From Halomonas sp. M20 (GTDB lineage: Bacteria > Pseudomonadota > Gammaproteobacteria > Pseudomonadales > Halomonadaceae): a stretch of 64,000 bases of DNA. This document shows positions 1 to 64,000 of the stretch, in pieces. Within the stretch, counting starts at the first letter, position 1. Each line of letters starts with the position of its first letter. The translations under genes and the position numbers were made by a program. Below the pieces are notes generated by a model. It was not told the origin of the DNA. It searched no databases and saw only the letters and a program-made list of their open reading frames with translations. The stretch spans positions 868,001 to 932,000 of the forward strand of contig NZ_JACNMQ010000001.1 in NCBI RefSeq assembly GCF_020622265.1, written 5' to 3'.

Positions 1-249
1 GAGCAGGCCGGGGACGAACACCCGCTTTCCGAGCAAGCAAGCGCCAGTGCTCTGCTACCTTCCGATCGCGACTACTACCGCTTCAATGGCTCGTTGACCA
101 CGCCGCCCTGTACGCAAGGCGTACGCTGGCTGGTGATGAAGCAACCGCTTACGGCATCGCAAGAACAGATTGAGCGCTTCGCCGATGTCCTGCATGAGCC
201 CAATAATCGTTCGCTACAGCCGGTCAATGCGCGGCCTGTCTTGCAGTAA
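1..249 (+). CDS. alpha-carbonic anhydrase, C-terminal part
   Basis: Only the last 82 codons lie in the window; the frame is open from base 1 and stops with TAA at 247-249. The product would interconvert CO2 and bicarbonate, usually in the periplasm for this family. Family marks are YYRFNGSLTTPPCTQGVRW, which carries the conserved TTPPC segment of the alpha-class substrate pocket, followed by the typical end with PNNR and QPVNAR. The three zinc histidines and any signal peptide lie upstream of the window, so catalytic integrity cannot be judged. The family call is firm. Confidence 0.9.
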   Translation, partial: EQAGDEHPLSEQASASALLPSDRDYYRFNGSLTTPPCTQGVRWLVMKQPLTASQEQIERFADVLHEPNNRSLQPVNARPVLQ

Positions 250-685
250 TTGATTGCGGTACACGAATAGTGCGCGTACTTCACTCGTATTTAACGGCGC
301 CTAATCACGATGTAAACTCGGTAATTATGTCGAGATTGGGCTGTCGGACAGTGGAGAAGATGGATGCTTTTGGGTCTCACATGATGAGGATACTCGGCTC
401 GACTCTGGCCTCAAAGTCTATTAGCATTTTTTCGAACTGCTGATAAAAGAGCTAGCTCGTATTGTGTTACTGAAGTTCTTGCACCTACGCAATGCGGGAG
501 TGCTGGTCATGATTCTCAAGAAATCGCAAAACGACTTCGAATACTCAGATGATTCGGTACTTGACTAGGTGCAGCGTTGAAAGAAAGTCTCTTATAGGCT
601 GGTAAATAGAAATATCTGAACAAAGCCGTTCAGTAGCAATGTGACCAAAAATTAATTCCATGCTTTAGTATAAGGTTTTCTTAAC
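250..685. other. AT-rich intergenic stretch, no supported gene
   Basis: These 436 bp are visibly richer in A and T than the host genes and lead into the AT-rich ATP-grasp gene. One frame is open for about 44 codons (about 431-566) after a stop but has no convincing start or ribosome site and no family I recognise; it may be decayed coding sequence. I see no tRNA, terminator or clear repeat. Confidence 0.5.
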
Positions 686-1729
686 ATGCAAATAGCTATT
701 CACCACACATCAGATAGTTTTTCGGATCATTGGATCGAATACTGCAAAAAAAACAATATCAATTACAAGATCGTAAATGCCTTTGATAACGATATTATTT
801 GTCAATTGAAAGATTGTGATGCACTGATGTGGCACCACCATCATGGGCATTTCAAAGATGTGCTAGCAGCTAGGAAGATTCTTTTTGCGTTAGAGCATGC
901 AGGCGTTAAGGTTTTTCCTGATTTTAAAACAGGATGGCACTTTGATGATAAAGTGGCACAAAAATATATACTGGAAGCAATTGATGCGCCGCTAGTTCCT
1001 AGTTATGTGTTCTATGATAGAAAAGAAGCCGAGGACTGGGCAAAGCAAACCACCTACCCAAAAGTATTCAAGTTGAAGGGTGGGGCAGGGGCTGCCAACG
1101 TCAAGTTGATAAAAAGCCGGGCTGAGGCTTTTAAGGTTATTGGAAAATCCTTTGGTAAAGGTTTTTCCCAGTTTGATCGTATGGGCAATTTATCCGACCG
1201 TTATAAAAAATTCAGGAGCGGCTCAGGCTCACTGCTATTGGTGCTGAAGGGTGTTGCACGTCTTTTTATACCGACAGATTTTGCTAAACAGCAAAGCCCA
1301 GAAAGAGGGTATGTCTATTTTCAGGAATTTATACCGGATAATAACCACGATACCAGGGTTGTAGTTATCGGCGGCCAAAAAGCTGCTGCTGAAAAAAGAT
1401 ACGTTAGAAAAAACGATTTTCGAGCGTCAGGTAGTGGAAGTTTTAGTTACGATAATATCGATACAAATGCTGTAAAAATAAGTTTTGAAGTGTCGAAAAG
1501 GCTAGGGTTGCAAGCGGTGGCTTTTGATTTCGTGTTAGATGAAGAAGGGAAGCCTTTAATTGTTGAGTTGAGTTATGGTTTCGGGGCGCGAGGCATAAGC
1601 GAAGCTCCAGGTTATTGGGATAGCCAATTAAACTGGCATGCTGATCGGTTCAATCCACAACAGTGGATGATTGAAAATATTATAAATTCTCTAGAGCCTG
1701 CTGATGTTTCGCGCCAATCGGTTGATTAA
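686..1729 (+). CDS. ATP-grasp (RimK-like) domain protein, probably acquired
   Basis: This 347-residue protein has the look of an ATP-grasp ligase, a fold that joins a carboxylate to an amine or thiol through an acyl phosphate. A central KVFKLKGGAGAANV segment fits the nucleotide-binding Lys and Gly-rich loop. DFVLDEEGKPLIVELSYGFG near the C-terminus fits the metal-binding Asp/Glu strand of RimK- and carbamoyl-phosphate-synthetase-like enzymes. A His cluster (WHHHHGH) lies near residue 50. There is no signal peptide. The substrate is unknown; relatives often sit in surface polysaccharide or peptide-modification loci, but no such partner is present. Base use (many AAA, AAT, TTT codons) differs sharply from its neighbours, which suggests horizontal transfer. 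AAGG lies a little upstream of the ATG. Confidence 0.7.
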   Translation: MQIAIHHTSDSFSDHWIEYCKKNNINYKIVNAFDNDIICQLKDCDALMWHHHHGHFKDVLAARKILFALEHAGVKVFPDFKTGWHFDDKVAQKYILEAIDAPLVPSYVFYDRKEAEDWAKQTTYPKVFKLKGGAGAANVKLIKSRAEAFKVIGKSFGKGFSQFDRMGNLSDRYKKFRSGSGSLLLVLKGVARLFIPTDFAKQQSPERGYVYFQEFIPDNNHDTRVVVIGGQKAAAEKRYVRKNDFRASGSGSFSYDNIDTNAVKISFEVSKRLGLQAVAFDFVLDEEGKPLIVELSYGFGARGISEAPGYWDSQLNWHADRFNPQQWMIENIINSLEPADVSRQSVD

Positions 1730-1992
1730 AGCGAACAGGTTTGGCCGAGGTGTGGAGATTTTCATATCGATACAAGGCAACGCTGCTGGTCGGGATTCTC
1801 AAGCGCTTATAAAGGACGGGCGCTAAATATAAAGATATGCCAGTATGCACCAGCATGAGCAGATAGAAGAGCGGGTTATCCGCTCCGTTATCTTCAGCAA
1901 ATACGACAATACACCTCTGGTCATTGTCGATCTGCATTTTCTGATTTGCTCTAAGCTACACTACAGGCTCAACTATCAAGTAGGAAATAATC

Positions 1993-2526
1993 ATGGATGA
2001 TCTTTTTTTCGCCGGATGGCCTGCGCTTTTGCGGGTCGCGATATCTGCGGTGCTGGGCTATGTCACTCTGGTGCTCTTGCTGCGCATTTCCGGTCGTCGG
2101 ACACTTGCGAAGATGAATGCCTTCGATCTGGTGGTGACCGTGGCGCTGGGCTCGGTGCTTGCCAGTATCATTCTCAGCAAAAGCGTTACGCTGTTTCAAG
2201 GGGCCTTGGCGCTGGCGCTGCTCATCGGCATGCAGTACGCCGTGACCTGGTCCAGTGTGCGGGTAGGGTGGGTGCGCCAGGTGGTGACCGGTGAGCCGGC
2301 CTTGCTGTTCTATCAGGGGCAAACGCTACCGGATGCCTTGCGTAAAGCGCGAGTGACGCAGGACGAGCTACGGGCGGCAGTGCGCGCCTCCGGCTATATC
2401 GACATGAGCGAGGTGCAGGCTGTGGTGTTGGAAACCGATGGCTCGTTTAGCGTGATGGGTAATGACACAACACCCAAGCAATCTAGCCTCGAGGACGTCA
2501 TGGTGCCGGGCGGTCAGCAGGTATAG
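1993..2526 (+). CDS. DUF421 (YetF-like) membrane protein
   Basis: This 177-residue protein has two or three hydrophobic helices in the first 90 residues, then a small soluble domain. The segment RISGRRTLAKMNAFDLVVTVALGS is the hallmark of DUF421/YetF proteins, and the downstream domain, with EPALLFYQG and VRASGY, matches the family's conserved cytosolic part. The biochemical role is not settled; some relatives affect spore or stress physiology. The gene stands alone, with a terminator about 20 bp after its stop. The start is the first ATG, behind GTAGGAAATAATC. Confidence 0.85.
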   Translation: MDDLFFAGWPALLRVAISAVLGYVTLVLLLRISGRRTLAKMNAFDLVVTVALGSVLASIILSKSVTLFQGALALALLIGMQYAVTWSSVRVGWVRQVVTGEPALLFYQGQTLPDALRKARVTQDELRAAVRASGYIDMSEVQAVVLETDGSFSVMGNDTTPKQSSLEDVMVPGGQQV

Positions 2527-2548
2527 AGCTAGATGATACGCCGTTGTT

Positions 2549-2577
2549 AAAAAGAGCGCCGAGAGCGCTCTTTTTTA
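2549..2577 (+). terminator. Rho-independent terminator after the DUF421 gene
   Basis: A perfect 11-bp stem (AAAAAGAGCGC paired with GCGCTCTTTTT) closes a 5-nt loop and runs into a T tract. The A-rich left arm means it can also work on the opposite strand, for the leftward Nudix gene. Confidence 0.9.
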
Positions 2578-2663
2578 TGGCGCGGGGTGTTTTATCCAAG
2601 ACAGCAGCGCATAACCACCGATTAGTGGCGTGGTTCAATCTGGAGCATGAGCGCGCTTGCGGT

Positions 2664-3098
2664 TCAGGAGTCGATAGAACCTTCGCGAAGTGCCAGCGCC
2701 ATTTGCGCAACGCTAGCCACATGCTCGCTCAACGGGATTCTGGCTTCGGCGATGTCTGTCAGCTTGATCCAGGCCGCTTGCATGGCATCATCCGCCGCCT
2801 GCGGGACGCCGGAGAGATAGTCGCAAAGTACTGCAGTCAATACGTAGTGAAATCTCACTTCGTCGTCTTCACGGCGAATGACATCGATCGTGGTCAGATA
2901 ATCCTGGGCACTGGAATGAATGCCGGTTTCTTCGGCCAGTTCACGTACCGCGCACTCGAATACGGTTTCGCCGGATTCGATGCGTCCGCCGGGGAATCCC
3001 CAAAGCCCCGCGTCCGGTTCGTTTTTGCGCCGTACCAGCAGGGCGTCCTGGCCACGTAGAACCACTGCCAACGCTGCGGGTTTGGGTGTTGAGTGCAT
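2664..3098 (-). CDS. Nudix hydrolase
   Basis: A 144-residue cytosolic enzyme expected to hydrolyse a nucleoside diphosphate linked to another group. The Nudix box is complete at residues 38-60: a Gly, then E44, then RELAEETGI at 52-60, which matches GX5EX7REUXEEXGU. The substrate cannot be read from the sequence; the size and the FPGGRIESGET context are common in ADP-ribose or NADH pyrophosphatase-like members and in MutT-type housekeeping enzymes. It starts 2 bp after the rhomboid stop on the same strand, so the two probably share a transcript. Confidence 0.88.
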   Translation of the reverse strand: MHSTPKPAALAVVLRGQDALLVRRKNEPDAGLWGFPGGRIESGETVFECAVRELAEETGIHSSAQDYLTTIDVIRREDDEVRFHYVLTAVLCDYLSGVPQAADDAMQAAWIKLTDIAEARIPLSEHVASVAQMALALREGSIDS

Positions 3099-3100
3099 GT

Positions 3101-3721
3101 TTAAGCGCCTATTTGCTGAAGAAACAGCGGTAGAGCGCGGGGATCGAGCAGGATGGTAATCACCACGCCCCCGATGGCGCCGCCAAGATGGGCCTCGTGG
3201 GCGAGGCCTCCGACTTGATTAGGATCGCGATTCTGCATGGCATAGAGCGAGAGCGCCACGAAGCCGATGGCGAACAGGATGGCGGGAATGGGAATGGCGA
3301 AAAAGAGATAAAGCATCCGGAAGGGTTCGTACAGACAGAAGGCGAACAGCACGCCGGTGATGGCGCCGGAAGCGCCCACCGCTGAATAGCGAAGGTTGCC
3401 GCGTTGGACGATCAACGACAGCCCGTGGGCTGAGAGCTCAGAGCCGAAATAGAGGAGCAGATAGCTGACTGGACCAAGCGCGACTTCGAGCCAGGGGCCG
3501 AAGAAGTAAAGGGTGAGCATGTTGACCAGCAAATGCGCGCCATTGGCATGTACGAAGCCGGCGGTCACGAGCCGGTAGATCTCGCCATGGCGCAGGATGC
3601 GTTCGGGTTTGAAAGCCAGTCGATCAATGAGCCGAGGGCGGCTTTTCAGTGCGTAAATACTGACGACAATATTGATGATGAGCAGCGCCAGGGTAATTGG
3701 CGTTTGGGTCAGGTCCAGCAT
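3101..3721 (-). CDS. rhomboid-family intramembrane serine protease
   Basis: A 206-residue inner-membrane protein with about six hydrophobic helices. The catalytic dyad is visible: Ser118 in GASG (116-119) and His178 in AHLGG. The helix with HLLVNM (from His63) supplies the oxyanion-region His and Asn. Rhomboids cut transmembrane segments of client proteins inside the bilayer. There are no extra domains, so this is the minimal bacterial form. It lies upstream of, and is nearly contiguous with, the Nudix gene; that pairing does not by itself suggest a client. Confidence 0.92.
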   Translation of the reverse strand: MLDLTQTPITLALLIINIVVSIYALKSRPRLIDRLAFKPERILRHGEIYRLVTAGFVHANGAHLLVNMLTLYFFGPWLEVALGPVSYLLLYFGSELSAHGLSLIVQRGNLRYSAVGASGAITGVLFAFCLYEPFRMLYLFFAIPIPAILFAIGFVALSLYAMQNRDPNQVGGLAHEAHLGGAIGGVVITILLDPRALPLFLQQIGA

Positions 3722-3838
3722 GCATTGGTCTCACGAGTACAAGGTTCGAGATCGTCATGGTGTCAGATTGTCGGGGTGCGGTCTTGTGCGTATGTTGAAG
3801 ATGCGTTTCTTGAGTGTTCGACTGCGCTGGAGCTGATT

Positions 3839-4183
3839 ATGCATTTACGCCGTAGAGGGTGGGTTGTCGCCATGCTGTTCATCACGCTGGTGGCCTGTGC
3901 CGAGGACAAGCCCGCCGAAGTGCCTCTCTCGATATTGGCATCGCAACCAGCCGCTTATAAAGATAAGCGCGTTGCCACCCAAGGAGTGGTGCGCACCTTT
4001 GAAGCGCCTCGTCACTACTGGATCGAGGATGATGGCCTGAACCGGGTAGAGGTATTTCCTCAGGAGCGCATCGCGCCCTATCTCGGTGAGCAGGTGCGTA
4101 TCGTCGGCCAATTCCAGTATGAGCAGAACACAGGGCGTAAGCTGGAAGCGCAGCGGATCGAAACGCTCGACGAGTCGCGATGA
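3839..4183 (+). CDS. small lipoprotein with an OB-fold-like domain
   Basis: The ATG at 3839 gives 114 residues beginning with Arg-rich MHLRRRGW, a hydrophobic stretch and a lipobox (LVAC), so it is probably a lipid-anchored envelope protein. The mature part, with KRVATQGVVRTF, HYWIEDDGLNRVEV and GEQVRIVGQFQY, looks like a small beta-barrel of the OB type. Longer upstream starts in the same frame overlap the rhomboid gene on the other strand and would bury the signal sequence, so they are rejected. The function is unknown. Confidence 0.72.
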   Translation: MHLRRRGWVVAMLFITLVACAEDKPAEVPLSILASQPAAYKDKRVATQGVVRTFEAPRHYWIEDDGLNRVEVFPQERIAPYLGEQVRIVGQFQYEQNTGRKLEAQRIETLDESR

Positions 4184-4333
4184 ACAAAGTCTGTCGGCTT
4201 CAATTGGGCTCAGCGGGTGTGGGACGCAAGCTCGGGCATGACCGCTTTGAGAGAAATACTTGTCAGCGCATCCTCATGACGTCAGGATTCTCTATCCAAC
4301 CCCTGCTCGAATTATAAACAAAGGAGAATCACG

Positions 4334-4612
4334 ATGGCTCAAGCAAGTGCGCGTCACATTCTGGTGGATAGCGAAGCAAAGTGTCAGGAACTCAAGACTG
4401 AAATCGAGAACGGGCGTGATTTCGCCGAGGTGGCGAAAGAGCACTCCACCTGCCCGTCCGGGCGTAGCGGTGGCGATCTGGGTACCTTTACCCAGGGCCA
4501 AATGGTGCCTGAGTTCGACAAGGTGGTGTTCAATGAAGAACTCAATACCGTGCATGGCCCGGTCAAGACGCAATTTGGCTATCATCTGCTGGAAGTGACT
4601 GACCGCTCCTGA
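4334..4612 (+). CDS. ppiC: parvulin-type peptidyl-prolyl isomerase PpiC
   Basis: A 92-residue single-domain parvulin, the same size as E. coli PpiC (93). It speeds cis/trans isomerisation of prolyl peptide bonds in the cytosol. The motifs are typical: ARHILV at the start, FAEVAKEHSTCPS, GGDLGTFTQGQMVPEFDKVVF, and TQFGYHLLEV at the end. A strong AAAGGAGA ribosome site precedes the ATG. A bidirectional terminator follows, so the gene is monocistronic. Confidence 0.95.
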   Translation: MAQASARHILVDSEAKCQELKTEIENGRDFAEVAKEHSTCPSGRSGGDLGTFTQGQMVPEFDKVVFNEELNTVHGPVKTQFGYHLLEVTDRS

Positions 4613-4631
4613 AGTTGATAGCGTCTTGAAT

Positions 4632-4667
4632 GCAAAACGCCTGGCCACATGGCCAGGCGTTTTGCGT
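4632..4667. terminator. bidirectional terminator between ppiC and the chemoreceptor gene
   Basis: A 13-bp perfect stem (AAAACGCCTGGCC at 4634-4646 with GGCCAGGCGTTTT at 4651-4663) closes an ACAT loop. A run of A on one side and T on the other serves both converging genes. Confidence 0.9.
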
Positions 4668-4686
4668 TTGCTCGATGATATCGGGA

Positions 4687-6459
4687 TCAGAAGTCACTCC
4701 ATTCATCGGCGCCTTCGGCTACAGGCTGTTTGGACGGTACTTGTTTTGAAGCAGCGGATGGTTCTTTCACAATAGAAGAGGGCGCCGACGGTTTGGCTAT
4801 GCTGGCGCCTTTCGTTGCGGCAGTGGTCTCTTCACCCAGCACGAAAGTGTTGATCAGGTCGTTCAAGCGCTGAGCATGACGGCGCATGTCCGTAGCGGCA
4901 GTCGAGGACTGCTGCACCATGGCGGCGTTCTGCTGGGTCATGCTGTCCATTTCCATTACCGCCGTGTTGACTTGACCGATGCCACTGCTTTGCTCCTTGG
5001 TGGCGGCGCTGATTTCGCCGATCACATCCGTGACCCGGGCAACGCTGGCGACTATCTCCTGCATGGTCTGACCTGCATTGCGCACTAGCTGCGCCCCTGA
5101 CTTGGTGTGAGTGGCCGAGGTGTCGATCAGCGTGCGAATTTCGCTGGACGCATCGCTTGAGCGGCTGGCAAGAGTACGCACCTCCTGAGCCACCACCGCA
5201 AAGCCACGGCCATGCTCGCCGGCCCGGGCGGCTTCCACCGAGGCGTTGAGTGCGAGAATGTTGGTCTGGAAGGCGATGGCATCGATCATGGTGATGATCT
5301 CGCCGATCTTGGTGGCAGAGGTGTTGATGTCCTCCATGGTGTGCTCGACCTGACTCATGACCGCCTCGCCCTGGCGCGCCACATCGGCGGTGGACTGCAC
5401 CAGCTGATTGGCCTGCTGGGCGGAATCCGCGCTGTGGTTCACTGTGGAGGTGATCTCCTCCATGGAAGCCGAGGTCTCCTGCAGATTGGCGGCGGCCTGC
5501 TCGGTGCGTGTCGCCAACTCATCGCTGCCCTGGGCAATATCTTCGGCCGCTTGATTGACGCTGCGAGTACTGCTGCGTACTTCCTTCAACGTGTCTTGCA
5601 TGCGTTCGACAAAAGCATTGAATTGAGTGGCTAGATTGCCGATCTCGTCATGGCTCTCGATACTCAAGCGACGGGTGAGGTCGCCCTTGCCTTCAGCGAT
5701 ATCCTGCATGGCACCTGCGGTGCGGCGAATCGGCTGCACCGTGCGCCGGACCAGCCAATAGGCGATGGCAGCGGCGCCGAGAAACATTGCCGCACCTATC
5801 AGTACCGCGATGATGAGAGATTGACGCAGGCTGCTTGCCGCGGCAGTTTCAATTGTTGACATGATGGCATTGATGTCGGTGGTATAGACACCCGTGCCCA
5901 ACATCCAGCCCCATTTGTCGATGCCGATGGAATAAGACTGCTTGGCCTCTATCTCGCCGTTACTGGGGTGCGGCCAGTAGTACTGGTAGAAGCCACCACC
6001 TTCTTGGGCGATCTCGATCAGGTCGCGTATCAGGTAATTGCCTTTCTTATCCTGAGCGTCGAGCATTTTGGTGCCTTCGCGCTCCGGCATCGGGGCGGTG
6101 ACCAGATTCGTCCCCTGATAATCATAGACGAAGATGTAATTGCCGCCGTCGAAGCGCATGTTACGCAGGATGGTTTTTGCGCGTTCCTGGGCTTCCGTAT
6201 CGTTAGGGCCGGCATTTTCGACGATCGGGGCGATCGAGGACTCGGCGGCCTCGACAAGATCCTTCACCGCCGTTTTGCGTGCTTCGATCAACATCTCTCG
6301 CTGTTCGGCCAGGGTGCTTCGGTTATCCTGAATGCGATCGTAGGCAGCAAACGAGACCAGGGCCAGGGTGATCAGTAGCAGAGGGACCAAGGTCAGCAGC
6401 AGCATCTTGCCCTGCAGGCTTAACGAAAAATTTCGTGGGCGTAAAAAGTGTGAAGGCAT
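4687..6459 (-). CDS. methyl-accepting chemotaxis protein with Cache domain
   Basis: A 590-residue transmembrane chemoreceptor. Order: a TM helix at about 18-40; a periplasmic Cache-type ligand domain with [13 protein letters not shown] and [13 protein letters not shown]; a second TM at about 215-240; a HAMP domain; and a long signalling coiled coil whose hairpin tip holds [33 protein letters not shown]. The last five residues are EWSDF, matching the xWxxF pattern that tethers CheR/CheB in high-abundance receptors. Cache receptors often bind small organic acids or amino acids; the ligand here is unknown. Expression is tied to the flagellar regulon by a FliA promoter just upstream. Confidence 0.95.
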
Positions 6460-6497
6460 CGAACGAGCACCTCTATTTTTTTATTTAATAACATAAG

Positions 6498-6524
6498 TTA
6501 TCGGCCTTAAAAAAATCGGCTTTA
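6498..6524 (-). promoter_or_regulatory. sigma-28 (FliA) promoter of the chemoreceptor gene
   Basis: Read on the minus strand, TAAA is followed by exactly 15 bases and then GCCGATAA, a perfect match to the flagellar sigma-28 consensus. It ends about 40 bp upstream of the start codon, the right distance for the adjacent chemoreceptor. Confidence 0.88.
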
Positions 6525-6670
6525 ACGCTGCAGGCTTTCTGCCAGTAAAAGCAGTGAATTTGAATCATCTATACCCAAGCCTTTTTGGTGAAAGGATTAT
6601 TCGACATGATCTTTGGCTTCCAGCCGTTATACTGGTTCTAAACCATTAGGCGTCAGCGACAGGAGATAGA

Positions 6671-8137
6671 GTGAAGGATGACAAGAATTCGACTGGCCGG
6701 AAGGCTGGTATGGGCAAAGGGAAAGTATTGCTAATTCTGGTTCTTGTAGCTTATCTAGGCATGGCGCTCTACCAGACATTCAAGCCGTTACCTAAGGGCG
6801 TCAACGCGGCTTTCCCGTTGAGGCCGGCGCAGGAGGTTGCCTTTCTCGGCGATACCACCTATCTGGACAAGTGGGGCCAGCGTCAGTCGGATCATGTGAT
6901 CTTCGATGAAATTTTGCGCCTGATCGGCCAGGCCAATCGTCTCGTGGTGCTGGACATGTTCCTGTTCAACGACTTCAGCGGGGCGGCTACCGGTGATTTC
7001 CGGGCGTTATCCGCTGAACTTACCCGAGCATTGACGCAGCGCAAGGATCAGATGCCGGGGCTTGAAGTGGTGCTGATCACCGATCCACTGAACACCATGT
7101 ACGGCGGATTGGAGCCGGATCATCTCAAGGCGCTGCGTGCCGCCGGAATCAAGATCGTGATGACGGATCTGACCGAGCTGCGGGCTTCGAATTCTCTCTG
7201 GTCGGGACTGTGGTACTGGTGCTGTAGTTGGCTCGGTAACAGCACCAAGGGTGGCTGGTTGCCCAATCCCTTGGGCGAAGGTGACGTCACGCTGCGCAGT
7301 TATCTGCAGTTGCTCAATTTCAATGCCAACCATCGCAAGACGCTGGTCGTGGACTCCGGGGAAAGCTGGGTGGGGCTCGTTAGTTCGGCCAACCCTCATG
7401 ATGCCAGCAGCGCCCACGATAACGTAGCGCTACGTTTCACCGGGGAGGCAGCAATCGATTTGCTGGAAAGTGAACGGGCGGTGGTGGCGATGTCCGGCGC
7501 CAGCATCAATTTCGATACACCGATCCATGAAAGGAGTGTGGAAAGCGATGGTTCACGCATGCAGATATTGACCGAGTCCAGAATCGGTAATGCGCTGCGA
7601 ATTGCCATCGATAGTGCCGAGCCCGGTGATCGTATCGATATTGCCGTGTTTTATTTTTCTCATCGCGACCTGTTGGCATCGGTCATGGCCGCCCATGAGC
7701 GTGAGGTGCGTATCCGAGTGCTTCTCGACCCCAACAAGGATGCCTTCGGTATGGAGAAGAATGGTATACCCAACCGTCAGGCGGCAGCAGATCTTGACGC
7801 GGCAGGAGTCCCGGTACGCTGGTGCGCCACCATGGGAGAACAGTGTCATGGCAAGATGCTGCTCAAGCGCTCGTTAAGCGGTGACGCCGCGCTGATTCTC
7901 GGCTCGGCCAATTTCACCCGGCGTAATCTCGACAATCTCAATCTGGAGACCAGCGTGCGATTGAGGGGCAATACTCAAACAGCCGCCATTGTCGATGCCA
8001 CGAAGTACTTCAAGCGCTACTGGCGTAATAGTCAGAGAAAACTGCATAGCTTGCCCTATTCCATCAATGCCGATACATCATTGTCCCGTTATTGGCTGTA
8101 TCGCGTGATGGAGTCCACGGGGCTATCGACATTCTAG
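6671..8137 (+). CDS. phospholipase D-family protein, membrane-anchored
   Basis: A 488-residue protein with one N-terminal hydrophobic helix (about 18-34) and then two PLD halves. The catalytic HxK motifs are H221/K223 (NHRKTLVVD) and H393/K395 (QCHGKMLL), and the second is followed by the usual GSANFT at 411-416. Enzymes of this superfamily cleave or transfer phosphodiester bonds by a phospho-His intermediate; the two complete motifs suggest activity, perhaps on phospholipids at the periplasmic face. The substrate is not evident. The start is GTG with AGGAG five bases upstream. The gene is divergent from the chemoreceptor. Confidence 0.85.
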   Translation: MKDDKNSTGRKAGMGKGKVLLILVLVAYLGMALYQTFKPLPKGVNAAFPLRPAQEVAFLGDTTYLDKWGQRQSDHVIFDEILRLIGQANRLVVLDMFLFNDFSGAATGDFRALSAELTRALTQRKDQMPGLEVVLITDPLNTMYGGLEPDHLKALRAAGIKIVMTDLTELRASNSLWSGLWYWCCSWLGNSTKGGWLPNPLGEGDVTLRSYLQLLNFNANHRKTLVVDSGESWVGLVSSANPHDASSAHDNVALRFTGEAAIDLLESERAVVAMSGASINFDTPIHERSVESDGSRMQILTESRIGNALRIAIDSAEPGDRIDIAVFYFSHRDLLASVMAAHEREVRIRVLLDPNKDAFGMEKNGIPNRQAAADLDAAGVPVRWCATMGEQCHGKMLLKRSLSGDAALILGSANFTRRNLDNLNLETSVRLRGNTQTAAIVDATKYFKRYWRNSQRKLHSLPYSINADTSLSRYWLYRVMESTGLSTF

Positions 8138-8236
8138 CGCGCCGTTTAAATATATTAGGCATTGCCATGTGATAACTGGTATAGGTGATACGGGCAGAAC
8201 GTTTTGCAAACAAGTTTTCAGCATAAGGACCACGCT

Positions 8237-8311
8237 ATGAGAAATATCATCTACATCGTTGGCTTGATCGTCATTGTACTGTTCATCCTGAGCTTTTTAG
8301 GGCTGCGCTGA
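8237..8311 (+). CDS. 24-residue single-helix membrane peptide
   Basis: This short frame encodes MRNIIYIVGLIVIVLFILSF followed by LGLR and a stop. It is one hydrophobic helix with a positive N-terminus and a positive C-terminal Arg, so it should sit in the inner membrane. AAGGACC lies upstream of the ATG at ribosome-site distance. Its composition is entirely that of a designed membrane helix, and I recall near-identical tiny proteins in other gammaproteobacteria, which supports a real gene. The function is unknown. A strong hairpin follows about 35 bp downstream. Confidence 0.7.
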   Translation: MRNIIYIVGLIVIVLFILSFLGLR

Positions 8312-8345
8312 ATAATCACCAACGCGTCAGGATCTTCCAACACTT

Positions 8346-8386
8346 CATGCTGTCACCAGGCCCCTCCTGGTGGCAGCATGCCCGTT
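8346..8386 (+). terminator. probable terminator after the 24-residue peptide gene
   Basis: A 15-bp stem (8346-8360 with 8366-8380, one G-T pair) closes a 5-nt loop and is followed by CCCGTTTT. The stem is very stable but the T run is short, so termination is likely rather than certain. Confidence 0.6.
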
Positions 8387-8480
8387 TTCACGAGTGATTC
8401 TTGAAGAGACATTTTGCAGCGAACCTTTCTTGCCGATAGGGTCTAATACTGGCAATGCATTCATCGCGCCAAGGTTTCTT

Positions 8481-8945
8481 ATGCTCTCTACCTTTCAGCA
8501 GTTTTTCAATCGCGCGCTCGTCGTGCCCACTCAGGAGCAGGAGCGCCGTGTAACCCTGGAACTGGCCACCGCAGTTCTCTTTTGCGAAATCGTGCGCGCG
8601 GACTATCAGCGTGATCCACGAGAGCTGGAGCTTCTAAAACGCAAACTGCAGCGACGTTTCGAGCTGGACGATGGTGCTGTAGGCGAATTGATACGATCCG
8701 CCGAGGAAGAGGCGGATCAAGCGGTGGATCATTTTGAGTTCGTACGTCTGATCAATGAGCATTACGACTACGGTAACAAGGTCGTATTGGTCGAATTGAT
8801 GTGGGAACTCGCTTACGCAGACGATGAGCTGGATGCCTATGAAGAGCATCGTATCCGCAAGCTTGCGGATCTCTTGTTCGTGCGCCACAGCGACTTCATC
8901 CGCACCAAGCTGCGGGTTCTGGAAAAACGCGGTGAAGCAAAATAA
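8481..8945 (+). CDS. TerB-like (tellurite-resistance fold) protein
   Basis: The ATG at 8481, behind AAGG, gives 154 mostly helical, acidic residues. LELATAVLFCEIVRADYQRD and LMWELAYADDELDAYEEHRIRKLADLL match the two Asp/Glu-rich helical repeats of the TerB fold. Proteins of this type are widespread and not specific for tellurite; no other ter gene is nearby. An in-frame upstream ATG at 8370 would add 37 residues but lies inside the terminator hairpin and is not favoured. The protein is cytosolic and its role is unknown. Confidence 0.8.
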   Translation: MLSTFQQFFNRALVVPTQEQERRVTLELATAVLFCEIVRADYQRDPRELELLKRKLQRRFELDDGAVGELIRSAEEEADQAVDHFEFVRLINEHYDYGNKVVLVELMWELAYADDELDAYEEHRIRKLADLLFVRHSDFIRTKLRVLEKRGEAK

Positions 8946-8971
8946 TGAACGGCTGACGTTACTTTATCGTT

Positions 8972-9901
8972 TCACACGTTTTCATTATGCACTTTGTGAT
9001 GATCCTCCGGCGCCACATGCCAGGGTAGGCATGCGCGAGCACTACGCTCGAGCTCGGCAATTACCTGTGCACCAAGCAGCAAGATGACGGCGCCTATCTC
9101 CAGGCTCAGCAATACGACGATGAGCGTCGCAAGCGACCCGTAGATGACATTGACGAAAGAGATATTGGCGAAGTAGTAAACCAGAATGAAGCGAGTGATT
9201 TCCCATAGCAAGGCAGCGACGAACCCCCCGATTAGTGCGCGTGTGGGGGAGATGCGTACCACCGGCATGATCTTGTAGATGGCGCTGAACAATCCGAACA
9301 TGCCGACGAAACTGAGCAGGTTGAGCAATGCCTTGGAGACGAACGGAGAATGCAGTTCGAATCCGAAAAGCATGAGAAGCAGCTCATTGAAGGCGTTGGC
9401 GATGGCCACCAGCAAGGTCAGCGCCAGAAGCCCTGATCCCAGCATGATCATGAAGAAATAAGGCATCAGCACCGATACCCAGACACGTCGATGTGTAGGA
9501 ATGTTGGGTTGGTGAAAGATCAGGGAAATTGAATCCTCAATCATGCGAAAGGCGAAGGAGCTAAAGAACAGCAGTATCAGAGTGCCGACAATTCCCACCA
9601 CATCCCGCGACTCCAGCAGGGCGTTGACCGCATCGAGTAATATGTCAGCATGGGCTGGGGCTAGATGTCCTGCCTGTATTGCAATGATGCCCAGCAGACG
9701 CTGTTCATCGACGACATGCGTCAACAGCACCGAGAGCACGGCAAACAAGGGTATGGCCGAAAGCAGTATATTGTAACCCACCCCCCCCGCAAGCAGAATG
9801 CCCCGGTTCTTGAAGAAGGCTGCCAGCACACGCAGAGAGAAGCGATACAGCTTCGGTGCGATCACGATCACGTGTTCCTTGCCGCGTTCTCGTTTACCCA
9901 T
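8972..9901 (-). CDS. YihY/BrkB-family inner-membrane protein
   Basis: A 309-residue protein with about six transmembrane helices. GGVGYNILLSAIPLFAVL near the start and the later LWEITRFILVYY plus YGSLATLIVVLL segments are characteristic of YihY (formerly called ribonuclease BN by mistake, also BrkB). The molecular function is not established. The start is placed at 9901 because GGGAGG lies at the right distance on the minus strand; a longer frame to 9964 lacks a ribosome site. The gene converges with the TerB-like gene. Confidence 0.88.
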   Translation of the reverse strand: MGKRERGKEHVIVIAPKLYRFSLRVLAAFFKNRGILLAGGVGYNILLSAIPLFAVLSVLLTHVVDEQRLLGIIAIQAGHLAPAHADILLDAVNALLESRDVVGIVGTLILLFFSSFAFRMIEDSISLIFHQPNIPTHRRVWVSVLMPYFFMIMLGSGLLALTLLVAIANAFNELLLMLFGFELHSPFVSKALLNLLSFVGMFGLFSAIYKIMPVVRISPTRALIGGFVAALLWEITRFILVYYFANISFVNVIYGSLATLIVVLLSLEIGAVILLLGAQVIAELERSARACLPWHVAPEDHHKVHNENV

Positions 9902-10168
9902 GAGCCTCCCTGATATTCGTTCGTCCATCCATTGCAATGTGCAGGCTTTCCTGAGCATAGCCATTGGCTAAGGCCTTCACACGCACCGAGCCGTAGGTAA
10001 TCTTACTTAATATCCCTGGGTGCGGCATTAAAACGACCTCAACAAATGCTGTCTTGATTCAAGGTTGCGGTTCGATTTGCCGTTATAGAGTTGGCAAGCG
10101 TCCGAAAGGATGAATTTCACGTATTGCTGCTTCAAGGAATCGCAGTACGCCATCAATGGAATAGATCG

Positions 10169-12262
10169 ATGACCGACGCCTATACCGGCTATGCTCCGAC
10201 CCTGGTCGCACTTACTCTGCTGGTTGCCGTCATGGCATCGCTGGCAGGGTTTTGTTTGGCGCCTCGAGTACACGTAAGCCAAGGACTCTCTCATAGGTTA
10301 TGGTGGGCCGGTGGCTCTCTAGTGATGGGACTCGGTATATGGTCGACGCACTTCATCGGTAGCCGTGCCACATCGGTCATGGCGGACCTACCCCGGGATC
10401 TGTTGCCGACACTGATTTCGTTGCTATTCGGAGTGTTGACCTCGGCGCTCGCCCTGGCCATTGTCCGGACACGCCGGCTCAGCGTATGTAAGCTGGCACT
10501 TGGTGGAAGCGTCATGGGTGCCGGTATTGCCCTTATGCATTATGTCGGCATCAGTGCCCTGGATAATAGCGGTCCGACGTCCTACGATCCGCTGCTGTTC
10601 ATGCTCTCTATCGTCATTGCCGTGAGCGGTTCCATGGGTGCGTTGTGGTTAAGCTTTCGCTTAAGGCCGGAGGAGGGCAAAAAGATCACGCTATGGAAAA
10701 CCTGCTCGGGGGCCTTGGTCATGGGCATGGTCATTTCAGGCATGGTTTACACTGCAATTGCCGCGGTGGAATTTCCCCAGCAGGGTGCTGCACTTCAGAT
10801 CGGTTCTACGGTGCCGGATCGGCTGGCGTTCACGATTGCCTTCGTTGCCATCGGCATCATGCTTATCGTGCTGATGCTGTCGATTTACGATGCGCATCTG
10901 GCTTCTAGCAATGCGCGCCTGGCAGCATCGTTACGTAAGGCCAATTTCGAATTGAAAGCCCTGGTTTCTTGCGACCCGCTCACTCGGCTTCCTAATCGTT
11001 TGTTGCTTGAAGAGCGCCTCGATACCTTATTGGCCCGAGGGGGAAGTGGGCCGGGAAAAGAGTTCGCCGTTTTCTTCGTCGATCTCGATCGATTCAAGAC
11101 CATCAACGACTCTCTGGGTCATCATATTGGTGATGAGCTGATTCAGCAGGTTGCCTCACGGTTGAAAGTGGCAGTACGCAATTCGGATATGCTTGCCCGA
11201 GTAGGCGGTGATGAATTTATGATCGTCAGTGCCGAAAACACCGACAGAGCGAGCAGTGCCACGATCGCCAAGCGGATCGTGAGTTCCTTGAGCAAGGCCT
11301 TTCAAATTGACGGCAACCTGATACGTATTACCACCAGTGTCGGGATCAGTCGTTATCCTGTAGATGGCGCCGACAAACATGCGCTGATGATTCATGCAGA
11401 CGCGGCCATGTATATCGCCAAGGATGCCGGTCGCAACACGTTCAAGTTCTTCGAACCCGGAATGAATACGATTACCGAGAAACGGGCGCGCCTTGAAAGT
11501 CGTTTGCGCGACGCCATTGACAATGATGCCTTGAGCCTGGCCTATCAGCCCAAGGTCAACGTGGTGACTGGTGAGATCACGGGAGTAGAAGCCCTGCTGA
11601 GATGGCACGATGCGGAGCTCGGTCACGTGACGCCGGATGAGGTCATTCCTGTAGCTGAGGAGACCGGATTGATTCTGCAGATCGGGGAATGGGTATTGAA
11701 AACCGCCTGTCAGCAGTCGATGGATTGGCATGCCCAAGGCTATCCGTTACTCAAGATGGCGGTCAATCTTTCCGCTATCCAGCTCAACAATCGGAATTTC
11801 ATGGAAGTGGTCAGGCGAGTATTGAGCCAGACACAGTTGCCAGCCCATTATCTCGAACTGGAGCTCACGGAGAGCGCGATCATGCAGAATCCCGATCGCG
11901 CATCGATGATTCTGCGCCGCCTACGCAAGCTGGGTATCGCGCTTTCCATCGACGACTTCGGCACAGGCTACTCCAATCTGTCTCAGCTCAAGCGTTTTCC
12001 AATCAGCTGCCTGAAGATCGACCGCTCGTTCACCTCGGGCGTAAATTCCGATGCTCAGGATGCGGCCATCGTCAAAGCCGTCGTGGCGTTGGCCCATAGT
12101 CTGAACCTCGAGGTCGTTGCCGAAGGCATCGAAACACAGGAGCAGCTAGCGTTCATTCGCGAGATCAAGGGTCAGCAATACCAAGGCTATCTATGCAGCA
12201 AGGCGCTCTCCTCCGAAGAGTTTCAGGCCTTCCTGCGCGAGCGCTTCCCGGTAAACGCCTAG
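10169..12262 (+). CDS. MHYT-GGDEF-EAL c-di-GMP signalling protein
   Basis: A 697-residue membrane sensor with about seven N-terminal helices of the MHYT type, a diguanylate cyclase domain and a phosphodiesterase domain. The GGDEF motif is intact (RVGGDEFMI) and has an RNSD inhibitory site exactly five residues before it. The EAL domain keeps GVEALLRW, DDFGTGYSN, KIDRSF and VVAEGIE, so both activities are possible. The MHYT repeats are uneven: one reads STHFIGS, one is MHYVG, and the third is MVYTA without His. MHYT domains are proposed to bind copper and sense O2, CO or NO. The start is set where the first MHYT helix begins. Confidence 0.93.
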   Translation: MTDAYTGYAPTLVALTLLVAVMASLAGFCLAPRVHVSQGLSHRLWWAGGSLVMGLGIWSTHFIGSRATSVMADLPRDLLPTLISLLFGVLTSALALAIVRTRRLSVCKLALGGSVMGAGIALMHYVGISALDNSGPTSYDPLLFMLSIVIAVSGSMGALWLSFRLRPEEGKKITLWKTCSGALVMGMVISGMVYTAIAAVEFPQQGAALQIGSTVPDRLAFTIAFVAIGIMLIVLMLSIYDAHLASSNARLAASLRKANFELKALVSCDPLTRLPNRLLLEERLDTLLARGGSGPGKEFAVFFVDLDRFKTINDSLGHHIGDELIQQVASRLKVAVRNSDMLARVGGDEFMIVSAENTDRASSATIAKRIVSSLSKAFQIDGNLIRITTSVGISRYPVDGADKHALMIHADAAMYIAKDAGRNTFKFFEPGMNTITEKRARLESRLRDAIDNDALSLAYQPKVNVVTGEITGVEALLRWHDAELGHVTPDEVIPVAEETGLILQIGEWVLKTACQQSMDWHAQGYPLLKMAVNLSAIQLNNRNFMEVVRRVLSQTQLPAHYLELELTESAIMQNPDRASMILRRLRKLGIALSIDDFGTGYSNLSQLKRFPISCLKIDRSFTSGVNSDAQDAAIVKAVVALAHSLNLEVVAEGIETQEQLAFIREIKGQQYQGYLCSKALSSEEFQAFLRERFPVNA

Positions 12263-12276
12263 CCTTACATCCACAA

Positions 12277-12299
12277 GAGGCGCGTTGACATTGCGCCTC
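12277..12299 (+). other. hairpin after the c-di-GMP gene
   Basis: A 7-bp perfect stem (GAGGCGC with GCGCCTC) closes a 9-nt loop. No T tract follows, so it is not a classical terminator; it may protect the 3' end or act with Rho. Confidence 0.4.
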
Positions 12300-12428
12300 C
12301 CATTCCGGCATTTACATTTCCGCCTTGCAGTTTCCCCTATCACTCTTGAACTTCTATCCTCGAACGCTTATCGGGCACAATAAGTGTTCGTTCGCGCTTT
12401 CGCTTATACACACAGGAGTTCGACCATC

Positions 12429-13397
12429 ATGATCGTCAATTGCGTGGCTTATCGGGAAGGTCGCAAGCTTGGCGACATCAATACGTCCGAAATCGCCGAT
12501 TATGTCAATAAACCCGATTGTTTTGTCTGGGTAGCCCTGAGCGACCCTGAACCCCGGGAATTCGAGATATTTCAGGATGTCTTCGATCTACATGAGCTGG
12601 CGATAGAAGACGCCTTGCACGGCCAACAACGGCCCAAAGTGGAAGAGTATGGCGCTGCCCTGTTCGTGTTCATGCGTGTGCTCGATATCGAGGAAGACGA
12701 GATACGCGAAGGCGAGGTGGCTGTCTTTGCTGGGCCCAACTATGTCCTTTCGGTTCGCAAACACACCCAGCAAGGGTTTGCCGAAGTGCGCAGCCGCTGC
12801 GAACGGGAGCCGGATCTACTCGAGCAAGGGCCTTCCTTCGTGCTCTATGCCTTGATGGATGCCATTGTCGATCGTTATTTTCCGATGGCCGAGGCGTTTG
12901 AAGAGGAGCTCGAAACCATCGAGGAGCAGATTTTCACCAAGGATGCCGCTGCCCGAACCAACATCGAGCGACTCTATCAACTCAAGCGCAAGGTCATGAC
13001 GCTCAAGCATGCGGTGACTCCTTTGGCAGAGGCCACGGTGCATCTGTTCGGCGGGCGCGTACCGGTGCTTTGCGCCAATACCCAGGAATACTATCGCGAC
13101 GTCTACGACCATTTACATCGTATCGAAATGGCTGTAGACACAATACGAGAGACTATTATTACGGCTATTCAGGTCAACCTTTCCGTGGTCGCCATCGATG
13201 AAGGCGAGGTACATAAGGCGTTGGCTGCCTGGGCCGCCATATTCGCCATGGCGACCATACTGGCAGGCATCTGGGGCATGAACTTCGAGCACATGCCGGA
13301 GCTCGATTGGAAATTGGGCTATCCTCTAGCACTAGGGTTGATGGGGGTTGCCTGTGGCGGACTGTATTACCGTTTTCGCAAGGCAGGCTGGTTGTGA
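12429..13397 (+). CDS. CorA-family divalent metal transporter
   Basis: A 322-residue protein with a large cytosolic N-terminal domain, a long stalk helix rich in Glu and Lys, and two C-terminal transmembrane helices. The pore signature GMN is present in WGMNFEHMPELDW between the two helices. CorA channels carry Mg2+ (also Co2+, Ni2+) as pentamers; ZntB relatives carry Zn2+ and often have GIN instead. The GMN and the EHMPELDW loop favour a CorA Mg2+/Co2+ role. AGGAG lies 10 nt before the chosen ATG; an upstream start at 12384 would add 15 unlikely residues. Confidence 0.92.
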   Translation: MIVNCVAYREGRKLGDINTSEIADYVNKPDCFVWVALSDPEPREFEIFQDVFDLHELAIEDALHGQQRPKVEEYGAALFVFMRVLDIEEDEIREGEVAVFAGPNYVLSVRKHTQQGFAEVRSRCEREPDLLEQGPSFVLYALMDAIVDRYFPMAEAFEEELETIEEQIFTKDAAARTNIERLYQLKRKVMTLKHAVTPLAEATVHLFGGRVPVLCANTQEYYRDVYDHLHRIEMAVDTIRETIITAIQVNLSVVAIDEGEVHKALAAWAAIFAMATILAGIWGMNFEHMPELDWKLGYPLALGLMGVACGGLYYRFRKAGWL

Positions 13398-13520
13398 CAG
13401 CCATGTTCGATGAGTGAAATCACACCGTCATGCCAAGCGAAAATCTGATGTAGGCTGTATGCTCGACAGAGTAGTAATGCTTCATGGTCAGTATGTGACA
13501 GAACAAGGGAGAAAAAACTC

Positions 13521-15263
13521 ATGGCAGAATCGTCTGACAAGCCCGGTAACAATACGGATAAGCCAGGGAAGACCATCAAGGATAAAGAGTCCGACAAGAC
13601 CGCTGCTGGGCCGAATGACAAGCCGGCTGGAGCGGGTAAAAGCACCAGCGACTCCGGTACCACCAAGGTCGGAACCGACAAGACCGGCGGCACTGATAAG
13701 TCGACCAGTAGCTCGGCCAATAGCGCGAGTAGTAACGAGTCCGGTAAAAGCACGGCCGGCACGCACAGCGATGCAAAGGCTGATGCACAAAGGGGTGCAG
13801 CCGAGGCAGCGGCCATTGCCAAGGGCAGTGGTGGATCCGACAAGGACTCAACCGCATCCGGCAAGGGTCCCTCTTCGAATGACAAGAGCTCTGCCCCGGC
13901 AGATAAAGGATCCAGTAGTACAGGCAGCACCAGTGCTGCAAGCGGAGCTAGTAAAGATACCGGCAGCCCCGGCGGTAAAGGAGCAACCGCTTCACAGCAA
14001 GGCGCCAGTAGCGGGAGCAACACTACAGGCTCAGGCACCAGCGGTTCGAGTGCTGGTACAAGCGGTTCAAGCTCCAGTACCAGCGCAACCAGCGCAAGCG
14101 GAGCCAAAGTGACTTCCGGAGGTTCCAGAACCACTGCCGGCGGGTCCGGTGGAAGCGGTGGCGGCGGTAGCGGTATGGGCGGAGGCAGCGCAGGCGGACC
14201 TTTCAAGGACAATCGGGTTCGCGCCGTCGTTATCGTGGCAGTAATTGCCATTATCGTTGCTATCTTTATTGCCTCCAACGCAAGCAGTCAGCGAGAGCAG
14301 TGGAGCAATGAGCGTAATGCGTACGAAGAACGGATTACGACCCTTGTGAGTGACAACGATGCGCTTCAGGAGCGAAATTCCGCCTTTGAAGAAGCGTATT
14401 CCAGCGTCGAATCAGCAGAGAAGCAAAAGCAGGCGCTGGAAGAACAGATTGCCCAGGCTCAGGAGCAGCAATCTCAACTGCAATCGAAGATCGAGCAGCT
14501 CAAGCAGCAGGAAAAGGAGCAAGAGCAGCAGACTCAGGAGGTCTCTGCCAATCTCAAGTCCGTGCAGGACAAGACGGAACAGGCTCAGTCCCGACTCGAT
14601 GACATTACCCAGCAGCGCAAGTCCGTTCAGGAAGAGCTCGACTCCATTCAGTCCGAGTTGAAAAAGGCGCAAGACGAGATTGCCAAGGCCGAAGGTCGCA
14701 ATGCTGAACTCGAAGAGAAGATCAGCAGTCGTAATGATCGGCTCGATGATCTGAATGAGCAAATCAAGGATAGCGAGTCAGAGCTGGCTGATGCACAGGG
14801 GCAAACCGCCACTGCCAAGGAAAACCTCGAGCAGGTTCAGAAATCCCTTGAGGATCTCCAGAAACGCCAGCAGTCACTGAAGTCGGAAGTTGATTCTGCC
14901 CAGTCACGTTTCGATGATCTGCAGTCGCAGATTCAGTCTCGTAGCCAGCGTCTGAATGAGCTGCAAGTACTCATTACCAACGTGCAGCAGCAGATGTCAC
15001 GCATCGAGGATATGAAGTCGTCCTTGTCCGACTTGTCACAGAGCGTCGAATCCGCGCAGCAAAAGGCAAACAGTGGCCAGCAAGGCGATCAGCAGAGTGA
15101 TCAGCAAGGCAACAAGCAAAACAGCGATGGCCAGTCCTCGAAGAATCAATCGGACAGTCAAAAGCAACAGCAGCAAAAAAAGGAGCAGGAGCAGGAGCGG
15201 CTGCGTCCACCCAATGAGGAAAAGCAAGATCAACAACAGCAGTCATCAAGCGAGCAGCAGTAA
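13521..15263 (+). CDS. low-complexity, single-TM, coiled-coil protein of unknown function
   Basis: I do not recognise the family of this 580-residue protein. It has three parts: residues 1-230, almost entirely Ser, Gly, Thr, Ala, Lys and Asp, predicted disordered; one transmembrane helix at about 234-252; then a long coiled coil at about 260-505 with repeating QEE/LQSK-type heptads, ending in a Gln/Ser-rich tail (505-580). There are no cysteines. No cleavable signal is seen, so the disordered arm is probably cytosolic and the coil periplasmic, or the reverse. GGGAG precedes the ATG and a strong terminator follows. Antisense and +1 frames over the low-complexity part are open only because of its composition. 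It lies behind corA but is probably transcribed alone. Confidence 0.8.
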   Translation: MAESSDKPGNNTDKPGKTIKDKESDKTAAGPNDKPAGAGKSTSDSGTTKVGTDKTGGTDKSTSSSANSASSNESGKSTAGTHSDAKADAQRGAAEAAAIAKGSGGSDKDSTASGKGPSSNDKSSAPADKGSSSTGSTSAASGASKDTGSPGGKGATASQQGASSGSNTTGSGTSGSSAGTSGSSSSTSATSASGAKVTSGGSRTTAGGSGGSGGGGSGMGGGSAGGPFKDNRVRAVVIVAVIAIIVAIFIASNASSQREQWSNERNAYEERITTLVSDNDALQERNSAFEEAYSSVESAEKQKQALEEQIAQAQEQQSQLQSKIEQLKQQEKEQEQQTQEVSANLKSVQDKTEQAQSRLDDITQQRKSVQEELDSIQSELKKAQDEIAKAEGRNAELEEKISSRNDRLDDLNEQIKDSESELADAQGQTATAKENLEQVQKSLEDLQKRQQSLKSEVDSAQSRFDDLQSQIQSRSQRLNELQVLITNVQQQMSRIEDMKSSLSDLSQSVESAQQKANSGQQGDQQSDQQGNKQNSDGQSSKNQSDSQKQQQQKKEQEQERLRPPNEEKQDQQQQSSSEQQ

Positions 15264-15320
15264 AGCGCTAGTGAGACTGCAAGCGTGAGTCGGCGATAGC
15301 CGACTAACGCGACCCTCAAG

Positions 15321-15356
15321 AAACCGACCGGTCTTAGCGCCGGTCGGTTTTTTTTA
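15321..15356 (+). terminator. Rho-independent terminator after the coiled-coil gene
   Basis: An 11-bp stem (AAACCGACCGG with CCGGTCGGTTT) closes an 8-nt loop and is followed by T residues. Confidence 0.92.
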
Positions 15357-15386
15357 TGTATACGATTTACCAAGCACGCCTCTCCC

Positions 15387-15426
15387 ATTGATATGCATGA
15401 CATCAATCAATATTGATTTCGGTCAA
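15387..15426 (+). promoter_or_regulatory. FNR/Anr-like sites upstream of torECAD
   Basis: TTGATTTCGGTCAA at 15413-15426 matches the FNR/Anr consensus TTGAT-N4-ATCAA with one mismatch. Just upstream, ATTGAT and ATCAAT are arranged as an inverted repeat with a 9-nt centre (15387-15407). Control by oxygen is expected for TMAO respiration. No TorR boxes of the E. coli type were seen and no torR or torS gene is in the window. Confidence 0.6.
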
Positions 15427-15521
15427 CACGCAAATCAGTGAGCACATTAAAATAGTCTAAAAAAGAAAATGTGTACAAACTGATATTAAAAACGTCATTG
15501 CGATTATTCAGGGACAGCATC

Positions 15522-15692
15522 ATGCAAAAAGAAACCACGACCCCCCAGTCTTCCAAGAGGCGAGAATGGATAGCCATGCTATTTGTCGTTTTCGTCTTCT
15601 TCCCCATCTTGAGCGTCATGGTCGTCGGTGGCTATGGCTTTGCCGTCTGGATATTCCAGATGTTCTTCGGCCCTCCCGGACACAACTTCTGA
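15522..15692 (+). CDS. torE: TorE/NapE-family small membrane protein
   Basis: A 56-residue protein with a basic N-terminus (SSKRREW) and one transmembrane helix, then the family signature GGYGFAVWIFQMFFGPPG. TorE and NapE accompany periplasmic TMAO and nitrate reductases; their exact job is unclear. The neighbouring torC and torA decide the Tor name. The ATG at 15522 follows a GGGA; an upstream in-frame start at 15471 would add an unlikely leader. It opens the torECAD operon. Confidence 0.9.
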   Translation: MQKETTTPQSSKRREWIAMLFVVFVFFPILSVMVVGGYGFAVWIFQMFFGPPGHNF

Positions 15693-15726
15693 ACGCTACC
15701 GACAGGCTTTTTGAACGAGGTCCGAC

Positions 15727-16908
15727 ATGGGCAAATTAATGAAGAATCTTTGGCGTGTATTGAAGCGCCCGCCGGTGCATATCGGCCTGGGCGTCATCGT
15801 GTTATTCAGCTTCATCGGCGGGATCGTCTTCTGGGGCGGTTTCAATACGGCCCTGGAAGTGACCAATACCGAGGAGTTCTGCGTCAGCTGTCACGAGATG
15901 GGCGATAACGTCTATCAGGAGCTGCAAACCACCGTGCACTGGGAAAACCGTACCGGCGTACGTGCCACCTGCCCGGATTGTCATGTGCCGCACAACTGGA
16001 CGGACAAGATCGCGCGCAAGATGCAGGCCAGCAAGGAGGTCTGGGGCGCCATCTTCGGGACCATCGATACCCGAGAGAAATTTCTCGACAAGCGCCTGGA
16101 GCTTGCCCAACACGAATGGGAGCGCTTTTCCGCCAACAAGTCCCTGGAGTGTCGTAATTGCCACGACTACGACAGCATGGACTGGGATGCGATGTCCGAC
16201 GAGGCTGCGCGTTTCATGAAGCGCGCCGCGGAAAAGAATCAGAGCTGCCTGGATTGCCACAAAGGCATCGCCCACGAATTGCCCAAGCAGATGAACTTCA
16301 AGAACCCCATGCTGGCCAGGCTCGAACAGCAGGCTCAAGGCGTGGGCCTCGACGAAGGTGAAACCTATTACACCGTCAAGCCAGTCACACTCTATGTGGA
16401 CGAGGCGCTGACCGAACGCGCCGGTGTACTCGAATCCGCCAGCGAGGTGACGATCCTCGAAGCTCAAGGCGACAAGTTCAAGCTCGCGATCGACGAGTGG
16501 CGCAAGGCCAAGGGCTTCGGTCGTGTGCTCTACGAGGACTTCGGTCAGAACATCACCAGCGCGGTGCTCGAGAAGGAAACGGCCCAGAACGAGGCATTGT
16601 TCACCAGCGGCGAAGAGAAAATCGATGACCTGACCGGGTTGCCCTGGGTCAAGGTCGAGGCGCAGTTCTGGACCGACACCAAGGCGTTCCTCTCCTCCCG
16701 GGATGAGCTCTGGAACTACGCCAGCGAAACCTACGGTGCCAGCTGCAGCATCTGCCATACCGAACCGGCGCCAGCGCACTTCGATACCAATACCTGGCCG
16801 GCAATGTTCGCGGGCATGGTGGGCTTCACCAACATGGATGCCCAGACCCAGGACCTGGTACTGAAGTATCTGCAGAAGCACTCATCCGATTACGCTGGCG
16901 AGCATTGA
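15727..16908 (+). CDS. torC: pentaheme c-type cytochrome TorC
   Basis: A 393-residue quinol-oxidising cytochrome of the NapC/NirT family. It has one N-terminal membrane anchor (about 17-40) and five CxxCH heme sites: CVSCH, CPDCH, CRNCH, CLDCH and a C-terminal CSICH. The fifth heme and extra C-terminal domain distinguish TorC from tetraheme NapC; E. coli TorC has 390 residues. It passes electrons from menaquinol to periplasmic TorA. GAGG precedes the ATG. The stop lies 11 bp before the torA start. Confidence 0.96.
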
Positions 16909-16919
16909 GGCAAAGAGAT

Positions 16920-19418
16920 ATGGCAATTTCACGTAGAACCTTTCTCAAAGGCATGGCGGCGGGCGGAGCTGCCTCGTTGATCGGCCCAGGGCTATTGGCT
17001 CGCAGCGCGACGGCCAGCGTTTCGGTAGAGGGCACATGGAAGATGGCCGGCTCCCACTGGGGTGCCTTCAAGGCGCTGGTCAAGGGCGGCAGGGTGGCGG
17101 AGATCAAGCCGTTCGACGTCGATCGCTACCCGACGGACATGCTCAACGGCATCAAGGGGTTGATCTACAATCCGTCGCGCATTCGCTACCCGATGGTGCG
17201 TCTGGATTGGCTCAAGAACCGGGAGAACGGCGACCGCACCCAGCGCGGCGATAATCGTTTCGTGCGCCTGACCTGGGATTCGGCGCTGGATCTCTTCTAT
17301 GAGGAACTAGAGCGGGTTCAGAAGCACTACGGCCCCTGGGCGCTCTATGCCGGGGCCACCGGATGGCGCCAGACCGGCCAGATGCACAGCTGCGGCAACC
17401 ATATGCAGCGCGCGGTAGCGATGCATGGCCACTTCGTCAAGAAGGTCGGCGACTACTCCACTGGCGCAGGGCAGAGCATCCTGCCCTACGTGCTCGGCTC
17501 CACCGAGGTCTATAGCCAGGGCACCTCCTGGCCACTGATTCTCGATAACAGCAAGACCATCGTGCTGTGGGCCAACGACCCCTACAAGAACCTGCAGGTG
17601 GGCTGGAACTGCGAAACCCACGAGGCCTACGAGTACCTGGAGCAGCTCAAGGGCAAGATCGCCGACGGCAGCATTCGCGTCATCAGCGTCGATCCGGTGC
17701 GCACCAAGACCCAGAAGTACCTGGGATGCGAACAGCTCTACATCAACCCGATGACCGATGTCGCCTTCATGCTGGCCCTGGCGCATACCCTTTATCAGGA
17801 AGAGCTTTACGACAAGGCCTTCATCGAGGCCTATGCCCTGGGGTTCGAGCCCTTCATGGACTACGTGTTGGGCAGGGCGGAGGACAACACCGAGAAGACG
17901 CCGGAGTGGGCCGAGACTATCTGCGGCGTTCCGGCAGGCGAGATCAGGGAGTTCGCGCGGCTATTGGCCAGCGACCGCACCCAGCTCATCTTCGGTTGGG
18001 CGATCCAGCGCCAGCAGCACGGCGAGCAGCCTTATTGGATGGGGGCGGTGCTAGCCGCCATGCTGGGCCAGATCGGTCTTCCCGGCGGCGGCATCAGCTA
18101 TGCCCACCACTACAGTTCCATCGGTGTGCCGGCCTCGGGTGCCAGTGCGCCGGGTGCGTTTCCACGTAATGTCGATGCAGGTAAAACGCCCAAGTACGAC
18201 AATGCCGATTTCAAGGGCACCAACGACACTATCCCCGTGGCGCGCTGGATCGACTGCCTGCTCGATCCGGGTGGCAAGATTCAGTACAACGGTAGCGAAG
18301 TGACCTTCCCGGACATCAAGATGTGCATCTTCAGCGGCTGCAATCCCTGGCATCACCACCAGGATCACAATCGCATGAAGAAGGCCTTCCACAAGCTCGA
18401 GACCGTGGTCACCATCGATTACTCCTGGAACGCTACCTGTCGCTTCTCGGACCTGGTGCTGCCGGCCTGTACCCAGTTCGAGCGCAACGACATCGATATC
18501 TACGGTTCCTACTCCAATCGCGGTTTGCTGGCCATGCACAAGCTGGTCGATCCGCTGTTCCACTCGCGCACCGACTTCGACATCTTCACCGATCTGTGTC
18601 GGCGTTTTGGGCGACATGATGAATACGCTCAGGGCATGGATGAGATGCAGTGGGTGAAAAAGCTCTATGACGAGTGCAAGGACGCCAACAGTGTAGAGGT
18701 GTCTTCGCCCTCTGGCCCGAAAGTGCGCTTTCCGATGCCGGAGTTCGAGCAGTTCTGGCAGGATGGCTATGTCGACTTCGGCGCCGGCGACCCCTGGGTG
18801 CGCCATGCGGATTTCCGGGAGGCGCCGGAGGTCAACGCCCTGGGAACACCGTCCGGCTTCATCGAGATCACCAGCCGCAAGATCGACCGCTACGGCTACG
18901 ACGACTGCAAGGGTTATCCCACCTGGATGGAGAAAGCGGAACGCTCCCATGGCGGTCCCAACTCGGACAAGTACCCGCTGTGGCTGCAATCGGTCCATCC
19001 GGATCAACGTTTGCACTCCCAGATGTGCGAAGCCGACGAGTACCGGGCCACTTATACCGTGCAGGGCCGCGAGCCGATCTACATGAGCCCGCAGGATGCG
19101 AAAGCCCGGGGCATCGCCGACGGCGATCTGGTGCGGGTATTCAATGATCGCGGCCAGTTGCTGGCCGGCGCGCGGGTATCAAATGACTTCCCGACCGGCG
19201 TGGTGCGCATCCACGAAGGCGCCTGGTACGGGCCGGTGGATGCCAGTATTGGCGCCCTGGATACCTACGGCGATCCCAATACGCTGACCATGGACGTGGG
19301 CACCTCGAAACTTGCCCAGGCCACTAGCGCCAATACCTGCGTGGTGGAAATGGAAAGATACACCGGTGAGGCGCCGGCGGTGACGTCCTTCGGCGGCCCT
19401 CAAATGGTCGAACTATGA
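16920..19418 (+). CDS. torA: trimethylamine-N-oxide reductase TorA
   Basis: An 832-residue molybdoenzyme of the DMSO reductase family that reduces TMAO to trimethylamine in the periplasm. The N-terminus carries a classic twin-arginine signal (SRRTFLKG, Arg5-Arg6) followed by a hydrophobic stretch and an Ala-rich cleavage region. GDYSTGAGQ contains the expected Ser ligand of molybdenum, and [14 protein letters not shown] and the C-terminal dinucleotide-binding region fit bis-MGD binding. There is no iron-sulfur Cys motif at the N-terminus, as expected for TorA. The ATG at 16920 has GAGG upstream; a TTG five codons earlier overlaps the torC stop and is not favoured. torD overlaps by 4 bp. Confidence 0.96.
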
Positions 19419-20110
19419 TGCTAGACGCTCCGTCAGGCCAAGGCCTGCCCCCTCAAACCCAATGCGAGCTGTGGCATGAGCGGACCCTGTTGTGCCGCTG
19501 GCTGTCGACCCTGCTCGCCAAGGAGCTCGACGAGGTAACGCTCAAGGCGTATCTGCAGGGCGAGGCCGAACCGCTACTCGAGCTATTGCGGGACCATGCG
19601 CAGTTAACGCCGTTGGTCGAGCGTTTCAATCAGGCCTTGAACGCGCTGCGGCTATTCGAGCAGCCACGGCTCGAACTGGCCGCGGATTTCGCCACGTTGT
19701 TTCTCATGGACGGGCGCACCTCGGCACCTCCCTATGCATCGCTCTACCAGCCCGGCCAGGCGCTGTTTCATCAACAGCCCACCGAGCGCATGGAAATGCG
19801 ATTGAGGGCTGCCGGCTACGATGTGGTCAAGGACTTCGGCGAACCCGCGGATCATCTCGCGGTGATGCTGGACTATCTCGCCACGGGCTATGAACGGCTT
19901 GGTGAAGCGTCCAGCGACGCGGAGTGCGAAGAGATCAAGGGTGGCCTAGTACAGTTCGTCGATGAAGAACTCACGCCCTGGCTACCCACCTTCGCCCAGC
20001 GTTGCCAGCAGATTGATACGGCCAGCGATTTCTACCCGGCGCTAGCGCAGCTGGTGGCCGGCTACTGTGCCACGTTATCGACTCAGAGTGGTTGCCGCTC
20101 TTCCATTTGA
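19415..20110 (+). CDS. torD: TorD, TorA-specific chaperone
   Basis: A 231-residue all-helical cytosolic chaperone that binds apo-TorA and its twin-arginine signal, helping cofactor insertion before export. [14 protein letters not shown] is the conserved TorD/DmsD motif, and [20 protein letters not shown] fits the conserved substrate-binding region. The start overlaps the torA stop in ATGA, so translation is probably coupled. An alternative ATG two codons on (19418) cannot be excluded. The gene closes the operon before a terminator. Confidence 0.94.
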
Positions 20111-20138
20111 TGTGAGACGCTATCTAACGATCATCTAC

Positions 20139-20170
20139 GCCAGCGTGCTTTCCACGCTGGCATTTTTTTT
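20139..20170 (+). terminator. terminator of the torECAD operon
   Basis: A 9-bp stem (GCCAGCGTG with CACGCTGGC) closes a 5-nt loop and is followed by A and eight T. Confidence 0.92.
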
Positions 20171-20254
20171 GCTGTCTGATAAGTAGCGAAGCGATCCATC
20201 TCTTCAACGACTACAGTAAGGTCATGTCAGTAAAACTGTTTGGGTGCCGGAGCC

Positions 20255-21433
20255 ATGGATTTCAACGATTATCGACTCACGCTTCGTCAGCATATGGCCG
20301 GCAAGGAATGCCCTTTTCCGGAAGTCGAATTCCAACGTCGCCACAAGGCCGTACTCAAGGCCATGGAAGCGGCGAATCTGGATGCACTGCTGCTCACTGC
20401 GCCCGCCGACATCTTCTATCTCACCGGCTACAGCACGTTCGAGGTCTCGGTGCATACCGCATTGGTGTTCACTGCACATCATCTGGTGCTTCAGGTGCCT
20501 TCCATCGAAACCGGGCCGGCGGTGGCCTGCACCCATGTCGAGGATATTCGTGGCTATCGCTGGGAGAACGTCGATGAAATTCTCGAACCGCTGACGGAGG
20601 CACTTCACGAAGCAGGCACCAACGTCGGCGTAGACCCCTGGCATGGCTCATTGCGTCATAGTGTCATGAGTGGCTTGCAATGGCGGTTGCCGGAACACCG
20701 TTTTATCGATGCCGCCAATCTTTTGCAGGAGATTCGTATCGTCAAATCCGCGGCGGAAATCGAATGTCTGATCGAAAGCGCCCGAATCACCGGTCTGGGT
20801 ATCGAGGCGGCAGCGAATGCAGTGCGTGCCGGAGCCACCGATAGCGAAATTGCCGGTATCGGTGCTCAGGCACTGCATGCCGCCGGCAGCGAATTCATGA
20901 GCATGCAGCCAATCGTCGTTACCGGGCCACGCAGCGCCGTGATCCATCTCAATCACCAGCGACGAGAAATCGCCCAGGGCGAGCCGGTATTCCTCGAGTT
21001 CGGCTCCGCCTGGAAGCGTTATACCGCACCGATGATGCGTACCGTGGTGGCCGGGGAGCCGACATCGCGCATGCATCAGGTATTCGACACTTGTCGCCGT
21101 ATTTACGACGCCATGCTAGAGGAGATGCGACCGGGCAAGGATTTCGACGCCGCCGCCCGAGCCGCCGAGCAAGCCCTGGCGCCGTTGGCTTCGGAGGTGT
21201 TTCATTCCGGTGTGTTCGGTTATGCGGTGGGCGCCCAGTTCCCGCCTTCCTGGGTCGAGGGTTCGGGGTTCATCGCGCGTGGTCAGCATCGTCAGTTCGA
21301 GGAGAACATGATCTTTCACCTGCCGCTTTGCCTGCGTATTCCCGGCGAGTGGGGTATCGGCTGCAGCGATACCGTACGGGTGACCGAAAGTGGTGCCGTA
21401 CCGCTTACCCGCAACCCCTGGACGCTATCCTGA
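20255..21433 (+). CDS. M24-fold hydrolase lacking metal ligands (creatinase/ectoine hydrolase-like)
   Basis: A 392-residue two-domain pita-bread protein: a creatinase-type N-terminal domain (DALLLTAPADIFYLTGYSTF) and an M24 catalytic domain. In true aminopeptidases P five residues bind metals; here the corresponding segments read LEFGSAWKRYTAPMMRT, GYAVGAQFPPSW and GCSDTVRVT, so the Asp, His and Glu ligands are replaced. That pattern is typical of creatinase and ectoine hydrolase (DoeA/EutD), which work without metal. A compatible-solute role suits a halophile, but doeB or other ectoine genes are not adjacent. The start is uncertain: this ATG lacks a good ribosome site and an in-frame GTG lies at 20240. 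Confidence 0.72.
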   Translation: MDFNDYRLTLRQHMAGKECPFPEVEFQRRHKAVLKAMEAANLDALLLTAPADIFYLTGYSTFEVSVHTALVFTAHHLVLQVPSIETGPAVACTHVEDIRGYRWENVDEILEPLTEALHEAGTNVGVDPWHGSLRHSVMSGLQWRLPEHRFIDAANLLQEIRIVKSAAEIECLIESARITGLGIEAAANAVRAGATDSEIAGIGAQALHAAGSEFMSMQPIVVTGPRSAVIHLNHQRREIAQGEPVFLEFGSAWKRYTAPMMRTVVAGEPTSRMHQVFDTCRRIYDAMLEEMRPGKDFDAAARAAEQALAPLASEVFHSGVFGYAVGAQFPPSWVEGSGFIARGQHRQFEENMIFHLPLCLRIPGEWGIGCSDTVRVTESGAVPLTRNPWTLS

Positions 21434-21541
21434 AGAAGTTGACTGGAACGCTTGGTTATTGCCCTCTCTGACAGGTTATACTGCGGCCATATCAGGTGCT
21501 GTCACACCGGTGCCGTCCATAAGCCAATCAAGGAGTGAGCC

Positions 21542-22345
21542 GTGATCGAAGGAGTCAAGCATATCGTTGCCGTGGCCTCGGGCAAGGGGGGCGTGGGCAA
21601 GTCCACCGTGACTGCCAATCTGGCCCTGGCCATGGCGGCAGAAGGCTATCGCGTGGGGCTGCTGGACGCCGATATCTACGGCCCTAGCCAGGCGCAAATG
21701 CTGGGAATCGGGCAGGGCGTACGCCCGCAAGCAGCCGGCGAAAATAGCTTCAAGCCATTGGAGGCGCATGGCATCAAGGCGATGTCCATGGCGTTCATGG
21801 TCGATATCACCGAACCCATGGTCTGGCGGGGTCCGATGGTTGCTGGCGCCTTCCAGCAGCTGCTCAACCAGACTGATTGGGGCGAGCTGGATTATCTGTT
21901 CATCGACATGCCGCCGGGCACCGGAGACATTCAGTTGACCCTGGCCCAGAAGGTACCGGTCTCTGGGGCGGTGATCGTGACCACCCCTCAGGACATCGCT
22001 CTACTCGATGCACGCAAGGGCATCGAGATGTTCCGTAAGGTCAACGTTCCCGTGCTCGGTGTGGTGGAGAACATGAGCCTGCATGTCTGTTCCAACTGCG
22101 GTCACCAGGAGCCCATCTTCGGCGAAGGTGGCGGCGAGCATATTGCCGAGCAGTACGGTACCTCGCTACTGGGTCAGTTGCCGCTGGAACTCGCTATCCG
22201 CGAGCAGGCCGATGGCGGAAAACCGACAGTGGTGGCCGAACCTGAAGGTGAGGTGACGGCCATTTTCCGCAGCATTGCACGATCGGTGGTCAAAGGCGTC
22301 GAGAGCCAGAGCGAGGAAGGGCCAAGTATTTCCTTCGGTGATTAG
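21542..22345 (+). CDS. mrp: Mrp/ApbC-type iron-sulfur cluster carrier ATPase
   Basis: A 267-residue P-loop protein of the Mrp/NBP35 family, which carries [4Fe-4S] clusters to target enzymes in the cytosol. The deviant Walker A is GKGGVGKST, followed by DADIYGPS, and Walker B-like FIDMPPGTGD; CSNC holds the CxxC that binds the cluster between subunits. Unlike E. coli ApbC, it lacks the N-terminal DUF59 domain. The start is GTG, with AAGGAG at good spacing. The last nine codons (22319-22345) recur almost synonymously at 23840-23866 (see findings). Confidence 0.93.
   Translation: MIEGVKHIVAVASGKGGVGKSTVTANLALAMAAEGYRVGLLDADIYGPSQAQMLGIGQGVRPQAAGENSFKPLEAHGIKAMSMAFMVDITEPMVWRGPMVAGAFQQLLNQTDWGELDYLFIDMPPGTGDIQLTLAQKVPVSGAVIVTTPQDIALLDARKGIEMFRKVNVPVLGVVENMSLHVCSNCGHQEPIFGEGGGEHIAEQYGTSLLGQLPLELAIREQADGGKPTVVAEPEGEVTAIFRSIARSVVKGVESQSEEGPSISFGD
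22319..22345 (+). repeat. left copy of the mrp 3'-end repeat
   Basis: The final nine codons of mrp, encoding GPSISFGD and TAG. A second copy with 22 of 27 bases identical is at 23840-23866. The two bracket the metalloprotease gene. Confidence 0.65.
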
Positions 22346-22438
22346 GCGTGTTGACGGTTCACGTCGGAAGCCATGGGACAGGCCAGACCGGTAGTAGGCC
22401 AACGTCGTCGAACCGGTACCGCATGCGCACGTACAAGG

Positions 22439-23599
22439 TCACCACCACATCACGGCGGTATTGTCGCTGGCATAGTTGAGGTAGAGGCGGATACGCAATA
22501 CGTAGCGCCTGCCTTGCTGCAGGCGCACGTTGATCTGGGCGTTCTGGCGGGTGCCGCTATCGTCGTCACCGTCGGCATAGTTCAGTTGCCCGTCGACCTC
22601 CTCGAAGAGCACCATCACCGTATCGGAACGCCCAAAGGTCTGGATCGTGTAGTCGTTGGTACTCTGCGGCGTGATGTTGAAGTTTTTCTGTTCGCCGGGT
22701 GCGAGGGTGAGAAACTCCAGCCGGAACGGCTCAAGCCGCGCATTCCTGGCATCCTCCAGGGCGGGATAGAAGCGGCGCACCTCCGCGATGTCATGATCCG
22801 ACAGCCCCAACGCTGGGCGCAGGCCTTCTCGGTAGGCTTCCGGCTCGATGATCAAGCCGGCAGGGAAGCCGTAATGCATGATCGAGTCCGGATCCCACGC
22901 CGAGCCTTCGACCTCACCTGCGGGCAGCTTGCGCAGCACATTGTGGAAGGTCGTCTCGCGGGGCCAATGGTTCGGTGATCCACCGAAGTAGGCGTAGACG
23001 GCCTCTTCGTCCCAAACGATGCCCGAAAAGGGATTCTGATGCTCGTGGGGAAAACCCAGGGTGTGTCCGATCTCGTGAACTGGCGTATCCACGCCCCTGG
23101 GATCGCGGGTCAGGTCCCAACCGAAGTTCATGGTGCGCTCGTGCTGGCCGGGGATGTCGATTGCATCCCGGCCGAGATAGGACCAGGCCCCATCACCGCT
23201 AAGAAAGCCGATCCGGATCTCGGCATCGGCGATATTCGACACCTCCTCGAATGCGATGCCGATGCCGAGGCTCCGCCATACCTCGAAGCCTTCCCGCACC
23301 ATCTCTTGCTGATCGCTGCCTCCGGCGTAGCTGCCACTATCGAAGAAGTAGTAGTGCAGCCGAGTGCCATTGACCCACTTCTTGTCGATCCAGCGTATCA
23401 GCCGGGCCCGATGCGCCGAAACCTCCGTCCCGAAGGTGCGCTCGGGCACCTCAGGCAGGGCGCATAAGCTCACTGCCTCTTCGCCCTTTTCGCTACCTGC
23501 ATCCGGCGCATTCGCCTTACCGAGCCGCGTTTCCAGCTTCTTGAGCCGCGCGGCCAGTTCATCGACCTGCTGGGCGAGTGACTTGTTCTTTTCGGCCAT
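22439..23599 (-). CDS. astacin-like zinc metalloprotease without signal peptide
   Basis: A 386-residue protein. Residues 5-27 form a short amphipathic coil (LAQQVDELAARLKKLETRL). The protease domain has the metzincin zinc site H175-E-x-x-H179-x-x-G-x-x-H185-E (HEIGHTLGFPHE) and a Met-turn at SIMHYG (M241), the arrangement of astacins (M12A). The C-terminal 95 residues, with GEQKNFNI, look like a beta-sandwich of the PPC type. No secretion signal is seen with this start, which has GGGAG upstream; a longer start at 23641 adds 14 polar residues without a ribosome site. Export, if any, would need another route. It lies against the direction of mrp and dcd, inside a repeat-bounded segment. Confidence 0.85.
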   Translation of the reverse strand: MAEKNKSLAQQVDELAARLKKLETRLGKANAPDAGSEKGEEAVSLCALPEVPERTFGTEVSAHRARLIRWIDKKWVNGTRLHYYFFDSGSYAGGSDQQEMVREGFEVWRSLGIGIAFEEVSNIADAEIRIGFLSGDGAWSYLGRDAIDIPGQHERTMNFGWDLTRDPRGVDTPVHEIGHTLGFPHEHQNPFSGIVWDEEAVYAYFGGSPNHWPRETTFHNVLRKLPAGEVEGSAWDPDSIMHYGFPAGLIIEPEAYREGLRPALGLSDHDIAEVRRFYPALEDARNARLEPFRLEFLTLAPGEQKNFNITPQSTNDYTIQTFGRSDTVMVLFEEVDGQLNYADGDDDSGTRQNAQINVRLQQGRRYVLRIRLYLNYASDNTAVMWW

Positions 23600-23839
23600 G
23601 GTTGCGTGCTCCCAAGATGGGCGAAACGCCTCGTTGCTCATTGTTAAGATTATGCAAAAGTCGTTCGGTTTGCGTAATTTAGCTTTATATGAAAAGAATT
23701 TAAGCTAATGCCCGAATAGTCGGTCAGCGGTTGGAATGACACCTGCATCTTTCAGGCCGGTGTTTTCTCCGGTTCTGTCGAAGCCCATTGCCGGCAAGTC
23801 TTCAGTGTCTACTTTATTGCGAGCGGTTCTGTCAGGCCG

Positions 23840-23866
23840 GGCCCGAGTATCACCTTCGGCGATTAG
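23840..23866 (+). repeat. right copy of the mrp 3'-end repeat
   Basis: This 27-bp segment reads GPSITFGD and TAG in the mrp frame. It differs from the true mrp end at five bases, four of them synonymous. Sequence before and after it does not resemble mrp. It looks like an orphaned gene end or attachment-site half. Confidence 0.65.
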
Positions 23867-23894
23867 CCAGGTGGGGCTGCTTTCTATACACGAT

Positions 23895-23918
23895 AAGGGC
23901 CGTTATGATACGGCCCTT
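23895..23918 (+). other. hairpin upstream of dcd
   Basis: A perfect 9-bp stem (AAGGGCCGT with ACGGCCCTT) closes a TATGAT loop and is followed by GTTTCT. It may be the terminator of what used to precede dcd, or a 5' structure of dcd. Confidence 0.45.
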
Positions 23919-23950
23919 GTTTCTATTTGCATGAACTTCAAGGACGCCCG

Positions 23951-24517
23951 ATGAGTATCAAATCCGACAAGTGGATCCGCCGTATGGCCGAAAGCGACGG
24001 CATGATCGAACCTTTCGAGGCGGATCAGGTACGCCACGTCAATGGCCAGCGGGTGATCTCCTACGGAACGTCCAGTTATGGCTACGATGTGCGCTGCGCC
24101 GACGAGTTCAAGGTGTTCACCAACATTCACTCGGCGGTGGTGGACCCCAAGGGGTTCGACGAAAAAAGCTTCGTCGATATCAAGGGCGATGCCTGCGTGA
24201 TTCCGCCCAATTCCTTCGCCCTGGCGCGTACCGTGGAATATTTCCGTATTCCGCGCAGCGTGTTGACCATCTGCCTGGGCAAGTCGACCTACGCGCGCTG
24301 CGGCATCATCGTCAACGTGACCCCGCTGGAACCGGAATGGGAAGGGCATGTGACCCTGGAGTTCTCCAACACCACCAACCTGCCGGCGCGTATCTACGCC
24401 AACGAAGGCGTGGCGCAGATGCTGTTTCTTGAATCCGATGAAATTTGCGATATTTCCTACAAGGATCGCGGTGGCAAGTACATGGGGCAACGTGGAGTTA
24501 CCTTGCCGCGAACCTGA
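23951..24517 (+). CDS. dcd: dCTP deaminase
   Basis: A 188-residue trimeric enzyme that deaminates dCTP to dUTP for thymidylate synthesis. Conserved segments are all present: [49 protein letters not shown] with the Lys-Ser-Thr and Arg of the active site, and [18 protein letters not shown] with the catalytic Glu. The length fits the Pseudomonas-type enzyme. mrp and dcd are neighbours in many gammaproteobacteria, which makes the intervening metalloprotease segment look inserted. Confidence 0.96.
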
Positions 24518-24598
24518 GAACAACCCCTGAGTTTATCCATGGGATACTCTATGCTTGGGAAGTGATTGATCGTTTCCTTGGTTATAAGAAGGCTTCCC

Positions 24599-26551
24599 AT
24601 GCCCGTAATCGTTCGTACTGGTTCCGCCGGTTTTAAACTTCGTCGCCGTTCCGCAGCGGCGTTACTGTCCCTTGCGTTGCTTCCCTCAAGCGTCTGGGCT
24701 TATTCCGACCTGATCGTATTCGGCGACAGCCTCAGCGATTCGGGGCAGTTTCCTGATGTCGAGCGACTCCTGCTGGGTGAGCCTGGCAGCCTGCGCTTCA
24801 CCAATCGGGAAAAGCCGTATCAGCCACCCGCGGCCTACGGTGACGTCAGTACGCAACGCCTGGCCCTGGCGCTGGGTCTTGGCCCCCTGTTGCCTTCCAC
24901 TTCGATCCTGCGCGAACAAGAGGGATTACCCGATGGCAACAATTACGCCGTGGGTGGCTATACCACCCAAGATATTCTCGCCTCCATTACCCAGCCGGGT
25001 GGCTCGGTGGTTGAGGTGCCGAACCTGACGCCGGCCCTCGTGGCATTACTGGCGGCGCTGGGGATCGATACCTCGCGAAGCCAGGATGGTTATCTGGTTA
25101 GCGTCGGGGCAGCGGATCCGAATGCGCTTTATTATGTCAATGGTGGTGGCAATGACTTCTTTGATGGTTTGGTCACCGATCCTGCCACCGCATCGACAGC
25201 GGGTAATACGTTGGCCGATGGTGTCGAGGCATTGGTTGCGGCGGGGGTAAAGACCGTCGTGGTCTCCAATTTGCCGGATGTCGGCGCTACACCAGCGGGC
25301 TCGCAGAGCGGTCAGCGCGAGGTGACCTCCGCTCTGGGGGGCGTCTTCAACCAGGCGCTGGGGGAGCGGCTGGCGCGCTTCGATGGCCAGGTGAATATCA
25401 TCCGCCTTAATATCGGTGCCCTGTTCGAGGAAGTGGTGGCCGAGCCGTCGGATTTCGGTCTGGCTACCGATGTGGCTCTGACCGATGTCTGCTTCAGCGA
25501 TCCGAGCTGCGAGTCCGAGGCCTTCGGCCTGAGTTCCGGCAACCCCGACCCCAGCAAGCTACTGTTCAACGACACCGTGCATCCGACCACGGCGGGTCAG
25601 CAGATCGTGGCAGATTACACCTACGCCCTGATCGAGGCGCCGCAGATTCTATCCCTGGCGGGGGAGCTGACCCTCGGAGCCCTCAACGCACAGCAGCGCG
25701 CCATCGGTAACGAGTTACGCCCTGGCCAGCAAAGCGACGATGTGCGGGTCTTCGCCCAAGGCGATTATCAATACGATCAACCCGAGGCTTTCGATGAAGA
25801 TGGTAGACCGGAATCGTCTCAAGGAGGCGTGGGAGTCGGTGCCGTAGTACCGGTCGGCTTGGGCTGGCTCGGCGCGGCAGTGGCCCAGCGCGAGGCGGAC
25901 ATGGACGACCCGGCGGATTTCGATCTCGAGGGCCAGACCTTCAGTGTATTCGCTCGTCAGCACCTGGGCAGTGTAGGGGTGCAGGCCATCGTCAGCGGTG
26001 GCGATTTCGATCTCGATCTGCGTCGTCAGGTCATCCTGGGGCCTGCCGAGCGCACCCTTCGAGGAGATGCGGACAGCGGCGGCTGGTCGGCGGAGTTGCG
26101 TCTCGATTATCGTCTCACAGCTGCGGACTCCCCCTGGTACACCGCGCCGTTCGTGGCTTATCGACATAGCGAAGTCGAGGTCGATGGCTACACGGAGAGG
26201 GGGTCGAACGCCAATGCGCTGATCGTCTCGGATCAGGATGCCGAAGATCGCCAGTGGGAGGCGGGTTTGATGCTGGATCGTGGCCTCGAAGGTGGCATCG
26301 GTTTCTATGGCGAGTTCGCCTGGGGTCAGTATCTGGAAGACGAGCGCGACGGTGCCGAGGTGCGTTTGGCATCGCTGCCCACCAATAGCTGGTCCGGCGA
26401 GACCCGTGAACGAGAGGACGACAATTATCTGCGCGCCGACGCAGGCCTGCGTGTGCAGTTAGGCGATGCGCGGCTCAGCGTTGGAGGGGGTGCCCAGGGT
26501 TGGGATGAATGGTCGCCGTATGTTCACGTCGGCGCCGGCTTCGTTTTCTGA
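24599..26551 (+). CDS. GDSL esterase/lipase autotransporter (EstA-like)
   Basis: A 650-residue outer-membrane autotransporter. A basic signal peptide (KLRRRSAAALLSLALLPSSVWA) precedes a SGNH hydrolase passenger: FGDSLSDSGQF with nucleophile Ser44, NGGGNDFF for the Asn block, and DTVHPT for the Asp-His pair. The last 270 residues alternate polar and aromatic residues and end in AGFVF, a C-terminal Phe as in 12-stranded beta-barrels. P. aeruginosa EstA, the type member, has 646 residues and affects rhamnolipid production and motility. AAGG lies before the ATG at 24599. The gene is followed by a strong terminator. Confidence 0.92.
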   Translation: MPVIVRTGSAGFKLRRRSAAALLSLALLPSSVWAYSDLIVFGDSLSDSGQFPDVERLLLGEPGSLRFTNREKPYQPPAAYGDVSTQRLALALGLGPLLPSTSILREQEGLPDGNNYAVGGYTTQDILASITQPGGSVVEVPNLTPALVALLAALGIDTSRSQDGYLVSVGAADPNALYYVNGGGNDFFDGLVTDPATASTAGNTLADGVEALVAAGVKTVVVSNLPDVGATPAGSQSGQREVTSALGGVFNQALGERLARFDGQVNIIRLNIGALFEEVVAEPSDFGLATDVALTDVCFSDPSCESEAFGLSSGNPDPSKLLFNDTVHPTTAGQQIVADYTYALIEAPQILSLAGELTLGALNAQQRAIGNELRPGQQSDDVRVFAQGDYQYDQPEAFDEDGRPESSQGGVGVGAVVPVGLGWLGAAVAQREADMDDPADFDLEGQTFSVFARQHLGSVGVQAIVSGGDFDLDLRRQVILGPAERTLRGDADSGGWSAELRLDYRLTAADSPWYTAPFVAYRHSEVEVDGYTERGSNANALIVSDQDAEDRQWEAGLMLDRGLEGGIGFYGEFAWGQYLEDERDGAEVRLASLPTNSWSGETREREDDNYLRADAGLRVQLGDARLSVGGGAQGWDEWSPYVHVGAGFVF

Positions 26552-26582
26552 GAGCCATTCGTCATTGCTTGTGTTTGATGAT

Positions 26583-26616
26583 AAACGGCGGAGCCGAAAG
26601 GGCTCCGCCGTTTTTG
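26583..26616. terminator. bidirectional terminator between the autotransporter and aldo/keto reductase genes
   Basis: A 13-bp stem (AAACGGCGGAGCC with GGCTCCGCCGTTT) closes a GAAAG loop and ends in T residues. It lies between converging genes. Confidence 0.92.
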
Positions 26617-26619
26617 TAC

Positions 26620-27723
26620 TTATTTATCGCTTTGCGATTTAGCGCTGCGGTCATCGTTGCGATGTTCGATGGTCTCGGCGTAGCGGTCCAGAAAGGGCTT
26701 TTCTGCCGGATCCCAGCGATCCATGCCGGAGACGATGCGGTGCCAATAGGGGTAGAGTGGCGCGGGCCGGGTTAGCTGCTCCAAACGTTGGTGTTCCTCG
26801 TTGCTGAGCGTGAGCTCCGTGGCGGCGAGATTGTCGCGTAGATGCTCTTCAGTGCGGGCACCGACGATCAGCGAGGTGACCCCTGGTCGGTCCATCAGCC
26901 AGGCCAGACAGACACGAGCCGGTGAACAGTCATGGGCTTCACCGATGGCAAACAGCTCTTCGATAATGTCGTAGGCCCGCTCCATGTCGTGGATGTAAGG
27001 CTCTGGCCAGCCGTTGCCCTGGCGGGTGTTGGGCGGTGTTTCCTGACCGCGCCGCACCTTACCCGTCAGGAATCCTTCACCCAAAGGACCCCAGATCAGG
27101 CTGCCGACGTTCTGATCTAGCGCCAGGGGCATCAGTTCGTATTCCGCTTCACGTGATTCGGGGGTGTAATAAATCTGCTGGCTGACCGGCTTGATAAGGT
27201 TATGCGTTTCGGCCTTGCCGAGCATCTTCATCATCTGCCAGCCGCTGTAGTTCGAGGTGCCGTAGTAGCGGATCTTGCCACTGGTGACGAGATGGTGCAT
27301 CGCCTCCAAGGTCTCTTCGATTGGCGTGAGCCCATCCCAGTTGTGCAGTTGATAAAGATCGATGTGATCCGTGCCAAGACGCTTGAGGCTTGCCTCCACA
27401 GCGCGAATCAAGTGATAGCGCGATGCGCCGGTGTTGTTGGGATCGTCACCCAGGGGGCTGCGGCCCTTGGTCGCAAGAATGATGTCGTTGCGTTTGTTGC
27501 CCAGGGCCTTGCCGGTGACTTCTTCGGTGACACCTACGGAATAAAGATCCGCCGTGTCGACGAGATTGACTCCAGCGTCAAAGGCGACGTCGAGAATTCT
27601 TCTGGCCCCGTCGACATCGACGCTGGCCGCCTTCTCGAATCCGTTTGCCCCACCGAAGGGTACGGTTCCAAGAACGATCTTCGATACCATCAGGCCTGAA
27701 TTGCCTAGCGGACGATAATCCAT
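26620..27723 (-). CDS. aldo/keto reductase
   Basis: A 367-residue NAD(P)H-dependent oxidoreductase with a TIM-barrel. DTADLYSVG holds the catalytic Asp and Tyr, ILATKG the Lys, and YQLHNW the His of the AKR tetrad; GARTEEHLRDNLAA fits the 2'-phosphate-binding region. It resembles YajO/Tas-like and voltage-gated-channel-beta-like reductases, and the carbonyl substrate is not evident. AAGGAG precedes the ATG at 27723; a longer frame to 27759 is rejected for lack of a ribosome site. It is probably monocistronic. Confidence 0.9.
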   Translation of the reverse strand: MDYRPLGNSGLMVSKIVLGTVPFGGANGFEKAASVDVDGARRILDVAFDAGVNLVDTADLYSVGVTEEVTGKALGNKRNDIILATKGRSPLGDDPNNTGASRYHLIRAVEASLKRLGTDHIDLYQLHNWDGLTPIEETLEAMHHLVTSGKIRYYGTSNYSGWQMMKMLGKAETHNLIKPVSQQIYYTPESREAEYELMPLALDQNVGSLIWGPLGEGFLTGKVRRGQETPPNTRQGNGWPEPYIHDMERAYDIIEELFAIGEAHDCSPARVCLAWLMDRPGVTSLIVGARTEEHLRDNLAATELTLSNEEHQRLEQLTRPAPLYPYWHRIVSGMDRWDPAEKPFLDRYAETIEHRNDDRSAKSQSDK

Positions 27724-27820
27724 ATCGTGATTCTCCTTTTTCGGTCTTGTCAGAAGCATGAGTGTAGCGGCGCATCAGAGGCGTCAATATGATCGCTTAC
27801 TTGGGATGCGCTATACGACT

Positions 27821-28564
27821 CTAGTCGGCTTGAAGATCTTCATCCAATTCCTCGGCGGCGTCTTCATGAGAAAGCCGCATGCCCTGTGGCGGCAGGGCCA
27901 TGCCATCCAGGGTCGGGCCATCGGGGCCGAGCTGTAGGCGACCTTCGAGAAACCAGCGCACGGCGATGGGATAGATCAGATGCTCCCGGGCGTGAATCTT
28001 CTCGATTACCTCTTCCTCGCTATCGCCAGGACGGATTTTGAGTGCGGCCTGCATCACCACCGGACCACCATCGAGTTCTTCGGTGACAAAATGCACACTG
28101 GCGCCATGCTCTTCGCCACCATCGGCCATCACACGCTTGTGGGTATTGAGCCCTTGATAAGCGGGTAGCAGCGACGGATGAATGTTGAGCAGACGGCCGT
28201 AGAAACGATTCACGAAGATCGGTGAAAGAATGCGCATGAAACCCGCGAGTACGATGAGATCGGGTTCATGACGCTCGATCACCTTGATTAGCGCGCCATC
28301 AAAGGCCTCGCGGCTGTCGTATTCGTTATGAGGCAGTGCCACGGCATCGATACTCGCGTCTCGGGCACGTTTGAGGCCATGGGCATCGACCTTGTTGGAA
28401 ATTACCGCAACGATTTCGCCGCCCAGTTCATCGAAGGACTGGGCATCGATCAGTGCCTGCAGGTTGCTGCCATTGCCGGAGATCAGTACAACAACGCGCC
28501 GTGCATCGGCCTTTTCGGCCTCGAAATCGTTGAGAGTGTCGCTGGTCGAATTCATATCGCTCAT
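27821..28564 (-). CDS. purN: phosphoribosylglycinamide formyltransferase PurN
   Basis: A 247-residue enzyme that transfers a formyl group from 10-formyl-THF to GAR in purine synthesis. [17 protein letters not shown], the catalytic [16 protein letters not shown] (Asn-His) and [13 protein letters not shown] (with the Asp) are diagnostic. It is longer than E. coli PurN (212) because of an acidic N-terminal leader and an acidic C-terminal tail, common in halophiles. Its ATG overlaps the purM stop (ATGA); an in-frame ATG three codons on is possible. Confidence 0.96.
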
Positions 28565-29661
28565 CGTTCCAGGTTCTCCAGGCGCACCTGCTCTTCGGGG
28601 TTGTCGTCAGCGCCTTCACCCGATCCTTTCCGAGAGACGATCTCCCCCAGGCGAACCACCTGCTCACCAAAGGCTTCCAGGTGGCGCTGGGCGGCCTCGG
28701 CCTGGGCAGCTGAAACTACCAGGATCATGCCGATGCCGCAGTTGAGTACCCGGTACATCTCGCGCTCGGCAATGTTGCCCTGGCGCTGGAGCCAATCGAA
28801 TACCGCCGGGCGCTGCCAGGCACTCACATCGATCCGTGCAGTCAAGTGGTCCGGCAATACCCGCGGCACGTTTTCGAGCAGACCGCCGCCGGTGATGTGG
28901 GAGAGTGCATGCACCTCGATATTGCTGTCCCGGATCAGGGAAAGCAGCGGCTTGACATAGATGCGCGTCGGTGCGAGCAGGGCGTCGCCCAAGGGTTGGC
29001 CATCCAGATCGGTATCGAGGTCGGCGCCGCTGACTTCCAGTACCTTGCGGATCAGGGAATAGCCGTTGGAGTGAGGGCCTGAGGAAGCCAGGCCTAAAAT
29101 CACATCTCCCTCGGCTACCTTGCTACCGTCCAGAATTTCCGATTTTTCCACCACGCCGACGCAGAAACCCGCCAAATCATAGTCACTACCTGCATACATG
29201 CCCGGCATTTCGGCGGTTTCACCCCCGACGAGGGCACAGCCGGCCTGCACACAGCCCTCGCCGATGCCGGTCACCACGTCCGTGGCGATATCCACATCGA
29301 GCTTGCCCGTGGCATAGTAGTCGAGAAATTGCAGCGGCTCGGCGCCGGCCACTACCAAATCGTTGACGCACATGGCGACAAGATCGATGCCAATAGTGTC
29401 GTGACGATTCAGGTCCATGGCCAGGCGTAGCTTGGTGCCTACTCCGTCAGTGCCAGTGACCAGTACCGGCTCGCGATAACCGCTGGGTAGTGCGCAGAGC
29501 GCTCCAAAACCTCCAAGTCCCCCCATCACTTCCGGGCGACTGGTACGCTTGGCAACGCCTTTGATGCGCTCAACCAGCTTGTTGCCGGCATCGATGTCAA
29601 CGCCCGCATCCTTGTAGCTCAATGATGGAGACTGGGGCTTGTCGGAGGCATTAGAAGTCAT
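28561..29661 (-). CDS. purM: phosphoribosylformylglycinamidine cyclo-ligase (AIR synthase) PurM
   Basis: A 366-residue ATP-dependent enzyme that closes the imidazole ring to give AIR, the step after FGAM synthesis. [31 protein letters not shown] and [16 protein letters not shown] are conserved. It is first in the purM-purN operon, with AGGA before the ATG. The N- and C-terminal extensions (20-25 polar residues) make it longer than E. coli PurM (345). The neighbouring perM-hda pair on the other strand repeats the Pseudomonas arrangement. Confidence 0.96.
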
Positions 29662-29870
29662 GGCAGGTCCTGGAATCGATTGCCATCATGAAGAGCCGGT
29701 ATGAAAAGGCTGTCATGAACGGTTTATGGTGAATGGGCCGTCGTGAATGAACGGTCATAAATAGCCAAAGGGTCTGGTTAGGACAAGCGCGCGCATTGTA
29801 GCATCGCGTTTGCCGTGCTGCATGAGTCACAGGGGTTCACTTTCTTTTGGCACTTTCTTGAGAAGAAGTC

Positions 29871-30947
29871 ATGTCGCGAGTACATATCTGGTCCTTGTTG
29901 GTGTTGGCCGTCACGATCTGGCTACTGGTGTTGTTGGAGCCGATTCTGATGCCGTTTTTCATCAGCATCATCCTGGCCTATCTAGGCGATCCGCTGACGG
30001 ATCGATTGGAGGCTAAGGGATTGTCGCGACGCTGGTCGGTGAGCGTGGTGTTTCTAGTGCTGTCACTGGCGCTAACCCTTGCCATTATTGTGCTGGTGCC
30101 GTTGCTGGGCCGCCAGTTTCGCCAGCTTATAGAGGCGTTGCCTGAGGTTTTTGCCTGGGTGCAAACGGTCGCGGTGCCCTGGGTGCAGTCCTTTACCGGT
30201 GTGGATTTCTCGACGGATTTTGATCAACTGCGCCAGACGTTGATGAGCAACTGGAAGGAAACCAGTACCTATGCAGCGGTCATACTGGCGCAGATCTCTC
30301 GATCGGGCCTGGCCCTGGCGCTCTGGATCGCCAATTTGGCGCTGATCCCCGTTGTCACCTTCTATCTACTGTTGGATTGGGATCGGCTCAAGCGCCGCAT
30401 TCGTGATCTACTGCCTCGGCGTTACGAGCCGACCATCACTCATTTGGCGGTTCAGTGTGATGAAGTGCTTTCGGCATTTCTACGCGGTCAGCTATTGGTG
30501 ATGTTGAGCTTGGGGGTCGTCTACGCGGTGGGGCTGTCAGTCATCGGTATCAAATTCGGCATATTGATCGGCTTATTGGCGGGACTTGCTAGTATCGTGC
30601 CCTATCTTGGAGTAATCGTCGGGCTGGTGGTGGCGGCACTGGTGGCGTTCTTCCAATATGGTGATCTGCTGCATTTGGCAGGGGTCGGAGTAGTGTTTGC
30701 CATTGGACAGATGCTCGAAGGGATGGTGCTACAACCGCTGCTGCTAGGAGACAAGATCGGATTGCATCCAGTGGCGGTCATTTTTGCAGTGCTAGCGGGC
30801 GGGCAGCTATTCGGCTTCACCGGTATATTGCTTGCCTTGCCGGTTGCAGCGGTAGTTATGGTGCTGTTGCGCTATCTTCATGAGCGCTACAAAAGCAGCG
30901 ATTTATACGAAGAGACAGAATCCTCGAATGCCGACGGGGAGCTTTGA
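29871..30947 (+). CDS. AI-2E family transporter (PerM-like)
   Basis: A 358-residue inner-membrane protein with about seven or eight helices. EPILMPFFISIILAYLGDPLTDRLEAKGLSRRWS at the start and GILIGLLAGLASIVPYLGVIVG in the middle are the classical PerM/UPF0118 motifs, and the tail after the last helix is polar. Members include TqsA, which exports AI-2, and Na+/H+ antiporters in halophiles; the substrate here is unknown. hda starts within its stop codon, so the two are co-transcribed. Confidence 0.9.
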   Translation: MSRVHIWSLLVLAVTIWLLVLLEPILMPFFISIILAYLGDPLTDRLEAKGLSRRWSVSVVFLVLSLALTLAIIVLVPLLGRQFRQLIEALPEVFAWVQTVAVPWVQSFTGVDFSTDFDQLRQTLMSNWKETSTYAAVILAQISRSGLALALWIANLALIPVVTFYLLLDWDRLKRRIRDLLPRRYEPTITHLAVQCDEVLSAFLRGQLLVMLSLGVVYAVGLSVIGIKFGILIGLLAGLASIVPYLGVIVGLVVAALVAFFQYGDLLHLAGVGVVFAIGQMLEGMVLQPLLLGDKIGLHPVAVIFAVLAGGQLFGFTGILLALPVAAVVMVLLRYLHERYKSSDLYEETESSNADGEL

Positions 30948-31648
30948 TGACGAGCGCGACCGGACAGCTTTCCTTGGGTATCGGATTGCGCGATGACGCC
31001 ACCTTTGCCAATTTTCTGTCTAGGGGTAACGAAACTGCGGCGGCCACCCTGAAACGTCAACTCGACCCAAGTGGGGAGTCTTTCGTTTATCTTTGGGGTG
31101 CTTCGAGCTCCGGTCGCAGCCATCTATTGCAGGCAGCCTGTCATGCGGCCGGCGCCCAAGACCAGAGGGCGCTCTATCTTCCCTTGAACGAGCTGGGACA
31201 TTTTCCACCCCACATGCTTGAGGATATAGAGCGGCTCGATCTCGTGGCGATCGATGATCTCGATCGAGTGATAGGGCGCAAGCGTTGGGAAGAAGCGCTG
31301 TTTCACAGCTTCAATCGTCTACGTGATGCCAATAAGCGCTTGGTGATAGGTGCGTCTGCCGCGCCCCGTCAACTGAATGTGGCGCTAGCGGATCTGGCCT
31401 CGCGACTGGCCTGGGGCACGACCTTTCATTTGCAGCGCCTCGATGATCAAGGGCGTTTTGAGGCGCTACAATTGCGCGCCCGCGTCCGGGGAATGCAGCT
31501 GTCCGATGAGGTAACGCGCTATATCCTGCATCGCGGGCCGCGGCGCCTCGACGAACTGTTTCGTTTGCTGGAGCGACTCGATCGCGCCTCGCTTTCCGCT
31601 CAGCGCAAGGTGACGATCCCGTTCGTGAAGCAGACCTTGAATTGGTAA
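30947..31648 (+). CDS. hda: DnaA regulatory inactivator Hda
   Basis: A 233-residue DnaA-like AAA+ protein that, bound to the DNA sliding clamp, stimulates ATP hydrolysis by DnaA and prevents re-initiation. QLSLGI near the N-terminus is the clamp-binding motif. FVYLWGASSSGRSHLLQA is a Walker A region altered in the usual Hda way (lacking the GKT of DnaA), and VAIDDLDRVIG is Walker B. The ATG shares one base with the stop of the preceding gene (TGATG). Confidence 0.94.
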   Translation: MTSATGQLSLGIGLRDDATFANFLSRGNETAAATLKRQLDPSGESFVYLWGASSSGRSHLLQAACHAAGAQDQRALYLPLNELGHFPPHMLEDIERLDLVAIDDLDRVIGRKRWEEALFHSFNRLRDANKRLVIGASAAPRQLNVALADLASRLAWGTTFHLQRLDDQGRFEALQLRARVRGMQLSDEVTRYILHRGPRRLDELFRLLERLDRASLSAQRKVTIPFVKQTLNW

Positions 31649-31676
31649 GAGCGAGCTGGTGAGGCCCGCGCTGCTT

Positions 31677-32096
31677 TTACTCCCCGTTCAACGTCGCAAG
31701 AATCTGTCGTGTACCGCCCTGATCGCGATGTTCTCCCAGCCAGATGCCTTGCCATGTGCCCAGTGCCAAACGACCGCTGCTGACGGCGATGGTCAGTTGT
31801 GTGCCGAAAAGGCTGGCGGCAATATGTGCCGGCATATCGTCGGGTCCTTCGAGCGTATGGCGAAAATAGGGCAGGTCTCCCGGCACCCTGTCTCGCAAGA
31901 AAGCGTCCATGTCGTGACGCACGTCCGGGTCGGCATTTTCGTTCAGACTCAATGACGCAGAAGTGTGTAGCAACTGTAGATGTAGCAGGCCAATATCCAG
32001 CTCCGCCAGCTGGGGCAGGGCGTCATCGACTTCTCGAGTAATCAGATGAAAGCCCCGGTTCCGGGGCTTCAAGGAAATACGCTGTTGAATCCACAT
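31677..32096 (-). CDS. YjbQ-family protein (UPF0047)
   Basis: A 139-residue protein of the YjbQ/UPF0047 family, with HLITREVDDAL, LHLQLLHTSASLSLNENADPDV and LGTWQGIWLGEHRD, which carry the conserved His, Asn, Asp and Glu cluster. Some members have weak thiamine-phosphate-synthase activity and the family is called secondary thiamine-phosphate synthase; the physiological role is unsettled. It converges with hda and is followed on the same strand by a lipoprotein gene lying upstream in transcription. Confidence 0.9.
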   Translation of the reverse strand: MWIQQRISLKPRNRGFHLITREVDDALPQLAELDIGLLHLQLLHTSASLSLNENADPDVRHDMDAFLRDRVPGDLPYFRHTLEGPDDMPAHIAASLFGTQLTIAVSSGRLALGTWQGIWLGEHRDQGGTRQILATLNGE

Positions 32097-32147
32097 GATG
32101 TTTGCTTCCTTGAGCTGCTCTATCTGAAGCGTTCTTTCTGCAACGTG

Positions 32148-32666
32148 CTATCTGGAAAGCTCGATTTTCTTGCCTTGGCCCTTGCCGAGGCTGACCTGAT
32201 TGATGATGACCACGCGTTCGCCGCCGGGTCGAGCGACCCTGCCGGCCACATAGAAGACCCCCGCTGGTAAACCGGTGATCTTGAAATAACCTTGCTCATC
32301 GGCCTTGGCGTAATGGGTATAGGCTTGGGCACGAGGATCCGCAGGTTCTATGTAGCCTCCTGCCAGCGCGACTTCCGCAGCCTCGGCGGAGTAACGGGTC
32401 GCCGGCGCCACCGAGACGGTTTCGCCAGCGCCATAGACAACGCCGCTGGCTGTGCGAATGAACAGCCGACCCGAGATCGATGCGGTGCCGTTTTTATCCA
32501 GCTTGGCATACTCCTGTTCGGGAAAGGCGATCTTGCGCTCGACCTGCTCGGGTGGCGGTTCGGTGCGATCTTCGACAACCGGCGGCCCTGTATCCGGTCC
32601 TCTTCCCACGAACTCACACCCACCCAGTAACAACCCTGCTAGTGCGATGGCGATCCACTTGCCCAT
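32148..32666 (-). CDS. lipoprotein with carboxypeptidase-regulatory-like fold
   Basis: A 172-residue envelope protein with a clear lipoprotein signal (GKWIAIALAGLLLGGC). A Pro-rich linker (TGPPVVEDRTEPPPEQ) leads to a beta-rich domain with ASISGRLFIRTASGVVYGAGETVSVAP and GYFKITGLPAGVFYVAGRV, which looks like a transthyretin/CarboxypepD_reg sandwich. The residue after the lipid Cys is Glu, not Asp, so outer-membrane sorting is expected. The function is unknown. It may be co-transcribed with yjbQ. Confidence 0.78.
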   Translation of the reverse strand: MGKWIAIALAGLLLGGCEFVGRGPDTGPPVVEDRTEPPPEQVERKIAFPEQEYAKLDKNGTASISGRLFIRTASGVVYGAGETVSVAPATRYSAEAAEVALAGGYIEPADPRAQAYTHYAKADEQGYFKITGLPAGVFYVAGRVARPGGERVVIINQVSLGKGQGKKIELSR

Positions 32667-32852
32667 GTCATCCTTCCTCGTATCGTTGATCGGTATCAGT
32701 CTACCGTGGTGCGATCACGCGACCAATGCTGAACCGTGAACAAAGAACTCCTCGGGCACGGATAGCGGATAATGACCTTGAAAAATTCACGATTCAGCAC
32801 AAGGCTTTAGTGACTACACCGAATAGCGTTTCACAGGACAGGAGGACGTCAC

Positions 32853-34232
<1,380 letters not shown>

Positions 34233-34256
34233 TTCACCTGCATGGCGACGCCTGGC

Positions 34257-35330
34257 TCAGGCTTCGCCATCGCCTTTATCTCTAGCCTCCTGAATGGTTT
34301 CCTTGGCATCCTGCTGGTCCGCGTCATCCGCTTCCAACGGCTCGTTTTCGTCCACCCGTGCAGGCTGAAAGCTGAAGGTAGCTAAAATGGGGAAATGGTC
34401 GGAGCCGTAGTATTTAAGACGCTTCATCATGACCAGCTGAAAATGATCGCTGATGAAGATGTGATCCAGTGGCCAGCGCAGAAAGGGGTATTTGGCATGA
34501 AAAGTGCTGAACATGCCCCGGCCTCGGCGTGGATCGAGCATGCGACTGACGCGACAGAATCTTCGGGTGGTGTCGGACCAGGCGACGTCGTTGAGATCTC
34601 CGGCAACCAGCGTCGGCTGGTGTTCGGACTGTTCGATGCCTTTGCCTACCAACAACAGCTCCGCATCACGCCATAGCGAAACATCACTCTCGCTGGGAGA
34701 GGGTGGCCGCGGGTGTAGCGCATGAAAGCGAATGCGTGTGCCATCTTCCATGGGTAGCCAGGCATGAATCGAGGGAATATCGCTCTGAATGAGCCACTTC
34801 ACCTCCGCATCTTCGAGGGGAATGCGCGAAAATAGATGCATGCCGTACAGGTTGTCCAGAGGGATTTCAACGCTGTGTGGCCACTCCTGCTGTAGGGAAT
34901 GCTCTAGCTGTAGCCCCCACCAGGCATCGGATTCCAGGGTCAGCACTACATCGGGCTGATGCTCATGAATTTGTCCTAATAGCCCTTGGGCGTTGCGGTT
35001 GGGCGTGAGTACGTTGGCGACAAGCAAGGTAATGTGGCGCTGCTCGTTGTCGTTGCCAATGAACTTGACCTGTTTGGGCCAGAAGGGGGTCCAGGGCAGG
35101 ATATAACCGCCTTGAATGAGAGCAACCAGAGCGCAGGCAGCGACCGACAGCCAGCGCCAATCCGTATCGCCCCAAATCCCTTGAACCACTGCGATGACGA
35201 GGGCTAGACAGGCCAGTTGCAGACGAGGGAAATCGAAACCGCGCACAGACCAATGATAGAAAGGCAGAAAGGGAAGCAGGGTCGCGATCAGCAAAAGAAC
35301 CGCTACTAACCCTAGAATGATGTCCAGCAT
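34257..35330 (-). CDS. endonuclease/exonuclease/phosphatase family membrane protein
   Basis: A 357-residue protein with about three hydrophobic helices in the first 80 residues and then an EEP (DNase I-like) domain. LLVANVLTPNRN, VVLTLESDAWW with the metal Glu, LVAGDLNDVAWS with Asp and Asn, and the terminal YYGSDHFPILATF with Asp-His form the complete catalytic set. It may hydrolyse phosphodiesters or phospholipids outside the cytoplasm. The last 40 residues are very acidic. The function is unknown beyond the family. It converges with fumC. Confidence 0.85.
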   Translation of the reverse strand: MLDIILGLVAVLLLIATLLPFLPFYHWSVRGFDFPRLQLACLALVIAVVQGIWGDTDWRWLSVAACALVALIQGGYILPWTPFWPKQVKFIGNDNEQRHITLLVANVLTPNRNAQGLLGQIHEHQPDVVLTLESDAWWGLQLEHSLQQEWPHSVEIPLDNLYGMHLFSRIPLEDAEVKWLIQSDIPSIHAWLPMEDGTRIRFHALHPRPPSPSESDVSLWRDAELLLVGKGIEQSEHQPTLVAGDLNDVAWSDTTRRFCRVSRMLDPRRGRGMFSTFHAKYPFLRWPLDHIFISDHFQLVMMKRLKYYGSDHFPILATFSFQPARVDENEPLEADDADQQDAKETIQEARDKGDGEA

Positions 35331-35509
35331 TTAAATCTCTCCTGACTGAATGGGCTTCCCCCATTCAGGGATTGTTGTTTCTTGCTTGAGCGCCATGGTG
35401 CCATTCAAGCGAAGCTGAATCATTACTAATCTTCGTTTGACTAGGTGTATTTTCTTACGCTTCTTCGCATGAACTGGAATACGCTATCCTGTTTACGATG
35501 CATTCGATC

Positions 35510-35537
35510 TTGCATTCAACGGCACCATGGGTAGAAT
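35510..35537 (+). promoter_or_regulatory. sigma-70 promoter of the tRNA-Val pair
   Basis: TTGCAT and TAGAAT are separated by 16 bp, about 63 bp upstream of the first tRNA. The downstream GC-rich segment would form the 5' leader removed by processing. Confidence 0.55.
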
Positions 35538-35600
35538 ACCCATCCGTTGCCACGCGCAGCTCGATGAAAGCGTGATGCGCGCATAGCGCAAAAACTCGGC

Positions 35601-35677
35601 AGGACCATAGCTCAGTTGGTTAGAGCGCCACGTTGACATCGTGGAGGTCAGCGGTTCAAATCCGCTTGGTCCTACCA
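35601..35677 (+). tRNA. tRNA-Val (anticodon GAC), copy 1
   Basis: A complete 77-nt cloverleaf with encoded CCA. The acceptor arm pairs AGGACCA with TGGTCCT, the anticodon arm is CCACG-TTGACAT-CGTGG with anticodon GAC, and the T arm is AGCGG-TTCAAAT-CCGCT. It reads valine codons GUC and GUU. Confidence 0.97.
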
Positions 35678-35719
35678 TCATCGCGAGTTTATCTTCATGA
35701 ATGAAGAGTGTGCATTTGC

Positions 35720-35796
35720 AGGACCATAGCTCAGTTGGTTAGAGCGCCACGTTGACATCGTGGAGGTCAGCGGTTCAAATCCGCTTGGTCCTACCA
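35720..35796 (+). tRNA. tRNA-Val (anticodon GAC), copy 2
   Basis: Identical in all 77 bases to the first copy, 42 bp after it, and again with encoded CCA. The pair is surely co-transcribed and ends at the terminator that follows. Confidence 0.97.
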
Positions 35797-35803
35797 GATT
35801 CAG

Positions 35804-35839
35804 AAAGGCTCCGATGAGAAACCTCGTCGGAGCCTTTTG
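35804..35839 (+). terminator. terminator of the tRNA-Val operon
   Basis: A 15-bp stem with one G-T pair (35804-35818 with 35823-35837) closes a 4-nt loop and ends in TTTT. The A-rich left side allows use by the converging gene as well. Confidence 0.9.
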
Positions 35840-35862
35840 CATTTCAGCCTGTCTGGATAAAT

Positions 35863-36324
35863 TTACGTTTGGTTCAGATCGCTGGCCTGGACGAATACTT
35901 GCGCCAGACTCTCGATTCCCGATTGATCTTCTTTACCGAAGCGCTCAGGAAACGGGCTGTCCAGGTCCAGTACGCCCCATACCCGCTCCGCCACGAGGAT
36001 GGGAATGACCAGCTCGGCCCGGGAATCCGCATCACAGGCAATGTGATCCGCCACCGCATGCACGTCCTCCACCCGCTGGGTTTCACGACTGCGCGCCGCA
36101 GCACCGCAAACCCCCTTGTCGAAGGGGATCGGGTTGCAGGCGGGCTTGCCCTGAAATGGCCCCAGGCTGAGCAGTTCCGGCTCGCGCTGTAGATAGAACC
36201 CCACCCAGTTGAGCTGCGGCACTTCCTGCATGATGAAGGCGCAGGTCTGAGCCGCATTGGTCAACCAGTCCCGGGTATCGAGCAACGCTTCGAGTTGGCG
36301 GGCGAGCAGTTCATAATTCGCCAT
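35863..36324 (-). CDS. msrC: free methionine-(R)-sulfoxide reductase (GAF type)
   Basis: A 153-residue single GAF-domain enzyme that reduces free L-methionine-(R)-sulfoxide with thioredoxin. LNWVGFYL, GPFQGKPACNPIPFDKGVCGAA and HIACDADSRAELVIP show the three conserved cysteines of the E. coli MsrC/YebR family. It lies 5 bp after metQ on the same strand, so methionine import and repair of oxidised methionine share a transcript, a meaningful pairing. Confidence 0.92.
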   Translation of the reverse strand: MANYELLARQLEALLDTRDWLTNAAQTCAFIMQEVPQLNWVGFYLQREPELLSLGPFQGKPACNPIPFDKGVCGAAARSRETQRVEDVHAVADHIACDADSRAELVIPILVAERVWGVLDLDSPFPERFGKEDQSGIESLAQVFVQASDLNQT

Positions 36325-36329
36325 GCTGA

Positions 36330-37157
36330 TTACTCCCAGCCGGGAACCGCCGCTCCATCGAATAGCTCCTTCGCTTTTTCCTTGACCTCTTCGCTCTGGT
36401 AGGCCTCGACCAGCTGCTGGATCGCCTCGCGTTCTTCGTCGCCTCCGCGTACCACGATCAGGTTGACATAGGGTGACTCCGGGCCTTCCTTGATCAGCGC
36501 ATCGTCCAGGCTCAAACCCGCCGGCTGGGCGAAGGTATTGTTGATGAAGGCCATGTCAACATCCGGCAGAACCCGGGGCAGCTGGGCCGCTTCGATTTCG
36601 CGGAACTCGAAGTTATGCGGATTCTTGGCGATATCAATGGGGGTCGCCTCGAGATTGCTCACATCCTCGAGCTCGAGAAGCCCTTCGTTGTGCATCAGAA
36701 TCAGCGAGCGGCCTTCATTCGACGGATCGTTGGGCAGGGCGATGGTGGCCCCATCCGGCAGATCCTCGATGCTGTCGTATTTTTCGGAATAGGCCCCGAT
36801 GGGATAAACGAAGGTACGACCCGCGATAGCGAAATCGTAACCCCGGTCATCGACCATGCTCTGCATATAGGGTTCATGTTGGAAGGCGTTGGCATCCAGG
36901 CTACCGTCCGCCAACGCTGCGTTGGGCGAGACATAATCCGTGAACTCGACGATCTCCACCTCGAGATCGTGCTGCTCCTTGGCCAGACGCTTGGCGACCT
37001 GCATCACCTCGGTCTCCGGGCCCGCTACGGTACCCACCTTGATCGAATTCGAATCACCTTCGTCGCTGCCACCGCAACCGGCCAGCAGGGTTGCGCTCAA
37101 GAGCGTCGCGCCCAGCAGTCCGGTTGGGCGAATGATCTGTGCCAGGGTGTTTTTCAT
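36330..37157 (-). CDS. metQ: methionine-binding lipoprotein MetQ
   Basis: A 275-residue NlpA-family substrate-binding lipoprotein of the methionine importer. The lipobox LLAGC follows a hydrophobic signal, and the mature part has VGTVAGPETEVMQVA, ANAFQHEPYMQSM, IALPNDPSNEGRSL and FINNTFAQPAGL, all diagnostic. AAGGAG precedes the ATG. The gap of 184 bp after metI, larger than usual, could hold an internal promoter. Confidence 0.95.
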   Translation of the reverse strand: MKNTLAQIIRPTGLLGATLLSATLLAGCGGSDEGDSNSIKVGTVAGPETEVMQVAKRLAKEQHDLEVEIVEFTDYVSPNAALADGSLDANAFQHEPYMQSMVDDRGYDFAIAGRTFVYPIGAYSEKYDSIEDLPDGATIALPNDPSNEGRSLILMHNEGLLELEDVSNLEATPIDIAKNPHNFEFREIEAAQLPRVLPDVDMAFINNTFAQPAGLSLDDALIKEGPESPYVNLIVVRGGDEEREAIQQLVEAYQSEEVKEKAKELFDGAAVPGWE

Positions 37158-37341
37158 AGGTGTTGCTCCTTATGTGAATCAGCAAAAGATATTTGTTGAG
37201 GAAGAGTTACTAAATTGCCGAACGGAATGAAGAACAAGGCGCACGGAACGCAAAAAACGAGACATAACTGGGTGTTAGGCGAGTTTTTGAGTACCGTGCA
37301 ACGCCGTAATTCATCCGTGCAGGCATTTAGTGTCCCGTGCA

Positions 37342-37995
37342 TCACTTGTGGTCTGCTTTTCGTACCAGAGCATCCCCTAGACTCTGAAAGCCCTGTACCA
37401 GCACTACTAGGATCACCACGGTAATCAGCATGACGAATGGGTCGAAACGGTTGTAGCCATAGCGAATGCCCAGATCGCCAAGCCCGCCACCGCCCACGGC
37501 GCCAGCCATGGCGGAATAGCTGATCAGCGTAACCAGAGTGATAGTCAAACCGGTAATGATGCCGCCCCGCGCCTCGGGAATCAGTACCTTGATGATAATC
37601 TGATAGGGTGTGGCGCCCATGGATTGGGCCGCCTCGATCAGCCCCGGTGGTATCTCGTTGAGTGCGCCTTCAACCAGCCGAGCCACGAAGGGAATCGCAG
37701 CGATGGTCAGCGGCACGATAGCTGCATTGGTGCCGATGGAACTGCCCACGATCAGGCGCGTGAACGGGATGATGGCTACCATCAGAATGATGAATGGAAT
37801 CGAACGGCCCACGTTGGTGACGATACCCAGGATGCGGTTGGTCAAGGGTCGCGCCAGTATCTGCCCCGGACGCGTGATGTAGAGCATTACCCCTAGGGGC
37901 ACGCCCAGGGCGGCTGCCACCAGGCCGGAGAGCCCGACCATATAGAGCGTATCCAGGGTGGCCTTGAGAATCAGTTCAAGCATCGCGTTGGACAT
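37342..37995 (-). CDS. metI: methionine ABC transporter permease MetI
   Basis: A 217-residue inner-membrane permease, the same length as E. coli MetI, with five helices. The cytosolic coupling loop reads EAAQSMGATPYQIIIKVLIPEA. The start is set at 37995 because GGAGG lies nine bases upstream within the end of metN; a TTG two codons earlier is less likely. It overlaps metN by 20 bp. Confidence 0.95.
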   Translation of the reverse strand: MSNAMLELILKATLDTLYMVGLSGLVAAALGVPLGVMLYITRPGQILARPLTNRILGIVTNVGRSIPFIILMVAIIPFTRLIVGSSIGTNAAIVPLTIAAIPFVARLVEGALNEIPPGLIEAAQSMGATPYQIIIKVLIPEARGGIITGLTITLVTLISYSAMAGAVGGGGLGDLGIRYGYNRFDPFVMLITVVILVVLVQGFQSLGDALVRKADHK

Positions 37996-39019
37996 GGCCA
38001 AGCACCTCCACTTGCAGGTCGTGAGCGTTAAGATAGTCCAGCGCCGCGTTAATTCGATCCGGCGTGCCGATCAGTTCAGCGATCATCAGTCCCAGGGTGC
38101 GCTCCTGGATCGACTCGACCTTGGCTTCGAGAATACTGACGTCCACGTCGCAATCCCGGGTCAGACGGGAAATCAGCGGCAACGCTACCGAATCCCCCCG
38201 AAAGGCAAGGCGCACCACCGGATGGGTATGTTCGTCAGGCTCCGCCTGCATACGCTCGAGTAGTGCCTGGGGCGGGTCAAGCTCGAGGAAAGCATTGAGA
38301 AACGCGCGCCCGAGGCGCGTCTGGGGGGCGGTAAAGAAATCGCCGACATCCGCTTCCTCCACCAGTTTGCCGCTGGCGATCAGGCCGACCCGGTGGCAGA
38401 TCGATTTAACCACCTCCATCTCATGGGTGATCAGCAGGATGGTTAGCCCTAGCTTGCGGTTGATGTCTTTTAGAAGCTCGAGGATCGAGGTGGTGGTCTG
38501 GGGGTCCAGCGCCGAGGTGGCCTCGTCGCACAGCAATACCTTGGGGCGGCTGGCTAGAGCCCGGGCGATCGCCACACGCTGCTTCTGACCGCCGGAAAGT
38601 TCCGAGGGATACTTGTCGAGCTTGTCCGTCAGGCCGGTCAGTTCGAGCAAAGGCTGCACTCGCTCGCGAATTTCGCGCCGGGGAACCCCCATCAACTCCA
38701 GGGGCAGGGCGACATTGGCGAATACCGTGCGCGAGGAGAGCAGATTGAAATGCTGAAAGATCATGCCGACCCCGTGGCGGGCATGATTGAGGCCCTTGGC
38801 GGATAGGGCGGTCAGCTCCTGGCCATCGACGAAGACGCGTCCGCTGCTGGGGCGCTCAAGTAGATTGACGCAGCGGATCAGCGTCGACTTGCCGGCGCCG
38901 GAAAGTCCTATCACGCCATGAATGGCGCCTTGGGGTACATGCAGATCCGTCGGCTTCAAGGCATGGATTGCCTGGGCGCCACTGCCGTAGGTCTTGGAAA
39001 CGTTTTCGAGTGTGATCAT
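37976..39019 (-). CDS. metN: methionine ABC transporter ATPase MetN
   Basis: A 347-residue ABC ATPase (E. coli MetN has 343). Walker A is GLSGAGKST, the signature is LSGGQKQRVAIARAL, and Walker B is VLLCDEATSALD. The C-terminal ~100 residues form the NIL domain, which binds methionine and inhibits transport. The start at 39019 (MITLENVSKTY) fits the family; an in-frame extension to 39076 is Arg-rich and unlikely. Confidence 0.95.
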   Translation of the reverse strand: MITLENVSKTYGSGAQAIHALKPTDLHVPQGAIHGVIGLSGAGKSTLIRCVNLLERPSSGRVFVDGQELTALSAKGLNHARHGVGMIFQHFNLLSSRTVFANVALPLELMGVPRREIRERVQPLLELTGLTDKLDKYPSELSGGQKQRVAIARALASRPKVLLCDEATSALDPQTTTSILELLKDINRKLGLTILLITHEMEVVKSICHRVGLIASGKLVEEADVGDFFTAPQTRLGRAFLNAFLELDPPQALLERMQAEPDEHTHPVVRLAFRGDSVALPLISRLTRDCDVDVSILEAKVESIQERTLGLMIAELIGTPDRINAALDYLNAHDLQVEVLGHVQRDA

Positions 39020-39355
39020 GGTCCTGGTCGAGTCGCGGCGCCGAGCATCGATACGACAGCGAGTATGCCGCCGCAAGGCGTTGCTCTGATCGGTAATATG
39101 GAAAGATGCGGGCAGGGGATCATCGAAATCGAATCCACCCTTTTAGCTGCATTTGCAAACTCCGAGGCTATATCGGCCTCGACGCTTCGGCGCCCGCAAT
39201 CCGGGATCAAATCGGCGCCTGTATAAAGTGCGACGATGGTAGAAAGCTCATTGGCTGCTGTCAATGTTGGTAGGCTGGAAAGTGCCGCCGTTCATGAATA
39301 CGCCGTGGACGTGCAGGGCGAATCTTCCCTAGACTAGTCCACCTTTGAAAAGCTT
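39020..39355. other. upstream region of metNIQ with a candidate promoter and leader
   Basis: 336 bp with no supported gene. On the minus strand TTGACA, 17 bp and TACCAT (39236-39264) form a good promoter, giving a leader of about 200 nt before metN. The leader can form stems such as CGAGGC with GCCTCG. I see no SAM riboswitch core and no MetJ box repeat. An 82-codon frame that overlaps the metN start has no recognisable content. Confidence 0.45.
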
Positions 39356-39620
39356 AGGGTCTGTTGACGTTTCATCGCGAATCGCGTTGCAGCGCGAAAG
39401 GGCGTCAGGCAAGGCGCGAAACGCAGGCAATGGTGTACCCTTACCTAGTTTCGCAACGCCGCATGACGCTCTTTTGCGCGCAACCCGGAGGGGCAGGGTC
39501 CGTTGGGCGCAGCGCGGCGTTGTTCGTCGCTCATTGGAAACAACCCAACGACGCTCCTCACGCCTTGTTCTGCACCCAATGGACCTCTGTCGCGGCCGTG
39601 AGAAAATGTCAACAGGCCCT
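39356..39620. mobile_element. 265-bp element with terminal inverted repeats (MITE-like)
   Basis: The ends are inverted copies: AGGGTCTGTTGACGTTTC on the left and, on the opposite strand at the right, AGGGCCTGTTGACATTTTC. Inside are further palindromic stretches but no transposase. The element ends 24 bp before riboflavin synthase. The structure suggests a non-autonomous mobile element; I recall similar TGTTGACATTT-ended repeats from related genomes but could not search. Confidence 0.6.
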
Positions 39621-39644
39621 AGCGATCTTGCAACGGGAGAACAC

Positions 39645-40259
39645 ATGTTTACCGGAATCGTACAAGGCACCGTCGAACTGGTGGCGATCGAGGAAAAAAG
39701 CGAGTTTCGCACTCACGTACTGGCGCTTCCGGCGCCCTTGGTCGAGGGGCTGACGCTGGGGGCTTCCGTGGCGCACAACGGCTGCTGCCTGACTGCCACC
39801 GCCATCGAAGGAGAGCGGGTTAGCTTCGATTTGATGCGGGAAACCTTGCGCTTGACCAACCTGGGCGATCTGGCGCTGGGTGATCGGGTCAATATCGAGC
39901 GTGCCGCGCGTTTCGGTGACGAGATCGGCGGTCACGCCATGTCCGGGCATATCATCTGCATGGCGGAGCTTGTCGATATCGAAGAAGTGCCGAACAACAA
40001 GCGCCTGTGGTTCGAGCTGCCCGAGGCGCATGGGCGTTTTCTGTTCGAAAAGGGCTACATTGGCATCGACGGTATCAGTCTGACCATCGGCGAGGTGCAG
40101 GGCACGCGGTTTTGCGTCAACCTGATTCCCGAGACGCTGGCGCGTACCACCCTGGGGGAGCGTAAGCCGGGTAGTCGCGTCAACATCGAGATCGACCCTC
40201 AGACTCAGGCCATCGTCGAGACCGTGGAGCGGGTGTTGGCATCTCGCGATTTCAGATAG
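39645..40259 (+). CDS. ribE: riboflavin synthase alpha subunit
   Basis: A 204-residue enzyme that dismutates two 6,7-dimethyl-8-ribityllumazines to riboflavin. It begins MFTGIVQG, the near-universal family start, and contains the two duplicated lumazine-binding halves: GASVAHNGCCLTA / SGHIICMAEL and IGIDGISLTIGEV / LARTTLGE. The frame stays open upstream through the mobile element for 100 codons, but GGGAG sits just before this ATG. No FMN riboswitch was found in the leader. Confidence 0.95.
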   Translation: MFTGIVQGTVELVAIEEKSEFRTHVLALPAPLVEGLTLGASVAHNGCCLTATAIEGERVSFDLMRETLRLTNLGDLALGDRVNIERAARFGDEIGGHAMSGHIICMAELVDIEEVPNNKRLWFELPEAHGRFLFEKGYIGIDGISLTIGEVQGTRFCVNLIPETLARTTLGERKPGSRVNIEIDPQTQAIVETVERVLASRDFR

Positions 40260-40316
40260 TCTCGCTTGGTTGACAGCCCATTTACCCACATAACAATCAT
40301 GCGAAGGGTCGAACCC

Positions 40317-41621
40317 ATGTTGAAAAAGCATCTTGACGACTATTTCAAGCTGGAAGCGCACAGCACGTCGATACGTACCGAAATCGTCGCCGGTATCACT
40401 ACCTTCCTGACCATGGCCTACATCATCTTCGTCAACCCGAGCATTCTGGCCCAGGCGGGCATGGACAGTGGTGCAGTGTTCGTGGCCACTTGCCTGGCCG
40501 CTGCCATTGGCTGTCTGATCATGGGGCTTTGGGCCAATTATCCTATTGCACTGGCGCCGGGTATGGGGCTCAACGCATTTTTTACCTTTAGTGTCGTATT
40601 GGGCATGGGATACACCTGGGAAGCCGCTCTGGGCGCGGTATTCCTGTCCGGGATACTCTTCTTGCTGCTCAGCATCTTTCGCGTGCGCGAATGGATCATC
40701 AACTCGATTCCCATGTCACTGCGACTCGGCATCGCGGCGGGCATCGGTCTGTTTCTGGCGCTCATTGCCCTACAGAACGCGGGGATCGTCGTCGCGCATC
40801 CCGCAACGCTGGTAACCATCGGTGATCTGTCACAGCCCCCGGCACTCTATACCTTGGCTGGATTCTTCATCATCACGGCGCTCTCCTATCTGCGGATCAT
40901 CGGCGCTGTCATGATCGGCATCCTGGGGGTCACCTTCGCCGCGATTCTGCTCGGGCATAGTGAATTCGGCGGTATCGTCTCCGCACCGCCTTCCATCGCG
41001 CCGGTATTTCTGGAACTGGATATTGCCGGCGCCTTGAATGTCGGCATGATCAGCGTGGTCTTCGCTTTCCTGTTCGTCGACCTGTTCGATACCGCCGGCA
41101 CCCTGATCGGCGTGGCCCAGCGCGGCGGGTTGCTCGACAAGGATGGCAAGCTGCCCCGTCTCAACAAGGCGCTCATGGCGGATAGCACCGCCACCATGAG
41201 TGGCGCGCTGCTGGGCACTTCCTCCACTACCAGCTACATCGAGAGCGCCTCGGGCATCGCCGCAGGCGGACGCACCGGGCTGACCGCGGTGGTGGTGGCG
41301 ATCCTGTTTCTGATCAGTCTGTTCTTCGCACCCCTGGCGGGCTCGATTCCGGTCTATGCCACCGCCGGGGCACTGCTCTACGTGGCGGTACTTATGTGCG
41401 GTAGCCTGGCCCATGCCAACTGGGACGACGTTACCGATGCGGGGCCCGTGCTGATTGCCGCCTTGGCCATGCCGTTGACCTATTCGATTGCCAACGGCAT
41501 CGCCCTGGGCTTTATCAGCTATGCTGGCATCAAACTGTTGTCCGGACGTCACAAGGAACTCAATCCGGCGGTGGTGGTGCTGGCCATCTTGTTTGCACTG
41601 AAATTTCTATTCATCGACTGA
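40317..41621 (+). CDS. NCS2-family purine permease (AzgA/AdeP type)
   Basis: A 434-residue inner-membrane proton symporter with 12-14 helices. The N-terminus (YFKLEAHSTSIRTEIVAGITTFLTMAYIIFVNP) and DLFDTAGTLIGVA, GTSSTTSYIESASGIAAGGRTGLTAV are typical of the adenine/guanine/hypoxanthine branch of NCS2. The following apt and gpt genes suggest it feeds purine salvage. AAGGG precedes the ATG at 40317. Confidence 0.9.
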   Translation: MLKKHLDDYFKLEAHSTSIRTEIVAGITTFLTMAYIIFVNPSILAQAGMDSGAVFVATCLAAAIGCLIMGLWANYPIALAPGMGLNAFFTFSVVLGMGYTWEAALGAVFLSGILFLLLSIFRVREWIINSIPMSLRLGIAAGIGLFLALIALQNAGIVVAHPATLVTIGDLSQPPALYTLAGFFIITALSYLRIIGAVMIGILGVTFAAILLGHSEFGGIVSAPPSIAPVFLELDIAGALNVGMISVVFAFLFVDLFDTAGTLIGVAQRGGLLDKDGKLPRLNKALMADSTATMSGALLGTSSTTSYIESASGIAAGGRTGLTAVVVAILFLISLFFAPLAGSIPVYATAGALLYVAVLMCGSLAHANWDDVTDAGPVLIAALAMPLTYSIANGIALGFISYAGIKLLSGRHKELNPAVVVLAILFALKFLFID

Positions 41622-41654
41622 CGTTCACCGATCGTTTATTGAATAAGGCCTCTC

Positions 41655-42200
41655 ATGAGTATCTATGGCGACTACATCAAGTCCGTGATTCGCACCGTGC
41701 CGGATTGGCCCCAGGAAGGGGTCAATTTCCGGGATATCACGCCGGTATTGCAGAATCACTCTGCTTTTCGCAAGTTGATCGACAGCTTCGTGCATCGCTA
41801 TCAGGAGTCGAAGCTGGACGCCATTGCCGCGATCGATGCCCGGGGCTTCATCATCGGTGCACCGGTCGCCTATGAGTTGGGCTGCAGTTTCGTGCCGGTG
41901 CGCAAGAAGGGTAAGCTGCCGTTCAGGACCATCAGCGAAACCTACACCCTGGAGTATGGCGAATCCACGGTGGAGCTGCACTCCGATGCGTTTCGCGAAG
42001 GCGATCGCATTCTGGTGATGGACGATCTTATCGCCACCGGTGGCACCATGTTGGCGGCGGCGAAACTGATCCAGCGCAGCGGAGGTCAGGTGATCGAGAC
42101 CGCCACCATCATCGATCTGCCCGAACTGGGTGGCTCACAAAAGATCCGGGAAGCCGGCCACGAGGTGTTTGCCGTCTGCTCCTTCCTTGAAAGCGAGTGA
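41655..42200 (+). CDS. apt: adenine phosphoribosyltransferase
   Basis: A 181-residue cytosolic enzyme making AMP from adenine and PRPP. The PRPP motif is [12 protein letters not shown], with [17 protein letters not shown] and RKKGKLP also conserved. It lies 33 bp after the purine permease and 7 bp before gpt, in one salvage operon. Confidence 0.96.
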
Positions 42201-42207
42201 TTCGACC

Positions 42208-42696
42208 ATGACCGCCAATCGCTATCAGCAACATTTCACCGTCTCCTGGGATCAGCTGCATCGAGACGTGCGTGCCCTGTGTCATCAACTCGTCGAGCGG
42301 GACTTCAAGGGTATCGTCGCCATCACCCGGGGCGGATTGATTCCGGCGGCGTTGATCGCCCGGGAACTCAACGTGCGCTTGATCGATACGGTCTGTATCA
42401 AGAGTTATGACCATATGGACCAGGGTGGGCTCAAGGTCATGAAGAAGGTCGAACACGACGGTGACGGGTGGCTTCTGATCGACGATCTAGTGGACACGGG
42501 CAAGACCGCTCGGGTGGTGCGAGACATGCTGCCCAAAGCCCATTTCGTCACCATCTACGCCAAACCGGAAGGGCGCCCGCTGGTGGATCAATGCCTGACG
42601 GAAGTGGCTCAAGACTGCTGGATTCAGTTCCCTTGGGACATGGGTATCGCCTATGTGGAGCCCTTGGTGGATCAGGTGCGAGGATCTAGCACATGA
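42208..42696 (+). CDS. gpt: xanthine(-guanine) phosphoribosyltransferase
   Basis: A 162-residue type-I phosphoribosyltransferase. [24 protein letters not shown], and the PRPP loop [16 protein letters not shown] are diagnostic, and FPWDMGIAY near the C-terminus fits E. coli Gpt, which prefers guanine and xanthine. It starts 7 bp after apt; ung overlaps its stop by 4 bp. Confidence 0.93.
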
Positions 42697-43382
42697 CCGC
42701 CAACCCTTTGCCGGAAAGCTGGAACCGCTACCTGGGCGATGAATTCGATGCGCCTTATATGCAGGCACTGCGTGCTTTCCTGGCCCGGGAGAAAGAAGCC
42801 CATAAGGTCATTTATCCTCACTCATCGAACTGGTTTCGCGCCTTCGAGCTAACGCCTCTCGATCAGGTGCGCGTCGTGATCCTGGGGCAAGACCCTTACC
42901 ACGGCCCGAATCAGGCCCATGGCCTGTGTTTTTCCGTACGCCCGGAGGTTCCCACGCCGCCTTCCTTGCAGAATATTTACAAGGAGCTTGCCGAAGACAT
43001 TGGCATGACGCCGGTGAGCCACGGCTTTCTGGAAAGCTGGGCACGCCAGGGGGTGTTGCTGCTCAACAGTGTGCTCACCGTCGAACAGGGCAATGCGGGA
43101 TCACACCGCAATCAAGGCTGGGAACGTTTCACCGATCGCGCCATTCAGATCGTCGATGAGCACTGCGACCACGTGGTGTTTTTGTTATGGGGCAGCTACG
43201 CCCAGAAGAAGGCCGGTTTCGTCGATCGAGACAAACACCTGGTGCTGCACTCGCCTCATCCCTCGCCGCTCTCGGCGCATCGAGGGTTCTTCGGCCAGCA
43301 CCATTTTTCCCAGGCCAATGCCTTTCTTGAGGCCAAGGGCAAAGGCGCGATCGATTGGCAGTTGCCGGCCCAGGCGCGGTAG
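42693..43382 (+). CDS. ung: uracil-DNA glycosylase
   Basis: A 229-residue family-1 glycosylase that removes uracil from [23 protein letters not shown] contains the catalytic Asp and the uracil pocket, [11 protein letters not shown] the Asn-equivalent strand, and [13 protein letters not shown] the DNA-intercalating loop with the catalytic His. It is translationally coupled to gpt (ATGA). Confidence 0.96.
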
Positions 43383-43451
43383 AATTGCCGGCAATTTTCA
43401 GCGTGTTATGACGCATTTTTATTATCGAATTTAACATAAGGACATCGTGCA

Positions 43452-44078
43452 ATGAGCGTTCATACCATCGATCATCCACTGGTCAAGCACAAGCTGGGTC
43501 TCATGCGCGCCGCGGATGTCAGTACCAAGGCTTTTCGTGAACTGGCCGGCGAAGTCGCCAAACTTCTGACCTATGAAGCCACCCAGGACCTCAAGCTCGA
43601 ATCCTCTACCGTGGTTGGCTGGAACGGCGACGTGGCGGTGGAGCAACTCAAGGGAAAGAAAGTGACCATCGTGCCAATCCTGCGAGCGGGGCTAGGCATG
43701 CTCGATGGCGTCACCGATCTGATTCCCAGTGCGCGCATCAGCGTGGTGGGGCTGTATCGCAACGAGGAGACTCTGGAACCGGTGGCCTATTTCGAGAAAT
43801 TCGCCAACGATCTCGGCGAGCGCCTGGCGATCGTCATCGACCCGATGCTGGCGACCGGCGGTTCCATGTTGGCCACCCTGGACAAGCTCAAGGAGCGCGG
43901 CTGCAAGTCGATGAAGGTCATCGTGCTGGTCGCTGCGCCGGAAGGCATTCGCCGGGTGCAGGAAGCCCATCCCGAGGTGGAAATCTACACGGCGGCGGTC
44001 GACGAACGACTCGATGAGAATGGGTATATCGTGCCGGGGTTGGGGGATGCTGGGGATCGGATCTTCGGCACTCGCTAA
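43452..44078 (+). CDS. upp: uracil phosphoribosyltransferase
   Basis: A 208-residue enzyme converting uracil and PRPP to UMP; the length equals E. coli Upp. [26 protein letters not shown] (the PRPP loop) and the C-terminal [18 protein letters not shown] are conserved. AAGGAC lies upstream of the ATG. uraA follows about 250 bp downstream after a repeat element. Confidence 0.97.
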
Positions 44079-44220
44079 AATATCAAACGAGAACTTGCTG
44101 CGCTCGCTCATGCGGCGTTGAAAATCGGCTTAAAATGCTCATTTACCACCTTGTAAACTGCGCTTTTGCGCCGATCTTCGCCTGGCCTGAGCTTCGCTCG
44201 CCGACGTTTCGTTTGATATT
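44079..44220. repeat. palindromic intergenic repeat, copy A
   Basis: This 142-bp segment begins AATATCAAACGA and ends with its exact inverted copy TCGTTTGATATT. Its core (44113-44200) can fold into a long hairpin around CTCATTTAC and GTAAACT and aligns with 60377-60463. It starts one base after the upp stop codon. Confidence 0.75.
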
Positions 44221-44237
44221 AAGACATATTCCCAGAA

Positions 44238-44291
44238 GCCCCTCGCGTTTCTAGCGTCAGGGGCATTTTTTTGCCTGCCGACCGGGCAGGC
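44238..44291 (+). terminator. probable terminator between upp and uraA
   Basis: GCCCCT and AGGGGC frame an imperfect stem followed by ATTTTTTTG (to 44272); a second hairpin, GCCTGCC with GGGCAGGC, follows at once. This could terminate upp or attenuate uraA. Confidence 0.6.
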
Positions 44292-44326
44292 AATGACGCA
44301 AGAACGACAACTCTGGAGATTTTCCG

Positions 44327-45571
44327 ATGACCGATGCCGTAAATTCGGCACCCGCCGAGGAGTCCTGGCCGCATACGCTGCTGGCCGGGTCGCAAATGCT
44401 GTTCGTCGCTTTCGGGGCGCTGGTGCTGGTGCCGCTACTGACCGGTCTCGATCCGAGCGTTGCGCTGTTTACCGCTGGTATCGGCACCCTGGTGTTTCAT
44501 GGCGTGACGCGCAAGAGCGTGCCGGTGTTTCTGGCGTCGTCATTCGCGTTCATTGCCCCGATCCAGGGCTCGATCGCGAACTTCGGTATTCCTGCAACCC
44601 TAGGGGGGCTGTTTGCCGCAGGCATGGTGTATATCGTGATGTCCCAGTTCGTGCGGCTCAAGGGAACAGCGTGGCTGCATCATCTGCTGCCCCCGGTGGT
44701 GGTCGGGCCGGTGATCATGGTCATCGGGTTGGCTCTGGCGCCGGTCGCGGTGAATATGGCCACCGGCGAAACCAGCGACAACATCGATTATACCCAGGCC
44801 ATCTTTCTGTCCATGAGCAGCCTGTTGGTCACGCTGCTACTGGCGGTGTTCGGGCGCGGCATGCTGCGGTTGGTGCCTATTCTGGGCGGTATTCTGGTGG
44901 GCTACACCCTTGGGTTGGTCATGGGGGTGGTCGATCTTTCACCGGTACGTGAGGCAAGTTGGCTGGCGCTGCCGGATTTCGTGGCACCGACGTTTCATCT
45001 GTCGGCCATCCTGTTCATGATTCCGGTGGCAATCGCGCCGGCGGTGGAGCATATCGGCGACATGATCGCCATCGGCTCGGTGACGCGTCAGAACTATCTG
45101 ACCAAGCCTGGGCTGCATCGCACGCTCCTGGGCGATGGCTTGGCCACCGCCACGGCGGCGTTGTTCGGCGGCCCACCCAATACCACCTACTCCGAAGTCA
45201 CCGGTGCGGTGACCCTGACTCGCAACTTTAATCCCACCATTATGGTGGTGGCCGCCTGCGTGGCCATCGTGCTGGCCTTCGTGGCCAAGCTGGGCATGCT
45301 GCTGCAGACCATTCCCGGCCCGGTCATGGGCGGCATCATGACGCTGCTGTTCGGCTCGATCGCGGTGGTGGGCATGAATACGCTGGTGCGAGCGGGCGCA
45401 CCATTGACCGCACCGCGCAATATGGTGGTGGTGTCATTGATTCTGGTATTCGGTATTGGCGGCATGCAGATCGGCGGCGGCCAGTTCGCGCTGCAGGGCG
45501 TCAGTCTGGCCGCGGTGGTGGGGATCGTGTTGAATCTGGTGCTGCCGCCGGCTCGTGAGGATTACCACTGA
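44327..45571 (+). CDS. uraA: uracil permease UraA
   Basis: A 414-residue NCS2 uracil:proton symporter with 14 helices. FVAFGALVLVPLLTGLDPS near the start, HIGDMIAIGSVT with the substrate Glu/His region, and GGPPNTTYSEVTGAVTLTRNFNP are diagnostic for the uracil branch. Partnership with upp gives a complete uracil salvage pair. GGAG lies eight bases before the ATG. Confidence 0.95.
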   Translation: MTDAVNSAPAEESWPHTLLAGSQMLFVAFGALVLVPLLTGLDPSVALFTAGIGTLVFHGVTRKSVPVFLASSFAFIAPIQGSIANFGIPATLGGLFAAGMVYIVMSQFVRLKGTAWLHHLLPPVVVGPVIMVIGLALAPVAVNMATGETSDNIDYTQAIFLSMSSLLVTLLLAVFGRGMLRLVPILGGILVGYTLGLVMGVVDLSPVREASWLALPDFVAPTFHLSAILFMIPVAIAPAVEHIGDMIAIGSVTRQNYLTKPGLHRTLLGDGLATATAALFGGPPNTTYSEVTGAVTLTRNFNPTIMVVAACVAIVLAFVAKLGMLLQTIPGPVMGGIMTLLFGSIAVVGMNTLVRAGAPLTAPRNMVVVSLILVFGIGGMQIGGGQFALQGVSLAAVVGIVLNLVLPPAREDYH

Positions 45572-45581
45572 GCCGAGGGGG

Positions 45582-46160
45582 TCAATGATGCTGGGTGGCG
45601 CCGCCTTCGGCAAAGGACGGGGGCGTATTGGCGCTGACGATCACGCATTCTTTATCGCCGGTGTTGCGAAAACGATGGGGCAGACGGGAGTCGAAGTAGT
45701 AGGCATCGCCCTGGTGCAACACTTGCGTATCCCCGTTGACGGAGATTTCGATGGCGCCTGCGACTATCACGCCGCCTTCTTCACCCGCATGTTCGAGCAT
45801 GTCTTCTCCAGTATCCGCACCGGGAGGATAGTGCTCATAGAGAAGCGACATGCTGCGGTTCGGGCGTCGTGCGCCGACGAGGCGCCAGGAAAGATTGCCG
45901 TCACCGATTTCCGTCAGTTCCTCGGCGCGATAGAAGACCTGCTCATTAGCAAGTTCTTCCCCGGCGAAAAACTCGCTGATGGACACCGGCAAGGCGTCGA
46001 GAATCTTCTTTAGTGAACTGACCGATGGGCTGACGCTGTTCTGTTCGATCAGTGAAATGGTGCTGTTGGTGACTCCGGCACGTTTGGCCAGTTCTCGCTG
46101 GGAAAGATCACGGCTCTGACGCAGCTGCTTGAGACGTGTACCGACGTTGAATCCGCTCAT
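45582..46160 (-). CDS. XRE-cupin transcriptional regulator (PuuR-like)
   Basis: A 192-residue regulator. An HTH of the XRE type spans about residues 8-62 (LSQRELAKRAGVTNSTISLIEQN) and a small-molecule-binding cupin about 110-180 (YYFDSRLPHRFRNTGDKECVIVSA). The arrangement and size match PuuR, the repressor of putrescine use, and related regulators; the effector here is unknown and no polyamine gene adjoins. The start at 46160 has AAGG upstream; an in-frame ATG at 46205 adds 15 residues. It converges with uraA. Confidence 0.88.
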   Translation of the reverse strand: MSGFNVGTRLKQLRQSRDLSQRELAKRAGVTNSTISLIEQNSVSPSVSSLKKILDALPVSISEFFAGEELANEQVFYRAEELTEIGDGNLSWRLVGARRPNRSMSLLYEHYPPGADTGEDMLEHAGEEGGVIVAGAIEISVNGDTQVLHQGDAYYFDSRLPHRFRNTGDKECVIVSANTPPSFAEGGATQHH

Positions 46161-46244
46161 CGAGCATCCTTGTTGAACATCCTTGACAGTATAATACCCC
46201 TTCATGCAAGAGCCGATAAGCGTAAAGAGATGATCCAGTCGACG

Positions 46245-48338
46245 TCATTGCTTGTATTCACCGGTTTGAGCAACGTCGCTGAGGCTTTCGAGTAGCTTGC
46301 GGGTGGTGTCGTCCTCGAAAGCGCTGGAGGGCGCGTGACAGGGTAGCCAGACATGAAAGGTAGCGCCTTGGCCAAGAGTGGAGCTCACGCTGATATCGCC
46401 GCCGCCTCGCCTCAGGATGCCGGCGCAGATTGCCAGACCAAGCCCGGAGCCCGCCTCACGGGTCGTAAAGAAAGGATCGAAGATACGCGTCTGTAGATGT
46501 TCGGGGATGCCGGGACCTTGATCGCTGACATCGATGCATACCCCGGGGGCGGCGTATCGGTCGCTATCCTGGGTGGTGAGAACGATGCGCTGACCTTCAC
46601 TGCCGGCTTGCACGGCATTGAGAATCAGATTGACCAATACCTGTTGCAACTGAGCGCTATTGCACTCCACCTGGCGTTCTGCACGGCCCTTCAGGATTAG
46701 ACGTTGATCGTGTTTGTCGATGGTGTGACGCACGAGGGGCTCGATACTGGCGACGATCGCATTGACATCCTGGCATTGGAGCATGGGGCGCGAATGCCCC
46801 AGGCGAGACTGCCCTTGATGAGAGTAGCGCAGCAAGTTGTCAATCAAGGCCCGAATGCGCTCCACCTGGGCGATGATGATATCGATCTCTTCCTTGACCG
46901 GTGCAGCGTCGTTACCCAACTGCTGCTCGATGAGTTCGACATGACCCAGGATCACTGCGGCAGGATTGTTGATCTCGTGGGCGATGCCGGCGGTCAGTTC
47001 ACCCAGGGTGGCGAGTTTTTCCTGGGTCAGCAGCCGAGTTCGCGCCTGTTTAAGCAGGAGAATGTGCTGTTCGAGCGCGCGGGTCTTTTCTCTCAAGGAG
47101 TGAGTGCGTTCATCGACCCGCTGTTCGAGCTCGACGGCAGCACGGCGCAGTGCGTTCTGATGGGTTTCGAGACGATCAAGCATGGCATCGAACTCCCGTG
47201 CTAATGCCGCCAGCTCGTCATGGCTGCCAATTTCGCCGATACGCAAATGATTGTCTTCGCGGACGTCGCGAATGATTCGGTGCATACGCTTGATTGGCGC
47301 CACCAGGCGTTCGACGCCCTGCAGCACGAGCCCCAGGGAGAGCAGGGTGACCAGGGCCAGAACGATGACTATCTGCAGCAGGGTCTCCCGATACAGACGA
47401 GTGAAGGGGGCCTCGGGGTAGCCCGCATAGATCATGCCGATGCGCTTGCCTCGAATGCTCGACAGTGCCTCGTAGCCGGCTACATACCAGTCGCTGACCA
47501 CGTAGGCCCGGTCGATAAAGCGCTTCCCGTGTTCGAGTACCTGCTGGGCTACCTGATTGGAGACTCGGGTGCCAATAGCGCGCTCGCCACTGTGCAGACG
47601 CACATTGGTCGCGACTCTAACGTCCCCAAGAAACAGCGTGACCGTGCCTTCGCTGTTTTCCGGCAGGGTGCCTGGCGCATAGAGAAGATCCCGAATGTCA
47701 TCCACGAGTGCTGCATCCCGGTTGAGCAGGCGCCCGCTATCGAGCACGAGTTTTACGCGGCCATCCTGGTCTACAAGCGGGTAGAGAACCCGAGATACCA
47801 GTCCGTTGCGTTCGACTTGACGGGCGGTCGCCTGTGCACGAGGGGTGGCCCTCAAGGCCATTCGCGCCCGGTCGGTAAGCAGTGTATCTATGACGTTCAA
47901 GCGCTCTGGCGGTAACGCATCGAATCCTGCAACGGTGTCGCCTTGAAGCACAGGCTCCGCCACCTCGGCGCCTAGTTGTGCCGTCAACTCGTCCGGTGAT
48001 AACAGGCGTAGCCAATCGAGCTCATTGGCGGTGCGGATCTCTGCGAGAACCTCGGCATGGGAAAGCGAGCCACTACCGTCCAGCGCGGTCGCCAGGGCAT
48101 GGCTGCCCGCCAGTTCCGCCAAGCGCTCTCGCTGTTGTTCGACCAGACTGTCGAGGAGGCGGCTGGCCACAGCCAGATCCGCATGCACTTTCATGTAGAG
48201 CTGTCGATCGCTGTAGGTACTGGTCCAGTAATGGGTCAGTCCCACCAGGGCCAGACTGAAAAGCAGCAATGGCATGCAGGCCATCCATAACAGTCGTCGC
48301 CGGACCGATGCGTCCAGCCAGCCCCGCACGGTTCTCAC
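46245..48338 (-). CDS. sensor histidine kinase with periplasmic Cache domain
   Basis: A 697-residue membrane kinase: TM1 at about 15-37, a long periplasmic sensor whose second part (GTVTLFLGDVRVATNVR ... RAYVVSDWYVAGYEAL ... IGMIYAGYPEAPF) fits an sCache_3-like fold, TM2, HAMP, a coiled coil, HisKA with the phosphorylated His in AGIAHEINNPAAVI, and a catalytic domain with DQGPGIP and GSGLGLAICAGI. The HEINNP box is typical for kinases paired with NtrC-type regulators. It follows the response-regulator gene by 51 bp. The ligand is unknown; the genomic context points to oxyanion or cofactor status. Confidence 0.93.
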   Translation of the reverse strand: MRTVRGWLDASVRRRLLWMACMPLLLFSLALVGLTHYWTSTYSDRQLYMKVHADLAVASRLLDSLVEQQRERLAELAGSHALATALDGSGSLSHAEVLAEIRTANELDWLRLLSPDELTAQLGAEVAEPVLQGDTVAGFDALPPERLNVIDTLLTDRARMALRATPRAQATARQVERNGLVSRVLYPLVDQDGRVKLVLDSGRLLNRDAALVDDIRDLLYAPGTLPENSEGTVTLFLGDVRVATNVRLHSGERAIGTRVSNQVAQQVLEHGKRFIDRAYVVSDWYVAGYEALSSIRGKRIGMIYAGYPEAPFTRLYRETLLQIVIVLALVTLLSLGLVLQGVERLVAPIKRMHRIIRDVREDNHLRIGEIGSHDELAALAREFDAMLDRLETHQNALRRAAVELEQRVDERTHSLREKTRALEQHILLLKQARTRLLTQEKLATLGELTAGIAHEINNPAAVILGHVELIEQQLGNDAAPVKEEIDIIIAQVERIRALIDNLLRYSHQGQSRLGHSRPMLQCQDVNAIVASIEPLVRHTIDKHDQRLILKGRAERQVECNSAQLQQVLVNLILNAVQAGSEGQRIVLTTQDSDRYAAPGVCIDVSDQGPGIPEHLQTRIFDPFFTTREAGSGLGLAICAGILRRGGGDISVSSTLGQGATFHVWLPCHAPSSAFEDDTTRKLLESLSDVAQTGEYKQ

Positions 48339-48389
48339 ATCAGGCTCTTGGCTTTGAATTCTTTAACATGCTTCTTCACATCGAATGCC

Positions 48390-49748
48390 TCATGTTGAAC
48401 TCTGCCAAGCCGCAAGTTTACGATCAAGGGTCTTGCGAGAGATCCCCAAGCTGCGAGCCGCCCGAGACTTGTTGCCGTCATTGGCCTCAAGAACCGCCAG
48501 CAAATGATGCTTCTCCAGTACCTCGATCGTCCAGTCGAGAGGTACATTGGGGGCAGTGTCATCATGTTTTTCAGTGGTGCTGTCTTCGAGCAGCTCCCGA
48601 GGAAGCCTGCCAAGCAGAATGCAGCGTTCGATGAAGTTCTTGAGTTCGCGGATGTTGCCAGGCCAGGAGTAACGAGCCATGCGTTCAAGATCGGCATGTT
48701 GCCAAGGGAGTGCCGTCAGTCCCAACTCCTTGGATAGGTGTTGCGAGAAATGATGGGCGAGCAGCGCTATATCATCGGGTCGCTCCCGTAGCGTGGGCAG
48801 CCTGATCGTCAATATGTTAAGGCGGTAATAAAGGTCCTCTCGAAAGCGGCCGCTGGCAACTTCCTGTTCCATGTCGCGATGGGTGGCGGTGACGATGCGC
48901 ACATCCACTGGCTGTTCCTGCTCGCTCCCCACGGGGCGAATTCGCTTGGACTCTATGACTCTTAGCAGCTTGGCCTGCATGGCCAAGGGCATTTCGGCGA
49001 TTTCATCGAGGAATAGCGTGCCGCCATCGGCGTAGGTGAACAGGCCTTCGCGTGCCTTGACTGCGCCGGTGAAGGCGCCTTTGACATGCCCGAACAGCTC
49101 GGACTCGATCAGCTCACTGGCGACTGCACCGCAATTGAGGGGCACGAAGGCGCCCAAGCGACGGGATAGACGGTGCAGGTCCCGGGCGGCCAGCTCCTTG
49201 CCAGTACCCGATTCGCCGGTAATCATTACCGCGGAGGGGGTGGGGGCGACACGCTCGATGATTGCCTGAACCTCGCGAATGGCAGGGCTGTTGCCTAGCA
49301 TGCCGCCTTGAGCGGAGTGTCGCTGCGTCGTTTCCCGGCGTAGAACGAAGTTTTCGCGGGCCAGGCGGCGACGTTCTAGGCAACGGTCCACGGCGCTGAG
49401 CAATTGCTCGAGACGAAACGGCTTCATGATGAAGTCGCTGGCGCCCACTCTTAGCGCATGGATGGCCATTTCAAGGTCTGCGTAGGCGGTCATGAAGATG
49501 ATGTCGCTACGCCGATCGGTTTCCAATGCTTCGTGCCATTCGATACCGCTACGATCCGGTAGGCGGACATCCACCAGCAACAAGTCGAAATGCAACCGCT
49601 GGCGCAGTGCTTCCGCATCCGCCAGAGTGCCGGCGGTTTCGAGCATGGCGAAGCGCGGCGATAACGCTTTGCTCAGATAACGCTGCATGCCAGGCTCGTC
49701 ATCGACGATCAGTATTGATGCGGTGGGTAGTTCACTAGCAGCGGTCAT
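48390..49748 (-). CDS. NtrC-family sigma-54-dependent response regulator
   Basis: A 452-residue activator: a receiver with phospho-acceptor Asp in [13 protein letters not shown], a sigma-54 AAA+ domain with Walker A GESGTGKE, the sigma-54-contacting GAFTGA loop in [13 protein letters not shown], Walker [10 protein letters not shown], and a Fis-type HTH ([20 protein letters not shown]). All elements needed to open sigma-54 promoters are present. It is divergent from tupA, whose upstream region carries a -24/-12 promoter, and it is first in an operon with the kinase. Confidence 0.95.
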
Positions 49749-49880
49749 TCAGGCAACCCTCCACCGAGCGAGTCAGTTTGTCCCGATTTGGGTCGATGTG
49801 ATGCACTTTAAATGCGTCCTTGATTTTTTTCATGGTAAAGAAGGCGATTTTAAAGGGCAATCCACCGGTATAATGAGAAT

Positions 49881-49897
49881 AGGCATGTTACTTGCAA
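49881..49897 (+). promoter_or_regulatory. sigma-54 (-24/-12) promoter upstream of tupA
   Basis: AGGCATGTTACTTGCAA has GG and GC spaced by exactly 10 bp and matches TGGCACG-N4-TTGCA in all but two positions. Transcription would begin near 49907, about 28 bp before the tupA start. A divergent sigma-54 activator gene begins about 130 bp away. Confidence 0.72.
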
Positions 49898-49934
49898 GCC
49901 AAGGGTTCAGGAACGCAAAGGAAAAGGAACCTCA

Positions 49935-50798
49935 ATGAACTTACCTGCTACTTTACGAAACGCCGCGATTATTCTAGGCGCTACGCTACTGACGTCACCG
50001 GTGCTAGCGGTGGACAACGAGATCGTTCGACTGGCGACTACCACCAGCACCTATAACTCTGGGCTGCTGGACGAGCTGCTGCCTCGGTTCGAAGCCGAAC
50101 ATCCCTATCAGGTTCAAGTCATCGCCGTGGGCACCGGCAAGGCGCTACGTATGGGCCAGGACGGCGATGCAGACCTGTTGATGACCCACGCACCGGCAGC
50201 AGAAAAGGCCTTTGTCGATGCGGGTTATGGCATCGAGCCCGAGGGTGTGATGTACAATGACTTCATCGTTGTTGGCCCGGAGAGTGATCCGGCCAGTATT
50301 CAAGGTCTCGAAGAGGCTACCCAGGCGTTCAAGCAGATTGCCGATAGTGACGCGCTATTCGTTTCTCGGGGAGATGATTCCGGCACGCACAAGAAAGAGC
50401 TTGCCCTATGGCGGTCAAGTGATATCGAATCCGGCTTCGAGGGCTATCGGGCCGTGGGCCAGGGTATGGGCAAGGTATTGCAGATGGCAAGCGAACTCCA
50501 GGGCTATACGCTGACGGATCGTGGCACCTGGCTTGCGATGCAGGACAAGTTGGACTTGAGCCTTTTGATGCAGGGCGATCCCCGTTTGTTCAATCCCTAT
50601 CAGGTGATTCTGGTCAATCCCGAACGCTATGAAGATCTCAATACCGAGGGCGCGCGTGTCTTGGCTGAATGGCTGACTTCTGAAGAAGGACAGCAGGCAA
50701 TCGATGAATTTCGTCTCGAAGGTGAGGCACTTTTTCACGCCAGTGCCGGCGAAGGCGTATCGCCGCAGCAGGGCGTGAGTACCGGTGCGAGCCAATGA
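49935..50798 (+). CDS. tupA: tungstate ABC transporter binding protein TupA
   Basis: A 287-residue periplasmic binding protein with a cleavable signal (LLTSPVLA). LATTTSTYNSGLL and the ligand-site SRGDDSGTHKKE match TupA; molybdate-binding ModA lacks these. TupA binds tungstate with very high affinity, also molybdate in some relatives (WtpA, TupA variants). AAGGAAC precedes the ATG. It heads tupABC. Confidence 0.93.
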   Translation: MNLPATLRNAAIILGATLLTSPVLAVDNEIVRLATTTSTYNSGLLDELLPRFEAEHPYQVQVIAVGTGKALRMGQDGDADLLMTHAPAAEKAFVDAGYGIEPEGVMYNDFIVVGPESDPASIQGLEEATQAFKQIADSDALFVSRGDDSGTHKKELALWRSSDIESGFEGYRAVGQGMGKVLQMASELQGYTLTDRGTWLAMQDKLDLSLLMQGDPRLFNPYQVILVNPERYEDLNTEGARVLAEWLTSEEGQQAIDEFRLEGEALFHASAGEGVSPQQGVSTGASQ

Positions 50799-50813
50799 GG
50801 ATAGCTGATAGCG

Positions 50814-51521
50814 ATGCCTGAACTACTCGACTCGACTCGGGCAGCCTTGATACTGCTGATTTCCCTGGATCCGAGTCTGTGGGAGATCATCGGCGTCTCG
50901 TTTCGGGTATCGCTGACCGCCATGGTGCTTGCCATCCCGCCGGCATTGCTGATCGCTCTTGCCCTGGCGCGTCTTGCGTTTCCCGGGCGCTGGCTGTTGA
51001 TTTCCCTGGCCAATACCATGATGGCAGTGCCTACCGTGGTGGTAGGGCTCATGCTGTTCATGCTGTTATCCCGCAGCGGTCCATTGGGGGAGTGGCGATT
51101 GCTGTTCACTCAGCCGGCCATGGTGATCGGCCAATGGATACTGGCCATTCCCTTGCTGATTGCCATGCTGCACGCGGCCTTGCAGGGAATCGATCAGCGT
51201 GCCTGGGAGACCGCACGGCTGCATGGTGCCGGGCGCGTAGCCGCTCTTTGGCGCTTGCTTGGAGAGGCGCGCTTTGGCGTCATGGCGGCGATCGTGGCCT
51301 CCTTCGGGCGGATCATCGCCGAAGTAGGCAGCGCCGTCATGGTGGGAGGGAATATCGAACACTTCACTCGCAATATCACCACGGCGATTGCGTTGGAAAC
51401 CCTCAAAGGGGAGTACGCCCAGGGTATCGCGCTGGGTCTGGTGCTGTTGGGGCTGGCGCTGATACTCAACCTGATGCTGGGCATTCTGCGAGGGCGAGGT
51501 CAGCAGACCTTGAGTTCATGA
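50814..51521 (+). CDS. tupB: tungstate ABC transporter permease TupB
   Basis: A 235-residue inner-membrane permease with about five helices. The ABC coupling loop reads ETARLHGAGRVAALWRLLGEARFGV, and AEVGSAVMVGGNIEHFTRNITTAIALET is the conserved TupB stretch. It starts 15 bp after tupA; tupC follows closely. Confidence 0.93.
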   Translation: MPELLDSTRAALILLISLDPSLWEIIGVSFRVSLTAMVLAIPPALLIALALARLAFPGRWLLISLANTMMAVPTVVVGLMLFMLLSRSGPLGEWRLLFTQPAMVIGQWILAIPLLIAMLHAALQGIDQRAWETARLHGAGRVAALWRLLGEARFGVMAAIVASFGRIIAEVGSAVMVGGNIEHFTRNITTAIALETLKGEYAQGIALGLVLLGLALILNLMLGILRGRGQQTLSS

Positions 51522-51532
51522 CGAAGGAGAGC

Positions 51533-52207
51533 ATGCTCGAAATCAATCGGCTTTCCCATGGTTTCTCGGCCGAGCCCCTGTGGACGATCGATCATCTGCA
51601 CTGGTCGGGCCAGGATATGGTGCATCTGCTGGGGGATAACGGCAGCGGCAAGACAACGCTACTGAGAATACTGGCAGGACTGGACGTGCCTTGTCAGGGT
51701 AGCGTGCGCTGGCGTCTCGATCGGCAGTGGCAGCGCCCACCTTGTCCGGCTCGGGTGATTTATCTGCACCAAACGCCGTACATGTTCGATGTCAGCGTGT
51801 TCGACAATCTCCGTCTGGCGGCCCGCTGGTACGGGCTAGCGCGCCGCGATAGCCTGATGCGCGTGCGCCGTATGCTGCACTGGTGCGGTCTCGAGCAGCA
51901 GGCGCGACAACGTGCTCGTTCGCTCTCCGGCGGCGAGCGCCTGCGTCTGGCCCTGGCCCGGGCCTGGCTGCTGCAGCCCCGAGTCCTGCTCCTGGACGAG
52001 CCGACAGCCAACCTGGATGCTCAAGCCATCGCTGATGTGGATAGTCTGGTGGCGGATCTGGTGCGCGAGGGGTGTGCCGTCATCCTCAGTGCCCACCATG
52101 CAAGCGTGCTGACCGAGCGCTGCCAGCGCCGGTGGCAACTCTGCGACGGCCTTTTGTGGGAAAGCACGACGAACGCCTCCTTCATGGCCGAGCGCCTCCT
52201 GCGCTGA
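51533..52207 (+). CDS. tupC: tungstate ABC transporter ATPase TupC
   Basis: A 224-residue ABC ATPase with Walker A GDNGSGKTT, signature LSGGERLRLALARA and Walker B VLLLDEPTANLD. AAGGAGAGC lies just before the chosen ATG at 51533; an ATG at 51518, overlapping the tupB stop, is the alternative. It has no C-terminal regulatory (TOBE/Mop) domain, in contrast with ModC. Confidence 0.92.
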   Translation: MLEINRLSHGFSAEPLWTIDHLHWSGQDMVHLLGDNGSGKTTLLRILAGLDVPCQGSVRWRLDRQWQRPPCPARVIYLHQTPYMFDVSVFDNLRLAARWYGLARRDSLMRVRRMLHWCGLEQQARQRARSLSGGERLRLALARAWLLQPRVLLLDEPTANLDAQAIADVDSLVADLVREGCAVILSAHHASVLTERCQRRWQLCDGLLWESTTNASFMAERLLR

Positions 52208-52298
52208 GTCGCTAAATCTCGCCTGACACTGATCTTGATCATGCCATCCGCATGCCAGGAAGGTTATGCTGGGTGCTGGTCATCAATCACGGATTTCC

Positions 52299-52898
52299 AT
52301 GACTCAGGACGATATCACCCTACTCGTATTGGCCGGTGGGCAAGGTCGCCGCATGGGCGGTGTGGACAAGGGCTGGACACGCCTGCACGACAAACCCTTG
52401 ATATTGCATGTGCTATCGCGCCTGGAGGGGCAGACACGCGGGGTGTTGATCAATGCCAACCGCAGTCTCGATGCCTATGAGCAGCTTGGCTATCCGGTCA
52501 TCACCGATATCGAAGGTGACTTCAAGGGCCCTTTGATGGGGATTCTCAGCGGATTGACCGCCGCCTCGACGCCCTGGGTACTGGTCGTGCCTTGCGACAC
52601 GCCGGCGCTACCGAAAGATCTGGTAACGCGTATGATCGATGGCATCGGGGAGCGGGATATCGCCGTGGCCCACGATGGAGAGCGGGCGCACCCGGTGGTT
52701 GCCCTGATGCGAAGCGATCTGGCGCCGGATCTGCGCGAAGCACTGGCGGCCGGGGAACGTAAGATCGACCGCTGGTACGCGCGTCATCACTGGTGTCACG
52801 TGGATTTCAGCGATCAGCCGGAAGCATTCACCAACCTCAACAGCCCTCAAGACAAGGCGAATCTGAGCCAGCGCCTCGTGGGCGATGGGTCGACTTGA
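52299..52898 (+). CDS. mobA: molybdenum cofactor guanylyltransferase MobA
   Basis: A 199-residue enzyme that adds GMP to molybdopterin, giving the MGD form needed by enzymes such as TorA. The nucleotide-binding LVLAGGQGRRMGGVDKGW is the signature, and ANRSLDAYEQLGYPVITD and VVPCDTPALP are conserved. It starts about 90 bp after tupC. Confidence 0.95.
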   Translation: MTQDDITLLVLAGGQGRRMGGVDKGWTRLHDKPLILHVLSRLEGQTRGVLINANRSLDAYEQLGYPVITDIEGDFKGPLMGILSGLTAASTPWVLVVPCDTPALPKDLVTRMIDGIGERDIAVAHDGERAHPVVALMRSDLAPDLREALAAGERKIDRWYARHHWCHVDFSDQPEAFTNLNSPQDKANLSQRLVGDGST

Positions 52899-53075
52899 CA
52901 CAGTCAGGTAAACTCATGGTAGCAACGTGCTGATTACTCGGTGATTTCTAGATTTTATTCGCTGTTTGCATGCGGGTTTCGGTACGGCGATTGCCTCTAA
53001 TGAGGATACGCTGGCTCGCGAATGCACCAATTTGCGCTAAAAACTTGCCGTTATAGAACGCGATTGAAAAACATC

Positions 53076-53648
53076 ATGACACTCGATCTTGCTAATGAAA
53101 CATTGCCCTTGCTGGGTATCGCCGCCTGGAGTGGGACAGGAAAAACCACGCTGCTCGAGGCCTTGCTACCGCGTCTGGCCGAACGCGGAGTGCGTGTCGC
53201 GGTCATCAAGCACGCTCACCACGGCTTCGACGTGGATCAGCCTGGCAAGGACAGCTACCGAATGCGCGCCGCCGGTGCGGCCCCGGTGCTGGTCGCCTCG
53301 AAAGCACGCTTCGCGCTGATGATGGAAACACCGAATCGTACGGAACCCGACCTTGCCATGCTGATCGACCAGGTCAGGCCGCTGCAGCCGAATCTCGTGT
53401 TGATCGAAGGCTTCAAAGCCTGGCCCGTGCCCAAGCTGGAACTGTTTCGTCCCGTGCTTGAAAAACCGTTATTGGCGGAGAGCGATGTCTGGGTAAAAGG
53501 CGTGGCAAGTGACGAAGCCTTGACGTTGCCGGAAGGCGTGGAAGCTCTCGATCTCAATGATCTTGATGCACTGACCGATTACGTGGCGGCCTGGCCGGAG
53601 CAGTGGCCACGGCGGCGCCAGCCGCGCAAGACAGGAGTTTCGCCATGA
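53076..53648 (+). CDS. mobB: molybdopterin-guanine dinucleotide biosynthesis adaptor MobB
   Basis: A 190-residue P-loop GTPase that assists MobA. Walker A is AAWSGTGKTTLLEALL; KHAHHGFDVDQPGKDSYRMRAAGA and LVLIEGFKAWPVPKLEL are the family motifs. The ATG is preceded only by an A-rich stretch; an upstream in-frame start at 53022 would add 18 residues. moeA overlaps its stop by 4 bp. Confidence 0.93.
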   Translation: MTLDLANETLPLLGIAAWSGTGKTTLLEALLPRLAERGVRVAVIKHAHHGFDVDQPGKDSYRMRAAGAAPVLVASKARFALMMETPNRTEPDLAMLIDQVRPLQPNLVLIEGFKAWPVPKLELFRPVLEKPLLAESDVWVKGVASDEALTLPEGVEALDLNDLDALTDYVAAWPEQWPRRRQPRKTGVSP

Positions 53649-54904
53649 GCCTTTCCTGTTTCGAGCTGGGCGAGCGTATGCTCAGCATCGATGAGGCGTT
53701 GACCGCTTTACGAGAGCTGACGCCACGAGCGCTTGAAAGTGAAATTATACCGTTATTTTCATCGCTGAATCGGGTTCTGGCGGAAGATGCGGTATCCCCT
53801 ATCGATGTACCGCAGAATACCAATGCGGCAATGGATGGTATTGCCCTAAGCTGGCCAGCCAGCACCCAGACGCGATTCGCGCTGCAAGGAGACGTGCTTG
53901 CCGGTAGCTGCTTTGAAGGCCGCCTTGAGCCCGGCCAGGCAGTGACCATCACTACCGGCGCGCCACTGCCGCAAGGCGCGGATACCGTCATCATGTCCGA
54001 ACAGCTGCACATGCAGGAAGATGGCGCATCGCGTTGGGTCGAGATAGCGCAGGCAGACCGGGTGCAGCAAGGGCAGAATGTACGCAGGGCAGGGGAGGAT
54101 ATCCCCCGGGGGACGACGGCACTGGAGGCTGGAACGCGCTTGAACCCGCAGCATCTGGGGTTGCTTGCATCGCTTGGGATGGGTGAGGTGCGAGTCGCAC
54201 GTTGCCCACGAGTTGCCATCTTCTCCACCGGTGATGAAGTGACCGCGCCAGGAGAGGTATTGCCTCCGGCGGGTATCTTCGACTCCAATCGTTTTTCTCT
54301 GCGGGGGCTATTGACTCGACTCGGCTGCGAGGTAGTCGATTTAGGCATTCTCAAAGACGATTTTGTCAGCATCAAAAATACGCTGGAGACTGCAGCGCAG
54401 ACAGCGGACATGGTCATCACCAGCGGTGGCGTCTCCGTGGGTCAGGCTGACTGGACCCGGAAGGCGCTGGACGACACCGGGCGGCTCGGCTTCTGGCGTA
54501 TCGCCATTCGCCCTGGTAGACCCCTGGCATTCGGCACCCTGGGGGAGCGCAATACTCCCTTTTTCGGGCTGCCGGGTAATCCGGTGGCGGTTATGGTGAC
54601 TTTCCTGCAGTTTGTGCAGCCCTTGCTGCGCACCCTGCAGGGTGAGCACCAGTGGCAACCCCGTCGTCTGACGGCGATCGCCGACGAGCCGCTAAAAAGT
54701 CGTGAGGGGCGGGTCGATTTTCTACGCGGCATCTACCGCTGTGATGAACAAGGACGCCTGCACGTCAGCATGACCGGTCGCCAAGGCTCGGGGATTCTAT
54801 CCTCGATGACGGCGGCCAATTGTTTGATCGAGATCGAGGCGACACGCGCCGAAGTGGCGCAAGGTGAAACGGTGACTTTACAACCCTTTGGGGAGCTGAC
54901 ATGA
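53645..54904 (+). CDS. moeA: molybdopterin molybdenumtransferase MoeA
   Basis: A 419-residue enzyme that inserts the metal into adenylated molybdopterin. [63 protein letters not shown] and [18 protein letters not shown] all fit. AGGAG lies upstream; the start overlaps mobB in ATGA. No mogA or moaB gene, needed for the adenylation step, is in this cluster. Confidence 0.95.
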
Positions 54905-55782
54905 GCCTGACGCATCTTAATTCTCGTGGCGAGGCGCATATGGTGGACGTCGCCGACAAGACGGAAACCCGCCGTGAAGCGGTGGCCGGTGGACGAATTC
55001 ACATGCGCCCGGAAACCCTGGCACTGCTAGCCGAGGGGGGCATGCCGAAAGGCGATGTGCTGGCCACGGCACGTATTGCCGGTATACAGGCAGCCAAACG
55101 AACGTCTGAATTGATTCCGCTGTGCCATGCCTTGGCGCTGTCCAAGGTAAGTGTCGATTTCATGCTCAACGAGGCTGATGCCAGTGTCGATGTGACTGCC
55201 ACTTGCCGTTTGAACGGTCGCACCGGGGTCGAGATGGAAGCATTGACGGCTGTGTCGGTGGCCTGTCTGACCCTTTATGACATGTGCAAGGCGGTGGACA
55301 AGGATATGAGCATTGAAGGAATACAATTGCTCTCCAAGACCGGTGGCAAGTCCGGCGATTATCAGCGATCCCTCGATGAAAACCGACCGGTTGGCGCATC
55401 TTCCACGCAGCCCGATGCCTTTGCAGAAGATGCGATGGCTTCCAGGAGCGAGCAGCTCGATATTGCCCCTATCGTGACGGGTAAATTCTTCGAGGGCAGC
55501 GTTAGTGTCTCGCTCGGAGAAGAGCGCACCAGCGTCAGTGTGAAGTGTCTTGCAGAGTTGCGTGAACGCCTTGGCGTCAGTGATATCAACGTCCCGCTTA
55601 CGGCGCTTCTCGAGCCTACGATTGGCGGGCTCAAGAGCGCGCTAGAGCAACAGGATGAGCGCTTCGCTTTACTGCGCGAACAGCGTGTATTATGTGCTGT
55701 CAATCAGGTGATGAGCGCTGAAGATACGCTGTTGACTGCAGGCGATGAAGTCGCTTTTTTTCCACCGGTGACCGGGGGATGA
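54901..55782 (+). CDS. MoaC-MoaD fusion protein
   Basis: One uninterrupted 293-codon frame encodes two cofactor proteins. Residues 1-160 are MoaC, cyclic pyranopterin monophosphate synthase, with [38 protein letters not shown] and KSGDY, including both catalytic Lys. Residues about 210-293 are MoaD, the sulfur-carrying small subunit of MPT synthase, ending [10 protein letters not shown] with the Gly-Gly that is thiocarboxylated. A 50-residue linker joins them. An internal ATG at 55435 has no good ribosome site. The gene overlaps moeA and moaE by 4 bp. The separate proteins are the norm (E. coli MoaC 161, MoaD 81 residues). Confidence 0.9.
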
Positions 55783-56237
55783 ACATGATCAAGGTACAGA
55801 CGCAGCCTTTCGATGTGGGCGAGCAACATGGAGCCTTGCTCACGGGGCGCACCGACATTGGCGCGGTGGTATGTTTTACTGGGCTGGTGCGCGATTTTAA
55901 TGAGAGCCCCGAAGTTCAGGGGCTGTCTCTCGAGCATTATCCCGGCATGACCGAACAGGCACTTGCCGATATTGTCGCTGAAGCCGAGCAGCGCTGGACA
56001 CTGCAAGGCGTACGCTTGATTCATCGTGTCGGTCATCTCGAACCGGGCGACCCGATCGTGCTGGTGGCGGTTGCCAGCGCCCATCGCCGCAGTGCATTCG
56101 AGGCATGTGATTTCATCATGGATTACCTCAAGACCCAGGCGCCCTTCTGGAAAAAAGAGCATACGACCGGGGGGCACTACTGGGTATCGGAACGTGACTC
56201 CGACAAGCAGGATGCCAAGCGCTGGGAGGTGTCATGA
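55779..56237 (+). CDS. moaE: molybdopterin synthase large subunit MoaE
   Basis: A 152-residue catalytic subunit that builds the dithiolene of molybdopterin with sulfur from Moa[58 protein letters not shown] (Lys of the active site) are diagnostic. It is coupled to the fusion gene (ATGA), as MoaD and MoaE usually are. Confidence 0.95.
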
Positions 56238-57223
56238 CACAGTTGATCGACGATTTTCAGCGCGTGGTGCGCTATGTCAGGATTTCCGTTACCGATCGCT
56301 GCGATTTTCGCTGTGTCTATTGCATGAGCGAGGAGATGACTTTTCTACCTCGCGCGCAGGTTCTCACCCTGGAAGAGTTGGCGACCGTCGCACGAGCTTT
56401 CACCGAGCTGGGCGTGGAAAAGATTCGACTCACTGGTGGGGAGCCACTGGTTCGTCGTGGAATCGATGAGCTGGTGACGGAAATCGGCCAGTTGGAAGGC
56501 CTCAAGGATTTCGCCATGACCACCAACGGTGCCGGGCTTGTCAAGCATGCCCCCGCACTGCGCCAAGGCGGATTGCAACGACTGAATATCAGCCTGGACT
56601 CTCTGGACTCAGTGCGTTTCAAGCAGCTGACTCGCACTGGCGACCTGAACAAGGTAATCGACGGTCTACACGCGGCCCAGGATGCCGGCTTCGAGCGAAT
56701 CAAATTGAACGCCGTTATCATGAAAGGCAGAAACGATGATGAGATACTCGATCTAGTGGAATTCGCGCGTCGCGAATCCATCGATATCAGCTTTATCGAA
56801 GAGATGCCTTTAGGGGATGTGTCGGATCATTCTCGTGGCGAGACCTACTGTTCCAGCGATGAAGTCCAGGCCATCATCGAATCCCGTCACGCCTTGATGC
56901 CAACTACTGAATCCACACTGGGACCTTCCCGTTATTTTCGTATGGCGGATAGCGTTTCGAAGATTGGCTTCATCTCGCCTCATAGTCATAATTTCTGCGC
57001 TACCTGCAATCGTGTACGAGTCACCGTGGAAGGGCGTCTCCTTCTTTGTCTGGGCAATGAGCACTCTGTCGATTTACGCGAGACGTTGCGGCGCTACCCC
57101 GGCGATATCGAAAGACTCAAGACACGTATTGTCGACGCAATGGCACTTAAACCAGAACGCCACCATTTTACGACGGATGGCGACGTGCAAGTCGTGCGTT
57201 TCATGAATATGACGGGTGGATAA
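56234..57223 (+). CDS. moaA: GTP 3',8-cyclase MoaA
   Basis: A 329-residue radical-SAM enzyme for the first step of molybdopterin synthesis. The N-terminal cluster motif is CDFRCVYC, the C-terminal cluster has [18 protein letters not shown], and the chain ends in MTGG, the Gly-Gly tail needed for activity. [12 protein letters not shown] and MTTNG fit SAM binding. It is the last gene of the operon; a terminator follows. Confidence 0.96.
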
Positions 57224-57251
57224 AACGCATTTTCAATTGCTTTTTAGCATT

Positions 57252-57281
57252 AACAGCGATCAATGATCGCTGTTTTTTTTG
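57252..57281 (+). terminator. terminator of the Tup-Moco gene cluster
   Basis: AACAGCGATCA and TGATCGCTGTT form an almost uninterrupted palindrome followed by eight T. Confidence 0.92.
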
Positions 57282-57322
57282 AATTGACGGTTCTTTTTTT
57301 CATTATTAGTGCTAGTCATACC

Positions 57323-57350
57323 TTGTCAATCGAGTAAGTAAGTTTATACT
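57323..57350 (+). promoter_or_regulatory. sigma-70 promoter of the H-NS-like gene
   Basis: TTGTCA and TATACT are 16 bp apart in an AT-rich region, about 55 bp upstream of the start codon. Confidence 0.6.
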
Positions 57351-57405
57351 TTTTAGGATAATAAACTTTATGTAGTCGATAATTTTTTTAGTGCGGAGGA
57401 AATCG

Positions 57406-57693
57406 ATGTCTACTGAATCCCTTGAAAGGATTGCGCGCAACAAAAACGTCGCACGAGCTGCCGCCCGTCAGCTAAGCATGGAGCAATTGCATAAGCTTGC
57501 GGAGGTCATCAACGAGGTGATCGAACAGAAGCAGCAAGAAGATCATCATCGTCGCGAAGAAGAAGATCAGAAGGCTCGCAAACTTGCCGAAATCAGGGAG
57601 GCTATCAACGATGCCGGCCTTTCAGTTGACGACCTGGTCGGTGAGCAGCCCCGCCGGCGCCGTGGCCGGCCCCCCAAGAATGCCAAGGCATGA
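57406..57693 (+). CDS. short H-NS-like nucleoid protein with an AT-hook
   Basis: A 95-residue protein. Residues 1-70 are helical and highly charged (MEQLHKLAEVINEVIEQKQQ, then EEEDQKARKLAEIREAI), like the oligomerising part of H-NS family proteins. The C-terminus is only a basic tail with RGRPPK at 86-91, an AT-hook motif that inserts in the minor groove of AT-rich DNA. The normal H-NS DNA-binding fold (about 40 residues with TWTGRGRxP) is missing. GGAGG precedes the ATG, and the AT-rich promoter region could allow self-regulation. Confidence 0.8.
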   Translation: MSTESLERIARNKNVARAAARQLSMEQLHKLAEVINEVIEQKQQEDHHRREEEDQKARKLAEIREAINDAGLSVDDLVGEQPRRRRGRPPKNAKA

Positions 57694-57739
57694 ACACGCC
57701 TAAACGGCAAAGTAATTCCTGATACGACACAAGATTAGT

Positions 57740-57770
57740 AAGAAGCGGCTCAACCGACCGCTTCTTTTTT
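57740..57770 (+). terminator. terminator after the H-NS-like gene
   Basis: A 9-bp stem (AAGAAGCGG with CCGCTTCTT) closes a 9-nt loop and runs into T residues. Confidence 0.9.
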
Positions 57771-57853
57771 CGATTGATAATTCTAAAGATAAAGGCACGT
57801 GAATCCATCGAATAATAGGCTGAACGTACTTTGCCGATGTCCGAATACCCACA

Positions 57854-59539
57854 TCAGTCAGCATATGTCGGAAAATTAACTTCTGCAGGCGTCAGTTGCA
57901 GGTGTACCGTAGGCAGGTGCCGTAGATGATCCGCAAGCCACTGCATCATTAGAAGTTGCAAGTGGTCACGTAGTTGAACGAGTGTTGCCACATTCGTTTT
58001 TTCAAGAGTGCTATCGATCCATTCAGCGAAACTATCTTCATCTAGAGCCACTGGAGTCGACGCGTCGATCAGAAGACGCCCTATGCGTAGCCAACCCGAG
58101 GTTTCCGGGGCAACGGCAATCACGATGAAAAGCTCACCAAAGCGTTCGCGACGATCGCCTTTCGGGGCTTGCAAACCGGACAGAGCCTGTACGCGATCAT
58201 TTGCGACGATTCGTGGTGCCTGGGAATGGCGTGTTTCCAGCGTCAGTCCCTTATTGTCAAAGCGAATGAGATCGCCATTGAGGGGAATCAGTGGCGCTGC
58301 GATGCCCCTTGTTTCGGCTAGTTCGCGGTGGGTCTTTTGATGAAAAGGCTCGCCGTGGACCGGCAGCAGATAACGCGGCTTGAGCCATTCGTAAAAAGTG
58401 TGCAATTCCGCTTGTGCCGGATGGCCTGACGCATGCAGCTCGGGATGTCCTCCTTCCTCGAAAATAGTGACATTGAGGCGACGCAAACCATTGTACAAGC
58501 GCTCGATAAGGCGTTCGTTACCCGGAATTGCCTTGGCGGAAAAGATCACCGTGTCGCCGTCCTGTAATTCGAAGTCTGGATGACGTCCCTGAGCGAGCCG
58601 GGATAACGCGGCACGTGGTTCGCCCTGGCTGCCGGTAGCAATGACGACTACTTCTTGGGCCGGAAGATAACCAAGATCGCGTACCGGCACCAAGGGCGGG
58701 AAATCCTCGAGGTAACCGAGGCCCCTGGCGATACGCACCATGCGTTCCATGGAGCGTCCCATCAGGCTTACTCGTCGGCCACAACGGGTTGCGGCACGTC
58801 CGATGGCGAGCACACGCGCCAGGTTGCTTGCGAAGCAGGATACGATGACGCGGCCCGAGCACGTTCGTAGCGTCTTTTCCAGCGCTTTCGCGACCTCACC
58901 TTCGCTGCGAGACCAGCCTGGCACCGGCGCATTGGTGGAGTCGCCTATCAATAGATCGATCGGCGCCAGGGAGCGGAATAGCGCTTCGTCGGCCGCGGTT
59001 CCGATCACGGGGTCAGGGTCGAGTTTCCAGTCGCCGCTATGCAGTACCCGGTGATGAGGCGTCACAAGCAGCAGCGCGCAGCTTTCGGGAATCGAATGGG
59101 GCAGAGGGAGGTAGCGCAAGGTGAATGCGCCGACTTCCAGTGCATCTCCAGGCTCGACGATCTGGATCGCATCGGTAGCAAGGCCGCGCTCCATGAATTT
59201 GGAACGCAACAGTCCTGCGGCCAGGGGCGTCGCCAGGATAGGGCAGCCCCAGTGTGGCCACAGCCAGGCGGCGGCGCCGATATGATCCTCATGGCCGTGG
59301 GTGATGACCAGGGCGCGCGGGGCGATGCCCATCGCCGGTAGTCCATCGATATTAGGCACTTGCAAGGGTGAGTCCGGCAGATCCTGGCGGATCATCATGC
59401 CGCAGTCGACCGCTATCCAATCGTCGCCAAAACCGTAAAGGCTCAGGTTCATGCCGATCTCGCCACAGCCCCCTAAAGGCAGAAAGTGCAGAGGCGGTCG
59501 GCGGCGTTGACGAAGCTGTACCTGGGTGTGAAGCATCAT
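57854..59539 (-). CDS. RNase J-family metallo-beta-lactamase/beta-CASP nuclease
   Basis: A 561-residue protein with the RNase J architecture: a metallo-beta-lactamase domain with PLGGCGEIGMNL, the zinc motif ITHGHEDHIGA and SGDWKLDPDPV, a beta-CASP insert with SCFASNLARV and ATGSQGEP, and a C-terminal part with ASGHPAQAEL and LLPVHGEPFHQ. RNase J is a 5'-3' exo- and endonuclease of RNA, central in Firmicutes and absent from E. coli. Enzyme activity on RNA is inferred from family. The start is one of two adjacent ATGs without a strong ribosome site. Confidence 0.85.
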   Translation of the reverse strand: MMLHTQVQLRQRRRPPLHFLPLGGCGEIGMNLSLYGFGDDWIAVDCGMMIRQDLPDSPLQVPNIDGLPAMGIAPRALVITHGHEDHIGAAAWLWPHWGCPILATPLAAGLLRSKFMERGLATDAIQIVEPGDALEVGAFTLRYLPLPHSIPESCALLLVTPHHRVLHSGDWKLDPDPVIGTAADEALFRSLAPIDLLIGDSTNAPVPGWSRSEGEVAKALEKTLRTCSGRVIVSCFASNLARVLAIGRAATRCGRRVSLMGRSMERMVRIARGLGYLEDFPPLVPVRDLGYLPAQEVVVIATGSQGEPRAALSRLAQGRHPDFELQDGDTVIFSAKAIPGNERLIERLYNGLRRLNVTIFEEGGHPELHASGHPAQAELHTFYEWLKPRYLLPVHGEPFHQKTHRELAETRGIAAPLIPLNGDLIRFDNKGLTLETRHSQAPRIVANDRVQALSGLQAPKGDRRERFGELFIVIAVAPETSGWLRIGRLLIDASTPVALDEDSFAEWIDSTLEKTNVATLVQLRDHLQLLMMQWLADHLRHLPTVHLQLTPAEVNFPTYAD

Positions 59540-59671
59540 AGACACTGGCAAATAAAGAGGTTTTTACTATACGTGATGCCGGGGCGGCGCCACAATGAAT
59601 GAACGCGGATCATTGCGTTCTCAGGACTGAGTGATCCCCTTGTTTTGTTCATAAGTCTGCACGAGTTTCCC

Positions 59672-60343
59672 ATGTCGTTTGCCGCTGTCGTACTTGCTCC
59701 CTGGATGTTGATTTTGACTGCGCTACTCAGTCTGGGCGTGCTGGTCAGAGCCGCTTGGGTATTCCCTTGGCGGCGATTGGAGCAGGACCGACCACTGCAG
59801 CATCGGCTGTTGGGTGCCACGGTCTTTGTCATGCTGATGTGGCAGCTACGCGCTCAGGCCATCGACTGGCTTACCCTGCACATGGTGTTCACGGTATTTC
59901 TCACCCTGGTGTTCACGGCGCCGCTGGCACTGCTTGCAAATGCGTTGATCAACCTCGCCATGGTGCTGATAGGGCAGATTGCCTGGCCCCTGTTGGGGGT
60001 CAATATATTGATTACCGGGGTGTTACCGGCGTTGATCAGTGTGACGATCTGGCGGCTGGTGGATCGGCGCATGCCGGATAATCTATTCGTGTTTCTGTTC
60101 GCCTGTGGTTTTTTTGGCGCCGGATTGGCGACGCTACTTAGCGGCATATGCACCATTGGCATCATATGGCTGGGAAGCAGCGACCCGGAGGTGTTGCGCT
60201 TGATGGCGGAGTACGCTCTGTTCCTGCCGCTACTGCTGCCCTCCGAGGCTTTCGTTACCGGTACGATGCTGAGTCTGTTGCTGGTCTATCACCCTCATTG
60301 GGTGCTGACGTTTGATAGTCATCGCTACATCGACACAAAATAA
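59672..60343 (+). CDS. CbiM-like integral membrane protein
   Basis: A 223-residue protein with six or seven helices. LTLHMVFTVFLTLVFTAPLALLANALI and GVLPALISVTIWRLVDRRMPDNLFVFLFACGFFGAGL resemble the CbiM/energy-coupling-factor S-component fold, usually for Ni2+ or Co2+ uptake. CbiM proteins begin with a conserved MHI metal-binding N-terminus, which is absent. No CbiN, CbiQ or CbiO gene is near. A metal role is therefore uncertain. The ATG at 59672 has a poor ribosome site. Confidence 0.6.
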   Translation: MSFAAVVLAPWMLILTALLSLGVLVRAAWVFPWRRLEQDRPLQHRLLGATVFVMLMWQLRAQAIDWLTLHMVFTVFLTLVFTAPLALLANALINLAMVLIGQIAWPLLGVNILITGVLPALISVTIWRLVDRRMPDNLFVFLFACGFFGAGLATLLSGICTIGIIWLGSSDPEVLRLMAEYALFLPLLLPSEAFVTGTMLSLLLVYHPHWVLTFDSHRYIDTK

Positions 60344-60486
60344 AAGACTACCCATGGTCTACTACACTCGACGATACGGCGTTGAAATTGATCTCATAAT
60401 ACTCATTTACAACCCGTAAACTCCGCTTCTTCTATCAATTTCGCCTTGTCTCGCCTTCGTTCGTGACGATCATGAGTAGCTTTTAA
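60342..60486. repeat. palindromic intergenic repeat, copy B
   Basis: The core at 60377-60463 aligns along its whole length with 44113-44200, sharing CGGCGTTGAAA, CTCATTTAC, GTAAACT and TTTCGCC/CTTCGCC blocks. The outer ends (AAAAGACTAC and GTAGCTTTT) are imperfect inverted copies. It lies between the CbiM-like gene and dinB, immediately after the stop of the former. Confidence 0.7.
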
Positions 60487-60499
60487 GCTCTGCATGGGC

Positions 60500-61546
60500 T
60501 TACTCGAACAGCGTCATCTGCCGCGTGCTATCGGGTGGCACCAAGCGCACGCCCACGCCAAGCAAACGCACCGGGCGACTGCGTCGCTTCCAGGCGTCAT
60601 CGAGCAAGGCGAGAAAGCGTTCTGTGGATGTTTGTCGGCCCAGGCCTTCCAGGGTGGTGGTAGAGAAGTCGTTGAAGCGGACCTTGACGAACAGGCCTTT
60701 GATGGCGGGGTTGCCATGACGCTCAAGCCGCTGGCCTAGCCGTTCTATCAGCTTGGGTAGCTCGGCACGACACTCGGGAAGTCCGGCCAGGTCGCGATGA
60801 AAGGTGTTTTCCGCACTTACGGACTTGCGCTCGCGTTCGATCTTGACCGGGCGATCATCCTGACCCCGGGCCAGCTCGTACAGACGGATGCCGAACTTGC
60901 CGAAGCGTTCGAGCAAGCTGTCCAATGGCCAATTGCGTAGATCGTCACAGGTGACGATTCCCATTTCCTGCAGCTTGGCTGCCGTTGCTGGACCAACGCC
61001 GTGTAGTTTGCCAACGGGCAGGGTGGCCACGAAGGTTTCGATTTCCTCAGGGGTGATAACGTGAAGCCCATCGGGCTTGTCCCAGTCACTGGCGATCTTG
61101 GCCAGAAACTTGCTCGGCGCCACGCCCACGGATAGCGTGATCCCTGTGCGTTTCAAGGCTTCTTCCTTGAGCCAGCGAGCCATCCAGGTGGCACTACCCT
61201 TGAAGCGGGTGACCGCGCTGACATCGAGAAAGGCTTCGTCCAGGGATAAAGGCTCGACCAGCGGCGTCAATTCGTAAAAAATCGCCTGAATACGCTCGGA
61301 GACGGCACGATAGCGAGGGAAGTCCGCTGGCATCAGCGTCAGTTCAGGGCATAGGCGCAGTGCTTGGGACGTGGGCATGGCGGAGTGGATGCCAAAGACG
61401 CGAGCAGGATAGTTGCAGGTGGCAATGACGCCTCGGCGATCGGCGCTACCGCCGATCGCCAAGGGAATCTCCCGCAGGGCTGGATTGTCCTGCATCTCCA
61501 CGGCGGCATAGAAGCAGTCGCAGTCGGCATGTAGGATCTTGCGCAC
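60500..61546 (-). CDS. dinB: DNA polymerase IV
   Basis: A 348-residue Y-family polymerase (E. coli 351) for translesion synthesis. It starts with GTG, giving RKILHADCDCFYAAVEM with catalytic Asp8; SLDEAFLDV gives the second acidic pair. VGVAPSKFLAKIASDWDKPDGLHVI and LPVGKLHGVGPATAAKLQ are palm and thumb motifs, and the last residues (RQMTLFE) form a clamp-binding tail. AGGGG is well spaced before this GTG; a TTG at 61561 is the alternative. It lies 15 bp after lexA, so SOS control is expected. Confidence 0.94.
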   Translation of the reverse strand: MRKILHADCDCFYAAVEMQDNPALREIPLAIGGSADRRGVIATCNYPARVFGIHSAMPTSQALRLCPELTLMPADFPRYRAVSERIQAIFYELTPLVEPLSLDEAFLDVSAVTRFKGSATWMARWLKEEALKRTGITLSVGVAPSKFLAKIASDWDKPDGLHVITPEEIETFVATLPVGKLHGVGPATAAKLQEMGIVTCDDLRNWPLDSLLERFGKFGIRLYELARGQDDRPVKIERERKSVSAENTFHRDLAGLPECRAELPKLIERLGQRLERHGNPAIKGLFVKVRFNDFSTTTLEGLGRQTSTERFLALLDDAWKRRSRPVRLLGVGVRLVPPDSTRQMTLFE

Positions 61547-61561
61547 GCTAACCCCTGGCAA

Positions 61562-62206
61562 TCAACCGAGGGCTTGGCCGTTGCCCCCGCGAATCACGCC
61601 GACGCCTATGCCTTCGATCTCGAGATGCTGGTAGCGCAGATCGATTTCAATAGGCAAGAAGTCGGCATTTTCCGGCAGCAGTCGGACGTGATGCCCATCG
61701 CGCTGCAGGCGTTTGACGGTCACGTCGTCCTCCATGCGGGCCACGACGATCTGCCCGTCGCGTACCCGGGTAGTCCGGTGTACCGCCAGAAGATCGCCTT
61801 CGAAAATACCGATATCGCGCATGGAGAGCCCCCTTACGCGCAATAGATAATCGGCGTGAGGAGTGAAATAATCCGCCGGCAGCGGACAGTAGCGATCGAT
61901 GTGGGCAGCGGCCAGCACAGGACTACCGGCGGCAACTTCACCGATGACAGGTAACCCCTGGCTGGTATCGATGGGGCTTTCATCATTTTCCGGTTGTACG
62001 AGACGGATGCCGCGAGACGTACCGGGGATCATGCGGATGACGCCTTTCTTGCTCAGCGCACGCAGATGTTCTTCTGCAGCGTTGGGCGAGCGAAAGCCCA
62101 GTGCCCGTGCAATCTCGGCGCGTGTCGGCGGATAGCCTTGTTCCTGCATGGTCTTGACGATGAAATCGTAGACATTCTGTTGGCGCGGGGTAAGAGGACG
62201 AGTCAT
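61562..62206 (-). CDS. lexA: SOS repressor LexA
   Basis: A 214-residue repressor. The winged HTH is at 1-70 ([23 protein letters not shown]), the self-cleavage site is Ala93-Gly94 (EVAAGSP), and the catalytic dyad is Ser128 (GLSM) and Lys165. RecA-stimulated cleavage frees SOS promoters. GGAG is five bases upstream of the ATG at 62206. lexA and dinB form an operon; psrA is divergent, as next to P. aeruginosa lexA. Confidence 0.96.
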
Positions 62207-62232
62207 GAAGGCTCCGCGATGACCACTGGAAT

Positions 62233-62248
62233 TTGTGCAAGTATACAG
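62233..62248 (-). promoter_or_regulatory. candidate LexA (SOS) box upstream of lexA
   Basis: On the minus strand CTGTATACTTGCACAA has a perfect CTGTATA left half but a degenerate right half (CAA instead of CAG). A second half-site, ACTGGATACAAT, lies 17 bp upstream. The position, 27 bp before the start, fits autoregulation; the sequence match is partial. Confidence 0.5.
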
Positions 62249-62394
62249 CATGTGATTGTATCCAGTAATACAAAAAATTGAAACGTATTACGGAATGAAC
62301 CGCCAGTGCATAGGCATTTACTGAGCAACTAATTAGCCTCGTAATAGCGTCAGCGGACGGGATTGAGTAGTCTGAGACCAATAGTGCAACGTTT

Positions 62395-62408
62395 AAAACA
62401 AGCGTTTA
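62395..62408 (+). promoter_or_regulatory. candidate PsrA operator upstream of psrA
   Basis: AAAACAAGCGTTTA contains AAAC-N4-GTTT, the palindromic pattern described for PsrA sites (G/CAAAC-N2-4-GTTTG/C). It lies about 20 bp before the psrA start, where binding would give autorepression. Confidence 0.5.
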
Positions 62409-62427
62409 CCAGCTCAAGGGACAAGGT

Positions 62428-63129
62428 ATGGCCCCTCATCAGAGTCAGAGCAAGAATCAAACAAAGAGCCAGAACCAGGTCGATACCGTGACGCGTATTC
62501 TCGATACCGCTGAGGTGTTGTTTGCCGAGCGTGGATTTGCCGAGACCTCCTTGCGCAACATTACCAGCAAGGCGAAGGTCAATCTGGCTGCGGTGAACTA
62601 TCATTTCGGCTCCAAGAAAGCGCTGATTCAGGCGGTATTCGCGCGCTATCTGGACCCTTTTACCGAGCGCTTTCATGAAACACTGGATGAACTCGAAGCC
62701 GAGTATGGCGATCAGCCAATTCCTCTCGAAATCTTGCTCGAGAGCATGGCTCATACAGTGCTGGAGGTACCGGCAGAGCGCAACAGCTTGAAGGTGTTCA
62801 TCCGTTTACTCGGGCTGGCCTATACCCAAGCCCAGGGGCATCTTCGTCGTTACATTCAGCAGCAGTACGGCAGTGTCTTTACGCGTTTTACCGAGCTTAT
62901 GCGGCGCGCAACCCCCGATCTACCGGATGCCGAGCGCTTTTGGCGGTTGCACTTCATGCTGGGCACGGTGATCTTTACCTTGTCCGGACTCGACGCGCTA
63001 AGGGACATTGCTGCTAAGGATTACGGTGAACAGATAGGCGTGCGGGATCTCATTCATCGCCTGGGCCCCGTGGTCGTGGCCGGCATGAATGCCCCCTTGC
63101 CCCAGGTAGATCATGCGGCATCAGCCTGA
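62428..63129 (+). CDS. psrA: TetR-family regulator PsrA
   Basis: A 233-residue TetR-type regulator. The N-terminal HTH reads ILDTAEVLFAERGFAETSLRNITSKAKVNLAAVNYHFGSKKALIQAVF, very like PsrA of pseudomonads, which senses long-chain fatty acids, represses itself and beta-oxidation genes, and activates rpoS. The neighbourhood nagZ-psrA-lexA is the same as in P. aeruginosa. A Gln/Asn/Ser-rich leader of about 18 residues precedes the domain. AAGG lies before the ATG. Confidence 0.88.
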   Translation: MAPHQSQSKNQTKSQNQVDTVTRILDTAEVLFAERGFAETSLRNITSKAKVNLAAVNYHFGSKKALIQAVFARYLDPFTERFHETLDELEAEYGDQPIPLEILLESMAHTVLEVPAERNSLKVFIRLLGLAYTQAQGHLRRYIQQQYGSVFTRFTELMRRATPDLPDAERFWRLHFMLGTVIFTLSGLDALRDIAAKDYGEQIGVRDLIHRLGPVVVAGMNAPLPQVDHAASA

Positions 63130-63243
63130 CCTATATTCGAGAGTTGGAGTTGGAACGCCAGGAAGTCGTAACACTGTGGATATTTGTCGTTATTTTGGTC
63201 TTTGCTCTAGAATCAGCCTCCTTCATTCATGAGGAACCCAATC

Positions 63244-64000
63244 ATGACCCAACCACTCGGTCCGGTGATGCTGGATCTTGAAGGCATTACATTGTCCCGT
63301 GAAGAACGCAGGTTGTTGTCACGGCCGGAGGTTGGGGGCGTCATTCTGTTTGCCCGCAACATCGTCGATGCCGAACAGGTTATTGAGTTGTGCGCCTCCA
63401 TTCGCGAGCTTCGTCCCGAGATATTGCTGGGCATCGATCAGGAAGGTGGTCGTGTGCAACGTTTGCGTCAGGGCGTGACACGTATGCCCTCCATGGCGCG
63501 TCTGGGGCAATGTTATCCCGAGGAACCTCAACAGTGCCTGCAGCTTTGTCAAGATGCGGGCTGGCTACTGGGCATGGAGATGTCGGCCTGCGGTCTGGAT
63601 ATCACTTTTGCGCCCGTGCTGGATGTGGATACCGGTCGCTCCAGCGTGATCGGCGACCGCAGCTTCTCGAGCGATCCCCAGGCCGTTACCGCCATGGCCG
63701 GTGCCTTCATCGATGGTCTGCACGAAGCCGGAATGGCTGCTATCGGCAAGCATTTTCCCGGCCACGGAGGCGTCGCCGCGGACTCTCATCTTGAACTGCC
63801 CATCGATGATCGCCCCTTGCAAACGCTACGAGAACACGATCTGGTGCCATTTACCGCGCTGGCCAATCGATTAAATGGCGTGATGCCGGCCCATGTGGTC
63901 TATAGCGTCTTCGATGAGCGGCCTGCGGGTTTTTCACCGAACTGGTTGGGCATGTTGCGTGAAGAACTAGGCTTCAAGGGGGCGATCTTCTCCGATGATT
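63244..64000 (+). CDS. nagZ: beta-N-acetylhexosaminidase NagZ, 5' part
   Basis: The first 252 codons are in the window; the gene runs off the right edge. NagZ is a GH3 cytosolic enzyme removing GlcNAc from anhydromuropeptides in cell-wall recycling. GIDQEGGRVQRLR, FAPVLDVD, GDRSFSSDPQ, KHFPGHGGVAADSHLELP (with the catalytic His loop) and the start of AIFSDD, carrying the nucleophile Asp, match. GAGGAA lies upstream of the ATG. Confidence 0.95.
   Translation, partial: MTQPLGPVMLDLEGITLSREERRLLSRPEVGGVILFARNIVDAEQVIELCASIRELRPEILLGIDQEGGRVQRLRQGVTRMPSMARLGQCYPEEPQQCLQLCQDAGWLLGMEMSACGLDITFAPVLDVDTGRSSVIGDRSFSSDPQAVTAMAGAFIDGLHEAGMAAIGKHFPGHGGVAADSHLELPIDDRPLQTLREHDLVPFTALANRLNGVMPAHVVYSVFDERPAGFSPNWLGMLREELGFKGAIFSDD

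Follow-up and report, generated by a model that had tools for sequence, protein, structure and literature searches.

A conserved sigma-54 two-component system beside the tungstate import genes of Halomonas sp. M20, with formate as its probable signal

The tup locus and its genes

The window analyzed here is a 64,000-nt stretch of the genome of Halomonas sp. M20, and the features that concern us are collected in Table 1. A regulator/kinase pair, with the regulator gene first and the kinase gene second on the minus strand, is divergent from tupABC-mobA-mobB-moeA-moaCD-moaE-moaA. Gene positions, strands and identities match those described in a preceding sequence-only reading, and the gene calls agree with its statement that a kinase and an NtrC-type regulator are transcribed away from the tupABC and moa genes. 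The 4-bp ATGA overlaps that it noted from mobB onward were confirmed in the sequence, and tupB and tupC overlap as well. The terminator that it placed after moaA corresponds to the strongest hairpin of a scan yielding 14 candidates (10.1 in shuffles), the rest having at most 7 pairs. No riboswitch was found in the window, where the sole two Rfam matches at gathering thresholds are tRNAs. To the features named in the sequence-only reading, Table 1 adds two sigma-54 boxes, the regulator sites at 49770-49784 and 52887-52901, and the Cache domain of the kinase.

Table 1. Genes and predicted regulatory features of the locus, numbered from the first letter of the window
Feature	Position	Strand	Basis or remark
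Sensor histidine kinase	46245..48338	-	Pfam: periplasmic sCache_3_3, HAMP, HisKA, HATPase_c
sCache_3_3 core, kinase residues 172-322	47373..47825	-	Pfam; R241, T244, T257
NtrC-type response regulator	48390..49748	-	Pfam: receiver, sigma-54 AAA+ with GAFTGA, Fis-type HTH
Putative regulator site GAGTCA-N3-TGTCCC	49770..49784	n/a	One mismatch to GGGWCA-N3-TGWCCC
Possible degenerate second site	49790..49804	n/a	20 bp further on
Putative sigma-70 promoter, regulator-kinase operon	49832..49860	-	TTGCCC-N17-TACCAT; spotted by eye
Sigma-54 -24/-12 box AGGCATGTTACTTGCA	49881..49896	+	Upstream of tupA
tupA, periplasmic tungstate-binding protein	49935..50798	+	PF12849
tupB, permease	50814..51521	+	NCBIfam
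tupC, ATPase	51518..52207	+	Pfam
mobA	52266..52898	+	Pfam; alternative start 52299
Second regulator site GGGTCGACTTGACAC	52887..52901	n/a	Two mismatches; overlaps mobA 3' end
Second sigma-54 box CGGTACGGCGATTGCC	52980..52995	+	Score 18 of 22; upstream of mobB, 93 bp from site
mobB	53022..53648	+	Pfam, NCBIfam; alternative start 53076
moeA	53645..54904	+	Pfam
moaC-moaD fusion	54901..55782	+	Pfam, NCBIfam
moaE	55779..56237	+	NCBIfam
moaA	56234..57223	+	NCBIfam
Terminator-like hairpin	57252..57274	+	10 pairs; 3' of moaA

The regulator has the domain set of the NtrC family. Named identities were not obtained from the NCBIfam equivalogs, with scores under the cut-off for AtoC (392.5 of 714), NtrC (372.7 of 558.6) and ZraR (334.2 of 760), as for all 25 regulator models listed of the 107 matched. 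TupA scores 224.5 bits against a model cut-off of 400 bits and matches PDB entries 3lr1 and 5my5 strongly; TupB scores 175.4 against a cut-off of 320. The moaC-moaD fusion is a single open frame in all 28 relatives with both parts side by side. The genome contains rpoN. The putative sigma-70 promoter, pointing away from tupA, would serve for expression of the pair; it has the same form, again by eye, in Chromohalobacter.

Conservation of the pair across genomes

The conservation of the kinase-regulator-tup order, suggested as a check in the sequence-only reading, extends well beyond Halomonas sp. M20. Among 121 genomes of the family, whose counts, like all those given here, are not phylogenetically independent, a kinase match (E<=1e-60) is found in 33, and 30 of these have a divergent tupA at a distance of roughly 4 kb from the kinase. 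Similarly, tupA stands beside the pair in 78 of the 80 best named kinase relatives (best 80 of 204), across several families. The locus L031, whose kinase has an in-frame stop, was excluded from protein alignments. Genera represented among the best 80 of 204 include Halomonas, Chromohalobacter, Cobetia, Oceanospirillum, Nitrincola and Shewanella.

In the same 121 genomes we compared tupA with DUF3305, a marker of formate dehydrogenase (fdh): both are present in 68, tupA only in 1, the marker only in 0 and neither in 52. All 30 family genomes with a tup-linked kinase carry the marker, and another 38 have DUF3305 with a more distant tupA and without this kinase. Genome G038 possesses the tup-moa genes and lacks the pair, a good box and DUF3305.

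Regulator sites and sigma-54 boxes

Close relatives share the putative regulator site upstream of tupA, and some have tandem sites, 21 bp apart in Chromohalobacter and 30-31 bp apart in Neptunomonas and Shewanella. GGGWCA-N3-TGWCCC is likely to be the palindromic site of the regulator. With box weights and site consensus fixed after inspection of 30 of the loci, the sigma-54 box scores at least 20 of 22 in 69 of 76 tup regions and less in 7 (reverse strand, 0 of 76; shuffles, 0.4%), and a site with at most one mismatch is present in 34 regions (shuffles, 0.2%) and absent from 42. This set omits L120 and L143, which were missed by the position filter, and L166 and L175, where no tupA adjoins the pair. 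In Cobetia L121, Marinospirillum L130 and Leucothrix L156 the best tup site has at least 4 mismatches.

Eight Halomonadaceae genomes picked for having a perfect tup site contain 16 occurrences of it (reversed control, 3); all have it at tup, and in 4 it stands nowhere else. In another set, of 10 genomes, nearly all were picked because the site at tup or fdh was perfect or almost so. In the genome of Halomonas sp. M20 only site and box combined are informative: the site alone occurs at 47 places with at most one mismatch (reversed control, 15) and the strict box alone at 31 (reversed control, 21), both uninformative.

The two elements recur together in the mobA-mobB gap in 14 of 15 Halomonas, Modicisalibacter and Chromohalobacter sequences (shuffles, 0.1%), and in Sedimenticola it is mobB that lies opposite the pair, again with a box and with a perfect site. 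Outside Halomonadaceae, a good box or site in this gap was found in only three of the loci examined (L122, L150, L183). Because site and box are repeated upstream of mobB, the cofactor genes can be placed in the predicted regulon, and an extension of the control to them is supported. Overall, conserved linkage, boxes and sites strongly support the earlier proposal of a sigma-54 two-component system controlling tupABC and the cofactor genes.

Formate dehydrogenase as the client enzyme

The sequence-only reading had proposed that the system supplies TorA. This assignment had to be given up: a search for the window's TorA (E<=1e-200) is positive in 6 of the 121 genomes of the family and in 4 of the 30 whose kinase is tup-linked, against 30 of 30 for the fdh marker, and it is the fdh operon that has the sites.

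The fdh operon was looked for in 25 of 81 genomes (our own and 24 of the 80 named). Box and site occur together upstream of it in 13 of the 25 (shuffles, 0.08%), the site being scored by a matrix trained on tup sites. In 13 loci, picked out of the 25 since a site was seen there, an internal gap of the operon has a site together with GG-N10-GC at 84-86 bp. Taking either position, 23 of the 25 genomes have site plus box. In Halomonas sp. M20 both elements of the internal gap are weak, the site having 2 mismatches, and no site or box was found in the upstream region; the best NCBIfam match of the enzyme is formate dehydrogenase alpha, below the cut-off (488.5 of 666 bits). A regulator with HTH_17 and PBP_like domains adjoins fdhD.

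In the available text of two reports, RpoN is required for fdh expression in Vibrio parahaemolyticus (PMC9817140), and formate dehydrogenases are among the predicted targets of a sigma-54 survey (PMC12316311). The pair described here, if our reading is true, would be a candidate activator for such sigma-54-dependent operons.

The sensor domain and its ligand

The kinase matches sCache_3_3 (PF17202) with 97.7 bits (cut-off, 28.8). An AlphaFold model of kinase residues 1-400 was searched with Foldseek, where the top match is the formate-bound Cache domain 8py0 (E 2.3e-7), with a TM-score of 0.24 by query and 0.58 by target and an rmsd of 6.5. A second formate complex, 8py1, comes fifth, and at E<=1e-3 the matches include Cache domains bound to other ligands. 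By phmmer, 8py0 and 8py1 alone among PDB sequences match the sensor core at E<=10.

In the kinase alignment, R241 and T244 are conserved in 37 of 37 and T257 in 28, with Ser in 9. Their spacing equals that of R142/T145/T158 in PacF, residues linked to formate binding as cited in the accessible part of PMC12501870, which places formate in the membrane-distal module of a double Cache. For Atu0526 (sCache_3_2), the text available in PMC8698456 reports that replacement of R115 gave higher formate affinity, yet chemotaxis was lost; because of this result, the arginine is not necessarily the binding residue everywhere. On fold and residues, the signal of the kinase is probably formate.

A proposed mechanism and its alternatives

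In the mechanism that we propose, periplasmic formate, or some small monocarboxylate much like it, would be sensed by the sCache_3_3 domain, and the activated kinase would phosphorylate the NtrC-type regulator. This protein is predicted to bind the palindromic GGGWCA-N3-TGWCCC sites known from comparative genomics and, with sigma-54, to activate the tup promoter, in Halomonadaceae also the internal mobB promoter, and the fdh operon. The presence of formate would thus lead to tungstate import, pterin cofactor synthesis and formate dehydrogenase production together. The switch would cover tungsten import, the cofactor and the formate-burning enzyme that needs it, and its signal would be the fuel of this enzyme and not the metal. 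That tup, mobB and fdh are driven by formate as one response we hold to be only a shade less probable than the ligand itself.

Which signal the kinase receives has more than one possible answer, and our explanation is weakest in the choice between formate and some other small carboxylate. Lactate, acetate or pyruvate, or several such acids, read as a sign of fermentation products, would be an unlikely but serious candidate. In three family genomes without tupA or DUF3305, a related pair (kinases 38% identical) keeps the R/T/T triad, which may therefore be general to the domain, and the regulator site stands upstream of an MFS gene; one tested MFS protein passes the NCBIfam L-lactate model, its match to the oxalate/formate family being below the cut-off. 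This context indicates that the ligand may be another monocarboxylate. However, the nearest solved sensors are formate complexes, and the conserved client is formate dehydrogenase. The sequence-only reading had instead favored an oxyanion or cofactor-related signal. External tungstate, molybdate or a cofactor-linked signal, perhaps perceived via TupA and acting through the same regulator logic, would suit a pair that adjoins a metal transporter, and some metal feedback is expected. Still, this is improbable: the sensor resembles formate-bound Cache domains and keeps the PacF formate residues, indicating a small carboxylate; the fdh operon has the sites; and G038 retains tup without the pair or DUF3305. 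Metal feedback could presumably come from the HTH_17 and PBP_like regulator beside fdhD.

The extent of the regulon leaves less room for doubt. It is very unlikely that the pair governs itself and tup only, with the cofactor genes independently expressed. Gaps of 58 bp before mobA and 123 bp before mobB, together with the rarity of mobB-gap elements outside Halomonadaceae, would allow this, but the repeated elements in 14 of 15 sequences, the arrangement in Sedimenticola, and the ATGA overlaps from mobB onward without a strong terminator ahead of moaA argue against it. Hardly any weight can be given to an accidental linkage with other factors driving tup: although 38 family genomes manage with a distant tupA and no such kinase, the linkage extends across several families, boxes and sites are conserved, and G038, without the pair, also lacks the box.

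We return to the formate-responsive reading. With slightly less confidence than in the combined response, we propose a widespread gammaproteobacterial system in which formate, not metal, induces tungstate import, cofactor synthesis and formate dehydrogenase via sigma-54 and a dedicated palindrome. Such a switch appears to be in use among many marine and salt-loving bacteria. If true, this would offer a ligand candidate for a kinase family with 204 relatives, and the near-perfect tie between TupA and fdh in the family raises the question whether these enzymes contain tungsten.

Relation to known systems

FhlA of Escherichia coli is a one-component sigma-54 activator that senses formate in the cytoplasm and turns on a formate dehydrogenase system. 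The system proposed here would, by analogy, share activation of a formate dehydrogenase system by formate through sigma-54; it differs in its membrane kinase, periplasmic sensor and a regulon with metal uptake and cofactor synthesis. The FhlA-type N-terminal formate-sensing region, as we take it to be defined, is absent from the regulator, which has a receiver domain instead. PacF, Atu0526 and 8py0/8py1, so far as the available texts describe them, also have Cache_3-type sensors, with the Arg/Thr/Thr spacing in PacF, but steer chemotaxis, whereas here the domain belongs to a histidine kinase. A further difference is that PacF has a double Cache, with formate bound by its distal module. NtrC/AtoC-type systems are similar in domain order and in a divergent target with a -24/-12 box and upstream palindromes, while the scores under the named NCBIfam cut-offs and a tup/cofactor/fdh target set that we did not find described set the pair apart.

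ModE and the Moco riboswitch control the same targets, Mo/W uptake and cofactor genes, via intracellular sensing; the window has no riboswitch. TupR is a single-protein regulator and not a two-component sigma-54 system. It likewise controls tupABC, in Desulfovibrio vulgaris (DVU3193; available text of PMC10102598). The sigma-54 activator protein FlgR of Helicobacter pylori also affects molybdate transport, but indirectly, by repression of modABD via sigma-28 (PMC12622350, accessible part). Within the text available from the openly licensed literature searched, we found no case of tup or Moco genes under a sigma-54 two-component system and no formate-sensing kinase paired with formate dehydrogenase.

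The control of Mo/W uptake is usually explained by metal sensing inside the cell. Here, the supply of metal and cofactor would seemingly follow the substrate of the enzyme using them.

Organization of the locus

The sequence-only reading had described a kinase and an NtrC-type regulator transcribed away from tupABC and a co-directional series of cofactor genes, and this gene content and layout are borne out (table). The kinase carries sCache_3_3, HAMP, HisKA and HATPase_c domains, the regulator a receiver, a sigma-54 AAA+ domain with GAFTGA and a Fis HTH; rpoN is single-copy in the Halomonas sp. M20 genome. No Rfam riboswitch was found within the window, and a scan for terminator-like hairpins gave 14 candidates versus 10.1 in shuffles. 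MoaC and MoaD form one fused protein (54901-55782), a single open frame in all 28 relatives where both were found adjacent; none of the 10 NCBIfam models matched by the window protein names the fusion. Two tRNA genes with identical Rfam scores lie at 35601-35674 and 35720-35793.

Features of the tup locus (window coordinates)
Feature	Position	Strand	Remark
Sensor kinase	48338-46245	minus	operon with NtrC-type regulator
NtrC-type regulator	49748-48390	minus	operon with sensor kinase
Putative regulator site	49770-49784		before tupA
Sigma-54 box	49881-49896		before tupA
tupA-tupB-tupC-mobA-mobB-moeA-moaCD-moaE-moaA	49935-57223	plus	
Terminator-like hairpin	57252-57274		closes tup-moa series; strongest of 14 candidates

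Probable control of tup by the regulator-kinase pair

From its genomic linkage and promoter elements, tup is very probably under sigma-54 control by the pair. The kinase-regulator-tup order, on which the sequence-only reading built its proposal of such control, proved to be conserved. Searches in 121 Halomonadaceae genomes found TupA in 69 (E<=1e-30) and the kinase in 33 (E<=1e-60); a divergent tupA lies about 4 kb from the kinase in 30 of these 33, and the other three (G074, G084, G105) gave no tupA match. A scan of named genomes with a sensor alignment yielded 204 relatives, and in 78 of the best 80 a divergent tupA adjoins the regulator; these 80 include Halomonas, Modicisalibacter, Chromohalobacter, Cobetia, Oceanospirillum, Neptunomonas, Amphritea, Marinospirillum, Nitrincola, Neptuniibacter, Marinobacterium, many Shewanella, Paraferrimonas, Leucothrix and others. 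The exceptions are loci L175 and L166; at the latter (Sedimenticola, 7559-9975) mobB takes the place of tupA opposite the pair, and both a perfect site and a strong box are present. In family genome G038 (locus L035) the cupin-HTH, tup and moa genes follow one another as usual, but with no pair between them; the genome has no good box within 300 bp 5' of tupA (best 17 of 22) and no DUF3305, our marker of the formate dehydrogenase (fdh) operon.

Putative -24/-12 boxes were scored against a consensus with weights set by us (maximum 22). A score of at least 20 was reached on the tup strand in 69 of 76 tup intergenic regions, which overlap the 30 family loci inspected before the box weights and the regulator-site consensus were fixed, as against none on the opposite strand and 0.4% of mononucleotide shuffles; six of the seven remaining regions scored 17.5-19.5 and one 13.5. 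Roughly 160-360 bp 5' of tupA stands the putative regulator palindrome GGGWCA-N3-TGWCCC, present with at most one mismatch in 34/76 regions versus 0.2% of shuffles, frequently in tandem (21 or 30-31 bp apart), and in many Shewanella with two mismatches. Eight Halomonadaceae genomes picked for a perfect tup site hold 16 perfect palindromes (reversed control 3, all from one genome), at tup in all eight and nowhere else in four. Ten Oceanospirillales genomes, nearly all picked for a perfect or near-perfect site at tup or fdh, hold 19 versus 3 in the reversed control; by our reading 8 of the 19 belong to tup, 5 to fdh and 6 to other places. The M20 genome has 31 strict boxes, of which only the one at tup has a site with at most one mismatch within 300 bp upstream. 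Another strict box, TGGCATTTTTTTTGCT (window 20158-20173), precedes a gene (20240-21433) whose top NCBIfam match, below cut-off, is ectoine hydrolase.

Cofactor and formate dehydrogenase genes as probable further targets

Both the cofactor genes and formate dehydrogenase are, judged by their site and box motifs, quite likely members of the regulon, the latter less surely so in M20 itself. Between mobA and mobB lies a second site and box. In 15 Halomonas, Modicisalibacter and Chromohalobacter sequences, the window among them, this gap has a box of at least 18 in 15/15 (reverse strand 2; shuffles 9%), a site with at most two mismatches in 14/15 (shuffles 3.2%) and both in order in 14/15 (shuffles 0.1%), spaced by 83 or 93-94 bp; outside Halomonadaceae the arrangement was mostly not seen.

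Of the 121 family genomes, 68 have both tupA and DUF3305, one (G038) has tupA alone, none has DUF3305 alone and 52 have neither (Fisher 9e-34, genome kinship ignored). DUF3305 is found in 30/30 genomes with a tup-linked kinase, and also in 38 that lack such a kinase and have a distant tupA. TorA, encoded in the window's torC-torA-torD operon (15727-20110), has matches at E<=1e-200 in 6/121 family genomes and 4/30 with a tup-linked kinase.

Beyond the kinase gene, Amphritea (L125), Neptunomonas (L124) and Neptuniibacter (L134) carry fdhD and a gene for an HTH regulator, and then a site and box that precede a DUF3305-DUF3306-FeS-chaperone series; fdhA is visible in two of them, L125 and L134. 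For Marinobacterium (L177), the opening part of this series was found about 9 kb beyond the kinase gene start. These genes were named by us from translations; for the M20 copies Pfam confirmed DUF3305, DUF3306, FdhD, molybdopterin oxidoreductase and HTH_17 + PBP_like, and among NCBIfam models the catalytic subunit scores highest against formate dehydrogenase alpha, though short of the cut-off (488.5 of 666 bits). The HTH_17 + PBP_like regulator, which we take to be possibly an excisionase-type tungstate/molybdate regulator, adjoins fdhD in M20 (L238 4774-5703, C14) and in Amphritea, and comparable reading frames were seen in L124, L134 and L177.

DUF3305, with which the operon begins, was found in 25/25 genomes searched (M20 and 24 named) versus 0/14 controls. 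Upstream of it, a box of at least 19.5 occurs in 20/25 (reverse strand 3/25; dinucleotide shuffles 2.5%), a site by a matrix trained on tup sites only in 15/25 (shuffles 2.7%), and both in order in 13/25 (shuffles 0.08%). Of the 25 loci, 13 showed a site in the gap that follows, in front of the FeS gene, and these were examined; all 13 have GG-N10-GC with its first G 84-86 bp from the site start, and offsets 51-107 hold only seven other matches across all 13. The M20 instance (site CGGTCAGTTTGACGC with two mismatches, and AGGTTCAAAGCCTGCT) and that of L218 (three mismatches) are weak. An upstream or internal site/box pair is present in 23/25 genomes; in the other two, L204 and L209, a good site is accompanied by boxes of only 18.5 and 17.

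The signal sensed by the kinase

Formate is probably the signal. An AlphaFold model of kinase residues 1-400 (37 sequences, mean pLDDT 87.6) has as its top PDB match 8py0, a chemoreceptor domain complexed with formate (E 2.3e-7; TM-score 0.58 by target, 0.24 by query; rmsd 6.5), and 8py1, also with formate, ranks fifth; the 50 chains at E<=1e-3 include many Cache domains bound to ligands other than formate. When the sequence of residues 172-322 was searched directly against the PDB, exactly two sequences came up at E<=10, again 8py0 and 8py1 (0.0012 and 0.006). R142, T145 and T158 are cited as affecting formate binding by PacF (PMC12501870), and R241, T244 and T257 of the window kinase have equal spacing; in the 37-sequence alignment these columns hold R in 37, T in 37, and T in 28 with S in 9. 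Formate is also the ligand of one sCache_3_3 receptor carrying the reported residues (PMC12415202).

Three points count against formate. R115A in Atu0526 raised formic acid affinity while chemotaxis was lost (PMC8698456), and the PacF site is placed in the distal module (PMC12501870). Moreover, the kinases of related pairs from another genus (L053, L054, L055) without tup or fdh matches keep the Arg/Thr/Thr triad. These three carry a perfect or one-mismatch site after the pair, before an MFS gene, with no good box seen in that gap; the one MFS protein tested exceeds the NCBIfam L-lactate cut-off (332.2 of 320 bits), and its oxalate/formate family match is below cut-off. The wider kinase family may therefore sense different small carboxylates.

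Comparison with known systems

Sigma-54-mediated control by formate is already known from FhlA. Searches of openly licensed papers yielded neither sigma-54 two-component control of tup or cofactor genes nor a formate-sensing kinase for formate dehydrogenase, and the main texts of Desulfovibrio sigma-54 and regulator surveys contain no tungsten or molybdenum terms (PMC4641369, PMC3333781). Regulation of tup in D. vulgaris is credited to DVU3193 (PMC10102598), and H. pylori FlgR acts on modABD via sigma-28 (PMC12622350). The fdh genes of V. parahaemolyticus are RpoN-dependent, direct binding not being seen (PMC9817140, which cites RpoN ChIP-seq in V. cholerae), and formate dehydrogenases are among the targets predicted in a sigma-54 survey (PMC12316311).
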